Shown: positions 1 through 64,000 of the stretch, in pieces
Layout of the letters: every line of letters starts with the position of its first letter
How positions within the stretch are numbered: position 1 is the stretch's first letter
Assembly (NCBI RefSeq): GCF_947623445.1
Contig: NC_135242.1
Coordinates: 21,638,001-21,702,000, forward strand
Length of the DNA stretch: 64,000 nt
Direction: 5' to 3'
Source: Clavelina lepadiformis
Taxonomy: Eukaryota > Chordata > Ascidiacea > Aplousobranchia > Clavelinidae
Position numbers and translations under genes: made by a program
The notes under the pieces: model-generated
What the model was told of the DNA's origin: nothing
Seen by the model: only the letters and a program-made list of their open reading frames with translations
Database searches by the model: none

Positions 1-3000
1 TATAACGGCGTAGCCCGGTGAAGAAGTGATTTTAGAAAAGCACAGAATCGGATAGTATCCAACGCGACTTTTTTGCTTGACTGTAACGTTCTGCCAAGAG
101 TCTGAGGCGTTGTAATTACCGCCACAGGAATAAGATGCTAAAGTAAGAATATAATATGCTGTCAAAATTTCAATCCAAAAATTTTATCATAATGGTCAAA
201 AGAATTTCTCATTTGTTACAAAAAGATCTGTAAGAACGGAAGACAATCCAACCTGGGTGATAACTTGCTCGAAACCCGTTCCCGCTTACAGTTGAGTCTG
301 AGTGATATTTTATCGTCAGACTTCCATGCTGGGACGTCACGGGTATCTCGCTTGCTTTTGCTATCGTGTAGTATCCAAGGCTCACAGAACCATCAAGTAT
401 CTGTTTAAAAATGTAGAAACTTTAGGTTTAATTGTCAAATTTACAATAGTTTTGAATAAAATTAATCATCAGACACCCACTTCCAATTGTTCGTAAGATA
501 CATTCATTTTTATTCTGTGAAGATACAAGGACACTTGTTGGTCTGCTTGGGCTGTTATTGTCCATTGACAATCCATTTCTTCACCAAACTTTTGAAGGAT
601 TGGTTCACGCGGGTATGCGTATGTTGGCGCGTGTATCATTAATACACGATCGTTTGCCATGTGTTGGTATTTGCATACTGCGCGTTGGAAATAAAATACA
701 ATAATGCAATGACAAAACGGAAAAAAATCAAAATTACAATTACCGAAATTAATTTTTGACGTAAACTTCTTTTTTTTAAATAATTATGTTGACAAGCAGT
801 TGTTTCTGATAATTCAACTTTCTATTCAAAGTGCAGAGGGCCATGGACGATTAAAAAATCTTGATTGTAGTCCCATAACAAAAACTACGTATACACTTTA
901 TCATTAAACTTACCATTATTGCGAGTAATTCGAAAACCTTTGCTCGCTCCACTCTCATCAGTGTGGTATCGGACAAAAATATCTCTTGTGGCGGAATCAA
1001 CTTCAAAAGTTCTTGTTACATTACCAGACAGTTCGGCAAGAATGGTTGAATTTTTTAGGTAAAGCTTAAATGATTCCAATTAACATAAAAAAATTTACAA
1101 TAAACTCACGGTAGCTTTAGCAATAAAAAGCTAGTATTATAATCACACTGCATTTAGCATTAAAACGCCACCCATTAATTGCAGGTCTAATTTTATCTCA
1201 CTCAGACATCTTTCACTTAGCATTAAAGCTACACTTAAACGTTTTTACTGAAATATGATTCCTCAAAATTACAAATTTGTGTTTCCTTACCGTAACAAAA
1301 TCACAACAACTTTCGGTATCGACTTCCACTTTTATTTTCAGTCCAAACTTATATTGAGCTTCGAGATGATATACACAGTCAAATTCATGATTTATCTGAC
1401 TTGGAAAACCAGGCGAGGTTATGACTGCTTTTCGGGTTCCAAAAGTTGGCAACCAATGCTTACAGTATTCTAGAAATAAAATAAATTTTCTGTGAGCTAA
1501 GAGGCGAATGAGAAATGTAGCTTACCATAAAAGCTTTTTTGCTTAACAAACTTTTTTAACGACGCTTTAACTTTGATTGGATTATATTCGAAATAGTTGT
1601 GCTCTTGTAGATGATCTAGCCTGATAAAGTGATAACATGCAACACTACATCTCATTTCTCACCATTTGAAAGACGGGGAAATATTTCATTATTGCAGTAA
1701 AACAAAGGCTGGTTTAGTGGCCCCATGTAGTTAAGGAAAGTCGGCAAACGTCGAAGCCAACTGGGAGGCTGGCAAATATTTCCTTTCGGAGTACAGCTTC
1801 CCGGAATTGAACTTGAAAACATGAACACAAATGCTAAGGCGACAACTTCTTTTTTCTGATATGATGAATAATAGTGATATCGTCCAATAAAAAGAAACCG
1901 TGAAATTCGAGAATAATCAAGTTGATACTAATAAGTTACATAATTATACAGAATATACAGTTAAAATGCATAAATTATTGCAGAGTACATATTATGATGT
2001 AAGATGATCGAAAACCGTGAAGTAACCCAAATATTTTAAAAATACTACAGTGCTTGTTGAAAGTTACATTTAATTTTAGTTGCATACTTCCTGGTATATA
2101 GCTATTGAGTAAATGACAGACGATTCTTATGTAAAAAGAAAGTCTAAGCGCGTTTTAGAACCTGTCACACATCCAGTGATCTTCCACGAAAGCAAGTATC
2201 GAATCAAAATCAATGCTTCTTTTGTCGTCACCATTTCTTTTACGTTGGCGCTGAATACATTTCTTGTATTTTTTGTCTAAAATCTTATTTTGCTGCAAAC
2301 ACGTCTTCCGAAAAAACATTTTACCATCCTTCACTATTAAACATCAAATTATTCAACATATTTACATGCTGAGTAGAAGTCAATCAAATAAATTAGGTTG
2401 AACATAAAACTTTTACTTGTTTTTTAAAACTTGAAAACTGAAATTTACGCAAAGCGTCACAAATAAATGATCCATTATTGCAATTTTATCCTTAGGCTAT
2501 CGAAATATGAACTTATTCGAATTTATAATTTATTTTGCTAATTAACGTCGATGATTTGAAAACCAATAACCTGTTTCTTGTTGCTGCTTTATTTTTTTCC
2601 GTCTACTTTGTTTCATGCATTTAAGTGTAATCTGTAACAGAGTTGAGTTTGGTCGAAGCAATTGTTTGACGCTTTCTTTCCAACAGGTGGGGGTGTTGCG
2701 CCCAGCTGCTTTACTGAGAGAAAAAATGAAAACTGAAGTTTCAACCAAAACGAATCTCCCCAGAAAAGTTTCAACAAATTTCTAAAAATAATTTATCATA
2801 TTAATACCTCCTCTACAATACAAATTTTTATTGTCAAGAAATTTTATTTTTAAACATACAGTGCATAGCTTATGCAAAATTTATTTTCAAATTTTACTCA
2901 CCCGCAGGTTTCGTCTTCAGTTTTCGTAAACCATTCCGTGTCAAGGACCACAAAATCGACGATCGATTCCCAAGATTTATACATCTTTCCCAACTAAATA

Positions 3001-4085
3001 CAATATATTTCCAGTGTTTTTTCTAGTACGGTGTTAAATATAAAGTTTCACTTTTTAGCGTGTAGTAATAGTCAGACAAGTTTAAATCTATTAACTTACT
3101 TTTTCAAAACAGTAATTGGTTTGATTTAGTTATAGCACAACATCATAATCTTTTAATGTAACCCACATATCTACAAACATGGTGGCCAAATAGTCAAGAA
3201 ATTTTGACTTCATTTAACAAATATAGCCAGATAGAGAAAAACGTAATGTACAGTGGACTTTATTGTTACAAACCAAGAATTCGAATGAAAATTGACTATT
3301 CTTTTCCATCTGTAATGTACTACAGTAGCCTATATCTCGCTTTGTAGCAAATAAAACTGACTACAATTAAATTAATAGCAAAAGGAACGAGCCAACGTAG
3401 AAAGCTGAAGTCCATGACTGAAAATAACACGCAAACAGTTTACACTGACTCGACAGTACAACCAGTGCCCGAGCCTTCCAATGATTTAGAACAAGCCGTT
3501 ATTTTTTAAAAGCAAACTCGTTTAGTTTACCTAGTTTAGTTTTAGGCGTAATACTTTGCTAATTTACATAATACAAATTTAGCAAATTTTCTTCAAATAT
3601 GGTTGAAAAAGTTTACCTTGCTGCTCGAAAAACAGTTAACCAATTTTGGCCTTAACTTGCGAGTCCGGTAAGATATGTCCTTTCTTCTATTGCTCACATA
3701 TTGCTGAAAACGGCAAGCTGCAAACGAATGTTGTACCATAGCATATAGTTTAACATAAGTAGATTGAACCTGCAACCTATCAGCAAAGCGCTGTAGCGTC
3801 TGTTAATAACTTTTGCTATAAAGTATTTTGAACATCAGAACAGATACTTATTTCATCAAAACCGGCGATTGTGCTGATTTTTTGAAAAGGGTGATCGAAA
3901 ATGTTGTTTATTATAGCTTTACAACAATGTTTGTGGCGTTGTTTCAAAATTGTGGTGTAACTGTAAATATGCATTAACTAGAACCATACATATAGAAGAT
4001 TGCCAAGATAAGAAAACCGATAAAAAGACTTACCATGGCAAGTTGAAAGAATAAGCAATAGCACAATTGCAGCAAAAACCTTCAT
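1..4085 (-). CDS. CUB-cluster gene A: secreted multi-CUB protein with 11-Cys N-terminal module (3' end outside window)
   Basis: Exons, in gene order: 4085-4034, 3717-3617, 2993-2902, 2713-2571, 2333-2162, 1811-1663, 1469-1291, 1064-914, 677-481, 400-253 and 137-1 (incomplete). All junctions have GT/AG sites and matching phases. The start is the ATG at 4085, which opens a hydrophobic signal peptide (MKVFAAIVLLLILSTCHG). Residues ~19-236 form an unrecognised module with eleven cysteines shared with genes B and C; motifs include YKSWESIVDFVVLD, TCWKE, FVEDHWMCD and SIPGSCTPK. CUB1 (exons 7-8) keeps the adjacent cysteines of ESCCDF. CUB2 (exons 9-10) has lost them, with VSYEQLE in their place. 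CUB3 starts in exon 11 and runs off the window. A secreted, extracellular binding protein is likely from the family; no ligand can be named. The gene is divergent from gene B. Confidence 0.85.
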
Positions 4086-5265
4086 ATTGAACTTTCCCTC
4101 AGTAGTCGACTTGACTTCTGAAACAAATTTGAGTAATAAACAAACACAACCAACAAGTGGTAATATTCATGGTTAGCAATATTATAATATCACTTATGCT
4201 TCTGTATAACCTACCCTTTACATGTTACCAGCGTCGGCCTTTTTATTGGCTTCAAAGAAACGCACTTAAATTATAACCAAGCTTTCAACAAATAATTTTC
4301 GTGGCTTATATGGGTATTTTCCACATTGCAAAGTGGAACCAATTAAAAAGCTGTTGATGATGGCGATTTCTATTGGATTGGTAATCTTCGAGCCAAAATG
4401 ACCGAAATTTCCCAAGTGTCAAAAACAGTCGAACGGAAGTATCAACAGGGTGAGAAATCAATTTATTTGCTATAAATTGTCCTACTTTATTTATCGAATC
4501 ATTATTGCAAGAACTGAATTGCTGCCAACACAATGAATTATTTCCGCAATCGCTGTATACAACTCTCTATTCAAATTTGCAGGAATTCTATGCATCACCA
4601 GATCATTTACAAAGCTTGCATAAGAAATAGCCTACTTACTAGAGACTGTACTGTACTGCACTGTAAAACGTAACAATATTGACAACAATAATTTTCTCAA
4701 GAACTGGTTAAAAATGACAGCTTTTTTTGCATCCAAAAATTTTTGCGCCCTATAGTCTTAATTTAGCTGGCTTAATATCTGAAGCAAGTATTCGTACAAC
4801 CATGTCTGAATTTCTCGTAATTGCCCTGCAAAACTGTCAACCATGAACAATTTGTCGATTATGATTTCAATAATAATTTCTCTTCTTCCCTCCCTTTCGT
4901 TTGCTCATCATACAGCACAGATCTCAAAACCCACGAAGCGTGTAGTGACAGGGATAGGCGTTAAGCAATCAGATCAAACATAAGTTAGAAATCTGGAATT
5001 AACGTTAGCGAAAATTGCCTCAGAGTTGTACCCAAATTCAATGAGGTGATCAGTAAACGTTCCATAATCCATCGGATTGCTGTGTATTGTTCATTACGAC
5101 AGAGTGTTTTGAAGTAAGACTATAGGGAAGAAGTCTTACTGGTTATTTTACAGTGGCATTCGGTAGAAGTGCATTGATTATAGAAAAGTGTATGCATGTA
5201 CATGTGCTGCGAAATAATAGAGCTCATAACACTTTACACTTGCACTAAGTTGAGGGCTTTCGAAG
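4086..5265. promoter_or_regulatory. Shared spacer between divergent genes A and B
   Basis: This 1.18 kb lies between the start codons of two head-to-head paralogs, so it must hold the 5' UTRs and promoters of both. I see no convincing TATA box, repeat or ORF in it. A bidirectional promoter is an inference from layout alone. Confidence 0.5.
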
Positions 5266-8200
5266 ATGAAGGTTCTTGTCATTACCTTGCTTGCTTTAGC
5301 CTGTCTATCCGCAGTTGAAGGTAGTGTGTAGTATTTTTTTACCTTAGACAGGTTAATAGAAGATACCCTTTTTCTGGAAAAGGTGTTTAATCATATAGAT
5401 AATGTAAAAAAAATCTCTAAGAATACGGTGCCATTAATTTAAAAAAGACAGCATGACGTATAACCTGTTAATACCTTATTAATTAGGTTGCCGATTCCAG
5501 GAAGAATTGCAATCGAGACGACAACGAACGAAAACACAGAAAACGAGGTGGCTGAGACCTTACTTCGCTAAATGTCTTTCAAAGAAGGTAACTAACAAAG
5601 GCCAAGCTTTAATGTTTTTGCGATAAACAACCCTAAAAATGATTATAGAGACGTGCTTGATAGATAGCATAAATCTAGAGACATAACATGGCATTAAATA
5701 AGTTTCAATTTGAAAACCATTTATGCATTGTAACAAGTCTACGTGTACAGGCGGGTAGAATGTACAAGTCGTGGGAATCAATCGTTGATTTTGTGGTCTT
5801 GGATAGCTACTGGTTTCATTCCACAGAAGCAGATTTTTGCAGGTACAAGTTCAGTTATTCGTGAATATTTAGATATCGTTGTTAACAGTGCAGGCTTTAG
5901 ATCAATACGAGCGATGCGACCACGGGCCACGCGATGCTTAGCGCGCTTGCTAAGGCCCTGGTTGCTGAGCTTGATTTCCAACAAAAAACATACGCTGAAG
6001 AATTTTAAGGCCACATACAGGACATACAATTTGTGAAATGCAAGCTTTCTTTTAATTTTGATTTTGCCTTTTGCACATTTAGTCCATCTTATGGTAATGA
6101 CCATGCGTGTTGTTGGAAAATGAACATTGAGCGTATCTTCCGACCAGAGTCAACGATAAAACCATTAACTATCGAATGTATTGATGAATACGCATCACAC
6201 ATACAGCAGCCAACTGGTAAGCTAAATAAAATGTACCTAATTCAAAAATAGCCAGCACGTTTTATCAAAACGTTAAAACAACTTTTAACCAACTTGCTTA
6301 AACATCTTTCTCTTGCAGGCGGAAATGCCGTCGGTCCTGTCACTGAAATAAGTTGTCTTCATAGAAATACAACACTCAGGCGCCAGTATGAAGATTGCTT
6401 CACACTTTCATTGCAAGAAGAGAAAGACAGGCAGCAGTTTGAAGTAGAATCTGTAGTTGCTTTTGTGGAAGATCACTGGGCATGTGACAGGTGGGTGAAC
6501 AACCTTGTCACATTGAACTCAATTTTGTTCAAAATGAAACAGATGTTTGCAAGTTTTCGAAACAAGTTCACTTCCTTATAGATCGGTTCCTGGAAGTTGT
6601 TCTCCAAAGTTTAACTTCACGTGTCACCCCGCTTCCTGGCTTCGAAGAATGACGACCTTTACCGAGCCCAACACTCCTCTTCGTCGTATTTTGATGGATT
6701 GTAACGCAAAGGTATTCCCGGGCGCGTCTGCAGGTAAGCGACATTGGAATAGATTAGAACTTAACTATAAGAACACGCTGCAACTAAAAAAGCTTTAGAT
6801 AATAAGTCATAATAATAAAAATAATTATATTAATTACTAATATATATTATAATAATTAATAATCATTCGATTAGTTTGTATGCTTTCAAACTGCTTTGAA
6901 ATTGGCTTCAAAATTTTTAATTTATATGACGACAGATCGTTCATTATGCAAATCACGACTTTAAATCGGCCGTTTTCTGGGTGCCGTTTTCGTTTGAAAA
7001 CACCGTTCTTTTTCTACATATTTTGACGTAAACTTTTCGACGTGTTCTAAAGAGGAGTGCTGGCACGTGCTTAAAGCCAATGGAACACAAACTCATGTAA
7101 TGACATCACAAGGTTATCCTAAGCAACTTCATGACGTTGATTGCTCCTACGAATTTCAAGCCCAGCTTGGCTTTACATTGGAGATCACTGTTGAAGTGGA
7201 CATCGAAGAATGTTGTGATTTTCTTGAGGTATGGCATTAGAGATTACTGATGCTCCTTCAAAATATATTCACGGATTGTTCAGAAAAAAAAATGCCCATT
7301 CATGCATAAATCACACATAACACACACTCTTTTCTGAAACTTCGCGTAAGGGTGTTTAACATGCACTTCTGTGCTTATGACAGGTTACTAGCGAAAACGA
7401 TAAACTTATTGCAAAACTTTCGGGCAATGTGAAAAGAACGTTCAGGAGTTACCCCGGTGAAAGCTTCATCTACATGGAATATCATACTGATGAGAACATC
7501 GGAGGTAAAGGATTCCGAGCAAGCTGGAGAAATGGTGAGGATGTTTATTCAACTCAGTGTGCAGGAAATTTTACTACTGCTGCTGTCAGTTTAAGAATGA
7601 AAGCAAGAATAGTATAATATGTTCATAATATACGGTTTTATATTGTTTAACAGTTTGCGAGTATAAACGTGTGGCTTCTGCACGCCATTACAGTCCAAAG
7701 TTGTATCCGCCTTTCTACGGGTACGCATCTCAAGACACACTGCCAACGTTCGACAAAGAACTGGAATGCACATGGGTTGTAACTGCACCACCTGGGGAAC
7801 AAGTGCTTCTTGTGTTTGAAGAGATTTACATGAATACATGCTGCGACAAGCTAACAGTAAGAATGGATGTTGCTTTGTCGTGACAATGCGTGTGATGTCT
7901 TCATTTCATTTCCAGATACACGACGGACTCATCGACCTGGGTAGTTTTGCATTGACAAACGCAAGAGGAGTTCCCATACGGTCTCAGCACGGGATGCTGA
8001 CATTGCGGTACCAAACCAATTCTACCGTTTACGGAAACGGGTTTCTAGCAAACTATGGAACAGGTTTGAACAAGATCTGGTTCTCTATACTCAAAACAGT
8101 ATAGCTGTGTATAAATCGATTGGCTCGGAAAAATTTTCTGTTTGTTGTACATCTAAAATACACTTCGCATTCATAACCCGCTCGTGTTTTTCCTGCAAAC

Positions 8201-11025
8201 TGACTTAAAAATTAACTTATTTCGAAACACCTGTTTTTAGCAACACGACGAGCCCCATGTGGGAATGCACGCAATGCATCTGACGCATGGCAGCATTTTT
8301 CGACGTGTAAACTCACGAAGAAAGGTAACAAAGCTTTACGGTGTTTCTGGCAAATAACTGCAAGTGAAGGCTACGCGGTAGTAGTCAACATATCGTCCAT
8401 TGTCACGGCAAAACCATCTGTCCACCGACAAAAAGTGCAGGTAAAATTAAGATTATCTATAAGTAGTTACCGTACGTTAGATTTTCGGTTTCTAAGTGTT
8501 AAAACTTTAAGGCCAGCATTACTCATGCTACGATGTTACTTAACTTTGTCTGCAAACAAAATCTATGCTTTTTTCTTATGTTTATATGGAAATAATTATG
8601 TAATAAATTTTTGCGATTTCGGTGGACTTGCTTTAGATCAATTTGTTAAATTCTGAAAGAGGTTCTTGTGTAAACTTCTTGCAAACTGATTGCTAATTTT
8701 AACCAGGTCTTTGATGGTTTATCCGCCCTACAAAGCTTTTTTAACGAAAGTCACATGTACGTGTCCAGCAAAAGCAATCTAGCCATTCAACTTTTATCCC
8801 ATGAGTGGCGAACATTTGGATTAAGAGCCTCATACAGACAACGTGTGTGGTATCAGATTGACGCGGCAATAACATATAATAAATACGTCACCAAATATCT
8901 GACGTTGCCGTCAACGTCGATGAACTTTCATCTTTTTCAGTTCCTTGCAACGTCACTTACAATCTCACCGGTTCCGCTTCGATGAAGCTTGCCTCGCCTG
9001 ACTACGAAGGTTTTCCTTTCAATATTTACCAACGATGCACTTACACTTTGCACGCCCAACCTGGCAAGAAGATACGAATGACTTTGAAAACGTTTACTAA
9101 AACAGGATTTGTGAATGTGAAGAAATTATAAACAAATTTCATGATATAATCCTTGCATTTTACTAATTGTTGCAGATATTTGGAGTAATGGAGATATACC
9201 TTTATTAGAATAATTTCTAGTACACCCGCAATACGAAATATATTTACAGTGATCTCTCTCCAATCAATCCGACTTTTGCTTCTTTTGTTAGATTAAAAGT
9301 GGTCACGTCAACTTTGGCCGCGTCACTGGTCTCCAGAAAAGCATACACTTGACTTCGAGCGGAAGCACGTTGCAACTGCATTACACTGCAGCCAGGGCAA
9401 AGACTGCAAAAACAAGAGGATTTTTCGCTACATACCGACAATGTAAGAATTTTACTTAAAACAAGTATTTTTAAGCCGCTGACCGCTTTGAACCCCGTGT
9501 ATTCTGCAGTCACGCCAAAGTGTGGGACAGTATTGATTGCCAATTCTTCTTCTCAAGTTTTCTTATCTCCTGGTTATCCGAACATGGAAAACACCAACTG
9601 TGAATGGATAATCACCGCAGCCACTAAGATGAATGTGATGCTTAATCTTGTTGATTTCGAAATGGATACGACCAGCGCCTTATTTGTATGATATTTTTAT
9701 TTAAATTGCCTGTACATTTTATACGCTTACATAATGTTAAAAAAACTCAGTTTGATTATTAAAAAGACAGTCAGCTAATTCAGATATTCTAGTTATGAGG
9801 ATTTGAAGTAAAGTGTGTAACGTTGGACCTTAAACTTGTGAGTTGTTACTAACACACCATCAAAACATTACAGGTTTTTGATCAGATGCTCAGTTTGGGA
9901 AAATACACTGGGTCAGGAAGTAACGTAACACTCGTATCATCAGCAGACGTTTTGAGATTACGATTTAGAAATAAAGGTTCTGCACGTGGTCACAGAAGTT
10001 TTCTCGCAACGTTCAACGAAGGTTGGATATTTTATAGCACATGCCGAAACGATCTAACGTCAATGAAACGGTTAACTAAATTTTGATATTGTTATAAGTT
10101 GCCAACGCTGGATGGAACGCTCGCCTAGTGCCTGGGAACATGAGCGGGTGGTCTTATATGCGCTGCTCATCGAAACATTGTAGCGGTGAACAAGACAACT
10201 TTTGGAATTTTCAGGCGGGAAAATATTACAAACACGTTGAGCTAATTGTCACACAAGCAAGCTTACAAACTTCAGATAGCTTCTTGCAGGTAAAATGCGT
10301 TTGGAAATAAAGGTAACATCCTAAGGTTTATTAAGACTCGCTAAATTTGGTAACGTAAATATTTTTGACGATTCGAGATTATGGATGATACCAAAATTGT
10401 GGCAAAATTAAACGGAAATCATAGTTTTCCACAAACAATCAAGTCTTCCACTTCCGTTCTTCGTGTGTACTTTCATTCGATTTTTGGTTTTCCAAACAAC
10501 ACCTTCACAGCAGAAGTGAAAACGAGTAAGTGATATTGTTTACGTGACTTTTGATCGATTTTTACACACTACTAGTTTTCATCAAGTTTACTTTATTTTT
10601 TAGTTTGTGTAGAAGACTACGCGGTCGGACCAAGCACGCAGCTAATCTACTTTCCCGACATAAACTCAAATAAGTTAATTGTCGACTGCAAGTATAATTT
10701 TATCACAGAAACCGGATCTAGAATTGAACTGACAGTAACGGATAAAACAAAAATAAGGAACGACATCGTGAAAGTAAAAAGTTAAACTTTAAATTCGATT
10801 AATTTGAGTTAATTCCGTTGACACCACTTTGTTGATTTTACGTAGATCTTAGAAGGCAATGAGACGTTGTATAGTCTGGAAGGATACTACCAACACAGTC
10901 TCTCTGACCAAACAAGCTACTACAACGCAACAGTACGGTCGACCCGAAACAAACTGACATTGCATCGATTGACTTTTATCCGTTCACCTTCTGAAGGCTT
11001 TGTAGCTCAGTACAAAAATGTTTAA
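5266..11025 (+). CDS. CUB-cluster gene B: secreted protein, 11-Cys N-terminal module plus seven CUB modules (1019 aa)
   Basis: Twenty exons: 5266-5320, 5487-5587, 5751-5842, 6083-6216, 6319-6490, 6582-6733, 7053-7228, 7384-7534, 7654-7856, 7916-8063, 8241-8440, 8707-8842, 8941-9116, 9292-9442, 9510-9685, 9874-10021, 10099-10289, 10378-10525, 10604-10773, 10846-11025. They join in one frame of 1020 codons. The signal peptide is residues 1-18 (MKVLVITLLALACLSAVEG). The N-terminal Cys module spans ~19-235; its second exon holds a dibasic stretch (SRRQR) that could be a processing site. CUB boundaries fall near 236, 345, 462, 574, 683, 791 and 904. Each CUB is two exons split by a phase 0 intron and bounded by phase 1 introns. 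CUB1 (EECCDFLE) and CUB2 (TCCDKLT) keep adjacent cysteines; CUB3-7 are strongly diverged. No transmembrane segment or GPI signal is obvious, so the protein is probably secreted. Confidence 0.88.
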
Positions 11026-11757
11026 AATTTGAATCTTGTGATTTTGTTGGGCGAGCAACAACGAACTAGAACCACGTTTCAGATTATAAGCGATATGAAA
11101 TAACCTACTAATGGAAAACTTTTCGGAACTTGCAGAAGAGTATGTATGCGCAAGCAGATGAAACAACATAAGTTTGCAATAATATAGACCAATGACTTGT
11201 TGGACATGTGATTAAAAATCAATGTGTACTTGTTTTTGTTTGCCTTGTTATTATTTGCTTTAGCATCACTTGAATACAGCAGTTGTATTCATTTTTATAC
11301 AGAGACTGTGTTTAAGTATAGGCCTACAGCAGAGACGTTACACATCACTGTGTAAAAGATTAATTGATATTTTGCCCATCACTGGTATGAAAGTTGTTAT
11401 TACAGGCTAATTCTATTGATGCGTTTTAGGTTATAGCAAACTAGTCGTGAGCCAAAACTGCATTTTGCCACGAAAGTTTAAAGGTTGAAACGATCGTTTC
11501 AACTTACCACATATGATGTAAGCGTATTTTAGGAAGCAATAGGCGGGTGAACAAGAAGTGTTGCAACTTACTTTAAAAACGTTTCCGGATTTTTGGAAAC
11601 TCCCTACTATTACAAAAGTTTGCAAATGAAAACCAATTGCATTGCCTATAACAATAAAGCAAAAAGTGCGTGGTGAAGCTTTGACGGTATACTTTATAGC
11701 AAATGCTCTTCAAATCAGTTGTTTGGAAAATTTCTAAATAAAAAAGATCCATTGAAA
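11026..11757. other. Spacer between genes B and C
   Basis: This stretch of about 730 bp follows the stop codon of gene B and precedes the start of gene C. It is AT-rich, and I see no exon, repeat or RNA gene in it. It presumably holds the 3' UTR of B and the promoter of C. Confidence 0.4.
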
Positions 11758-14700
11758 ATGTTGTTTGTCACTTTAATAATTCCTTTTGTTTTTGCTTCAG
11801 TGAATGGTAAGTTGTGATGATATTTAGGGAATGCTTTTGGTGGTTGAGGAAATGATTGGTTTAGACTCTTTTTTAATTGCTTTAAATGTGTAGGTTAAAA
11901 TGAGATATAGGCTAGATACATAAGCTAACGTCAGAACTTACAATGTTTTTGTTTCTCTTAGCTTGCCATTATCAACTGCAGCCCAAGCTGATGAAGGCGC
12001 ATGATTACATGTCTGAGTGCCTATCTAACAAAGTAAGACTAAATAGTTGCCTAATACCTACTTTAAACGTAAGTTTTGTTTCAGGACTTTTTATAACTTG
12101 TATTGAAGACGAAAGGATCAGAAATCAAAAGTGGCTCTTTCACCGTAAGTAGGCTACTGTAATAGGTTATTTAGCCAGTTGTTAAAAATAAGCGGTTAGG
12201 TTAGGAGAATGGGAATGCAAAAATTTGGTGTTAGCTATTTAGACTTTAATTGAAGTTAAATTTAGATTAGATCGTAGATTTTCGTCATCAGGTTTAGGTT
12301 ACTAAGTTAGGCTACTACAGGCAAGCTACAGTTAAGAAGAAACTGTGAAAAAATAGCTTCAAACGTGCAATTACGGTGAAACAGTGAAAATCTTTAACAT
12401 AATAATGTTTTCATGAAAGACAAAGATGGCCACACAATTGCTTACAATATGTCCAAACAATTTCAGACAGGATACCCTGTCAAGGCTTGGAGTTCCATTT
12501 TCAAGTTTGTCGTGCTGGATACAAAATGGTTTCAAACAACTTTAGAAAATGTTTGCGCGTAAGTTATGTAATTATTTCTAATAATTAAATTTCATGTCAA
12601 TTAACAGTTTTTGTAACTGCAGAAATAGGCAAAGAAAGGTTATGTAGTCAGCATTTTTGTGTGTAACTTGATCAGAATCCAATTGAAATTTAAAGTGTGT
12701 GTCAAATTTTTGAAAAAGATGAAAGCTATTTGCTTAAAATAGATTTTTGATTTTAATTTTACAGTGAAAGCAAATATCGTTTTACACGTAGTTGTTGGAA
12801 ATCGCATATTAAAGAGATTTTTAGAACCAATTCGTCGCTTTATCCTATAACGTTGCAATGTATGGATGGATACAAGACTAAAGCAACCCAACCTACCGGT
12901 AAGCTCATTTTTTTAGGTCGACAAGGCAAACTCTTAGTCTGCTTTCCGGTTCGATATAATTCAAAGAAATACGTAGAAAATAACCCATTCTTACTTCCGG
13001 AAAAAAAACGCATATTGCCGCATATTAATATTAAATTTTTATTCGCTTGATCAAAAGTTTCAGAACAATCCATTAACGGATGGCCTAATGAGGATGAAAT
13101 GTGTCTAAAACAAAATGCAACAGCATACGAAATGTATATAAACTGTTTCAATAGTTCATTGAGAAATGCCGGTTTCGAAAATGTCGTGGAGTTGCCGCCG
13201 ATATTGTGGTTTGTTCAAAATCACTGGGTTTGTGACAAGTAAGCTTTATACGCATTTTGTACATCAAAGTACCGCGTAGCAACAGCAAGACCTAAAACAA
13301 CAGCTCATAAGGCTTTGCAACAAGATGTGTTGAAAAAGTTAAGGAACTATTACAAAGTAAATTAAAGAAGTATTTTGATGATTTTGTGCGCATCTGGCTT
13401 TCGCATTGTACAGGATAAGTCTATACACACGTTATGCGTATCTGGTCTAAGACTAAGTTCAACGTTGCAGAACGATTCCAGGGAGTTGTTCACCGAAGAT
13501 ACCAGGAACCTGCCCGATCTCAAAATGGCCTCGTTTTTTACAGGACATAACAAAACCATCATCCTTGTTAAAAATGTTGATCAGTGGATGTAACGAAGAA
13601 CTTTTTAACCGGCCTTCAGGCGGTAAGTTAGTTACTTATTTTTCAATTTGCAATTGCTTTTCACTATTTGAACTCGAACGATGGCTTTACTTGCCTCATT
13701 TGATTATTATTTAAGGTTTATAAAACATACTCTTGCATGTTGGTGTCTGACAACTACTTGATCTGCCAGATGAGTTTGATACTCAGTTCATAGGCAAAAT
13801 CATTTTGCTTTGTTGATTGTTGTCAAAATTTGAACAGGTTGCAAACAACAACGGCTGGTAGAAAAATGGAAATGGTATTCCATAAGATCACCCGGTTACC
13901 CTAATGTAATGGGAGAAAATGATTATGACTGCACGTATGCAATCAAGCCCAAGCGTTTCTTTAAACTGGAAATGAAAATCATCGTTGACACCGAAAAATG
14001 CTGTGATTTTGTTACAGTATGATTCTTGATTGCTTCCATAAATGTTATAAGGAGAAATCTGGGTTAAGTTGGTTTAACGTATTATTTATTCTCTCATAGA
14101 TCTTTTTTCCAAACTCGACCATCCTGGCAAAGTTGTCCGGAAAAGTAAAACGAACGTTTCTTCTAGATAGCCATGAAAACAGTGTCAATGTCAATTTCCA
14201 TACAGATGAAAGTGTTACCAGTAAAGGTTTCGTACTTCGCTATAGAAAAGGTATAAAAATACATTACCACAATCGTGTTACTCTTTTGATTTCTATAAAA
14301 ACTCGTGTTAAATGCGTTACATCTATGAGCTGCCAAGAAAACATGTTCAGCCTAACAGGAAACTTAAAAAACAGTCACACTGAGCGTACAATAAGATACC
14401 CTGTGCAGTGTGTAGGTTCAATCTCAAGAGCACCACGTCAATGCAGAAAACATTTCCACCAACATTCAAACAACTCAGCAGTGGTACAGTATTTGGCGAA
14501 GAAATAAAATGTATTTGGACTATCAAAGCGCCTTCAGGCGAACAAGTTTTTTTGCGTTTTGACAAAATTCATCTTGAAAACGCAGACCGTATGGAGGTAA
14601 GAACACTTTAACAGCAAGAAAAGGTAAGAGCTCACCAGCATGCATAACCTATAAATTATATAACTTCAAGAAAAAATCAGCAATGTTCAAATTCTTTCAT

Positions 14701-17700
14701 AAGTTACTCCATCGGTTTCATATTTTTTCAGCAAGCAATGACATCACTAAGAAACAAACTGAAAATTCCTAATAGAAAAGATTGAAGTAACAATTTTCTG
14801 TTGCTCCAAATATAGGTATTTGATGGACCTGTGAGATTAAGGATGTTGGAAGAAACAGACTCCAGAAAAGACTCAATTAAATCTCAAAACGGAATGTTGA
14901 TAATTCACTACCAGAGCAATTCAACGAAAATAGGAAACGGCTTTCACGCTTCCTTCGCAACAGGTAATGTGAAACAGTTGGGGCTCGGGACAATACAATA
15001 CTGAACCTGAACTTCGTATCAGTATCACATACAAATCTAATGTATAAGACTCATTCTATGTAGCCTATATAAGCGTTAACAATCTAAGGAACTGTAGACT
15101 ATAAAAAATGAAAAGTTCTTACAGCATGAAGTGATTGGCAAATGAACTGACTTTTGCTTAGTAGTCTACATCACTGCATAAAAAAGAAACATTTGGCCTA
15201 TTACTGTGGATTAAATAAGATATCAATCAATCGCGCTATCATGCTTTAGCTAACAGTTGTGGCGGCAGTTTCGCTGCTAACAACAACTGGCAGGAAATTG
15301 TCGGAGAAGCTTTCCACGTTGGCGGCAATAACATTCTTCCATGCTGGTGGAATATCACCGCTTCACCTGGTTACGCAATCTTGCTTAAAATGAATTCCAA
15401 GATCCGAAAATATGGCAAATCGAGGAATGGCCAACGAATTGAGGTAAAGAACAAGTTTGATAATGCAGCGATTTAACTGGAGAAAATTTGTAAGATCAAT
15501 AAGATTAGCACTAGGCCTAAAAAAATTTTTATTAAATGAAATGATTTGCATTTTTTGTTTTTCCTACCTCCTTTATACTGGACTATAGACAAACTTATTT
15601 GGTGTGGCGTAGTGCAGAAACTTTTATCCTTCGACTGAAGGAAGTTGTTGCACGACTTAATCTTTGTAATAATTTCTCACTGCTCGAGCCCCGATTACCG
15701 AACTTGTTTGCGTGCATTTTCTTATAGCTGTCTATTTTTCTTTGAAAGACAGCAAATTTCTTGTTTTAACAATATGTTTGCAATTTCATTTAGGTTTTTG
15801 AAAACCGAAACAGGGTTTACAGTGTTTACGATAAAAACTTTTACTTTGCTTCAAATGGAAATCAACTGTTAATTCACCAGAATTACAGTAGAAATGGATC
15901 GGTTGGATTTGTCGTATCCTTTAAGCAAGGTAAATTTTTCAATAACTAGTCTGAAAAGGTACATTAAAATACAATACGAATGATCAGGAGACAAACTATA
16001 TGTTTTATTCTTCTCAGAGATGTGTAATGTTACAATATTGTTGGCTAACTCTGTCAGAAGAACTGTTCAATTTGCCTACTTTCCGTCGATAAATAGACGT
16101 CACATTTGTACATACACCGTTCGTTCTACACCGGAAAGGAAGATTCATTTGACGTTAAAAACATATGAGCTAAAAAGCAACTACTTAGAGGTGACAATAT
16201 TTCAGGAAATGAACCGTATTGTCCAAACTTTAGGCAGTTTTAACAAATTCGTACTGTATGCCAAAACATCGAAAATGCAATAGGTCTACTTATTTAGGTA
16301 TTTAGTGGCAACATCAGTCTTGGACGCGCTGATCTCACAGGTCCACCATATATACATCGCTTGACTTCTATCGACAACGAAATTCAACTGCGATATGTCA
16401 TCCAAGGGAGCATGTTTCTCACAGAGTTTAACCAATGTAAGTTTGACATTTAGCAAGAATATGTCACATCTATTCTCTATGAGCTGTATTCTGTCATGTG
16501 CTTTTGTCGCCGCATGTAAAAATATAATGAGACGGACAATTTTAAGAGAAACTCGACTCAATACTTGTGTAATTAAAAATTGAATCCTCTTAATTTAGCG
16601 TACGTATTTTAACGAAAACAACCAAACGCCACCATTAACGATGAACTTTCCCTGTTTACTTTAACACAAAATACAACTAGGCCTATAAAGCATTTAATCA
16701 AACACGTAAGCTAACTTATAGGCCTATTACTGTGCACATAAGCTTAAGTTGTATAATACCTGCTATACGCTAGTGTTTAAATAGCATTTCATTTCAAACA
16801 ATACTGTACCGTTACTGTAAATAATCTTTAACCAAAAACAACAACTGCAGTTACTCCAAATTGTGGCTCCAGTCTGATTGCCAACGCGAATTATCAAGAT
16901 ATTTTTTCACCGGGAAATCCTTCCAGGCACATTGTAAGATGCGGATGTGAATGGATAATAACAGCGTCTCCAGGCAAGCAGATTGTTCTAACCATCTTTG
17001 ACTCGCAAGGAACTCAAGATTCAAGTTTCATTCGAGTAAGATCAAACATTTATAGAGTAGTTCTGTACAAAAAAGGCAGTGCATTATTACTACATAATTG
17101 TAAATTTGCCGCGTTACTTTCTCCAACTCATGCAGGTGTATGATAAACTGTTACCTCTGGGGACGTACGCTACACCGCGATTTCTAGACGTTACCCTTGT
17201 ATCGTCAACTAACCTAGTAAGAATACAATATCGTCAGAAGGCTGATGGAGAATTCAAAGGATTTCAGGCAACATACAAAGAAAGTGAATAAATTTTAATC
17301 AAATCTAACCTTTATGAGACGTTTCACTTATCGTGATGCTTAACGACGTCAATTGAGTTCAGCATACCTTTTCTTATGCAGCAATCAATATGGGATGGAA
17401 TGATGTTAAAGCTTTTGGTGGAACGATTTCGACCGAAAAAATGTTTATGAACACTTCCATGTGTCTTAGTAACAAGCATCACTTTTGGAACATTTACACA
17501 TCTCGCGATTACAGGATTAAATTTACAATCGAAAGTGTTCGATTTTCAACCGCAAACAGCTTCCTACAGGTTGTAACCGGTTGTAGCCTATAGCCTATTT
17601 CAAAAGTGATGCCTAATAACTAGAGCAAAAGAACAAACGGCAAGTTAAAACTAACACATTATGTTTATAGGCCTAACAAGTTCACATATTATAAGCTTAC

Positions 17701-18406
17701 TTTTAGATTCAGGATAGCAGTAGTAGAATAGGATGGTTACATCAAAACTCCAGTGTTCCTCGAAACTTTTTAACATCTACACATACACTACGTGTTTGTT
17801 ATTACACGGATGATTGTAGTTCACCTGAAAAAGAACATTTCGTCGCGACTATTAAGCAAGGTTATATTTCAACTAATGTTCTATATGTACATGTTGATGT
17901 TCGTACGTTTTTCCATTAAAACTGTGTTTATTTGACGCAGTTTGCCAAAAGGACATCAACATTTTTGGGTCAGGCAGACGTGATAAAGGGATTTTCACAA
18001 AAATGTTCGACAAAAATGAAACAACCGATTGTCATTACAATTTCGTCACCGCCTTTGGATCGAAAATACAGTTGACTTTATATAATATCTCGATACGTGA
18101 TGGTTACATTAACGTAAGTTTTAATTCATGCCGTAACAAATACCGATAAACTTAATACTAGTTCTTTTATAGAAAACGCAATGAAAACAACCACGTGCAT
18201 TTTAGGTAACTGCCGGCAACCAAACTCTCTATCACTACACGGGCTCCTCTAGTGGTTCGCCAACAACTGCAACGTTGATATCTCCACGAAATAAGATGAC
18301 TCTGCATTATCACGCTCCTATAAAATCCAGCTCGAATGGATTTCGGATGAGATACGAAAAAGCGAGAATGCCGAACATGATGCAGCTAGTTAAACGTGTT
18401 GATTAA
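11758..18406 (+). CDS. CUB-cluster gene C: secreted paralog of gene B, seven CUB modules (1009 aa)
   Basis: Twenty exons: 11758-11806, 11962-12032, 12467-12558, 12765-12898, 13064-13238, 13471-13622, 13838-14016, 14100-14250, 14409-14596, 14816-14963, 15250-15443, 15794-15929, 16018-16190, 16298-16436, 16851-17035, 17136-17283, 17382-17569, 17707-17860, 17941-18113, 18206-18406. All phases match gene B. Exons 3, 4, 6, 8, 10, 12 and 16 have exactly B's lengths. The signal peptide is MLFVTLIIPFVFASVNG. The N-terminal module (~18-224) repeats the A/B motifs (IFKFVVLDTKWF, SCWKS, FVQNHWVCD, IPGSCSPK). CUB1 keeps EKCCDF; CUB2 has lost the paired cysteines (ENADRME). Later CUBs are degenerate. Exon 2 is 30 nt shorter than in A and B and lacks their basic run. 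Introns carry a SINE-like copy (15624-15730) and a dispersed repeat (12173-12398). Confidence 0.87.
12173..12398 (+). repeat. Dispersed repeat, copy 1 (intron of gene C)
   Basis: This ~225 bp stretch matches 54675-54877 closely in the same orientation. Shared blocks include GCGGTTAGGTTAGGAGAATG near the start and TTTAGGTTA/CAACTATGTTA-type sequence further in. It lies in the intron between exons 2 and 3 of gene C. The larger context at 54.5-55.0 kb suggests a mobile element of unknown class. Confidence 0.7.
15624..15730 (-). repeat. tRNA-derived SINE-like repeat, copy 1 (intron of gene C)
   Basis: It is homologous to copies at 50330-50440, 50653-50765 and 55436-55545, all in the same orientation. 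On the minus strand the consensus reads TAGCTCGGTAACCGGAGC, which resembles a tRNA D-arm/A box. A hairpin (CGATGA/TCATCG) and GGTTAAGTC, a degenerate B box, follow. This copy is among the more diverged. Confidence 0.6.
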
Positions 18407-21400
18407 CTTGACATTGGAAAATGAATTTGCAACATTCAAAACTAAACATTTTATTCGTTTCAACCGCCTACCATTTGATCACTGCAATAATATCTTCCAT
18501 AACAGTCTTATTTAAATTATCATTTCTTATCAAATATTTCAGTTAAATAAAGATTTAGAGTGTATGCTTCGCTAGTTCTATTGTTAGTATAGGCTAAAAA
18601 CAATGAAGTAAATTGCAAAAACACAAAGACTACTTCACAATATATTTACAAAACTAACATGCTTTGGACTTTTATTGTAGTACCCGAAAAATATATAACG
18701 AGTTGATTATTTCGCATTATTCGATCTAGTATTGTTATAAACCTGCACAAAGGACCACATTTTTCTCTGCAAATGGGTGCGCTAGCAAGAAACATTCATA
18801 AAAAAACTTCAAAATACTAAAATCATACAAAACCGATTACGAAAGCAAAATCCAAAAACTACCTATTAATTATATAAATCTTTAATCAAGCAAACATTTG
18901 AAAATGGCGCGTCTCTCCGGGTAGAAATATAAAATTTATGACATTACTTTGAGCTGAGAAGTGTTTTTGTAAGATGCAGTTATCGCTTCGTATTTTGATG
19001 GTTTATCGCCTGTAACGATTAAATGACCAAAAAGAAACTTTTATGCAAACACAATTGCAGAATTTTTGGTAAGAGTGCAGTCGCTATGTAAAAGGGCAAA
19101 CATGTTAATCTTAAATCACAGATGCTTGTCGTTCGAAAACTGGTAAGTACCTAAGTCCAAAAATAAATTTTCTGTGGTATTTTCCAAATTCGCTCGGCAG
19201 AGAGAGTCATAAGTTAATTATTATCGACAAACATGTGGTATTTGGCGATCGAAATAATAATAGCTAAAGCTATGAATATATTACACGAGATGCTTCTAAG
19301 AGCTTTTCTTGGACTACCTGTTTTCATGCATCAAGAAATCGTATGTTGTGAAATATACAAAACCTATATCATGACAACACCTGTTTCTTAGATGAGCGAT
19401 AGATCTTTGCGCTTAAATTCTATAAACGCTGTTTATAATTTTTTTTCAAGTTTATCTTTATTCATGTAAATTTTTAACTAATTTGGAATTTTTAACAACG
19501 CCACCTCTCCTATTTCGGTTTCACTTTGAAAAGCGATAAACTTCTTTATATTTATGAATATTTGGTATTTTATTCTTTAAAATCACGGCGTTAACTTTTA
19601 TATCTTGTAACTGTGCTGACGCATAAACTCACGTACGAGATAACAGATAAGGTTGACACATTCAGAACTTAGGCAATAATATATCTGGTCTACTAATTAA
19701 TCAACGCCTTTTCGTGATTCAGTTAATCAAAGTGAATGGATCCAACCACAATTTCACTTCAACTTGAAACAAATCTTTTTAGCAGGAGCAAGAATTTATT
19801 ACAACCCATTTCTATTAATCATTATAAATGCCAATGTTCGTCAATCTATAGTCACCAATCGTCTGTTTGTTTTCAGACGAGATCTCCTTAAGAATGTAAA
19901 ATCCACTGCTGGAATCTCATAAGCTTTGAAAAAGGTTTACTTTGAAGATTTAGCCGTTGCAAACCCGTAGGCAATTCGGTGGTCATTACTGTACAACACG
20001 AAATTGAAGAAAAATCCAAGTCGTTGAAATTGAATGACTGAGCACGGGTTGTGTAATACTGCATTAGCTTAGCACTGTAGCATATTATAAAAAAATTAAC
20101 TTCTACCTAAAATAGATGCCAAGGGAACGCTCTGTTAAGATAAAGGGCAAAGTTTAAATGCCTCAATTCTAAAACTATGGTTGCTAAGTTAGCAATTTCG
20201 GCGACATTTTTTTACTACTAGTTTTTACAATTGCATAGGCCACAAGGCGTACTATGGAGCTACAAATGTAAAACAGGATATGCTTAAATTAACTTTAAAC
20301 AGAGATATCCTTGAGATAGAAGTTACAGATTAGCTGGCCTATATATATGTGGCCTGTAGGTGATCTTCAATCTAGGCTTAGAATATTTGACATCAATTCA
20401 ATCAACATTTTGCACCAAAACCTTTGGTATAGCTTTTACAGAAGTTTTAGAATGAGTGTTGGATAACCTGCAAGTCATCGATACGCATCACTGCATATCG
20501 CAGTTTTATTTCTAAAAAAAAGCTATCGTCAAAAACATGTTGCGCATTGTTACCTATAAAATAATTTTTCTTTACTTCATTTTTTAAATTTGAGCTCAAT
20601 ATTTGGAGTAAAAGGTCCTTGCAGTGTTTTTTAATTTATCAAAACATGAATTTGTTTTACACTAAAGTTCCATCAAGTTACAAAAAGCGAGGCGATATGA
20701 CCGTTTTCATGGAACGACAAAGCGGAGGCCAACTTCAAAGCTTTGAAATTGAACAAAACTATGTAGTTATATGTATGTAACAATTAGATCAGCGCAACAG
20801 AATACGCAAGTTACAAACGAGAAAAGGTTTTCATTTTAGTTGGCCCACACTAGAATTTCTTACCTTTTCGTAAGATGCCCGATCTAGTTCTAAAATTAAC
20901 TGTATTTACGCTTTTATAAGCTTATAAGCATACTGAGTATTTACAGATGTGGAAACCTTTGATATAAAACAAATGATAAGAGGTGAGGACCAGATTACAA
21001 TAAAAGAATACTTGGGCTAGAAAACAGATTAAAAAGCAATGAGAAACAAGCTTATATTCATCGCAACATTAAAGAGAAATTCCGAACGTCATGGCGCTAT
21101 CAATGTTTATCATATGAATGCTGATGCAGTTGTATTAGCCCAGAGGTGGCTGTAGTAGCCTAATAGCCAATATGTTGACGTATCAAAACGAGTTAATGTG
21201 CGAGATATAACATTGATACTTTTAAAATTCTGATAATAATATTATACTTTTGTAGGTCCTAGGTCAAGCTTTTTTAAGACTTAGAAAATAAAATGTATGA
21301 ATCCAACCGCGTTCTTTTTTCTATCTGAAGCAAACGTCATACGAGACATTTAGCGAGGCAAAAAAAGAATTTCATAACATTCTTTTTAATACCGGTAGTC

Positions 21401-22433
21401 ATTAACTATAGCAAGATTTCTAATTGTTTTGTTTATCTTGATAGTCATATTTGCTCATGCTTAAAGTTAACGAGGTCCGATGTCAGCCTAGAATTCAAAA
21501 CTTTTGATGTAAACATTTTTATGCCATAACCTGCAGCTCGGCATTCGCGTAGGCAGCATGACGTGCAAAACGTCAAGGGAAATTTTTTGAAGTCATTAAT
21601 TAATGAATCACCTAGCCTGCAGTGTAGTCATGTGATACTAGCATTCATAATAATGCCTTAAGGCCAAGCAGTAATCGTAATCGATGTCGTTAGAAACAAA
21701 GTTACCGCAAGCAGGCTATACGGTAAATAAGTTTCCGTAACAACGACATATAGTAACGAAGAACAGGCAACTAACTTATTGGGGAAGAAGAAATTATGTC
21801 GCCTAGCGCACATCTTATTAGTAGACTTTTCGAATCAAAAACATTGGGGAGTAGAAAAATTTAATACTTATTTCCAATTCTCAAAACGTAACCGACAATT
21901 AAAGGCAATCTTTAATCTACAGTCAAATTAGGCAGTTCTTTCCGAGAACTCGCATAATCGTGGAAAAATTAGTTTCGGTTTCTGTGTCCAGTTACTAATT
22001 TCCTATTCATATATACACACCACTAACTCGTTTGACCAATTAAGCCGAATATACAGCAAGATGCAGTAAAATTTGGCACCGTTTAATTGAAATAAACAAA
22101 AGCTAACATTTCTAGCAGCACAAAATAATTTACGAAACAGTATAAAATAAATCGTAAGTTTAATACAATTATGTTTCTCGTAAATTTTATGCGCTTTTAT
22201 TTTTAAGAAAAAGGGTAAGTTTTGAGACAATTCTTCAACAACAATTATAATGTTTCGCATATATTGTATTTGCCGGAGGCAGAAAATACTTCCTTTTCAT
22301 TCTATGTAGTTGCCAAAAAACGTGTCTTGCCGTACCAAACGAACGGTGAAAATTTGGCAACTCACCGCCTATACTTAGCAACTTAATATTTTACAGTAGG
22401 TTTATTAACATTCTGCTATAACCCTTTCGGAGC
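18407..22433. other. 4 kb gene-free interval between genes C and D
   Basis: No ORF or exon chain here has good splice sites or a recognisable product, on either strand. It is AT-rich unique-looking DNA with no evident RNA gene. Regulatory sequence for genes C or D cannot be told apart by eye. Confidence 0.4.
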
Positions 22434-25400
22434 ATGGCAGTGACGGTTTTGTTTTCGGCAGTATTTATTTCGCTGCTAATTGTTCAGCGTATAAACGGAC
22501 AAGGTAAGCAATTCAAGAATAGCAATAGAGTTTGTATAATTTTAGAAATTTTTCTTTGGACAGTGAAAGTAACGAGAAAATAGACAAGATACAATTATTT
22601 TTTACTATTCAAAGCATGTGAGGAAAACCTGACGGCGACGCTGAACGAGCAAGTGCTTACGTCACCAAACTATCCAAACAGGCATCCAAATAATCTCAAT
22701 TGCGTTTGGACAATCAAAGTGCCAGTTAATTCCTCCGCTCAAGTTTTGATAACCTTGACAGATCTTCACACCGAACAATGCTGCGACCATTTAGAGGTGC
22801 ACGAGTTGTTTGTAAATTATATGCAATTAGACGTTCCGCTGACTCGACTTAAGCCAAACTATAAAATTATATGACGTTATGAAACAAAACTCCTGTTTCA
22901 TAGATATACGATGGTGACACGCTGATTGCAGACAGATTTAAGGGAGAACGTACCGGTGAATATCCAATGGTGTCTTCGACTGGAATGTTGCGAGTCCAGT
23001 TTCGAAGCGACGGCAGCGTGGCTTACACAGGCTTTCGGGCTACTTTTCGAACAGGTGGTACCAAAGAATTGCCGAGAATTTCGAGTTAAAAAAGCTGTGT
23101 TTATGATTACATAAATTCATTGAGACGGCTTTAACGATGTCACGCTGTTTATCATGGCGATTCGGACGGTCGTGGAAATACTTCATTGTTTATAAACTGT
23201 CTTTCAAGAATTAAGTTTGTATAGTTGTCATGTATTTATCGCCAAACAGATATAAGCGGTCAGCAGCTTTCACTTTGATGTTTAGCGACAAGAGGCCCCA
23301 AGGTTGCAAATGCACATACTCTATATTTTACTTCATGAATTAGCAGAACCGCAGTCGAAAAAGTCGTTGATTTAATTTAATGATTGGTGAACTTCTCCTT
23401 TCGTTCACAGGACAATTTTTGCTTCGTTATAAACAACAAAACCAGGCATTTTAGAAACTTTACGATTAATTTTTGCAAATGCACTGTTCTCAAAGATACT
23501 CGATTGAAAAAGATATAACTTATTTATGACTAAGTTTATATTTTTAACTGCTATTTTATGACTGTTTTTATTTTTAGCGTTAAACTGCGGGGGAATACTC
23601 AACGCGAGCGACACAGTAAGCCACTTCTCCACGCCGTTTTACCCCGATCCTCACCCACACAACATGGACTGCTTTTGGGTTTTGAAAGCATCACCTAAAA
23701 AAAAGGTTGATCTGACGATTGCAGAAGGAAAAACAGACGAATGCTGTGATTATCTTGACGTAAGTCACTACAAGATAGGCTACGTATTTCGTTACATAAA
23801 TTAAGTACAATTTAAACGAAGTCATTCCACGTGGGCTTGATAGACATGACGCAATTCTACACAACAGTAGCCTGCTACTTATGGCAAACAACAATTTAAA
23901 ACCAGCGAACAATAGAAAATTCCGCTGGATATGCAGAAGTGCTGCAATGCATTTGCAACTACAGTATAAGCTTTTTGTTACCTTTGTAATGGCATGAAGA
24001 ATTCCTTTTTATTTCAACTGAAAAAAAGCCATTATGAACTGCTGAACTAGATCTACCAGGGAACAAAGTTGCTGGAGAGATTGAAGGGGACCTTTTCAAC
24101 ACCAAAAGTATATTCCGAACATAAGTTATTTGTCTACTTCCATTCCAACAGCAATACGGCCAGAGACGGATTTAGGGCGTTTTACAAAGAATGTAAGAAT
24201 CTTGAATGGCCGCGATTAATTATATAAATATTTTCGTTTTCGTTAACTTCGTCTAATAGTATTCTTATACCGTGATTTAACATAAAGCAACAGCTAACAT
24301 ATAACAACACTGTCAATTTTCGGTTTCCAGTTTCATGTGGTGGAGAATATGACATTATGGATGAAGCAACGAACGTAATGACCTCGCCCAACTATCCCAA
24401 CAACACTGAACATAACCTCAACTGCACATACACTTTTAAAGCACAGCCGGGATTCAGAATTGAACTTACTATGGAAGTGGACACAGAAGCTTGTTGTGAC
24501 TACATTGAGGTTAGTTAGTAATAGTAACTTACATGTTGCACTAGGTTCTACGATAATTAACCGTGTGAAATTGACCGCGAACAAACTAACCGGGGACAAC
24601 CGAGTGTGACGTAAATTGACCTAGAACCAACTGACCGGAATCAAAATTGACAGGGAGGTAAATTGACCGTGAAAGTGCTGAATTATTGTGTTTAAGTTGA
24701 TGGTAGTATATTAGTTGGAAGAACATGGTTAGCAAGTAGGTCACGGTTCACAAATGATATAAATCATTATCACTGAAATCATATAATTTGAATAAACAAC
24801 AATGCTAATTTGGACTACTTATTTCATACAATTGTACGGTTAAAATCCAGAGCGGTTGATTTGTGTCGCCGGTCAGTTGATCAAGACCAATTGTCGCCGG
24901 TTAATTTGTTCACAGTTAATTGACGTGATACCGTTGCACTACATAACTGAAAAACTGCGTATGTGGCCTATGGCTATATACGCACTGCATGCATAATACC
25001 AGTATACTATACATGCATTGCAAGCAGGATAGCAAAGGTAAATAGGCAAGTGCTATAAATTAGCGATTACAAATGATTCTTAGGTGTACGACGGCAGAGA
25101 AAAGATTGGACGTTTGGCCGGCAAGATTCCCCACACAAACGTGGCATCAACTGGACAATTTCTAACACTAGTCTATATTTCAGACTCCACACTTCCGAGC
25201 AATGGTTTTCGGACGAGATACAGGCAATGTAAATATAAAGTTGTTGAAATGCATCTGCACAAAACACTACCTAAACAGCCATTAACAGACAAAACATAAA
25301 ACTGTAACATCATTAACCTCAATCATAACCAATTTAGGAATACCTACACATAAACATGAAATGTGTATCAACAGTTTTACCTGGATGCGGCTTTACAAAG

Positions 25401-27424
25401 GTGGCAACAAACGATTACCAGAGTTTCAACTCACCGGGTTATCCAAGACAGTATTTAAGCAACATGAAATGTGACTGGGTATTTAGCGCATACGCAGACC
25501 AGCAGATCGTTCTAACTATCACTGAACTTGAAACAGAAGAATGCTGTGACTTTGTCCAGGTATGGCACCGAACCTTTTTATGTTTGATAACAAAGTTGTT
25601 ACACGTAAACATGTCATACAATTTAAGAGCTGTTTAGGTTGGCTTATTCAAAGTTTTACACGTTTTGTAGATTTTTGATGGATTGAAAGTGATTGGAAAA
25701 TTAAGTGGAACTCTTTCATCACCAATAACCCTGGTTTCAAATGGCAGGAATTTAAGAGTTCGATTATCCACTGATTCAGCAAATGAAGCTAAAGGATTTA
25801 AAGCAAAATTTAAACTAGGTAATCTGAAGCAAATCAGGCATAATGATATTCTGTCAAGTACATTTAACTTCAAAAGTATCTGCAGTGTATATATACTGTA
25901 CATCATACCATGAGAAAGTGTGGTAAACGGTGTTTAAATCTTAATTGGAAAAATTGATTTTGTAAAGCATTGCATATGTAAATTAATAAGTATAGCACTA
26001 ATGAATGTTAGTGTTGTCAGTACCATATTTAGTTCTATGTGATATTAGTCAAAAAGTACTATCCAAATAAATCTATGCCACAAACTAAATCATTAGGTGA
26101 AAACTGCGGAAGCGAAAAAAGCGCAACAATTCGAAGTACAAACACCCTATCTACACCAAACTACCCTGTCGATCATGCTGATAATCTGGATTGCTTGTGG
26201 ACAGTCAAAGCACCAGATGGTTTACAAGTTCTGATTAACATAACAGAAGGCGAAACAGAAACTTGCTGTGACTACATACAGGTAAACATAGAAATTTGAG
26301 CAACGATGTCCACAAGTGGAACTACTTTTGGCTACTTCCAAACAAAGTTAAAAGTGGTTACAAATGAAAGGTCGCCAAACTAAACTCAAAAGCTACTGTA
26401 TCCTGTGAAACGGCAAATCACCTGCATAATTCCCAAAATATTCACAAACAATTTCATTAATACATTTTACACAATAGGTTTGCAAAAGACTGAGGCTAAG
26501 TACAGCTTCGTAAAAACCATTTAATAAAAACTTAATTTACACTGCTATTAGATTATGGATGGGCTGAAACCACTTGGAAATGTTCGAGGCCAAATAAATA
26601 CCGTTCAGTCTTTCACAAGTAGCAGTAATGTTGCAAGGGTTTATTTTCATTCCGATGACAGTGGCACAAGAGATGGTTTTCGAGCAAGTTATGCTGCAGG
26701 TATTCAAACTGCATTAGTTTTTTTACAATCAAAATTGCAATAAAAACAAAAGAAAGCGATAACCTTGGCAAGTTTAAAGGCTTTGCATGTATATCATCAC
26801 TTAAACATTTTTTATTTATTTTGCATAACTTATTGCTTGTTCGATTACTCATATTTTTTCATGACTTAGTGTGCATCAAGTACATCAACGTCAACAGCAC
26901 AATGCCTACAAGCTTTTCAAGTCCCAACTATCCTGGCCATTCCCCGCACAACACACGATGTAATTACTATTTCACTTCCGCGCCTGGAACAGCAATTGAA
27001 CTAGCATTCTCTGAAATTGACACTGAAAACTGTTGTGACTATTTGGAGGTAATCAAATATAAACAACAAAATGAAAAGCTTGTAAAAACAACTTCTGATC
27101 CACAACTGCATTGACAGGTATAGTTTCACCACAAAATAATTTCGGACAAGCTCGGATGCTGAGAACTGAGCGACAAGGATTCGTTGCCTTGTTTAAGTCA
27201 TGCATAAATTTTCCTCATTCTGAAGAGAAAATATTCTGATATCATACCAAGATAATGTATCATCTCAATTTGTTTAGGTGTACAAAGATGACACAACTCA
27301 ACGTTACAAAGGAAGTCCAACAGCGCCAACCATCCAGTCAACAAGCAACACAATCAGACTTTATTATTACACCGATTCGAGTGTTGGCAGCAAGGGGTTC
27401 CAACTCATGTACCGTCAAATCTAA
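22434..27424 (+). CDS. CUB-cluster gene D: secreted six-CUB protein (680 aa)
   Basis: Thirteen exons join in one frame of 681 codons: 22434-22503, 22615-22796, 22904-23054, 23578-23759, 24051-24192, 24331-24509, 25084-25228, 25375-25559, 25671-25818, 26097-26281, 26552-26699, 26870-27048, 27278-27424. The signal peptide is about residues 1-22 (MAVTVLFSAVFISLLIVQ). Six CUB modules start near 24, 135, 243, 351, 462 and 573. All six keep SPNYP- or SPGYP-like first strands and a paired-cysteine acidic motif: EQCCDHLE, DECCDYLD, EACCDYIE, EECCDFVQ, ETCCDYIQ, ENCCDYLE. Acidic residues just before the CC suit calcium-binding CUBs by family knowledge. It has no N-terminal Cys module, no protease domain and no transmembrane segment, so it is probably a secreted adhesion or scaffold protein. 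It shares exon architecture per CUB with A-C. Confidence 0.9.
24552..24930. mobile_element. MITE-like inverted-repeat element in gene D intron
   Basis: The left part (24552-24660) and the right part (24850-24930) are inverted copies. For example, AACAAACTAACCGGGGACAA on the left matches AACAAATTAACCGGCGACAA read from the right on the minus strand. The element is full of short TTGACCG/CGGTCAA units. It fits wholly in the intron between exons 6 and 7. There is no ORF, so it is probably a non-autonomous DNA element. Confidence 0.6.
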
Positions 27425-29106
27425 TAAAAAACATAGCACTGTTTTAAAAATGTTGAATCCATATTGTGAAAGTTAGCTATATAAATTGAGAACCATATTT
27501 TGCGTGTAATTTATATGAAACCGGAACATGTAAGAGTAAATACGTTGACTCATTAGATTGTTTTGTAATTGATGTTTACAAGCTAAAATGCTGAAGGTAA
27601 CTAATTACCGTCAAAGACTTAAACCGACAAATTTTTGTTATTTAGAATATTTTGATGAATTATTGCTTTAAATAATAATTGTTTTAAAATCTTACTTACT
27701 GAACCATGTGCTGTAATGATTAGAACCGTATGACACAGTAGATGATCTACAGCCAGTTAAAATTTAACTTAATAACTATAGCTCTGTTTATACAGCAATC
27801 TTTTCTCTCACATTCTATAACTAAAGTCACTGTTTTGTGTATATAGTAGATTCTGGAATATATGTAACAAAACTATTGACTAAAGTTTAACAAGCTTATT
27901 ATTTTGACAAAAGCTCTGTTGTAAGACCAACATATACATAATAAAATGAAGGAATCCTGGTCAATGTATAGTAAGCAATGGCAATATAATCTACCCAGCT
28001 GCTCCATAATCTAACCTAATTTTTATGCTGTTGCTATACTTTACTGAAGCAAATAAAGCATAGAAGTCAGAAAGTTTAAAGGAAAACTTGCCTAAAAAAC
28101 TTGAAAAATTAATATATATATATATATACATATATGTATAGACCTAGTAACAGTATAAAGTTTGTAAAATTCAATAGTCAATGAAGAAGCTGGATACATG
28201 CTTGAAGCATAATTTAAATAGGTAATATTGATAACTTTTCTAAGAGATATTTCTGTGATTAAAAGCAATAAGTATACGAAGATATTTATCTCTAATTTGA
28301 TATAATACTTCATATACGTTAAAGTCATAGTTTGATTAATGCATTTTAAGATGATCTGTTACATTCAAAAGCAATATTTCAAGAAATCTCATGCAACATT
28401 TTTCAGGTAATATAGCTGAATATCATCAGAAGCTATTAAGTATTACTAGACCTAGGTTACAACTGGCATATTCAATCATGTAGGATTGCCAAATTGAAAC
28501 AAAATGCGGAACCCAATTTTGTTAGAAAGTAACCCAGGAACAACCCAAAATTTCAAAGAAATCCTATTCCTAGCAATAAGCCACAGTGACAAAATTGGGT
28601 ACCATATAAATTTGCAATGTATCATATGAACAAAGAGTCAACATTACTTACATTAATTAAACTTTTTCCAAACACATTCATATATTAATGCTGCATTGTC
28701 TACATCCAATATGCAAATAAGTGCAAGCTTAAAAAAGAAGTTTTCAAATTGATTGGCAGGAAGATGTCCTGTGCCGCAATACTTGCAGCAATGAAATACC
28801 TACCAATGAAAAGTTTTTTAGGTTGAGAAATGCAACTTTGAGACCAGTCAACAGCTCAAACTAATTATGACATTATAAGATCTTATGACCAGGCCTGTCT
28901 GTAAAAACTCAACACTCAAAGCAGCCCTAGTAGTCAAAAAGGTTTCCCTTGCCTGCTGTATTTTGGCCTTAATTTCATTAAACTTAGAAATTATTTTGTG
29001 AGTTTGGTGGCCATGCTAACCTACCATCTAAAAGCACAATTATCTTACTGCTATCTTGGATGTTTTAAGCCCTTGGGCTTTGCCACTTTTTCCTGCTAAT
29101 TAATTA
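27425..29106. other. Gene-free interval downstream of gene D
   Basis: AT-rich, with a simple TA repeat near 28112-28138. No coding exon or RNA gene was recognised. The first few hundred bases presumably hold the 3' UTR of gene D. Confidence 0.4.
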
Positions 29107-31098
29107 CACTGGGGAACAATTTTGAACAAATTTGTTGACTTTGATTTTGCACTTGATTTAGGCTAATTCCGGTGTGCTGAATTCAAAAATGACGCCAGTT
29201 TTCTTCTATCACGTCAAGTTTTTGCTCTACAGCATACATCCAAAATATGCAACTTTTCACGACTTTAGCTGTATTGTTTTTCCATTTGTAATAGGAATGC
29301 ACAGGCTAATCATATTGTAAGTTATATACAAGAAGAATCAACTGAATTATTAAGCAAAAAAGGCACAGGCATCGATTTAGGTCGATGCTTTTCCCCCATT
29401 TTTGGTTGGAGGATGCAATCATCCAACGAAACTAGATAAGAATGGTAAAATTGAAGTTAGTTGCTTTCCACTTTCAACCATGTATGTACTCGTACTTTCC
29501 AGGAAAACAGACAAGCAATAAAATAATATCTGTTCCTATCCTTGCAGAGTGATGAGTGGTGGTTCCTGGTTCATAACATTTCACACTATTGTGCAATTTT
29601 GCATCAGTAACTGTCAAATGCCTTTAAAAAAATGACGACTCGGTTACACCACACGTTTAAAAAGCTTGTCAACTGCGCTCAAAACACGAGTTGCCTCGTT
29701 TTGAAGTTGTAGTTTCATAAAAGCGTGGAATGTTTTTTGGAAAAGGAGCGAAGGTATCGTACTTTCGTTCGAGAGAAAGTGCGTTTTTACCATACTTTCG
29801 AAGTGACAGTAGCTTTGTGTATTGCCATAATATACCGGTACAGGGTTTACTGGAGGAGTTGGGAATTCCGATCTACAACTCAATTGAATGGCGAATGTTC
29901 ATTGACAGCTCAAAGAGGATCTTAAAGTGCGTCCTTCTCTATAATAGCGATTTATACGGTGCAGTACCAATTGCACATTCAGTTGGTCTTCGTGAAGAAT
30001 ACGGAAACATAAAAAGAGTCATTGAATTGTTGCAATATCACAAGCACAATTGGATCATATGTGTTGACCTTAAAATGTTATGTTTTCTTCTTGGTCAGCA
30101 ACACGGATACACAAAGTACCCCTGCTATTTGTGTATGTGAGACAGCAAAGCTCGAGATCAGCACTGGGTGGAGAGGAACCGGCCTCCGAGATCTGACCTT
30201 AAACCTGGTGATCCCAATATTCTACATGAAACACTTGTTGACAGAGAGAAATTTATTTTCCCACATCTGCATATAAAGCTCGGCCTAATGAGGCAATTCT
30301 TTAAAGCATTGACAACTGAAAGCAACTGTTTTAATTACCTCGTTTGGGCTTTTCTTGGCCTGTCAATGCAAAAAATTAAAGCTCAACGGCAACTCAACAA
30401 AGATGAACGTTTCAGAGGTTCAATGTCAGAATTGGAAGAAAATGCGTGGTTATCATATAAAAACCTTGTCAAGGGATTTCTCGGGAATGCACGGGCAGAG
30501 AATTATATCGAAATTGTTCTGAAGCTATTGGAAAGCTACAGAGAACTCGGCTGCAACGTGAGCATCAAGATGCAGTTTTTGCATAGCCATTTTGCTAATT
30601 CCCGGGAAAACCTTGCTGCGGTTAGCGATAAGTAAGGAGAAAGATTCCACCAAGATCTGAAGGTGATGGAGGAAAGATATCAGGGAAGATGGGACTTACA
30701 AATGCTGGCTGACTATTGCTGGAGTATTAAACGAGAATGCCCACAGCTTGAACATGCCAGGAAAAGCTACAAGCGTAAATTTTTGCCCTAAAACTCGCAC
30801 TTTATTTGTCCTGCAGAAGCAATATCCGTTTTAAGGAACAGAATAGAGCTTTACAAATGTTTATTTGAAAACCATTGAGTTACTTTCAGTTGCTTGTAGT
30901 TCTTAAAATGATTTATACAATGAACGCAAATGTCTTAAATGTTGTACTTTTTTGTGGGTTATGAGACAAAGCGGTGGGTGGCTAGCTCAAAAACTTGACG
31001 TGATAGAGAAAAACTGATGTCATTTTTGGAATCAGCGCCCAAAAGTTAGTCAAAAACAATTGTTAGATCGAAGTCAACAAAAATTGTGTTCCCTTGTG
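29107..31098 (+). mobile_element. DNA transposon with ~100 bp terminal inverted repeats (CACTA-like ends)
   Basis: The left end (29107 onward, CACTGGGGAACAATTTT) and the right end read on the minus strand (CACAAGGGAACACAATTTT) are inverted repeats of about 100 bp. Both arms share TCTATCACGTCAAGTTTTT toward the inside. The element is flanked by TTA on both sides (29104-29106 and 31099-31101), a likely 3-bp duplication. It carries a broken transposase-like ORF. CAC ends with a 3-bp duplication fit the CMC/EnSpm group, but that assignment is tentative. Confidence 0.75.
29730..30791 (+). pseudogene. Decayed transposase-like ORF (repeat family widespread in invertebrates)
   Basis: One frame runs from about 29730 to the stop at 30789-30791. 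It is broken by TGA at 30138-30140, probably a former Trp after CYLCM, and by TAA at 30633-30635. Fragments such as EWRMFIDSSKRILKCVLL, IPIAHSVGLREEYGNIKR, LKPGDPNILHETLVDREK and HIKLGLMRQFFKAL belong to a multicopy family that I recall from arthropod, cnidarian and other genomes as uncharacterised proteins. The CYLC and H-rich motifs suggest a metal-binding segment. Its position between inverted repeats makes it the element's transposase candidate. The nonsense codons mean it is inactive here. Confidence 0.75.
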
Positions 31099-33371
31099 TT
31101 ATTTATGAGCATGTGTTGTATTGCGCTACAACTACAACAGATACCATCCTAACTTTCGCTCTGCACAGTTAATGGCGAAATATAAACAATGCAACATAAT
31201 ATATAGGCTCCAAACCATGTTGATGCTGTTGGTCACATTTTTTCAATGATTTTTTAACTTTACAAATGTATGGTGCGCATAGAAATTTTTTATTTCGAGT
31301 GTAATTTTGTAGCACCTGCTTCGTATATGTTACGCGTAAGATAATTTAAGCCATTAGACCTGTGATAATATTATAATATACAGATCAAATACGATATAGA
31401 GTTCTAATTTTCGAACATCGGCTCAGTCAACCGTAACATTGCAGTTTGATGACTTCCTGCTTATCATTTTAAGTCGTGATATACATATATCGTGCGTGTC
31501 TATCCTGTGCATTCTTATTATAAAAATTATTATCAGGACTATACATAGCGGAAAAATGCAAAAAGTCTACTAAGATCAATGCTGTACCATGAACGTCTTT
31601 ATGCTGTTGCTGTGACAATGTTTTGTCTAAATGTATCCGTTCAAAGAAGGTTCAATATAATCGGTTTAAACAGTTGTTGTTCCTGTGTAACCATAGTTGA
31701 ATTCAATTTGAAGAAGTTCGGTATCAAGTTAGACAACTCTGTTGTCATCTTCATAAGACAATAAGCCGTTAAGGTGAACAATTAAGTCTGAGAAAAGCAG
31801 ACAACGACCTTATGATACTCATATATCATCACCCACAATAAACATTTCAACAAGCAAACATTGTAGTGAAGTGGGTCAACCTGTCAAGCTCAGCTACCAT
31901 ATGCAACCATTTCATTACAGACCTATGCTATCTGGCCAGATTTTGTTTTTAACAACCTAGAATGCGGCGTGTAAAAGTAACCTAATTAAGCGCCCAGGAA
32001 TGAAAAGCACCAAAAAACAAAAAGTGCGTACAGCACGGTAAGAAAGTAATCCAATTGGCCATGCGATCAGGCAACTCTATACCCACGTCGAATACATTAG
32101 ATTTGTTGACGACGACAATGTCGAGCACAGCAATGTAAATCAAAATTTTGGAACGTTTTCAATCACCACTCAGAAAGCGAAAGAGAAAATTTTACGCTTG
32201 AGTGATTTTAAACTGCAAAGATTTTCCTCCCATTCCAAAGGAGGCATGATTCTCCTTTTCGTGTTCCTAATGGTCGGCACATGACTGTACCTAAAAATTG
32301 CAATTTTTTAAGGAGCAATTAATGAAGGTCGCTAGGTTGAGCTATATTGAGGCAAATGAAGCAATTGCCTTCGTAAATTTTCTGGCATTCTAGCACAAAA
32401 CATTTTTAATGTTAAACCAACGATATAAACTACATTTAACAACATACCGGTACCTTGACTTACTTGAAATATTTGCTTCGGAAAAAATTTTTCCCTGGTT
32501 ACGGCGTTGAGGTACCACACTTATATACTTTCCGCTCCGCTTTGTGCGATAAGCTAGTCAGGGTGCATTCTATGAGAGTTAAGCCGAAAATCTTCGGCAG
32601 TTCGTTTTGACCACAAGGGGCGTACAGTACAATAGAGCAGTAGAGTGCAGGGCTTGTAATTATGTACAAACACATTTCAATTGCAATACCTAAAACTTCT
32701 TCCGATGTACCCGCTTGAAAAATATGGCAGGTTAAGACGAGAAACCGTGCGTAAAAAGGCACAAATTTAGGTGTAATGGCGTGAACAAATTCTTAATTTT
32801 TTGTTCATTTATTACAAATTGGCGTTCAAGCAAACAACTTTGCCTGTTTTGGTTTTTAGCCTACATAAATCGGCGTGAACGTTGACGAGTCTCCCACGTG
32901 CATGTTCCATACTTTCACTATGGACAATGTAGGCCAAATGCCCTAAAAAGGCATAGTTCTGGTTAAGCCAGAGTGCATTTCTCGTGAATTACTATACGCA
33001 GTCGACGTAAACTCGGTTTGGCCCTGGCGTCCCACGGAGCAAAAAAACGTTGCGACATGTACACCAAACTGATGTTTGGTGTACATATCGCATGAAATGC
33101 ATCCCGGTGGTAAGCAGTTCCAAATTCATGTAAAAGGCACAAAACAAAACTTGCACAAGGTCAAGCTCGGTAACTAGGGCTAAAGCAATTAACCATCAAA
33201 AACAAATTTAAATCGTTCTAAGAATTCACTCAGTCCAAAAATATAGATCCTGATTAGCCCAACAGTGCTACTAGAGTATCAACCTAAACATATATAATTT
33301 ACTTCTGTATATGGTCTTGTTCAACTAGTGTAAGCCAATACCAATGATTTAAACAAGTTAGGAGCTTGGAA
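31099..33371. other. Gene-free interval upstream of LZIC
   Basis: I found no exon chain or recognisable product. Short ORFs here, for example 32499-32762 on the minus strand, have no family features. The last part should contain the LZIC promoter. Confidence 0.35.
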
Positions 33372-35163
<1,792 letters not shown>

Positions 35164-35767
35164 TATATCTAATTTGCTGTCACTATTTTATTTTACCCAG
35201 CAGTTTATAAACTGCGATAAATATTAGCTGGCTTTTGGTTTCTGTGTCAAGTGAATGTAAACTAGTTATTTCTATATGCACAGTGGTTGTCAGCACTTAA
35301 GTGAATTAGCAAAGCAACTGACATTGATTTTATAATGCAAAAATGCAATACCATCAGTTTCTCTGTTAAACTGTACTGCTCTAAAGACGTGCTCTGCTGA
35401 TTTATTATTTTTAACTAACTGTATGTGCTCGCTAGGATACAACTAAGTAAGTGTTATTGTACACATTATGCATGTAAATTTTAATTTAGTATTGAAAACA
35501 ATTCTTGCAAAATAGAAATATCTTTTTGTAATAAATCCTTTCGTGCAATTGTAGTACATTTGGCCAGTATGGAAAGTTTCTCTTGGTAAATACACTGAAG
35601 CTGAAAAAAACAATACATTTCAAAAGATTTATAGATGAGTATTAGGTAGTAAGGCAGTTTTACACATGAAAAATGTTTATTTCCAATACCTTACTTACAT
35701 ATATATTTTATAGAATGGACTTCGCTAGTAGAATCTGCATAACCCACGGTTGAAACCTGTTATATAG
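35164..35767. other. Convergent 3' spacer between LZIC and the FANCG-like gene
   Basis: This holds the 3' UTRs of two convergent genes. It is AT-rich with no other feature seen. Confidence 0.4.
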
Positions 35768-37627
35768 TTAACATACCTCGTTTATAGGCTTTCTGTAATC
35801 AATACTTCTTGTCTTGCACCAGGTTTTTATGCTTTCCTGCTTTTGTCCAATTTTCCATAAAAGCATCACCGCATTCCAGCGCATGTTTATGTCACGTGAA
35901 TCATACTGAAGGGCCGCTTGCAAAGATTTCAGCAGTTCATTTTCCTGCAAACATATGCACTGAAGTTATATTACTAAAATCATGTATAAATTTTAAATCA
36001 TAATCAACTCATCACCTTGTAATTGGCCAGCTTTGACAAAACTAGGGCATCATTGAAGTATAATCTTGATTTTATAACAGATAATTTTCTTGCAAGAGCA
36101 TAATAAGCCAAGCCATCTTTTTGGTCATCGCAACATTGGCTGCATGGTGGAACTGTGTCCATAACTTGTAAGCATTTCCTAATCTCATTCTTTGCCTTGC
36201 TGTAGTCTTGGCCGATATGCACTGAGATTTTACACAACATAATACTTAAACAATGATAAAACTGCATTGCAGCTTCATTGTACAAGTTGATAGAGTCATC
36301 TTCAGAGGAATTAAACTTCCCATTTTTCAATGCACTGGGTAAAACATTTGCTTGCTTGCTTTTAAAATAGTTTGTGCAGTAAAGTAAGTCTGGACATTCA
36401 ACCTCTAAAACATTTTCAAATTTTCCCTCTGTTAAGAACAAACAGCAAAGTTCAGCAATTAACTGAACCATCTTTGGTATGTGGATTGCTAAGTGATAAT
36501 TTGAGGTAAATAAAGTAGAAGAAGAGTTGTGTCTTCTCTTTAAGTTGTCGATAAGTTCTGAGTATTGTATAATCGAATTTCCATAACATGCACTACTAGC
36601 CAGACCAGCTGATACCAGATATTTTGCTTTATTTAAGTCAATCACTTCCGGACATCCATTAAAATGTATAAGTTTCAGTCTTGGTTGTTTAGTGTTGTCC
36701 ATGGAATTCAGCGTAATCATTAAAGTAGATGCAGGAGCCTCTTTGTTCATTGATATTTTAGCAGCAGAGGATAAAGTTGCTAATATTTTAATGGCAGCTT
36801 TTTTCATGTCACATTGGACATATGATTGATAAAGATTGAAGATGATAGGCAGCAAGTGTGCACCATCTTTACAAAGAACTGCCTTTCTCCAATACATTAT
36901 TGCGCTTAAGGGCTTTTTCAAAACCGTATGGCAGCACGCCATGATATTATACAAAAGTGGAATGTTAATGTTGTTAGGTATGTCATGGTTTGAATCAAAA
37001 AACTTGGTACACAATAAAAGAGCCTCCTGGAACTGATCTTCTTTAAAAGTGGTGTAAGCCATCACATATGTCAGAAAAGGATTGGAGACACATTCTTTCT
37101 CAAGAAAAGAATGATCTGTCATTTTTTGCTGCTTGCATATCAATATTTTCATGAGAACTGAAGGCATGTGACCCTGAGGTAGAATTGTTACAGCAGGTTA
37201 CATGTGTAACGATGAATAATGTCATATAATGCTAAGCATAGTAGGCCAAACTCACCACATCACTCCATAGATTAACTAACTCGGTTATCTTGCCCAAATG
37301 AAGTTCAACATCTTTCTTTGTTAATGATATGACAACAAGTAGATTAATCAACCTAAAACATTGTTTTTCTAGATCTGCATGCATAAAAATTATCCAACTG
37401 TTACAGGGAAAACTGTATACATTGCAAATTGAATAAACATTCATCTATAAACAGATTTAAATGAAAATTTACCAATGCATATTTGTTGATTTTTAGGTTT
37501 CAGGTTTTCCAAAGACCTCTTGAATTGTTTACACGTATCTAAAACATCATCTATGGATTTTTCACAACCCGGTTTACACTGATTCCAAGAAACCTCCAAA
37601 GCTTGCAGTACTAAAAAAACTTGCCCA
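35768..37627 (-). CDS. FANCG-like helical-repeat (TPR) protein, 5' exon(s) not found
   Basis: Exons, in gene order: 37627-37473, 37374-37256, 37173-36016 (one 1158 nt exon) and 35944-35768, all in phase; the first begins in phase 2, so upstream exons are missing. The product is all-helical. Segments such as LYNIMACCHTVLKKPLSAIMYW, then FNLYQSYVQCDMKKAA, and the C-terminal helices WNAVMLLWKIGQKQESIKTW align in order with my memory of human FANCG. FANCG is a TPR adaptor of the Fanconi anaemia core complex in nuclear DNA crosslink repair. Identity is low, so the call is tentative; other TPR proteins such as CNOT10 fit less well. The last exon may instead splice at a strong GTATGT donor (near 35778) to a tiny terminal exon. 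Confidence 0.6.
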
Positions 37628-39895
37628 CTAAATGCATGTATAACAGAATGAAAACAATACAGTTTATATATATGAACCACCAACAAGTCCTGAAGTACAC
37701 TGGATAACTTGGTGTAGTTCTAATTACAAGAGCAACATGCACAGAAACCATTTCCATGTGATTGAAACGTTAATTGCTTTGACGCTATCTCGTAATGAAC
37801 ATGGCTAATGTGACTCACTTATATATACCATGTCCAATAGAACTGTTCAATCACATATAATACCTTCTTTCAAGCAAATAAAAATCTGATTGCTATACCA
37901 ACACCAGGGAAAATTTGACAATACTGGGCCATCTTCGCTAAAACACTGAACGATGCAGTTGTAACATATCTTCATATTATCATGGCACTCATGTTTTATC
38001 CATGCATGTCCTTAAAATACAATGCATATATTATCTCATGCCACTTTGCTTCAAAAACAACTTATTGGTCAAAAGTTTATTACAAGTAATTTTTTTTAAT
38101 TTTTTAGGTACCTCGTCCACAGGAAACAACATACCACAAAAATGTAGTTTGGCATATCAGCTTTTTGTACATGCTAGTTTATTGAATTATAAAAGCATAT
38201 GTATAAATCAAAATTTATCTACTTTTAAAAGCAATGCTGATTAACTTTATAACTTTTATTTCTTATTTACATTTTGAAGAAGAGAATCAAAAAATGGAGT
38301 GTACGCCTTAAAATCATTGTATTAACCTCTTTTTATCGTAAGCGAGGCACAGCAGTTAACCCATACCTTTAACTTTTGTCCACTCAGTCTTCCAAACTTG
38401 TGTCATGTTGAGGCCTGAGCAGCCTATGTACAAAGCTTTAAGTTGGGTCAAAACTTTGCCACTAAAACTTGCTTAATTAGATTCATGAGACCTTGGCCTT
38501 TATGTAGATTGGTGGTGTCGACAATAAACAGAGCATGTTCACATCAAGCCTGAGCATAATAAAATCATTTGGTTGATAGTTAGGTCTAGGTTTTCGTGAC
38601 AGTTGTTGTGTACAAAAGTTACATCACTTCTGCAATTATTTTGTTTTTGTGACAGTCACTACTGTCTAGATTGTAAAATGTGGCAATTTTCGACAATAAA
38701 TTTGTGAACAATGGCTTGCAAACAATTACTTTATGTATTGGTTATAAATTGGTGCTTAAACAACTAAATACTGAAATACGTACTACTGTCAGGTTTCGTC
38801 ATAATATACTAAAATATATACTAGGCTATGCAACTACTGCATGAACTATCGGTTTTCAGTTTAGGACTGTTTTTGAAGATGGGAAATTCCCTAAATGCTA
38901 AATTCAAAAATTTACTTGATAGCAGGTGGAATAGATTAAATCAGATTAAATTTAGTGGTGATTTACTCGTTCTTCCTCTTTTTTCACCAAAACCTAATTG
39001 CATCCTCTCATCAAAAATAGTTTGTGAAAACAGGAGCTCGCTAAAAAGTAGTGTTTTTTTTCAATTGTGCAAACTCCAATTAAAAGATACTCTATTGTAA
39101 TCAAAATCGGTCAGTTTTGTACCATTATAGCGGCGGCGCCAACAGAAAGGGTAATTCAGCCTTTTTCATCATGACATTTTTTTTAAAGACGTTCTTAAAG
39201 TAACAAGTTTACACGTACACTCATTTATTCATTTATTTCTCTCATTGGCAATTTTACATGACGTCACATGTGAACAGGGCAAAAAGTTTCGCTTGCAGGT
39301 TATAAAGTCAACTCGTACAAGCAGCAGACATCAGACTTACAACTTGCGTAATTCAAAAGTTAAATAATGTCAAATTAGAGCTGTATCACGGACGTTGGGC
39401 CTTCGTTAAGAAGTGGCACGATCTGAACTAACATTAGTTGACATACACAGTAGCTACAGGCAACATTTCTTGGCAACCGCCAAGAAATGTTTAAAGATCG
39501 AAACTTTTATAAACAAACTGCTAATTTTTTGTTGTAGTTGCAAAAGAATAATTTATGGGAAACCGTTGAAGTAATTTGAGAGACCGTTTTGGTCTACCTA
39601 TCTATCTCTATCAAGAAATACTGGCGACAGGCTTGGTCAAGAACAACACCAGCCTTCGTACGACGTCACACTTTGATACTTTATTCGCGATAAAAAGGAA
39701 CAGAGCGAGCTGATAGTTGGCAGAGAAGTTTAAAATATATATGAACTTCTGAGTTAAGTACAAAATATATTTGCCAAAATCAAGCAACATTGACTAGAAT
39801 ATAAAAGTTTTACTCAAAGAGTGTATAAACCAAGATCTTTACAACTTGTGTTGTAACAACAAACACGAAAAACGTTCCAAACGTTGCTGCATGAT
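37628..39895. other. Interval between the FANCG-like and GNAT genes
   Basis: The missing 5' exon(s) and promoter of the FANCG-like gene should lie at its left end. I see no other coding exon, repeat or RNA gene that I can support. Confidence 0.35.
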
Positions 39896-41717
39896 TTATT
39901 GAAGTAAAGGAACTGTGTATTTGTACATAATTCTGGTGTCTAAGTGCGGTAGAAATGCTTTAAATGGTTTTTCTTTGGTTTTAGGATCCACGTAGTCCGA
40001 ATGAAGCACGGTTCTTGCCACGGAATATTCTAAATTACGGAGAATATTTTGAGTGTAAACGGATGTTGCGATGCAAACAACGTGTTTACAGTTGTATTCT
40101 TTTGCAAGCAGTTCACACCTAACACAAAAGAAAGAAGATAATCTCTACTATTTACACAGCTTATGTCACAACCTTTGAATCTATGAAGTTCAGAAAATCA
40201 AAATCATAGGTTAACATTTTTTTGTTACTTTTTTGTTAGTTTTTTTGCGATTTCCCTTCTTCTGTGATCAGGGTGTACCGCCAAATACTCGATTATAAGG
40301 TTATCCTCCGATTCTAAATGATCAGCTGCTATTTTCAACATCTCCTCATAGAACTGCATAAATCACAAATATTCGACCATTTTAGTTAAAAATTGTCTAA
40401 CGTTGAACCGAACACATTAAACAAACTAATATTGTGCATGGTGACCCACATTAAGCAAAGAAGTGAAGAAAGAACTACTAAGACAAGCTAACATTTTATC
40501 AAAGTATTAATTGTCAGAAAGTATACCCTACTGTTTAATAACATTTAGTGATAAAGCAGTTCATGCCCAAAATGTATGGAAAATTTGCCACTATTTATAT
40601 GACGGATGTGGAGCATTTAGCCTACCTATGTCACAATTAGACTGAATTGTGTTTTTCACAGCACATTTTTCACAATACAATATAATTGCTGGTTACCCAG
40701 CTGGTATATGCTCCGTTAGACTGATGATGGTTTGACCTCGCGAACGTCTTTACAACGTCCAAATGACGCTTTGTGTCGGTTGGGTAACCACTTAACAGCG
40801 AAACATTTTTCCTTCGGTACACTAACTGACAACTCTTTGCTATTTTTAGGCAGTTATATCCAACCTGCGGACCACATACGGCCCAGTTATGTACACACAC
40901 TCGCAAAGTAAAGACAACTACACCACTACGTTGTATACTCTATCACATGATAAGCAGAAAACAGTTGTCGAAAACACACTTGTCTCCAGAAATTGACCGA
41001 AACAAATCGATTTTATCCTACAACCTTGTGCTAATATGCTTCCTGCTCAATTATTGCACAATCTAAGAACTGATTTTTGCTGATAGGCCACTTTGTTTTA
41101 AACTAAGTCGTAAGTTAATAATAAACGCGCAGCCGTCATTAACAAGTGAGGTCACTTTTTGGTCCTGTTAAGCGTTCTGGTTGGACATAGCTGGGTTCAG
41201 GTCAACTTGTTGCAGCACTTGCTCTTCGTTAATGCATTGAGACATTTGTAAAAGGACAGTTTGACTAATCTGTTTAAAATAATTGCTTACTCTTCCTTCA
41301 ATCAAGCTCTTGGGATGATTGTGCGGATTTAAAACTGTTCCCTCGTAGTCTTGTTTACCAACTACGCAGATAACAACGCCGCAAAGTTCTCCTCCACAAA
41401 ATGCGCCTATTGCTGCATCATGTCCAAGTTCATCCTTGGTTGCAGAAGATGTTACTTAAATACATATAGTACAACGTGGAATATGAATAATGGTTGTTAT
41501 ACACTAATTAATAAAACCATACGTGTTCGACCGCAAAGGAAAAATGGATTGCAAGGCTTGCCTTTAACGTAAAATGGTCAGAGACAATGATGTCATCCAG
41601 TGACATTTCCAGCATATTAAACATGGGTTCGTCCGGGTGAAAGTGTTGAAGTAAAAATTCACCAACCGCTGGCAAGTCTGGCACACCAACTCTTCTGAAT
41701 GTAACATCATTGCACAT
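39896..41717 (-). CDS. GNAT-family acetyltransferase, arylalkylamine N-acetyltransferase-like (228 aa)
   Basis: Four exons: 41717-41523, 41434-41291, 40353-40229 and 40118-39896, all in phase; 228 residues. The start is the ATG at 41717, before CNDVTFRRVGVPDLPAVGEF. The layout matches animal aaNAT/dopamine NAT-like proteins: an N-terminal FRRV..DLPAVGEFLLQHF strand-helix, a central IGAFCGGELCGVVI strand, then EYLAVHPDHRRREIAKKL as the acetyl-CoA motif A, and a C-terminal YNCKHVVCIATS..TQNILRNLEYS helix region. Such enzymes transfer acetyl from acetyl-CoA to amines in the cytosol. In motif A, the usual glycine of R-x-x-G-x-A is glutamate (RRREIA), so activity may be altered. The large second intron carries a hAT-like element. 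Confidence 0.8.
40851..41193. mobile_element. hAT-like non-autonomous element in GNAT intron
   Basis: The left end CAGTTATATCCAACCTGCGG and the right end read on the minus strand, CAGCTATGTCCAACCAGAAC, form an imperfect inverted repeat. GCGGACCACATACGGCCC near the left end is typical of animal hAT MITEs. The flanking 8 bp (TTTTTAGG and GGTTCAGG) match only partly, as in an old insertion. Confidence 0.55.
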
Positions 41718-43057
41718 TGCAAAAAAGGTACAGGAAAAGGCTCTAATCATAGTAAGCAAAACGTTCTACTGGCAATTAATTGTGTTACGGAGTAAGCAAT
41801 ACAAACAGTTTCATGTTAAAGATGTTTTATCACTCTGAATATAGCCTACTGTAACTGACTTAGTTTGTAATATCCGGCTTTCAAGTTCTTCGCTATCGTT
41901 AAAAAACGAGTCAGCAATTATCGTAATTCGCCCAACATCGGCTTACTCTACTATTGCTTTTCACTGCGAATGTTTTGCTCAAAGCACGTACTGGTGGTGG
42001 TTACTGTTGCCAGCGCAGCCTTCAGTTTCCGGTTAGTTTACGCGTAAAAGCTTCAGATTTCTTTGCTATAGTAAGCTAATTAGCCACACACACAGTGCAT
42101 GTCAATGCGAACCTGAGCTGTGTATGCGCTTCGCAATGACCAGGGAATTTTTACCTGACAGCTTTGCATCTACACAATGATCTAAACGCGACAAGTTTTA
42201 TGACTGATATAGTGACATTCCTACTACATGAATGACCACTATACCAATCTGGTCTTGCCTCGAACCATAGCCATAGACTAATCACTGCTATAAAGACTTT
42301 TACAGTAGTCGATGTTCGATCATACGATTCGTTGTTACTGAAGCGTAACGATTTTGACAGCAATTTACCACCGCAAAAGTGTAATGTTTGTTTTACAAAC
42401 AGGCATTGCGCGGTTCTATTCGGTGTAGGCCTAAATGTTAAACTCTTGTTTTTCCGTATCCTCAAAGCATTTTTATAATACTGTACAAGTTATTAAACGG
42501 CATTGATCCAGAGATGAGCGACAGTTATTAATATATATTGAACATTTACGAGGAAAATGTTGAAGAAAAACATTTCACATGACAAGAACAGGTTCGTAAG
42601 TCTTAAGCCTTCGCAGTATTACCGTCATCTGATGGCTGTAACAGAATTCATATTTCATACAAATGCAATCTAAATAGTATAAGCGAAAGAAGATAATACT
42701 TGTAAAAGACTGTGCATTTGTAGAAGATTGTTTCAACCTATGATTTTAGTTCACCAAAGCCGACTATAACGGGGTTCATAATACTATTGAAATATCTCAC
42801 TTATATTCCGTAATCACAACTATAGATGATTGATATTCATTTAACTCTAGGCAAATGAGAATATTGCCAATTGACAATTGGCGCCGGTGCGTGCAATCGT
42901 CATTCATTAAAAACCTTTGTCAGTTACAGAGATACTACATTATTTGCAGTGTAAAGCATTTTCCAAGTTATTCCATCATCTAATTTACACAATTAGTTCG
43001 GCAGCCTACCCAGCACATTACAAGAAAATATTTAACACGTTGAAAATACATCAAGCT
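41718..43057. other. Interval between GNAT and the type II membrane protein gene
   Basis: Both flanking genes are on the minus strand, so this holds the GNAT promoter and the 3' UTR of the upstream gene. I saw no other exon with supporting splice sites. Confidence 0.35.
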
Positions 43058-44185
43058 TTACAAAGAATCTGTACTGTGTAGGGTTTTGTTTTCACGGAAC
43101 ATCAACAGTGCCATCATGTCGGCCAGTTTTCGTTTCATGCAGTTTAGGTCGACATTTTCAGAATTCGTGGAGTTGTAACGGGACATGTCATTGGTCTTTG
43201 TATCTTCATCAAAGCACATGTCAAACCGTCCAATCAGTTTTCGCCATTTATTTTCGGTTATCTATAAGTCAAAATAGTCGGAAATTTAAACTTAGTGGCG
43301 AAATGGCGTCAATTTTACATTGAGGTTAATACACACTAGAAGCGGTTATAATTTTTCCTACTCCTAGACGGCATATTTTATAAAAAAAAGAAAATCTTTA
43401 CTATTGTTTCTTCAAGTTCACCCTCCATGATGTTTGGACCAGTTATGCTTGTTGCATATTGAAGAGATATCTCAATAACAAAGTCAAGATTCTAAAGAAA
43501 TAAACCAACATCATTTTGTTTTGCGCCACGTTCAGAATAAACCAGAAGTTTTGCGTACTTTCAATTCAAGTTGTCAATTTTACGGATGTTATCATAAACG
43601 ACAATGATGATCCTATAACTATCCTGCTGTCATGCCAATTTAGCCACAGACAATTCACTAATATTGACCGTTAGACATTTACGTGCCTGGCCCAGTTTGA
43701 GACACTCCGACTTTAGTCTTTGAACTTCGTCTGTTTGGTGGATGGCCAGTTTTCCAAAGTAGATAGAGATTGCCACAAGGCTGGCAACGACGAGACCGAC
43801 GAAGAAACTGACGCAACTACGGCGAAAGCTTCCATGGGATCTAACAGCAGTCGTCTGTGGCAAACAAACTTCATTAGAACTTTCTATCTAATGTATAGGC
43901 TACTAATAATTCACAAAGACGGTAATATACATGGTTTAGATTAGAATTTCATTATACTGGGCTGTATGTAGTTAATTTTGCCACAAGAAAAAAAATATAA
44001 CAAGCAAAATGCACAACCACCAGTTATTGCAATAAGTTAATATTTACTACCTTGTAAAATTTGTTTGGTGCAGTCACATAGCGAGAATGCAACTGAACTG
44101 GCTTGTCAATGGCGTTAGCTTGATGATAAGGTTGAGTAACGGTATTAGGTCCCCACGTCTCTGTATCAATTGGCAATTGACCCAT
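43058..44185 (-). CDS. Unrecognised type II single-pass membrane protein (209 aa in the favoured model)
   Basis: Exons, in gene order: 44185-44051, 43854-43683, 43612-43584 (29 nt microexon), 43491-43402 and 43261-43058, all in phase; 209 residues. The N-terminal ~55 residues are cytosolic in style. One hydrophobic segment (SFFVGLVVASLVAISIYFG) follows a basic RSHGSFRR stretch, which suggests N-in, C-out topology. The C-terminal part has NST and NKT glycosylation sequons and a few cysteines. I recognise no domain, and it is not clearly TNF or lectin. An alternative model reads exon 2 through to a TGA at 43630-43632, giving about 119 residues. The microexon model is preferred because it makes every phase agree. 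Confidence 0.6.
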
Positions 44186-45488
44186 ATTTGAATCTTCTAT
44201 CCTTTGTAGGCTTTGTAGCTACTGTACAGACAAAGCAAGTATAGGCTGTAACGTTGCAGTTTCAAGCAAAAATCTTACGCTGCTCAACAACCTTTTCCAG
44301 TTTTTTGCCCTAACAACAAGTATGTTGTGATAGCAACAAACCTTGTTCAGACGCTTTGCCATGCTTGGTGACACGATGAGCGTAGCAAATTTTGAACGCA
44401 ACAATGCACACCAAAATATGTCAAATCATGTTTGTGCTTTATAACTTTGTGGCGTTTGAAGCTTGGATGCGTTAAAAATTTCGAGCGGTGTCATTCATGC
44501 GTTAAAAATTAGCTTGAAAGTGAAGCACTTAGTTTGTCATCTCGAGAAGAAGAAGAAATGCAGTCCATGATTACTTTATCCTGTGAATTATCATATCACG
44601 TTATGCTTCAACCTGACGTTTATAGCTTCATGTCCGTCATGACAAAAGTTCATGTCATTGCGACATCTCAAACAAAAAATGACCGAACGCACAATAGAAC
44701 GTTTATGTGCGCAGATCTATATATGTTTTGTTTGTATGTAAGAATATGTACAAAAAACTAAATCACGTAAAAGATTAAACTGTTATCATAGTTTGACAAA
44801 AAATATAGTTGGTGTTACGTTACTTTATACGAAATATCCAAGCAACTTTCAAACATATTTCATTAACAACGTTTTAATCAATCTTATTTTCAATATTTTT
44901 CGAAAACCAAGGTTCATTTATATAATTAATCTAAATAAGCATAGTTTTAACAGAAATTTCGATGGAAATAAAAAAAAGGTTAAAAACTTTATTAAACCTA
45001 TTCGCAAAACCCACTTGTGAAACAGCTTAACATGCGCGTCAGAAACACTCTAAACACTTGACACCAAGCTCTCTTATTCAAGAAATCCACCAGCAAAAGT
45101 GGGAGTATTTGCCCAGTGGAATTAAATTGTCTTTATCTAATGTTTCCAAACGAAACTGAAGTAGCCCGTTATAAGCCCAGTATCGTTGTTTTGCGAAGGT
45201 TCAAAGTTAAACCTAATAATTGGGTGTTGTTAGAATAGAACTAGGCTAATCGACAGAAATTAACACGTGACAGGTTCAAAGCGCAATCCCCTGTATAAAA
45301 GTATATATTTTAGTTATAGTTTACATCAAACACAAAATGTAGGCTACTAAGATATTTGCATGTAGGCCTAATGCGCAGGACGCAAGGCACAATTTCGGGT
45401 TGGACTGTTTTAGATTTTATGCCAAAATTAAAATCTGGTGCGTTTGTGTTTGCAGTTTCTCTATTTTTATAGGCTACTTGGCAACATA
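44186..45488. other. Divergent spacer before the MYADM-like gene
   Basis: This lies between divergent genes and is AT-rich. ORFs at 44534-44761 and 44793-45020 have no family features and no start context that I trust. Confidence 0.35.
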
Positions 45489-46697
45489 ATGGCAACTACC
45501 GGAGTAGCTTACTTAACCAGCAAAGAAGGCATTGTCAAGGCCGCAGCTGTTATGTTAGGCTGCATCACGTTTGCCCTGGTTATTGAGAGCGGTTACAGTA
45601 GAGTGATCGTTGTTTTGGCCGTTTACATCTTGTGTTGGGTCCTGTCTACCTTATCTTATATTTTCTTCATTACTAACCTAGAGGAGAAGTTGCCAAAAGC
45701 TATTTCGTATGAGGTAAACATTTGCTTCGTGTATTTATCAGAAAACATAGTTCGAAAGCTATGAAATGAAGTTAGCCCAATTAGGCCTATGAAGCAGTCT
45801 AGCTGATTAGAAGGATGATTCTGAAATTTAAATCCATTTCATTTTAAATTTTATGCTGCAGGCCGCGAATGCATGTCTTTCGGTTGGTTTATTCTTCATG
45901 TGCTTGATCGCCAGCGCAGTTCTGGCGATGACGCGCTACTGGGGAAAGCACCTTGAAGAGCGTATAGCTGCTGGATTGGTTGGCTTTGTTTACACAGCAG
46001 TTTATGCTGGCGAAGTTTATCTTTTAAAAGGAAAGGCTCCAAAAAGTTTAGGTATATTTTCTTTGCAGTATATTCTTTTTGATTGCTTTTTATTTTACGT
46101 ATAAGCAACTAGTCAGGATTTGAAGTTGTATTTACGTCGCTGGACGCGCGCGTTCTTGGAACAGGTAGGCCTTTTGGCTAATTTTGTCATACAAAGTGCA
46201 TTACTAAAACCAAGCAAAGTTACAACAACCTTCAACAACCTATTAAACTTGGCTATTTTTTAGATTTTCTATGGGGGAAAATGGGCTTGCTAAAAGTTGG
46301 CGTCTGTGTATCGGGCTGCTTGTCCTTCGCGTTGCTGGATGCGTCCGATTACCGGTGTTACCATCCAGACGGATGCAATTCCGCACGAATCTGTGTTTTA
46401 GTCTCATACATCTTAAGTTGGGGAGGAAGCGTAGTTATCCTCATATTCCGCTCAACACCTCTCCCTACAAAGTTTCAGCATACCGATGTGACCGATTTCA
46501 TATGGTCCACTTTCTCCTTCCTGAATTATCTTCTTGCCGCCGTTGTACTGACCTGTTATCTGAAGTGCGTTGCTTTCGACAGCCACCCCTGCGGAACCCG
46601 CTTGTCTTCTGTATTTTTCGGATTTGTCACCGCCGGTTTGTACGCGATTGAAGCTTATTATCAACGAGATGTTCTTGGAGGAAACGCCACGAAATAA
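45489..46697 (+). CDS. MYADM-like protein with two MARVEL modules, eight membrane helices (282 aa)
   Basis: Three exons: 45489-45713, 45862-46051 and 46264-46697, phases 0 and 1, in frame for 282 residues. Four hydrophobic helices come from exons 1-2: VKAAAVMLGCITFALVI, VIVVLAVYILCWVLSTLSYI, a CLSVGLFFMCLIASAVLAM helix and one near LVGFVYTAVYAGEVYLL. Four more come from exon 3, around residues 146-282. The duplicated four-helix MARVEL pattern and total length resemble vertebrate MYADM, a membrane-raft and junction-associated protein. Exon 3 alone could look like a separate one-exon gene starting at 46281. The perfect in-phase join at 46051/46264, giving KSLDFLWGKMGLL, favours one gene. Confidence 0.8.
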
Positions 46698-48228
46698 ACT
46701 TACATGTGACCTATCCACACCAATACTTCGCGTCATCGCAGTGGCCTAAAAACATTTCCACTACCGCAATAGAGTAGGGATTTTCAGCCTCAAGTCAACG
46801 GAGTCTAGTTTGATGGACAAAGCTTCCTCATTATTTGATTTAGGTGTTTTCATATGATTAGAAGTTTTGTTTATGATAAATAACATGTGTTGTGAAAAGA
46901 TGACATATTTTACACATAATCGTCATTGCCTATGGCAATTAGGCTACTGACATTTAGACATTTAGCAGTAAAACGTAGCCAGCATTGCTTAGGCTTGATA
47001 TAGTTTTGTTAAAAATAATTGCTGTAGCTTATATTATATTTTCATAATAAACTAAGGCTTGGAACGAGTAGAAAACCGTTGTCACAATTAGCGTGCGTAA
47101 CTGCAGCGTCATATTCAGATTATAGCCTACAAGCTATCGTTCATGTGCAACGTGCATAAATGGCAATCTTGTTTCAAAAGACATGTTTAATTTTCAAATG
47201 TTCAAAAAACAAATCGGTCAATGAAGAAAGAAAAAAATTAGAATTTTCAAAATATTAACTTTCCTTGGTTGGTCTTCTTGTAATAGCTTAATAGTTTGCT
47301 TTCATCACTGATTACCATTTTGTCGTAACGGTTTTCCATGTACAAATATTTTAATGTAGTTTACGTTATTAATTTAAATATAGCCGGTACCTTTTTTATT
47401 CTTGCAGAGGAGATAAATTTTTCCTAAATCGTACCTTAAACAAAAGATAAAACCAAAACTAATAGAAATCTTAGTGTGATTGCCAGAGTCATACCAAATT
47501 TGTTCCAAGCATTATGACGTAGAGGTTTGACACGAATCAGGGTAAGTTTTCTGATCGAAAACTTCAGAGATTGCCCTCGGTCTCAGGGAAAACTTACAAG
47601 GTTACCAACTTAACTTACAAACAAGAAAATAATATGTACAAACTTACCTGGGAATACTGAGTTTGTGATCAGAAAACTTGCACTGAGTCATAAGACATTT
47701 TTACGTCACAAAGCCCGGAACAAGCTTGGTACCGCACCGAAGTAAACTAATTAGCATGTATAGGCCTAGGCCTAAAATAATTTTCAATTTATATGTTTGC
47801 AACCTAAACTTAACACCGAAAAGTTAAATTCCTGCTTAAGCTATAGATACGCATTTTTAGTATTAGGCCTACTGAAATGCATTCGCCAATTCACTGCTAA
47901 GCTTTTTAGGAAGAGGGAGGCAAACTCACAGCTTACTTATCTTTTGACTACTCCCACGATCTTTTGATTCATGCGTTTCTGCCGGCGTCTGTTAGCTTCA
48001 GGGCCATGCAGCATAGGGCCTTCGCGTACAGATTAAACCGCCTTTGTTTTATTTAGCCTATTCATCTATCAATCAGCAGATTGGGGTTTATTTTGAACAG
48101 GTGAACTGTATTCAGCAAACGCATAGAAAGAGTCTAGCTTTTGAAAACAAAACGCTACTGAACAACTAAACCGCAGTCATAAGCAACTATAGGATATAGA
48201 TTGCGATCGAATCAGCAGAAAATCAGAC
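46698..48228. other. Interval between the MYADM-like gene and ARL14EP
   Basis: Apart from a fold-back element near 47488-47737, listed separately, I see nothing coding. Several TAGGCCTA-type octamers occur near 47.76 kb. Confidence 0.4.
47488..47737. mobile_element. Fold-back/MITE element with ~85 bp inverted arms
   Basis: The left arm (47491-47576) and right arm (about 47650-47735) are inverted copies. ACCAAATTTGTTCC pairs with GGAACAAGCTTGGT, TGACGTA pairs with TACGTCA, and AAGTTTTCTGATC pairs with GATCAGAAAACTT. No ORF is present. The class is unknown. Confidence 0.65.
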
Positions 48229-48627
48229 ATGTCACCAAGGAAAAAGTCTGTTCCGGTAAAGAAACAAGTCATTAACAAGAGATTGGAAAATTCAAATTCT
48301 GCTTTACCAACAAGAACTCCTTCGAGAAAGCAGGTGAGTGAACAAAGTTCGCAACCAAAAATGAATTTGCGCACTCCAAGGCAACGAGCATCAACACTCA
48401 AAGTGCAAAAAAGAACGCTTTATGATGCCTCAGGAAAACTAACCGCTGATGGCCGGGATTTGTGTGATTGCTTGCGTGAAAATTGCCCAGGTTGTTTCTA
48501 CTCATGTAGGAAATGTGGCAGTAATAAATGTGGCGTTGAATGCAGGTGTTTCAGGAAGTGGAAATACGAAGATTTAGCCGAGGACGGTGGAGAGACGAGA
48601 CCTTTTCCTGAAAATGAACAGACGTGA
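48229..48627 (+). CDS. ARL14EP: ARL14 effector protein (ARF7EP domain), single coding exon (132 aa)
   Basis: A single-exon ORF of 132 residues starts at the ATG at 48229. Residues 1-60 are basic and low in complexity. Residues ~62-115 match the ARF7EP_C domain: RTLYDASGKL, GRDLCDCL, NCPGCFYSCRKCGSNKCG and ECRCFRKW, with a dense set of cysteines suited to binding zinc. In vertebrates ARL14EP links the small GTPase ARL14 to vesicle transport, and nuclear partners are also described, so the exact role here is inferred. The vertebrate protein is longer at the N-terminus. Confidence 0.92.
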   Translation: MSPRKKSVPVKKQVINKRLENSNSALPTRTPSRKQVSEQSSQPKMNLRTPRQRASTLKVQKRTLYDASGKLTADGRDLCDCLRENCPGCFYSCRKCGSNKCGVECRCFRKWKYEDLAEDGGETRPFPENEQT

Positions 48628-49002
48628 ACTTGTATGTTGACGTAATATATTTGATGCATGCGTCTACATAAGACAGCAAAGTTCACAGTCAATGACTGCT
48701 GTTCAAAGTTCCATCTGCAAAGCTAAACTATTGTTATTAAAGCTTTCAGTAGCCTACATCTTATGGATAGCGACAAATGCCGTTATTAAATTAACCTGGT
48801 AATCACTTCCATGTTCTTCTGAATATTATTTCAGTGCTTTTTTGTTGTTTTTTTGTAGGTTTGTTAGAATTAAACGATTGCCATCCAAGCATGCTCTACA
48901 GTCTACAACAGTGATTTTACCAGTTTCAAGCGTCATTATTTTTTGATTAGCATCGATTTAGGGAAGTCCCCATTACAAACGCAACAAACATTTATCTGTA
49001 TC
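48628..49002. other. 3' flank of ARL14EP
   Basis: Probable 3' UTR and spacer; nothing else recognised. Confidence 0.35.
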
Positions 49003-49403
49003 CACTATCTCATAGGTGTCAAACTCCCGGCCCGCGGGCCACATCCGGCCCGCTTTACAATAAAACTTGGCCCGCAATGCTATTTTATACATTGAACTAT
49101 TTCCGGCCCGCGAGATCATTGTGCAGTATAACTTACTTTTTTCAAGCAAGAAACAAGATTATAACAAATCGCACAATACAGCAGCACGACAGTTGCCTCA
49201 TCATGCGATAGAATAAATCGATTTATTCCCAGCCAAAACCGTCAAAAAAAAACAAAAATTTGGTGCTGTTTCGCTGACTGTTCCAATTCATATACTCGTG
49301 TCACGAAACGTTCAATCAAGTTTTATCCTTACGGCCCGCGGCGTTAAATAAGTTTTGAGTTTTGGCCCCTGGTGCGATTGAGTTTGACACCCCTGCACTA
49401 TCT
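49003..49403. mobile_element. hAT-type non-autonomous element with 8-bp target duplication
   Basis: The element spans 49011-49395 (385 bp) between two perfect copies of CACTATCT (49003-49010 and 49396-49403). The left end is CATAGGTGTCAAACTC and the right end, read on the minus strand, is CAGGGGTGTCAAACTC. GGCCCGCGGGCCACATCCGG and related GC-rich blocks inside are typical of hAT MITEs. There is no ORF. The perfect duplication implies a fairly recent insertion. Confidence 0.9.
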
Positions 49404-49409
49404 TGTACC

Positions 49410-49826
49410 TAGGGATGTAAACTACAATCCAGAATAATGGATTATTCTAAAATAATCTACAATGGTTTATTCCGGATCCAAAATTTCGAATCCTATTCTA
49501 GAACAGCATAAAAGTTAAAACATAAGCACCCGCAGTGCTTTGGTTTTGCCTTTGAAATAGGCTGACAATTATTATGGTTCAAGCAAGTTAGCAATTGTCG
49601 AATTGACATAACACTCGGTTTAATTCATGACAATTAACGTACCCACCGCATAGTGTCGGAATGTGAAACAGTAAATGACAACAACCCAACATGTTCCAAT
49701 GAACACTTTAAATTATTAAATAAAACCGGTTCCAAAGATTCGGAAGTAGGCCTACACGAAAATTAGATTCGAATCTTTTGAGATTCGGTTCTCTTAGGAT
49801 TAGTTATTATAAAATTTGCATCCCTA
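49410..49826. mobile_element. Second hAT-like element, adjacent to the first
   Basis: The ends TAGGGATGTAAA and, on the minus strand at the right, TAGGGATGCAAA form an inverted repeat around 417 bp. The flanks CTTGTACC and TCTGTACC match at 6 of 8 positions, which suits a decayed 8-bp duplication. It lies 7 bp from the duplication of the previous element. Confidence 0.65.
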
Positions 49827-50329
49827 TCTGTACCAGGGATCGGTAATCTTTTTGTTACTTCAGGGTTCTGGCCAGAAGAGAAACAAAATCGGTCTTGGAT
49901 TTCATTCAATATCGTGTTAAGGTAATGTCAACCAAAAACGAGAAGATAAGACATAGTTTTTTATATGTTGGCCATAATTTATGAGCAAAAGCGATATCAA
50001 AACAAACCAGGAAACACATGTATTATAACACATATTATCACAATTCAACGATGATTAAGAACAGCTCGGCATCAATGCGATTCTTGATGTGATGTTTCTT
50101 TCACTGGTGACGGTTGTCCAAGTTCCGGCTGCATGCAATAGCTATAGACGTCTGGTAGAACCCCTTGTTTAGGTTATTAACTATGGCTACTATGCACTTG
50201 GAATGCTTTGTCTTGTGGTGTTGTTTGATGTCCAATTTTTAGTTTACAGAAACACGTTTATAATTTCACAATTGAACTCTGATTAAGCGTGTATATATTA
50301 AAGTTGCAAATGTAACGGTATAATAATCT

Positions 50330-50440
50330 TTATCCTTAGACTGAGAAATGTCTTTGCACGACTTACAGCCGGCGATGATTCCTCATTGTTCAAATGCCGG
50401 TTACCAAGCTAGCCCTATGCAAATTCCGATTGTCATACAC
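50330..50440 (-). repeat. tRNA-derived SINE-like repeat, copy 2
   Basis: It aligns with copies 1, 3 and 4 over about 110 bp. Shared plus-strand blocks are ACTGAG, TTGCACGACTTA, GCGATGATT and CGGTTACC. On the minus strand these correspond to the D-arm-like and B-box-like segments described for copy 1. Confidence 0.65.
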
Positions 50441-50652
50441 ACAAACAATATCATAATAAGAAGTATGACTGGGTGGATCAAATCAACGCAACATTTCTCT
50501 GAGAAGTGCTAAAAATTGCAGACTATTTAAATAGCGCAATAATCTCAGGAAGCAAAACGACATTTAACTCTGTTGTTTGCAAAACATTCAATTGGTGAAA
50601 AATTAGCATCCCGGTGTGATATAACTGATACGTAATGTGCACGTCATAATGT

Positions 50653-50765
50653 ATATCCTCGAACTGAGGAAAGTCTACGCACGAGTTAAACTTGGCGATT
50701 ACTCATCATCGCTGAGCTCCGGATACCGAACCTTAGCCGTTGTGGAAGTTACGATAGATATTCTA
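50653..50765 (-). repeat. tRNA-derived SINE-like repeat, copy 3
   Basis: It has the same orientation as copy 2 and lies about 210 bp after it. Blocks ATCCTCGAACTGAGGAAAG, GCACGAGTTAAAC and GAGCTCCGGATACCGA align to the other copies. Confidence 0.65.
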
Positions 50766-52276
50766 CGCGCATTTTTTGTATTCTATTATCCAAATTTAGA
50801 ACTGTTGGTCACGACCGCTCAACAAGAGCAAGCGTCGTCGATTCTCACCCTGTTGCCCACAAGCATTATAATGGTAGCGCCAATGCGTATCGAACACAGG
50901 CCGCATTATTGCAAGCCTAGCGCTCTCCCGACAAAATAATCCACTAATACGACGACCCGGGACACGTTGGCTAGATGTATTACGCATAGACGTATAGGTT
51001 AAGCTTTGGTTCGTTACAGTTACCACATAGTTGTGAGAATTTCTGCAAAGAAAACTTTTCGTTTTATTTATTTATTTTTATAACGTGGCATAAGTAAACT
51101 AAGCAAAACTTACACATTTTATATCATTGGTATAATAACATGCCATAGAAATCTTTCAGGAAACCACAAAAGCTTAAATGTCAGTTAAAAGCGTATTTTC
51201 CAGTAGTTCACTGTATCATTTATGGATATGACAGCACATACAATAACACAATTCGAACAAAATCAACGTACACTCTTTCATTACTCGTAGTTTTGGTATA
51301 AACTAGTGCTGTATACATATGAAATATAACAACTGCAAGTCATTAGTGAAGTTTGTGGGGGCGTATATTTATAACCACGCCAAAAAAACTTTCATATAAC
51401 GTACCGACAAGACGACAATAAGCAGGAAATTATGATTGAAAAAGCTGCACGTTCGGTGACATCACTGCACTAAACGTGAAATGAATGTTCTGCTGGCACA
51501 TGATTATGTTGAATTATTCATAGGGTTTACCTAACCTAAAGGCATCAAAGAGCATACCAACAGAAACGCAAGACATCTTTGAACTATAAACACACTTGTG
51601 AACAACAACTTACAGGCTAATAAGAATCTTTTGTCATTTGATTAAAATGGTTTTACTGCAAAATAAAAGATGTGATAACAATTGAAGATCACACAAAACC
51701 ACTCAAACAGTTGCCATATAAAGTGAAAGAAGAAATGGCCATTCTGAAGATAGGTAATTATGGTATTCTGTTATCTTGTTTAACTTTTGCAGATAAATAT
51801 GATCCCTTATTTCACATAAAAAGTAACACTGAGAAATTACAGTCATAAGTATGTAAAATGGCAAACTATTGCAGAGGTAAAATTTACCAAACCGTTGGAG
51901 TCCACATACAACGGAAAAATGCAAATTGTATTACAAACATGATAAGAGGTACATATGTGCAAAAATCACAGTGTTACACAACTTCATACAAAAGTACACT
52001 CTGGATAAATGAGCTAAAATTTGCAATAAATAGTTCATACACAACTCGGCATAAAATGCACACATGATTTACAATTGTATGTGATCAGTACTAGACAAAG
52101 ATTGACCGAAGATAGGGGACGGAGCTACATGTAAAACTTCATAACATTAGTTTATGCATTTACTACAGACAGTATCACAGGTAAAAATAAATCAAGGATT
52201 TTGTGAGCTCTGCATAGTTTAACTTCTGCTGGTAAACCATTGCAGTGGATATATATGTAACAATGTTTTATCTGTA

Positions 52277-54179
52277 TTAACCAGCAGGCAAAAAGTAATC
52301 TGGGCATGTTTTGTCAGTGATGTTCCTTTTGATCACAGTAGTAACATTTAGCATTTCTGGCAACCAAAGTTTCCACATTCTTTTCATCTTTATCAGAAGA
52401 GATTTATTATTGTTATCCCATGGGTAAAACATAATAGGGTGGCCACCATTAATAACAGCAGAAATGTCATTGCCATTATGTCCCAGTTTGTGCCTTAAAA
52501 TCCCGTAAACCATTACATCTTCCAAGGGAAAACCTGTATAATTGGTAACCTTTGACATTTCATAGATGTCAACAATCATTGGAAATGTTAATATAACCAT
52601 GACACCACGACAAAAACTTGGGTAGCGAAGAGCAGGGTATTGGGACCAAGACGTGCTTAAGCGATGCTTACCCCGAATAACCCCATTTATGGATTCATAC
52701 TGGAAACCACAATATATTCGGTTGTCAATCGGCTTTCCATTTTCAACTTTTGTTTGTAAAAATTTTACGGTCTCCATCAGGTTAATGACGCAGTCATCAT
52801 CAGAAATTACATAAAACATGCTTTTTTTGGCCATTTTCTGTGTTATCCACTTAAATGCAGACAACGTCTTAATAGTTAGATTCCTAAATGTATCATCAAA
52901 AGTAGTTTGTAGGATATCATCAAAACATTCACTTTCCAGGTTTATTTTGTTTTGAAATTTGTTTGGAACAGATCCAATCAGAAAAATGACGGTGAAATTT
53001 AAGTTATCCAAGGATGAATATAATCCCCAAGTCTGTCGAATTATTTTTCGTCTTTTAAAGTTTCTCGGTGCAGATTTAACAAAAAATGTAACGAAGTTCT
53101 TCTTCTCCTGCAATAAAAATTATTCTTATGTATACATACAATTATTGAAAATGCTGCAATGCAAAACAACATTTACATGAGCATATTAGATTAGCATATC
53201 AGATTAGCACAATTAGATTACGGATGTGTTTAAAAGTTGCTAAATATGTCAAACACTATTTGGATGTTCACTTACACAGTTAAAGAAATCGTACATACCT
53301 CGGTTGAAACTAAATGTTGTGGTTGATGGATATAAGTGACAACGAATTCACTTTCGGGAAAAACATTCTTCTGATATCGATATGGAAGTCTGAAAGAAAC
53401 CTGTTCTCTGTCATCAAACCTGAAGAACATACATCTTTGTCAGTTAAAATGTCGTGACTTCACTGTTTAAAATTTAAACGGCACCAAATAATGTATAACA
53501 GGAACAAAAAAACAAGGATTTCACATTTTTTTGTCAATATACTTCTTTGACCTCACACATTATACAAAACTGAAATAAGAAGGCGTCAAAAATTCCGTAA
53601 TTATAAAGGCTCTCTAGTTTTTACTAGCAGGTACATGAACGAATCTAAGATCATTTACAAAACATATTCTTTAAACTGGACAAGGTTACATTGACAAACT
53701 TCTATTTAAAAGTAATCAATATGGCAATATATATATTTGACTGTTACCGTTGGTTCCATTTTAAAATCCATAATATATATCCAAGCAATCCAAAAACTAA
53801 TACTATAAGAAAAAGACTTTTTTTCTTGGCGAAGCAGCTACATTTGAAAGCAGCTGAAACCTTGTGCTGCGACATCAGGACTCCACTGTCACAAACTGTA
53901 CACCTTCACAATGTCAGATTACAAGAAAATAAAACACCTAATATCATGTGCACAGCATTATCTATGCAGACACATTTGAAAAATGTTGAACAGCTTGAGT
54001 CAATGGTTTATAGTGTATAAAAAACTTAACAAATAAGTAATCAGTCAACTAATTTAAATGACCTCACTTTCTTTGTTGCTGATTAATTAATTATAAATTG
54101 TCTTACACAAAAATAAAATTTGGTGTGCACATGGACAAATCTTGTGAGTGTGCGTACCATGCTTTCCATTATGGCTCAT
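52277..54179 (-). CDS. Beta-1,3-galactosyltransferase-like GT31 enzyme (342 aa)
   Basis: Four exons: 54179-54158, 53802-53748, 53419-53299 and 53107-52277, phases 1, 2 and 0, give 342 residues. The tiny first exon encodes MSHNGKH plus one base, and exon 2 supplies the type II anchor (VLVFGLLGYILWILKW), so the protein should sit in the Golgi membrane. The lumenal catalytic part has GT31 marks: RRKIIRQTWG (~85-94), the DxD-type SDDDC (~168-172), YPSFCRGVMVI and LEDVMVYG (~261-268). These enzymes transfer Gal or GlcNAc from UDP-sugar in beta-1,3 linkage; the acceptor cannot be told from sequence. Several NxT/S sequons are present. The small upstream exons are supported by exact phase agreement. 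Confidence 0.88.
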
Positions 54180-54540
54180 TATCCATAATGGATTGGCAAC
54201 ACTGAAATAGGAAATGATGAATTAATAAATTTTATATTTCAATCTTTGTAGCATATAGTTAAAATAATGCATAGGCTACAAACAGCTGAATTTACGAAAA
54301 CATTCAGTGACTAATATTCTTAGAAAACAAAAAAGTAGATTTTACACATATAAATATCTAGGCTTGGCGGTTAAAACCAAATTTATGTCAACACAGCCAG
54401 ATGACGTCACAATTGAAGAAGCTGAGGGTTAGTGTACAAAACCATCCTGTCGTTGTGCACTTGTATACTAGACCCAACCTATGTTATCTGAATGATAAAT
54501 TTAATTATTATTGATGATATTGATCGTCATTTTTGAACTT

Positions 54541-55010
54541 GTTCACCCAGTGTTAATTTCAGTGACAATTTTGGTCATAATTTACCAAAAAGTTTTGATA
54601 AATTTTCACCTAATTACCGCTAAATTTGACAATTTAAATTAAACAGCAACTATTTCACGTGAAGTATGTCACGCAGCCAATAGTTAAAAATAGGCGGTTA
54701 GGTTAGGAGAATGGGTATGCAAAAAGTTAATCTTAGCTTTTTATTGAAGTTAGACTTAGATTAGAATATAGATTTAGGCAACTATGTTATAACATTTAAG
54801 TTAGTTTAACAAGAGACTGCGAAAAAGAGCTTTGAACGCACCATTTTTTCCAGTGAAATAGTGGCAGCCTTTAAATTTATCACCGGCTGCTCCACCACGC
54901 ACTGACAATTTAAAATTGTCATTCAGTGACATTTTTCAGTATTATTTTTATCACTTCCGGTAACAATTTTAAAACTGTCACCGGTGAAATTGTCAGCGAT
55001 CGGCTCCACT
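54541..55010. repeat. Dispersed repeat, copy 2, within a larger TGACAATTT-rich element
   Basis: The core 54675-54877 matches 12173-12398. Around it, TGACAATTT or its complement recurs, including the palindrome GACAATTTAAAATTGTC near 54903. A larger non-autonomous mobile element is likely, but I cannot fix its ends. Confidence 0.55.
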
Positions 55011-55435
55011 AGTACGACTTTTTAAATCTTTACTGAAAAACGGAGTGATAACTGATAACTTTGAATTACTAGGTTACCGGCAGAGCTTAAAGCCTTAAGT
55101 AACCGTTGATGCAATTACAAAGTCTGCACACTGAATGCAATTGCCGCATGTCAACCATAGATATAATATAAACGTTAGTAAAGATTTGACAAACATACCA
55201 CTCACTGTACTTACCGATTTTTGTGGTGAACATGCTTATTTTTTATGGCAGGCATACGTATTCCAAAGGATTTATTTTTGCCAGTGGGTCTGATACTGCA
55301 GCACCCGCCTTCATCCGCCACTGGCTATCGCGCTATTGGAATATAATCGATAAAAACACAGAAAATCGTATTTCTTGTGCAATCCTTTTTAACTTTTGTG
55401 TTATTTATACATGGTATGGTATGATAATTAATGTT

Positions 55436-55545
55436 TATTCTTGGACTGAGCAAAGTTTTTGCACGACTTAACCCTGGCAATGATTTCTTATCGCTTGAGG
55501 TCCGGTTACCGAGCTAGCCTTTGTGCAAGTACGGATAGTTGTACA
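55436..55545 (-). repeat. tRNA-derived SINE-like repeat, copy 4
   Basis: This is the best-preserved copy. Plus-strand blocks are GGACTGAGCAAAG, TTTTTGCACGACTTAACCC, GAGGTCCGGTTACCGAGCTA and GCCTTTGTGCAAGTACGG. A possible inverted fifth copy follows at about 55680-55760 (CAACGGGGCTCAAGCGATGG). Confidence 0.7.
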
Positions 55546-55980
55546 TTTTTTTACTTATGGTGCGTTATTACACATTATTTATTTCACATGCTTCCTTTAG
55601 AGAGACGTGAAAATGAATGTAATTTGCAAATAACAGGCCCCATCAAAAGTCGTAGGTCTGGACCCCCTCTACACTTGCCTGGGTGTTCTTTAATTCTATC
55701 TCAGCAACGGGGCTCAAGCGATGGGGAATCATCGCTACTTGTAACTTGTCATGAGGAATGATTGCCAAATTAAGTCGCGAAGACTTTCTTCAGTTTAAGA
55801 TTATGATATAATACCATTCTTTTGGGACCAAATAATTTCAACAAATGCTATTTTCCCATGAGGTTGTTACTCGTAACCTACCAAAAAGTGTGCAGGGGCT
55901 ATCGGCCTACCGAACAGTGTGTAAGGTTTACGTCACCCGGATTGGGTTTGAAACTATGTGAGAAATTTTTGACTTAAAAC

Positions 55981-56234
55981 GACTAGGGCAAGGTTTTTTC
56001 AGCCCACAGCCCACTTCTCATGAGATCGGCAAAAAAAAACATTGAAATAAAAACGATAGATTTATTTATTAATGGGCAGATTCATAGTTTCCATTTCACG
56101 GACTAATTAATAGAAAACTGTAGATTATCAGTTAATTTTAAAAAACGTTTTAGTTAATTACCAGAAATAGTAATATTTTTAAATGGTTCGCGTCCCTCTT
56201 AAGAGCTCCCCGGCTGGGAAGCGCTGATCTAGGG
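55981..56234. mobile_element. hAT-like element with imperfect 8-bp duplication
   Basis: The element spans 55989-56226. The left end is CAAGGTTTTTTCAGCCC and the right end, on the minus strand, is CAGCGCTTCCCAGCCGGGG. The flanks GACTAGGG and ATCTAGGG match at 6 of 8 positions. The CCCAGCCGGGG end is typical of hAT MITEs. Confidence 0.6.
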
Positions 56235-56312
56235 CTACATTGTTTGTGCTGAAGGATACGTAAAATATGCTCTTAACTTTCATGTGGCATGGCTTGGTAA
56301 TAATAGCAACTT

Positions 56313-56572
56313 TAGGGTAGTCTTTCTTAAACTGTGGGTTTTAACCCATAAATTTGACTGGCTTGGCTTTCAGCATACTGATGATGAATGGGTCGTTTCT
56401 TACGAATAGGCCTTATCTTTTGTCTGAAAAAGCTTTTTCTATTTTAGTATCTGTATTTTTAATAATTAATAGGTTATTGCTTTTTTTAATAGCAGACATT
56501 GTGTGGAACTGTTTTACCAATCAATTTGACTTTGGGTCGTGAAAAATTTTGTTTGACAAGCACTGACGTAGA
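56313..56572. mobile_element. Possible hAT-like remnant
   Basis: TTTCTTAAACTGTGGGTTTT and AACCCAT at the left, and TGGGTCGTGA near the right, resemble the TTCTCAAACTGTGGGTCGCGACCCA ends of animal hAT elements. The arms are diverged and I cannot define a duplication. The ORF at 56354-56542 lies inside and is not a host gene. Confidence 0.4.
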
Positions 56573-57163
56573 ACTGTGGTCCGGAGGTATATTTCCCTAT
56601 AAAATTTTGAATCTATAACGAATGCCATAGTCAGAGGGCACCAAATTTGCAGTCTGTCTGGTTAAAGTAAATATAAACATTACATTTACAATTACTTTCA
56701 AATTAACAGCATCAAGTGCGGGTTAAGTAAAACGCCAATAACAAGCAAAACACGAGTTGCTTAGCAATAATTATTGCAATTGTTATTATAATAAACAGAA
56801 AAAGATAAAAAGTGTCAGATAGCAAACAGCAAACGTTTCTAAAAATTCACATTGACGGTTGAAATCACAAAGAATACGCGTCCAATGAAATACCGGCAAT
56901 ACAGCAGCCCTATTGATGGTAAAACGGCTGGAAGTTATATATTAGAACCAAAGCCAATAAATGAGTTGACTGCAGCGTTAACATCAAAGTTAAGCAACTG
57001 GGCATTATGCAAGCTCGCGCTGTGATGACCAGAATCCTCGGGTGTAAGTTGGTCTAAATAGGGGAAAAAGTTATACATTTTTATATCGCAAACTATGTAG
57101 TATCGAGTGTTCGATTGATGGAACTACTCAGCCCTAATCACTCCACTTCTGCAAAGTAAAGCT

Positions 57164-60100
57164 CTAATATTTCACAACTTGAAAATGATACCAACCGAAA
57201 CGCTGGACAGTGGCGAGTTGTGCGTGATGATTGACAGCGGGATCTGAAAATGTTTGAGGCAAAACAGACGAATTTACAACTGGGTCAGGATCAGTGAGAT
57301 GTTGTGGGATTGGATTTTCTGTGATGTTAATTCTGTAAATAACAGTTTAAAAGAATACACTGAAATCAGAGATTCAGATTAGCACAAAGGAGGTACAGTT
57401 AACTTTAGATATAAAAACGAGAAATCATTTGCAACCATTAAATTACAGTTCCCTGTAAATCTGAAAATAAATTTGTACGCAGTTTAACATACTTGGATAT
57501 ACAGTGAAGGTTTGCCTGTGACTGCTGAGTAAGAATTAGTGAAGCAGAAGCGGTATCCTGAATTAACGTAAAGAATAAAGATAGATTAGTTTTCAGGCCG
57601 TACCAAGACAGAAATGCCACCTTCTATAAACTCCTCACTGAAGTCATTTGTTCAGTATGATCCTTCGAATCTAAGATGTCTGGAAGATTCCAAGATGTGT
57701 TAGACACAGCGAGAGAAAAACTCTGCAATAAATTTAAAGATCTGGACCGTTTTTTTCCATTTATAAGTATAACGTATCAGGTAGATATTATACCAAAATT
57801 TCACTAATCTCTACTGTACTGTTGATCGTACATCTACAATCTACCTGTTTGACAACACATGATCGTTTGTGTGCATCCAGATTATCAAGCCTTGTGAAAG
57901 TTTTCTTGCAAACTTCACACTGGAATGGTTTCTCACCTTAGTAGACACATACAAATGGACGGAAGAAATGGATAAAATTACAAGACATTAAGCTAGATTC
58001 TAAGCCGACTAAAAACTAAGCACCTGTGTGGACACGTTCATGCCTCCTGAGGTGAAAAGGATTGGTGAACTCCTTTCCACAAATTGAGCAAGGATGAAGA
58101 CCTATTCCAGTGTGCTTCTTCTGATGCAAGCGAAGTGAATGTGAGTCTCGAAATTGTTTCCCGCAAGTTTCACAGTGGAAAGGTCTCGCTCCTGTCCAAA
58201 CAGCAAAACAACAAGTTTTATTTACATCTAACCCACTGCATTGCCCCTGATGCATTGATTAAAATAAAAAAGGTTACAGTAGATTGTAGCATGTGAGAGT
58301 GGTAGGCGAAATGTTGTGTAGCAGTAGCTGACAAATACTATCCAAATCCTATTCACGTCTGGCACGTATTGGAATTTAATCTTTTTCACTGTTGTTAGAT
58401 AATTTCAAAGCATTTGCTCATTTCAAAATAGAAACTCTTTGTGTATTAAAGTTTACCAGTGTGCGACAACATGTGTTTCCTTAAGCGTCCATGAAACGGA
58501 AATTTCTTTCCACAAACTTCGCAAACATGAGGCTTTGCTTCTGCGTGTTTTGCTTTGTGGACCTCCAACCTTTCCTGTGTCTTAAATACTGCAAAACATT
58601 TATTGTTTCTTGAAAACGACATATATACACTAAATTGTTTGATACAATTATGCACTCGCAATCCCATCCGATGAACACATTTCATACATTTTCTGCAAAT
58701 TTCACATGCAATGGCAGTGGATGAATGACATTTCTGATGAGACACAAGTGTGCTCTTGTCCTTAAACTGTTTTCCACAGATCTCACAGAAGTAAGGTCGA
58801 TCGTTGGAGTGAGACAAATGATGACGCTGAAAGAGGACATTTAATTTAATGAGAAACCAACTGATCGATGAACAAATTATTTTTTTACAACTTAAAGCAA
58901 TCAAATCGAGTAAAAATATAAAACTTTAGTCTAATTGAGACAACCTTCAGATGGTCTTTGTCTCTAAAGTTTTTTCCACATTTCTCACAGGTAAATGGCC
59001 TTTCGCTGGTATGGATTCGTTCGTGTCTTTTTAAATGGTCAGCTTTCAGAAACAATTTACCACAAGTGGTGCAGCAGTGCTTTCTTTCACCTGCAATTCA
59101 TTAGTTTTGCACAAAATGTTGAGTCAACGCCAAGCGTTAATTTTAACCTTCATGTTTCTACCACAAACCAGTATGGGAAATCATGTGTCGCCCCAAATGA
59201 CTTTTGCTTCGAAACGTTTTCTTGCAAACAGTGCACGGGTGAATTTTAGGCCGGTTGGTGCTTGCCTTTTCATTAGTGGCAGCTTTTTGGTGAGTTTTTA
59301 AATGAACTGAGAGGTTACGCAAGTTAGAAAAGGTTCTTAGGCAAATATTGCACGCTGGTTTTGTTTCATCATCCAATGATCTTTCTGGAAACAAGCAAAG
59401 TGCATAATGTGAGACATGCCATGACAACTTTTTGCTTCTTACTAATATTGAAAAGCAGCAAAAAGTTAAATCTACCGAGAGCTGTCAAAGTTTCAAAAAT
59501 CTAGATAAACAGTGTATTGAATAAAAAGCATGAACCTGTTGAGTTATCTTCGGTTTTTGCATGGTTCTCTTGCATATGAACCTACAATAACAAACATTGA
59601 TAAAGCTTTTGGCAAAAATACATACAGTAGATTTATCTGAGATCAAGAGAGTAACAAATTAAATAGCCACAAGTTTTAAGGCAACTTCACCTTTAGCGTA
59701 TCAGCACTAGTTTCAGCTTGGCCACAATGCAGGCATTGAAAAACTGGTTCATCATCATGGCAAAGCAAATGTAAGCTGTATGTCAGTCTCTGAAGTTGTG
59801 GTTAAATTATTCCACTTGTTTATCAAAGAATTACAAGTCCATGAATACATTATTGATACAATTAATAGTAAAAAGCAATGGGTCTACAAAATACACCTCT
59901 ACTTTCCAAGTTGCTTGTGTCATATTTTGGCAACATTACCTGAGAAAATGTTGCACCACAAGTGGGGCACACAAAATTACTCTCATCTGAAAATTCATTT
60001 TGCTGCAAGAGGTGGGGATCACTTTCATCAAAATCTTCATCATCAATGGAGTATTCGGGATCTATATTGTTAATCACAGTATTATGAACAAAGAGCGACT

Positions 60101-63100
60101 GCATTGCATGATGTGCATCACATCAACAGCATGCATATAATCTATGAAAACAGTAAATTCACACGGAAAACATCGCGTGAACATGACATTCATCTTTAGC
60201 AGTGTTACTTTACAAGCACCTTACTACCTTTGGATGTCAGCTTTTTAGTAGCTGCTGCATTTCCTATCACGTTAAAATCTTCATTTTGCTTTTCAAAAGC
60301 TTCAATGGTTGCATATGCTGCTGTTTTTGCCTTTCTGAAATTAAATTACATTAAAAATAATTGAAAATATTCCTTTTGCAACAGACACGATTTTTATGGC
60401 AAAATGTACAATCTAAGTTAAAAACAAAAACATGAAAAATTTGGTGAATGAAATTCATTATCATCATATATAACTATCAAATGTAAACAACTAGGTTGCA
60501 CATAAAAGACATAACGTAACACAGCTACTGGTATGAACGTTTGGCATATATTGCGTTATTACATAGCCTAAATTTTATCCACATAAAACATTGCCAATTA
60601 GGTTTTAAACTTCTCTGCACTCACTGCGTAAACAATAAAATTGAAAAATTGAAATGCAGCTGAAACCTGCACTCAACTCTTTGTCGACGTTGTCACTTTC
60701 TGAAACTGGGCAGAACCAGAAAACAGTGTTTGCACTTTGCGGTGTGATGTAACAAAATCTTTGTTAAATCAAACAAAAGCTTTTATGAATCCCTTGAAAA
60801 AACTACTGCTCAAGCTTCGATCAAATAGAACAGGGTTGTCAACTGAGTTATGGCTGCATTTGGTCACTTCGTCGAGTGAAATTTAATGGCATAGTCACAC
60901 TCATAACTAGTTTTAATTTTGTTGTCTGAGTAAATTTTTCAACCATAGATCAAATATCGTTTACGTTGCACTAAATTAGGTCACACATTACATCCATTAA
61001 AGATGTGTAATTGAGTTTGAGGAAAAGCCTGTTAGGAAAGAAGCCCAATTTATAACAGTGCTGGTAAGCAACTTTTCCTGTCTTTCTACCTTGCATTTAT
61101 AACACAAAACAAGGATAAAAGTTTAAATGGAAAATTGCTATCTTGGAATAAACAATGTTTTTCTGGTGCAAGTCTAGGATTGTCGTCAAAAAGATGTAAA
61201 TTTTGCAATAATAGTGATCCATAAGTGTTTATTTGTGATATGAATCGACTTTGCCAAGAAACAACTATAATACTGTGCAGTATCATAAAACGATATGTGT
61301 TATCAGTAGCACGGTAGTTGCAAAAATTACATAATTACTTACAGCAGTGTGGTATGTGAATATAAATTAAGTAATTGAGTTTTGAGTCATATGCTTCGCT
61401 ATAAACAGTCATGCCAGACCCACCTTTCAGCTCGTCTTGTGAATTGGACAATAGGAAGAGGAGCATTTATTATTTCAGCATCATCTTGCATCATAACATT
61501 GTTCTTTATCGTCGGATCAAAATTTTTCAAAGGAAACTGATTTGATGCTTTGGCAAAGTTTATGTAAATCTAAGAGCAATCAAATGCAGCATGCAACACA
61601 GGAAACATTGGTTTTGCTTAAAGTGTGTATACAGTACCTAAATATATGTAAAATAAAAAACAGGATATAGTGTGGCGCTCTGAAGGTTAACTTTATATTT
61701 TTCTACAAGAGCTTTCGCAAGCATAAGCTTGCTTCTTCAGATGTACTGCGAAAAACAATGAATTTTGAACAAAAAACCTGATTTTTGCAGTTCACCTGAA
61801 GAAGCAAGCTTATGTTTGTGAAAGCTCGTGTAGAAAAATATAAAGTTAACCTTCAGAGTGCCAAACTATATCCTGTTTTTACTTTACTTTAAAATTTAGT
61901 TAACACGGTTCAGACAACATCAACATAAATACATGTGATTCAATTTGGGTACAAAGATCTCTGACCTTGCAAAGGTGTTGGAGCTTAGGTAGCTCAAAAG
62001 TAACAGCAGCTTTCAACAACGTATCAACATTTTCAGACGTAATCTTTATATGGGAAGTATATATGAAGTCAAGCAAAATCTCGAATACTGAGGTAGATGT
62101 TTCTGGTATCTGTTATTTAGGCAAAGTATACAGCTAGTGCCACGACAAACCATCCTCTATCCTTGATATGTGGCCATACATTAAATTGTTTTGTAGTTTA
62201 AATAAATGCTCCGAGTATATTAGACTACCAGTATGTTTTTATGCTTACATACTTCTAAAAATGTTGAAGTGTCATTCAAACATTGGGCAAAATAATCAGA
62301 AGAAGCAGCAAGGATAGTCTTGTTTGCCTGTATGATGTCATTTCCTAGAAAATACATAAAACAAAAAATCATAACAATAGCTGAGATTTTAAAGTCACTA
62401 AATTCAAAGAACTGAATTACTTAATCCAAATTACTAACTATAAAAATCAAACTTTAAATTACACTCAATTCAAATAACCTTTTTAAATTTTTACCACCAC
62501 CCTGTGTAAGTGGCAAGATTTATAATTAGCCTTCCTTAGCAATCAAAATCTTTAGCGCAATCTGATTCTATTAAACTACAAGCATTATGCCTCCCGGATT
62601 GTAAAAATGTGTTTGAAAGTGAGCAGCTTATGAATTTTTTTACAAAACAAAAAGGTATTGAAAAAATGTTGCCTAGTTTTTATTTATCACACTTTAAACC
62701 TTTCACACCAGATTAGTTTGGTATGATGTCACAATATATAGTTAGCATAGCATGCAACGTTTACATAACATCAAGCTGAACATGTGCATATAGTGCTTCA
62801 GTTCGTATATGCCTGTAGTATTTTAAACTTTGCAAGTGCAGGAAAATATAATGTTATATAACACAGCTGATACCAAGAAGTCAAATTTGTACTCAAGGGG
62901 TCAACTTTTTAAAATTAAAAGTGCAGTTGCAAAATGAAAACCTAGGCAGCCTAAAATTAGGCAACATTTTCCGAAATAACTTTTTCTTTACAGTGTGATA
63001 AGAAATTCATATGCTGCTCATCAGAGTGAATTCTTCACAGTCTGATGCACGGAGGTTTGCAACTTAAAATTCAATTGGTATGAAATGATTTCCATTGCTA

Positions 63101-63414
63101 AGCATCATCTATTGAAAACCCTTGCAACTCAAGAAAGATGGTGGTTGTAACTCAAAAAAAAGTCCATTCAGGTAAATCTAAATTAGCATTATTTATCCAC
63201 TATTGTTGTGTTCATTTCATGGCTAATAACTCAACAAACAACGTTAACAACAGCATCTATTGAATTTTACCATACAAAGTAGTAAGAAATTGGTTGGAAA
63301 ACATAAACATTCAACCTTACCAATTTTGACAGTTAAGTCACAGAATTTGCAATGTTTTCGAAATGTATTGGCTCTGCTAAGAATAGAGTTGCAGCAGGGT
63401 GTGTCGTAAACCAT
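57164..63414 (-). CDS. BTB/zinc-finger transcription factor (ZBTB-type), BTB plus about 12 C2H2 fingers
   Basis: Exons: 63414-63321, 62344-62253, 62109-61966, 61569-61424, 60334-~60228, 60098-59940, 59789-59691, 59581-59536, 59384-59169, 59090-58945, 58826-58679, 58588-58457, 58191-58024, 57936-57845, 57722-57639, 57557-57493, 57332-57164; about 700 residues. The BTB domain is residues ~1-125 (KFCDLTVKI, then DIIQANKTILAASSDYF, then VFEILLDFIYTSHIKI). Fingers run from CPTCGATFSQ to CEVCKKTFTR, the last being C2HC, and several have TGE/TGx linkers. BTB-ZnF proteins bind DNA with their fingers and recruit corepressors through BTB. The 60334/60098 junction is not resolved, because the phases disagree by one base; a small exon or another donor is likely. 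An intronic hairpin lies at 61650-61890. Confidence 0.85.
61650..61890. repeat. Long imperfect palindrome (~100 bp arms) in ZBTB intron
   Basis: The left arm 61650-61749 and right arm 61787-61890 are near-perfect inverted copies with a ~37 bp loop. CTGAAGGTTAACTTTATATT pairs with AATATAAAGTTAACCTTCAG, and AAGCTTGCTTCTTCAG pairs with CTGAAGAAGCAAGCTT. It lies in the intron between 61966 and 61569. It would form a strong hairpin in RNA and may be a fold-back element. Confidence 0.85.
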
Positions 63415-63465
63415 TGCATTCTTGTGGAAAGTTATTCCTTTGAAGAATTATATATGTATTAATAC

Positions 63466-64000
63466 CTATTTCTCACAAACAAAGTCTAAGCAAACAAAAG
63501 CTATGATATTATATATTATACAATGTGTAATCAGCATATGTAAGCTAGGGCAATAAAAACTACATGCAAAAACATACAGATTTAAAATAATTTCAACTTA
63601 AAAGTCCATGCACTGCAGTAAGATATCTCTTGAGGTAATTCTGTACAAGCATATTTACCACATACCACATAATAGCAGCTTTTCAAGTACTGCTGCTAAA
63701 CTAACAAGACGATGAAGATCCTTCAAGGAATTTAACTCGAGTAAAACTTGATCCATTCTATTAGCATCAGAAAAATGTACAGACCATGACACAGCTTTTT
63801 CCCTTTTCATTTCATTAAATGATGGTAATGGAGTATCAAATGATATATCTTTTCTGAAATTTTAAAAATAACAAAAGTTGATTCATACTGTCATAAATGA
63901 TATTACCAGTCTTCCACTTCATTTGAAGTATGATACAATATCTATAAAATAGATACGCGTATTAGCCTACTTACCTTTGCAACAGGCTCTTCATAGCACA
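63466..64000 (-). CDS. 3' end of an unrecognised gene running off the right edge
   Basis: Exons, in gene order: 64000-63975 (partial; ends AMKSLLQR) and 63853-63666. They are joined in phase 2 by a strong GTAAGT donor and encode helical sequence such as FNEMKREKAVSWSVHFSDAN, then QVLLELNSLKDLHRLV. A GTATGT donor follows, and the likely last exon is 63485-63466 (DFVCEK then TAG). The last exon is the weakest part. I recognise no family. It sits about 50 bp upstream of the ZBTB start on the same strand. Confidence 0.5.

What the first reader, a model, noticed from the sequence alone, without database searches (positions are those of the whole stretch)
1..18406. Unrecognised 11-cysteine N-terminal module shared by three clustered CUB proteins
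Genes A, B and C each place a ~200-residue module, encoded by exons 1-6, before their CUB arrays. Eleven cysteines line up in all three; the contexts are AC/GC at the start, then CWK, HW.CD and PGSC.PK. I cannot match it to Kunitz, sushi, EGF, fibrinogen, SRCR or another known Cys-rich fold. It may be a lineage-specific domain that defines a new secreted family.
Basis: partly seen in the sequence, partly recalled or inferred. Interest (0 to 1): 0.8.

Follow-up and report, generated by a model that had tools for sequence, protein, structure and literature searches.

The report
Duplicated cysteine-rich domain in sea squirt
Three neighbouring sea-squirt genes start with an undescribed cysteine-rich protein domain that is really two copies of one repeat, and the same domain heads dozens of other secreted proteins in this genome, which makes it a sizeable unnamed protein family of unknown job.

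Summary
Genes A, B and C each carry, between signal peptide and CUB array, a ~210-residue module on exons 2-6 with identical intron phases and eleven aligned cysteines. No credible Pfam, NCBIfam or PDB-sequence match was found; weak AlphaFold models are helical, with no PDB fold match, which is inconclusive. Chromosome lengths match the tunicate Clavelina lepadiformis.

(1) The module is an internal duplication of a ~100-residue repeat (score 41 against at most 19 in 200 shuffles). (2) It is a large family: 20 module copies in a 150-kb cluster, CUB exons following in 17, plus at least 18 divergent loci on six chromosomes; thrombospondin type-1 repeats were found in nine of these. (3) In the non-CUB copies a furin-type motif precedes repeat 1 in 9 of 9, and repeat 2 in 6 of 10 scored.

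Best reading: a shuffled, disulphide-stabilised helical double domain heading secreted matrix or recognition proteins, a cleavable proprotein in the TSR branch and intact in the CUB branch. Function is inferred. Occurrence in other animals could not be tested.

The parts
4034..4085 (-). gene A exon 1: start codon and signal peptide
   Evidence: hydrophobic start by inspection
3617..3717 (-). gene A exon 2: repeat 1, C1-C2
2902..2993 (-). gene A exon 3: repeat 1, W.SIVDF stretch to C3
2571..2713 (-). gene A exon 4: repeat 1, C4WK to C5
2162..2333 (-). gene A exon 5: repeat 2, C6 to C8 (HWMCD)
1663..1811 (-). gene A exon 6: repeat 2, PGSC.PK (C9) to C11
1..1469 (-). gene A CUB array, first part; continues outside the window on the left
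   Evidence: tblastn with gene B CUB exons; exon 7 start read
5266..5320 (+). gene B exon 1: signal peptide
5487..5587 (+). gene B exon 2: repeat 1, C1-C2
5751..5842 (+). gene B exon 3: repeat 1 to C3
6083..6216 (+). gene B exon 4: repeat 1, C4-C5
6319..6490 (+). gene B exon 5: repeat 2, C6-C8
6582..6733 (+). gene B exon 6: repeat 2, C9-C11
7053..11025 (+). gene B exons 7-20: seven CUB-like domains, stop at 11025
   Evidence: PF00431 E=5.9e-43, 5 stretches
11758..11806 (+). gene C exon 1: signal peptide
11962..12032 (+). gene C exon 2: repeat 1, C1-C2 (short form)
12467..12558 (+). gene C exon 3: repeat 1 to C3
12765..12898 (+). gene C exon 4: repeat 1, C4-C5
13064..13238 (+). gene C exon 5: repeat 2, C6-C8
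13471..13622 (+). gene C exon 6: repeat 2, C9-C11
13838..18406 (+). gene C CUB array, stop at 18406 (exon 12 of the array not modelled)

Best explanation
The module is a tandem pair of one ~100-residue, probably mainly alpha-helical, disulphide-stabilised repeat. It is an undescribed extracellular domain that was shuffled as a phase-1 exon block and heads two branches of secreted proteins in Clavelina lepadiformis: a CUB-array branch (the tandem cluster holding genes A, B and C) and a thrombospondin-type-1 branch scattered over several chromosomes. Most likely working: the CUB or TSR array acts as an adhesive stalk in extracellular matrix or an egg or epithelial coat, and the double repeat at the tip is the binding or assembly head. 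In the TSR branch a furin-type site before each repeat would cut the precursor in the secretory pathway into an N-terminal piece, repeat 1, and repeat 2 plus TSRs. The CUB branch mostly lacks these sites and has three more cysteines in repeat 2, so the head stays in one piece. Shown by computation: gene structure, duplication, family extent, the two architectures, presence of the cleavage motifs. Inferred: helical fold, disulphide pairing, cleavage, adhesive or recognition role.
For: Same exons and phases in A, B, C. With these phases required, 13 of 20 cluster copies gave all of exons 2-6, and 31 of 32 TSR-branch exons sought had splice sites in phase (the miss was a wrong search string of mine). 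Internal duplication: hhalign repeat 1 against repeat 2, probability 92.6, score 41.3; best of 100 column shuffles 17.7, of 100 cysteine-fixed shuffles 18.7, reversed 9.5; both repeats begin at a phase-1 boundary and hold a phase-2 intron. TSP_1 over the Pfam cut-off after the module in the 9 loci whose downstream exons were scanned; CUB exons after it in 17 of 20 cluster copies. Tree splits 13 CUB-branch from 7 TSR-branch modules at 100/99. Motif R-X-[KR]-R between C1 and C2 in 9 of 9 non-CUB copies (shuffle mean 0.48 of 9, maximum 4) against 3 of 13 CUB-branch; before repeat 2 in 6 of 10 against 0 of 13 (copies are related, so not independent). AlphaFold of repeat 2 gave helices with block pLDDT 77-87 in its true exons.
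Against: No transcript, protein or expression data. Both AlphaFold models are weak overall (mean pLDDT 53.5 and 54.3) and contain translated intron stretches. In a helical-periodicity test repeat 2 gave p=0.03 but repeat 1 only p=0.14. With CUB-branch sequences alone the duplication signal was weak (probability 12%, P=0.0024); it became strong only with TSR-branch sequences added. The motif before repeat 2 is missing in L064, L066 and, in strict form, L085/L086 (KKKR). Cysteines are not kept in every copy: C3 is lost at 21614 kb and C11 at 21580 and 21631 kb. Three young CUB-branch pairs have dN/dS 0.85-1.14, compatible with relaxed constraint. Nothing here shows what the head binds.
Confidence: 0.6

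Rival explanations
1. A diverged member of a known cysteine-rich helical fold (such as saposin-like, GFR-alpha/GAS1-like or DUF19-like; names recalled) that sequence HMMs no longer recognise.
For: Such folds lose sequence similarity fast (general knowledge); no HMM-HMM library was available; the AlphaFold pieces are helical.
Against: Among 11 members scanned the only Pfam hit at E<=1 is a potexvirus coat model at 0.17; other divergent modules gave only sub-threshold hits at 0.07-0.1; profile searches of PDB sequences give nothing better than E=0.43; Foldseek with the repeat-2 model found one chance match at E=7.7. The fold result is weak because the model is weak, and the repeat-1 model was not compared.
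Confidence: 0.3
2. The two halves are not homologous; the similarity reflects convergent cysteine and tryptophan spacing in helical hairpins.
For: Cysteine counts differ (4 plus C1 against 6 in the CUB branch); repeat 1 is split by one more intron (exons 2-3 against exon 5).
Against: Score 41.3 against at most 18.7 in 100 shuffles that keep the cysteine columns fixed; collinear alignment over 94 columns; exons 2 and 3 read as one open frame in the C9 and C6 members, matching the exon plan of repeat 2; a furin-type motif before both repeats in several TSR-branch copies.
Confidence: 0.08
3. The CUB cluster is an egg-coat or allorecognition locus in which the duplicated head is the variable, self-marking part.
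For: 20 module copies in tandem on both strands; three young pairs with dN/dS of 0.85-1.14; CUB and TSR repeats make up sea urchin EBR1, the egg bindin receptor (PMC9265791, passages seen).
Against: dN/dS is 0.19-0.54 in all other pairs that gave a value, the duplicates may partly be unmerged haplotypes, there are no polymorphism or expression data, and the self-sterility genes described for Ciona are s/v-Themis (PMC9265791, passages).
Confidence: 0.12
4. Gene-model artefact: an upstream unrelated gene fused to CUB genes by the reader.
For: No transcripts were examined.
Against: The module directly precedes CUB exons in 17 of 20 copies on both strands, phases match throughout, and module exons of diverged copies are under purifying selection.
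Confidence: 0.03

Closest known systems
CUB-domain array proteins (Pfam PF00431)
   Same: Genes A, B, C carry CUB-like arrays; Pfam CUB E=5.9e-43 in gene B
   Different: The N-terminal double repeat is not a CUB and has no credible Pfam match
Thrombospondin type-1 repeat proteins (Pfam PF00090)
   Same: Nine divergent paralogous loci carry TSP_1 after the module
   Different: The head domain has no Pfam match; no other named domain was reported over its cut-off in the stretches scanned, apart from further TSP1-type models
Sea urchin EBR1 egg bindin receptor (PMC9265791, passages)
   Same: Large mosaic of CUB and TSR repeats
   Different: EBR1 is described there as an ADAMTS-family protein with both repeat types; here gene B has CUB only and the nine other loci show TSR, and the head is the undescribed double repeat
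Ascidian sperm Tast proteins (astacin plus TSR; PMC11673157, abstract start in listing)
   Same: Tunicate TSR proteins
   Different: Those have an astacin metalloprotease domain; none was reported in the stretches scanned here

Membership tests
CUB domain proteins | match to Pfam CUB over the curated cut-off | tested here: met
   gene B 146 bits against cut-off 21.4, 5 stretches
CUB domain proteins | N-terminal module is itself a CUB | tested here: not met
   no match in residues 20-235 of B
Thrombospondin type-1 repeat proteins | TSP_1 over the cut-off downstream of the module | tested here: met
   9 of the 9 TSR-branch loci whose downstream exons were scanned, out of 18 non-CUB loci; not in gene B
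Any named Pfam domain (for the module) | HMM match at a credible E-value | tested here: not met
   11 members scanned; one hit, E=0.17, to a plant-virus coat model
Any solved protein (for the module) | sequence or profile match in PDB | tested here: not met
   best E 0.43
Any solved fold (for the module) | structural match of a confident model | tested here: inconclusive
Furin-processed proproteins | R-X-[KR]-R motif at a conserved place | tested here: met
   non-CUB copies: 9 of 9 before repeat 1, 6 of 10 before repeat 2; CUB copies: 3 of 13 and 0 of 13
Furin-processed proproteins | actual cleavage | not testable with these tools
   needs protein
EBR1-type egg coat receptors | CUB and TSR repeats in one protein, ADAMTS-type protease domain | tested here: not met
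   gene B: CUB only, no TSP_1, no protease in the Pfam scan
EBR1-type egg coat receptors | egg coat location, sperm binding | not testable with these tools
   no expression data
Lineage-specific (tunicate) domain | absent outside tunicates | not testable with these tools
   no animal proteome searchable; bacteria and archaea scan with one peptide pattern: 5 pattern hits, none confirmed

The most novel reading that the evidence does not exclude
The double repeat is a new family of secreted helical, disulphide-bonded mini-proteins. In the TSR branch the precursor is cut by furin-like proteases before each repeat, releasing repeat 1 (four cysteines, able to close on themselves) as a free signal, while the N-terminal piece with C1 stays bonded to repeat 2 on the TSR stalk. 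The CUB branch lost the cuts and turned the same pair into a fixed tip of a fast-duplicating recognition array, with the odd cysteine C1 free for dimer formation.
Probability: 0.13. Interest if true: 0.85.

Novelty: new variant of a known kind. Interest (0 to 1): 0.5.

Why it matters
[quoted passage not shown] An unnamed extracellular domain with at least 38 copies in one genome (some of them broken), matched by nothing credible in the profile and structure libraries searched here and shared by CUB and TSR stalks, would be a clear case of domain invention and shuffling. It would supply a concrete list of candidate coat, matrix or recognition proteins. Domain libraries would gain a repeat that can be tested directly in other tunicates and in deuterostomes.

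Tried and rejected
Known Pfam or NCBIfam domain: none credible. PDB by sequence or profile: none. Prokaryotic origin: none confirmed. First repeat comparison on CUB-branch sequences only was weak. A first placing of minus-strand stretches was wrong and was redone. Alignment A2 misplaced exon 6 pieces onto exon 5, and A8 and A9 misplaced other pieces; only A5 and A10 were folded. A ShK-like cysteine stretch in L083 was suspected by eye but has no Pfam match. Papers: eight searches gave no description of this module in their listings; passages of PMC9265791, PMC10884593 and PMC12373286 were read, nothing else beyond listings.
Full report
Where it is. The window is G000:C3:21638001-21702000 of a 209-Mb animal genome in 95 contigs. 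Contig lengths C1-C6 and C9 (28.78, 26.53, 25.73, 25.07, 24.62, 20.77 and 15.73 Mb) match Table 2 of the Clavelina lepadiformis genome note to about 0.01 Mb (28.79, 26.54, 25.74, 25.07, 24.62, 20.77 and 15.73 Mb; PMC10884593, passages). That note gives 210.1 Mb in 102 scaffolds, so the copy held here is not identical to it, but the window is very probably chromosome 3 of that tunicate.

The observation. Genes A (minus), B and C (plus) each read as a signal-peptide exon followed by five module exons with start phases 1, 0, 2, 1, 2 and a phase-1 exit towards the first CUB exon. Gene B was modelled to its stop codon: 20 exons, about 1,020 residues, seven CUB-like exon pairs. Pfam CUB was found at E=5.9e-43 with five stretches, and nothing credible in the module. 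Gene A continues past the left edge of the window; exon 12 of gene C was not modelled.

Reality of the coding exons. A search of the whole genome with the B and C modules returned 88 and 76 exon-level matches; all those below E=0.001 lie on chromosome 3 between 21.50 and 21.66 Mb. An exon finder that required the phases found 20 modules there, 11 on plus and 9 on minus. Thirteen were complete for exons 2-6, and these 13 keep the eleven cysteines (B and its duplicate have a twelfth). The 7 left out of that count are: 21547, 21577, 21614 and 21628 kb, where exon 4 was not chained but is visible; 21600 kb, the duplicate of C, whose exon 3 has an in-frame TGA; and 21580 and 21631 kb. Against the pattern, the 21614 copy has alanine in place of C3, and the 21580 and 21631 copies have serine in place of C11. 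CUB exons follow in 17 of 20; none follows at 21580 and 21631, and at 21558 kb too little downstream sequence was held. dN/dS is 0.21-0.38 between diverged copies that gave a value and 0.19-1.14 in nine young pairs; the remaining pairs are saturated for dS or have none.

The module is two repeats. Exons 2-4 hold C1-C5 and exons 5-6 hold C6-C11. Both halves read roughly as ...Y..C(L/F)...(W/F).S(I/V)V.F...W/H...C...W....(R)..S.L.....C (A6), both start at a phase-1 intron, and both hold a phase-2 intron. Profile comparison of the halves gave probability 12% (P=0.0024) with CUB-branch sequences alone, 89.6% (P=1.9e-6, 94 columns) with divergent paralogues added, and 92.6%, score 41.3, on match columns. 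The best of 100 column shuffles scored 17.7, the best of 100 shuffles with cysteine columns fixed 18.7, and the reversed profile 9.5. In the members on C9 and C6 exons 2 and 3 form one open frame, so there repeat 1 has the same two-exon plan as repeat 2.

A wider family with another stalk. Weak hits outside the cluster proved real when read: C4:19.66 Mb and C5:20.02 Mb. Further queries reached C2:24.126-24.169 Mb (8 exon-6 places), C2:9.22 Mb, C1:26.65 Mb, C4:7.14 Mb, C6:5.03 Mb, C9:2.67 Mb (two copies) and C2:0.17 Mb, with C3:19.997 Mb uncertain and not read. With the two C4:19.66 loci that makes at least 18 non-CUB loci beside the 20 cluster copies; the search tool states that its counts are lower bounds. 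For eight of these loci I sought 32 exons with the same phases required, and 31 had fitting splice sites; the miss came from a wrong search string. Pfam TSP_1 passes its cut-off after the module in the 9 loci whose downstream exons were scanned: L064, L066, L079, L081, L083-L087. For L080 only 0.4 kb after exon 6 was held and no TSR was seen by eye; L088 and L089 were not scanned beyond the module; L065 showed one exon only; the rest were not fetched. A tree of 20 modules separates 13 CUB-branch from 7 TSR-branch rows at 100/99 (long branches flagged).

Cleavage motifs and cysteine parity. R-X-[KR]-R lies between C1 and C2 in 9 of 9 non-CUB copies with exon 2 read (shuffle mean 0.48, maximum 4 of 9) and in 3 of 13 CUB-branch copies. 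In the exon-5 stretch before C7 it is present in 6 of 10 non-CUB copies scored and 0 of 13 CUB-branch copies (in four of these only the part before C6 was scored); L085 and L086 have KKKR there, L064 and L066 nothing, and L089 and L087 were not scored. Several of these copies are close relatives, so the counts are not independent. Four complete TSR-branch modules (L079, L080, L081, L085) have eight cysteines, 1+4+3 by segment; CUB-branch ones have 1+4+6 (for counts; segment split by reading A7). If each CUB-branch repeat closes its own bonds, C1 is the odd one. That is inference.

How it may work. From the anatomy (signal peptide, many cysteines, CUB or TSR stalk, no membrane segment in gene B by inspection) the products are secreted multidomain proteins. 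CUB and TSR arrays are commonly adhesive or scaffolding (general knowledge); EBR1 of sea urchin eggs is built of both (PMC9265791, passages). I therefore take the double repeat as the binding or assembly head. The TSR branch appears to be made as a proprotein cut before each repeat, the CUB branch as an intact head. No step of this function is shown.

Verdict. Novelty is rated as a new variant of a known kind (mosaic secreted proteins with a new head domain), because the kind of protein is familiar even if the domain is not, and because no other animal proteome could be searched.

Noticed in passing
window 1-18406 against G000:C3:21588164-21603170: The A/B/C block has a second copy about 50 kb to the left, 97.7% identical over 8.1 kb and 97.2% over 3.8 kb: a recent tandem duplication or an unmerged haplotype.
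   Followed up: partly
G000:C3:21600512-21600625 (L038 region): The duplicate of gene C has an in-frame TGA in module exon 3, so that copy is probably inactive.
   Followed up: partly
G000:C2:24126597 and 24150059, 24131003 and 24154465: Exon places repeat at an offset of exactly 23,462 bases, another tandem duplication inside the TSR-branch cluster.
   Followed up: no
window 22584-27114 (+): A fourth CUB-array gene follows, with several CCDY(L/I)EV half-CUB exons (CUB match at 24276-24518); no module exon was hit there.
   Followed up: partly
L083:1951-2208: A short cysteine-rich stretch lies between module exon 6 and the TSP_1 exon; it has no Pfam match.
   Followed up: partly
window 29721-30635 (+): Two adjoining long open frames without Pfam match at E<=0.01 look by eye like a mobile-element protein.
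   Followed up: no
gene B, CUB exons (window 7053-11025): Pfam reports matches to nematode-type CUB models (CUB_M02D8_5_3rd, CUB_2) in gene B as well as plain CUB.
   Followed up: no
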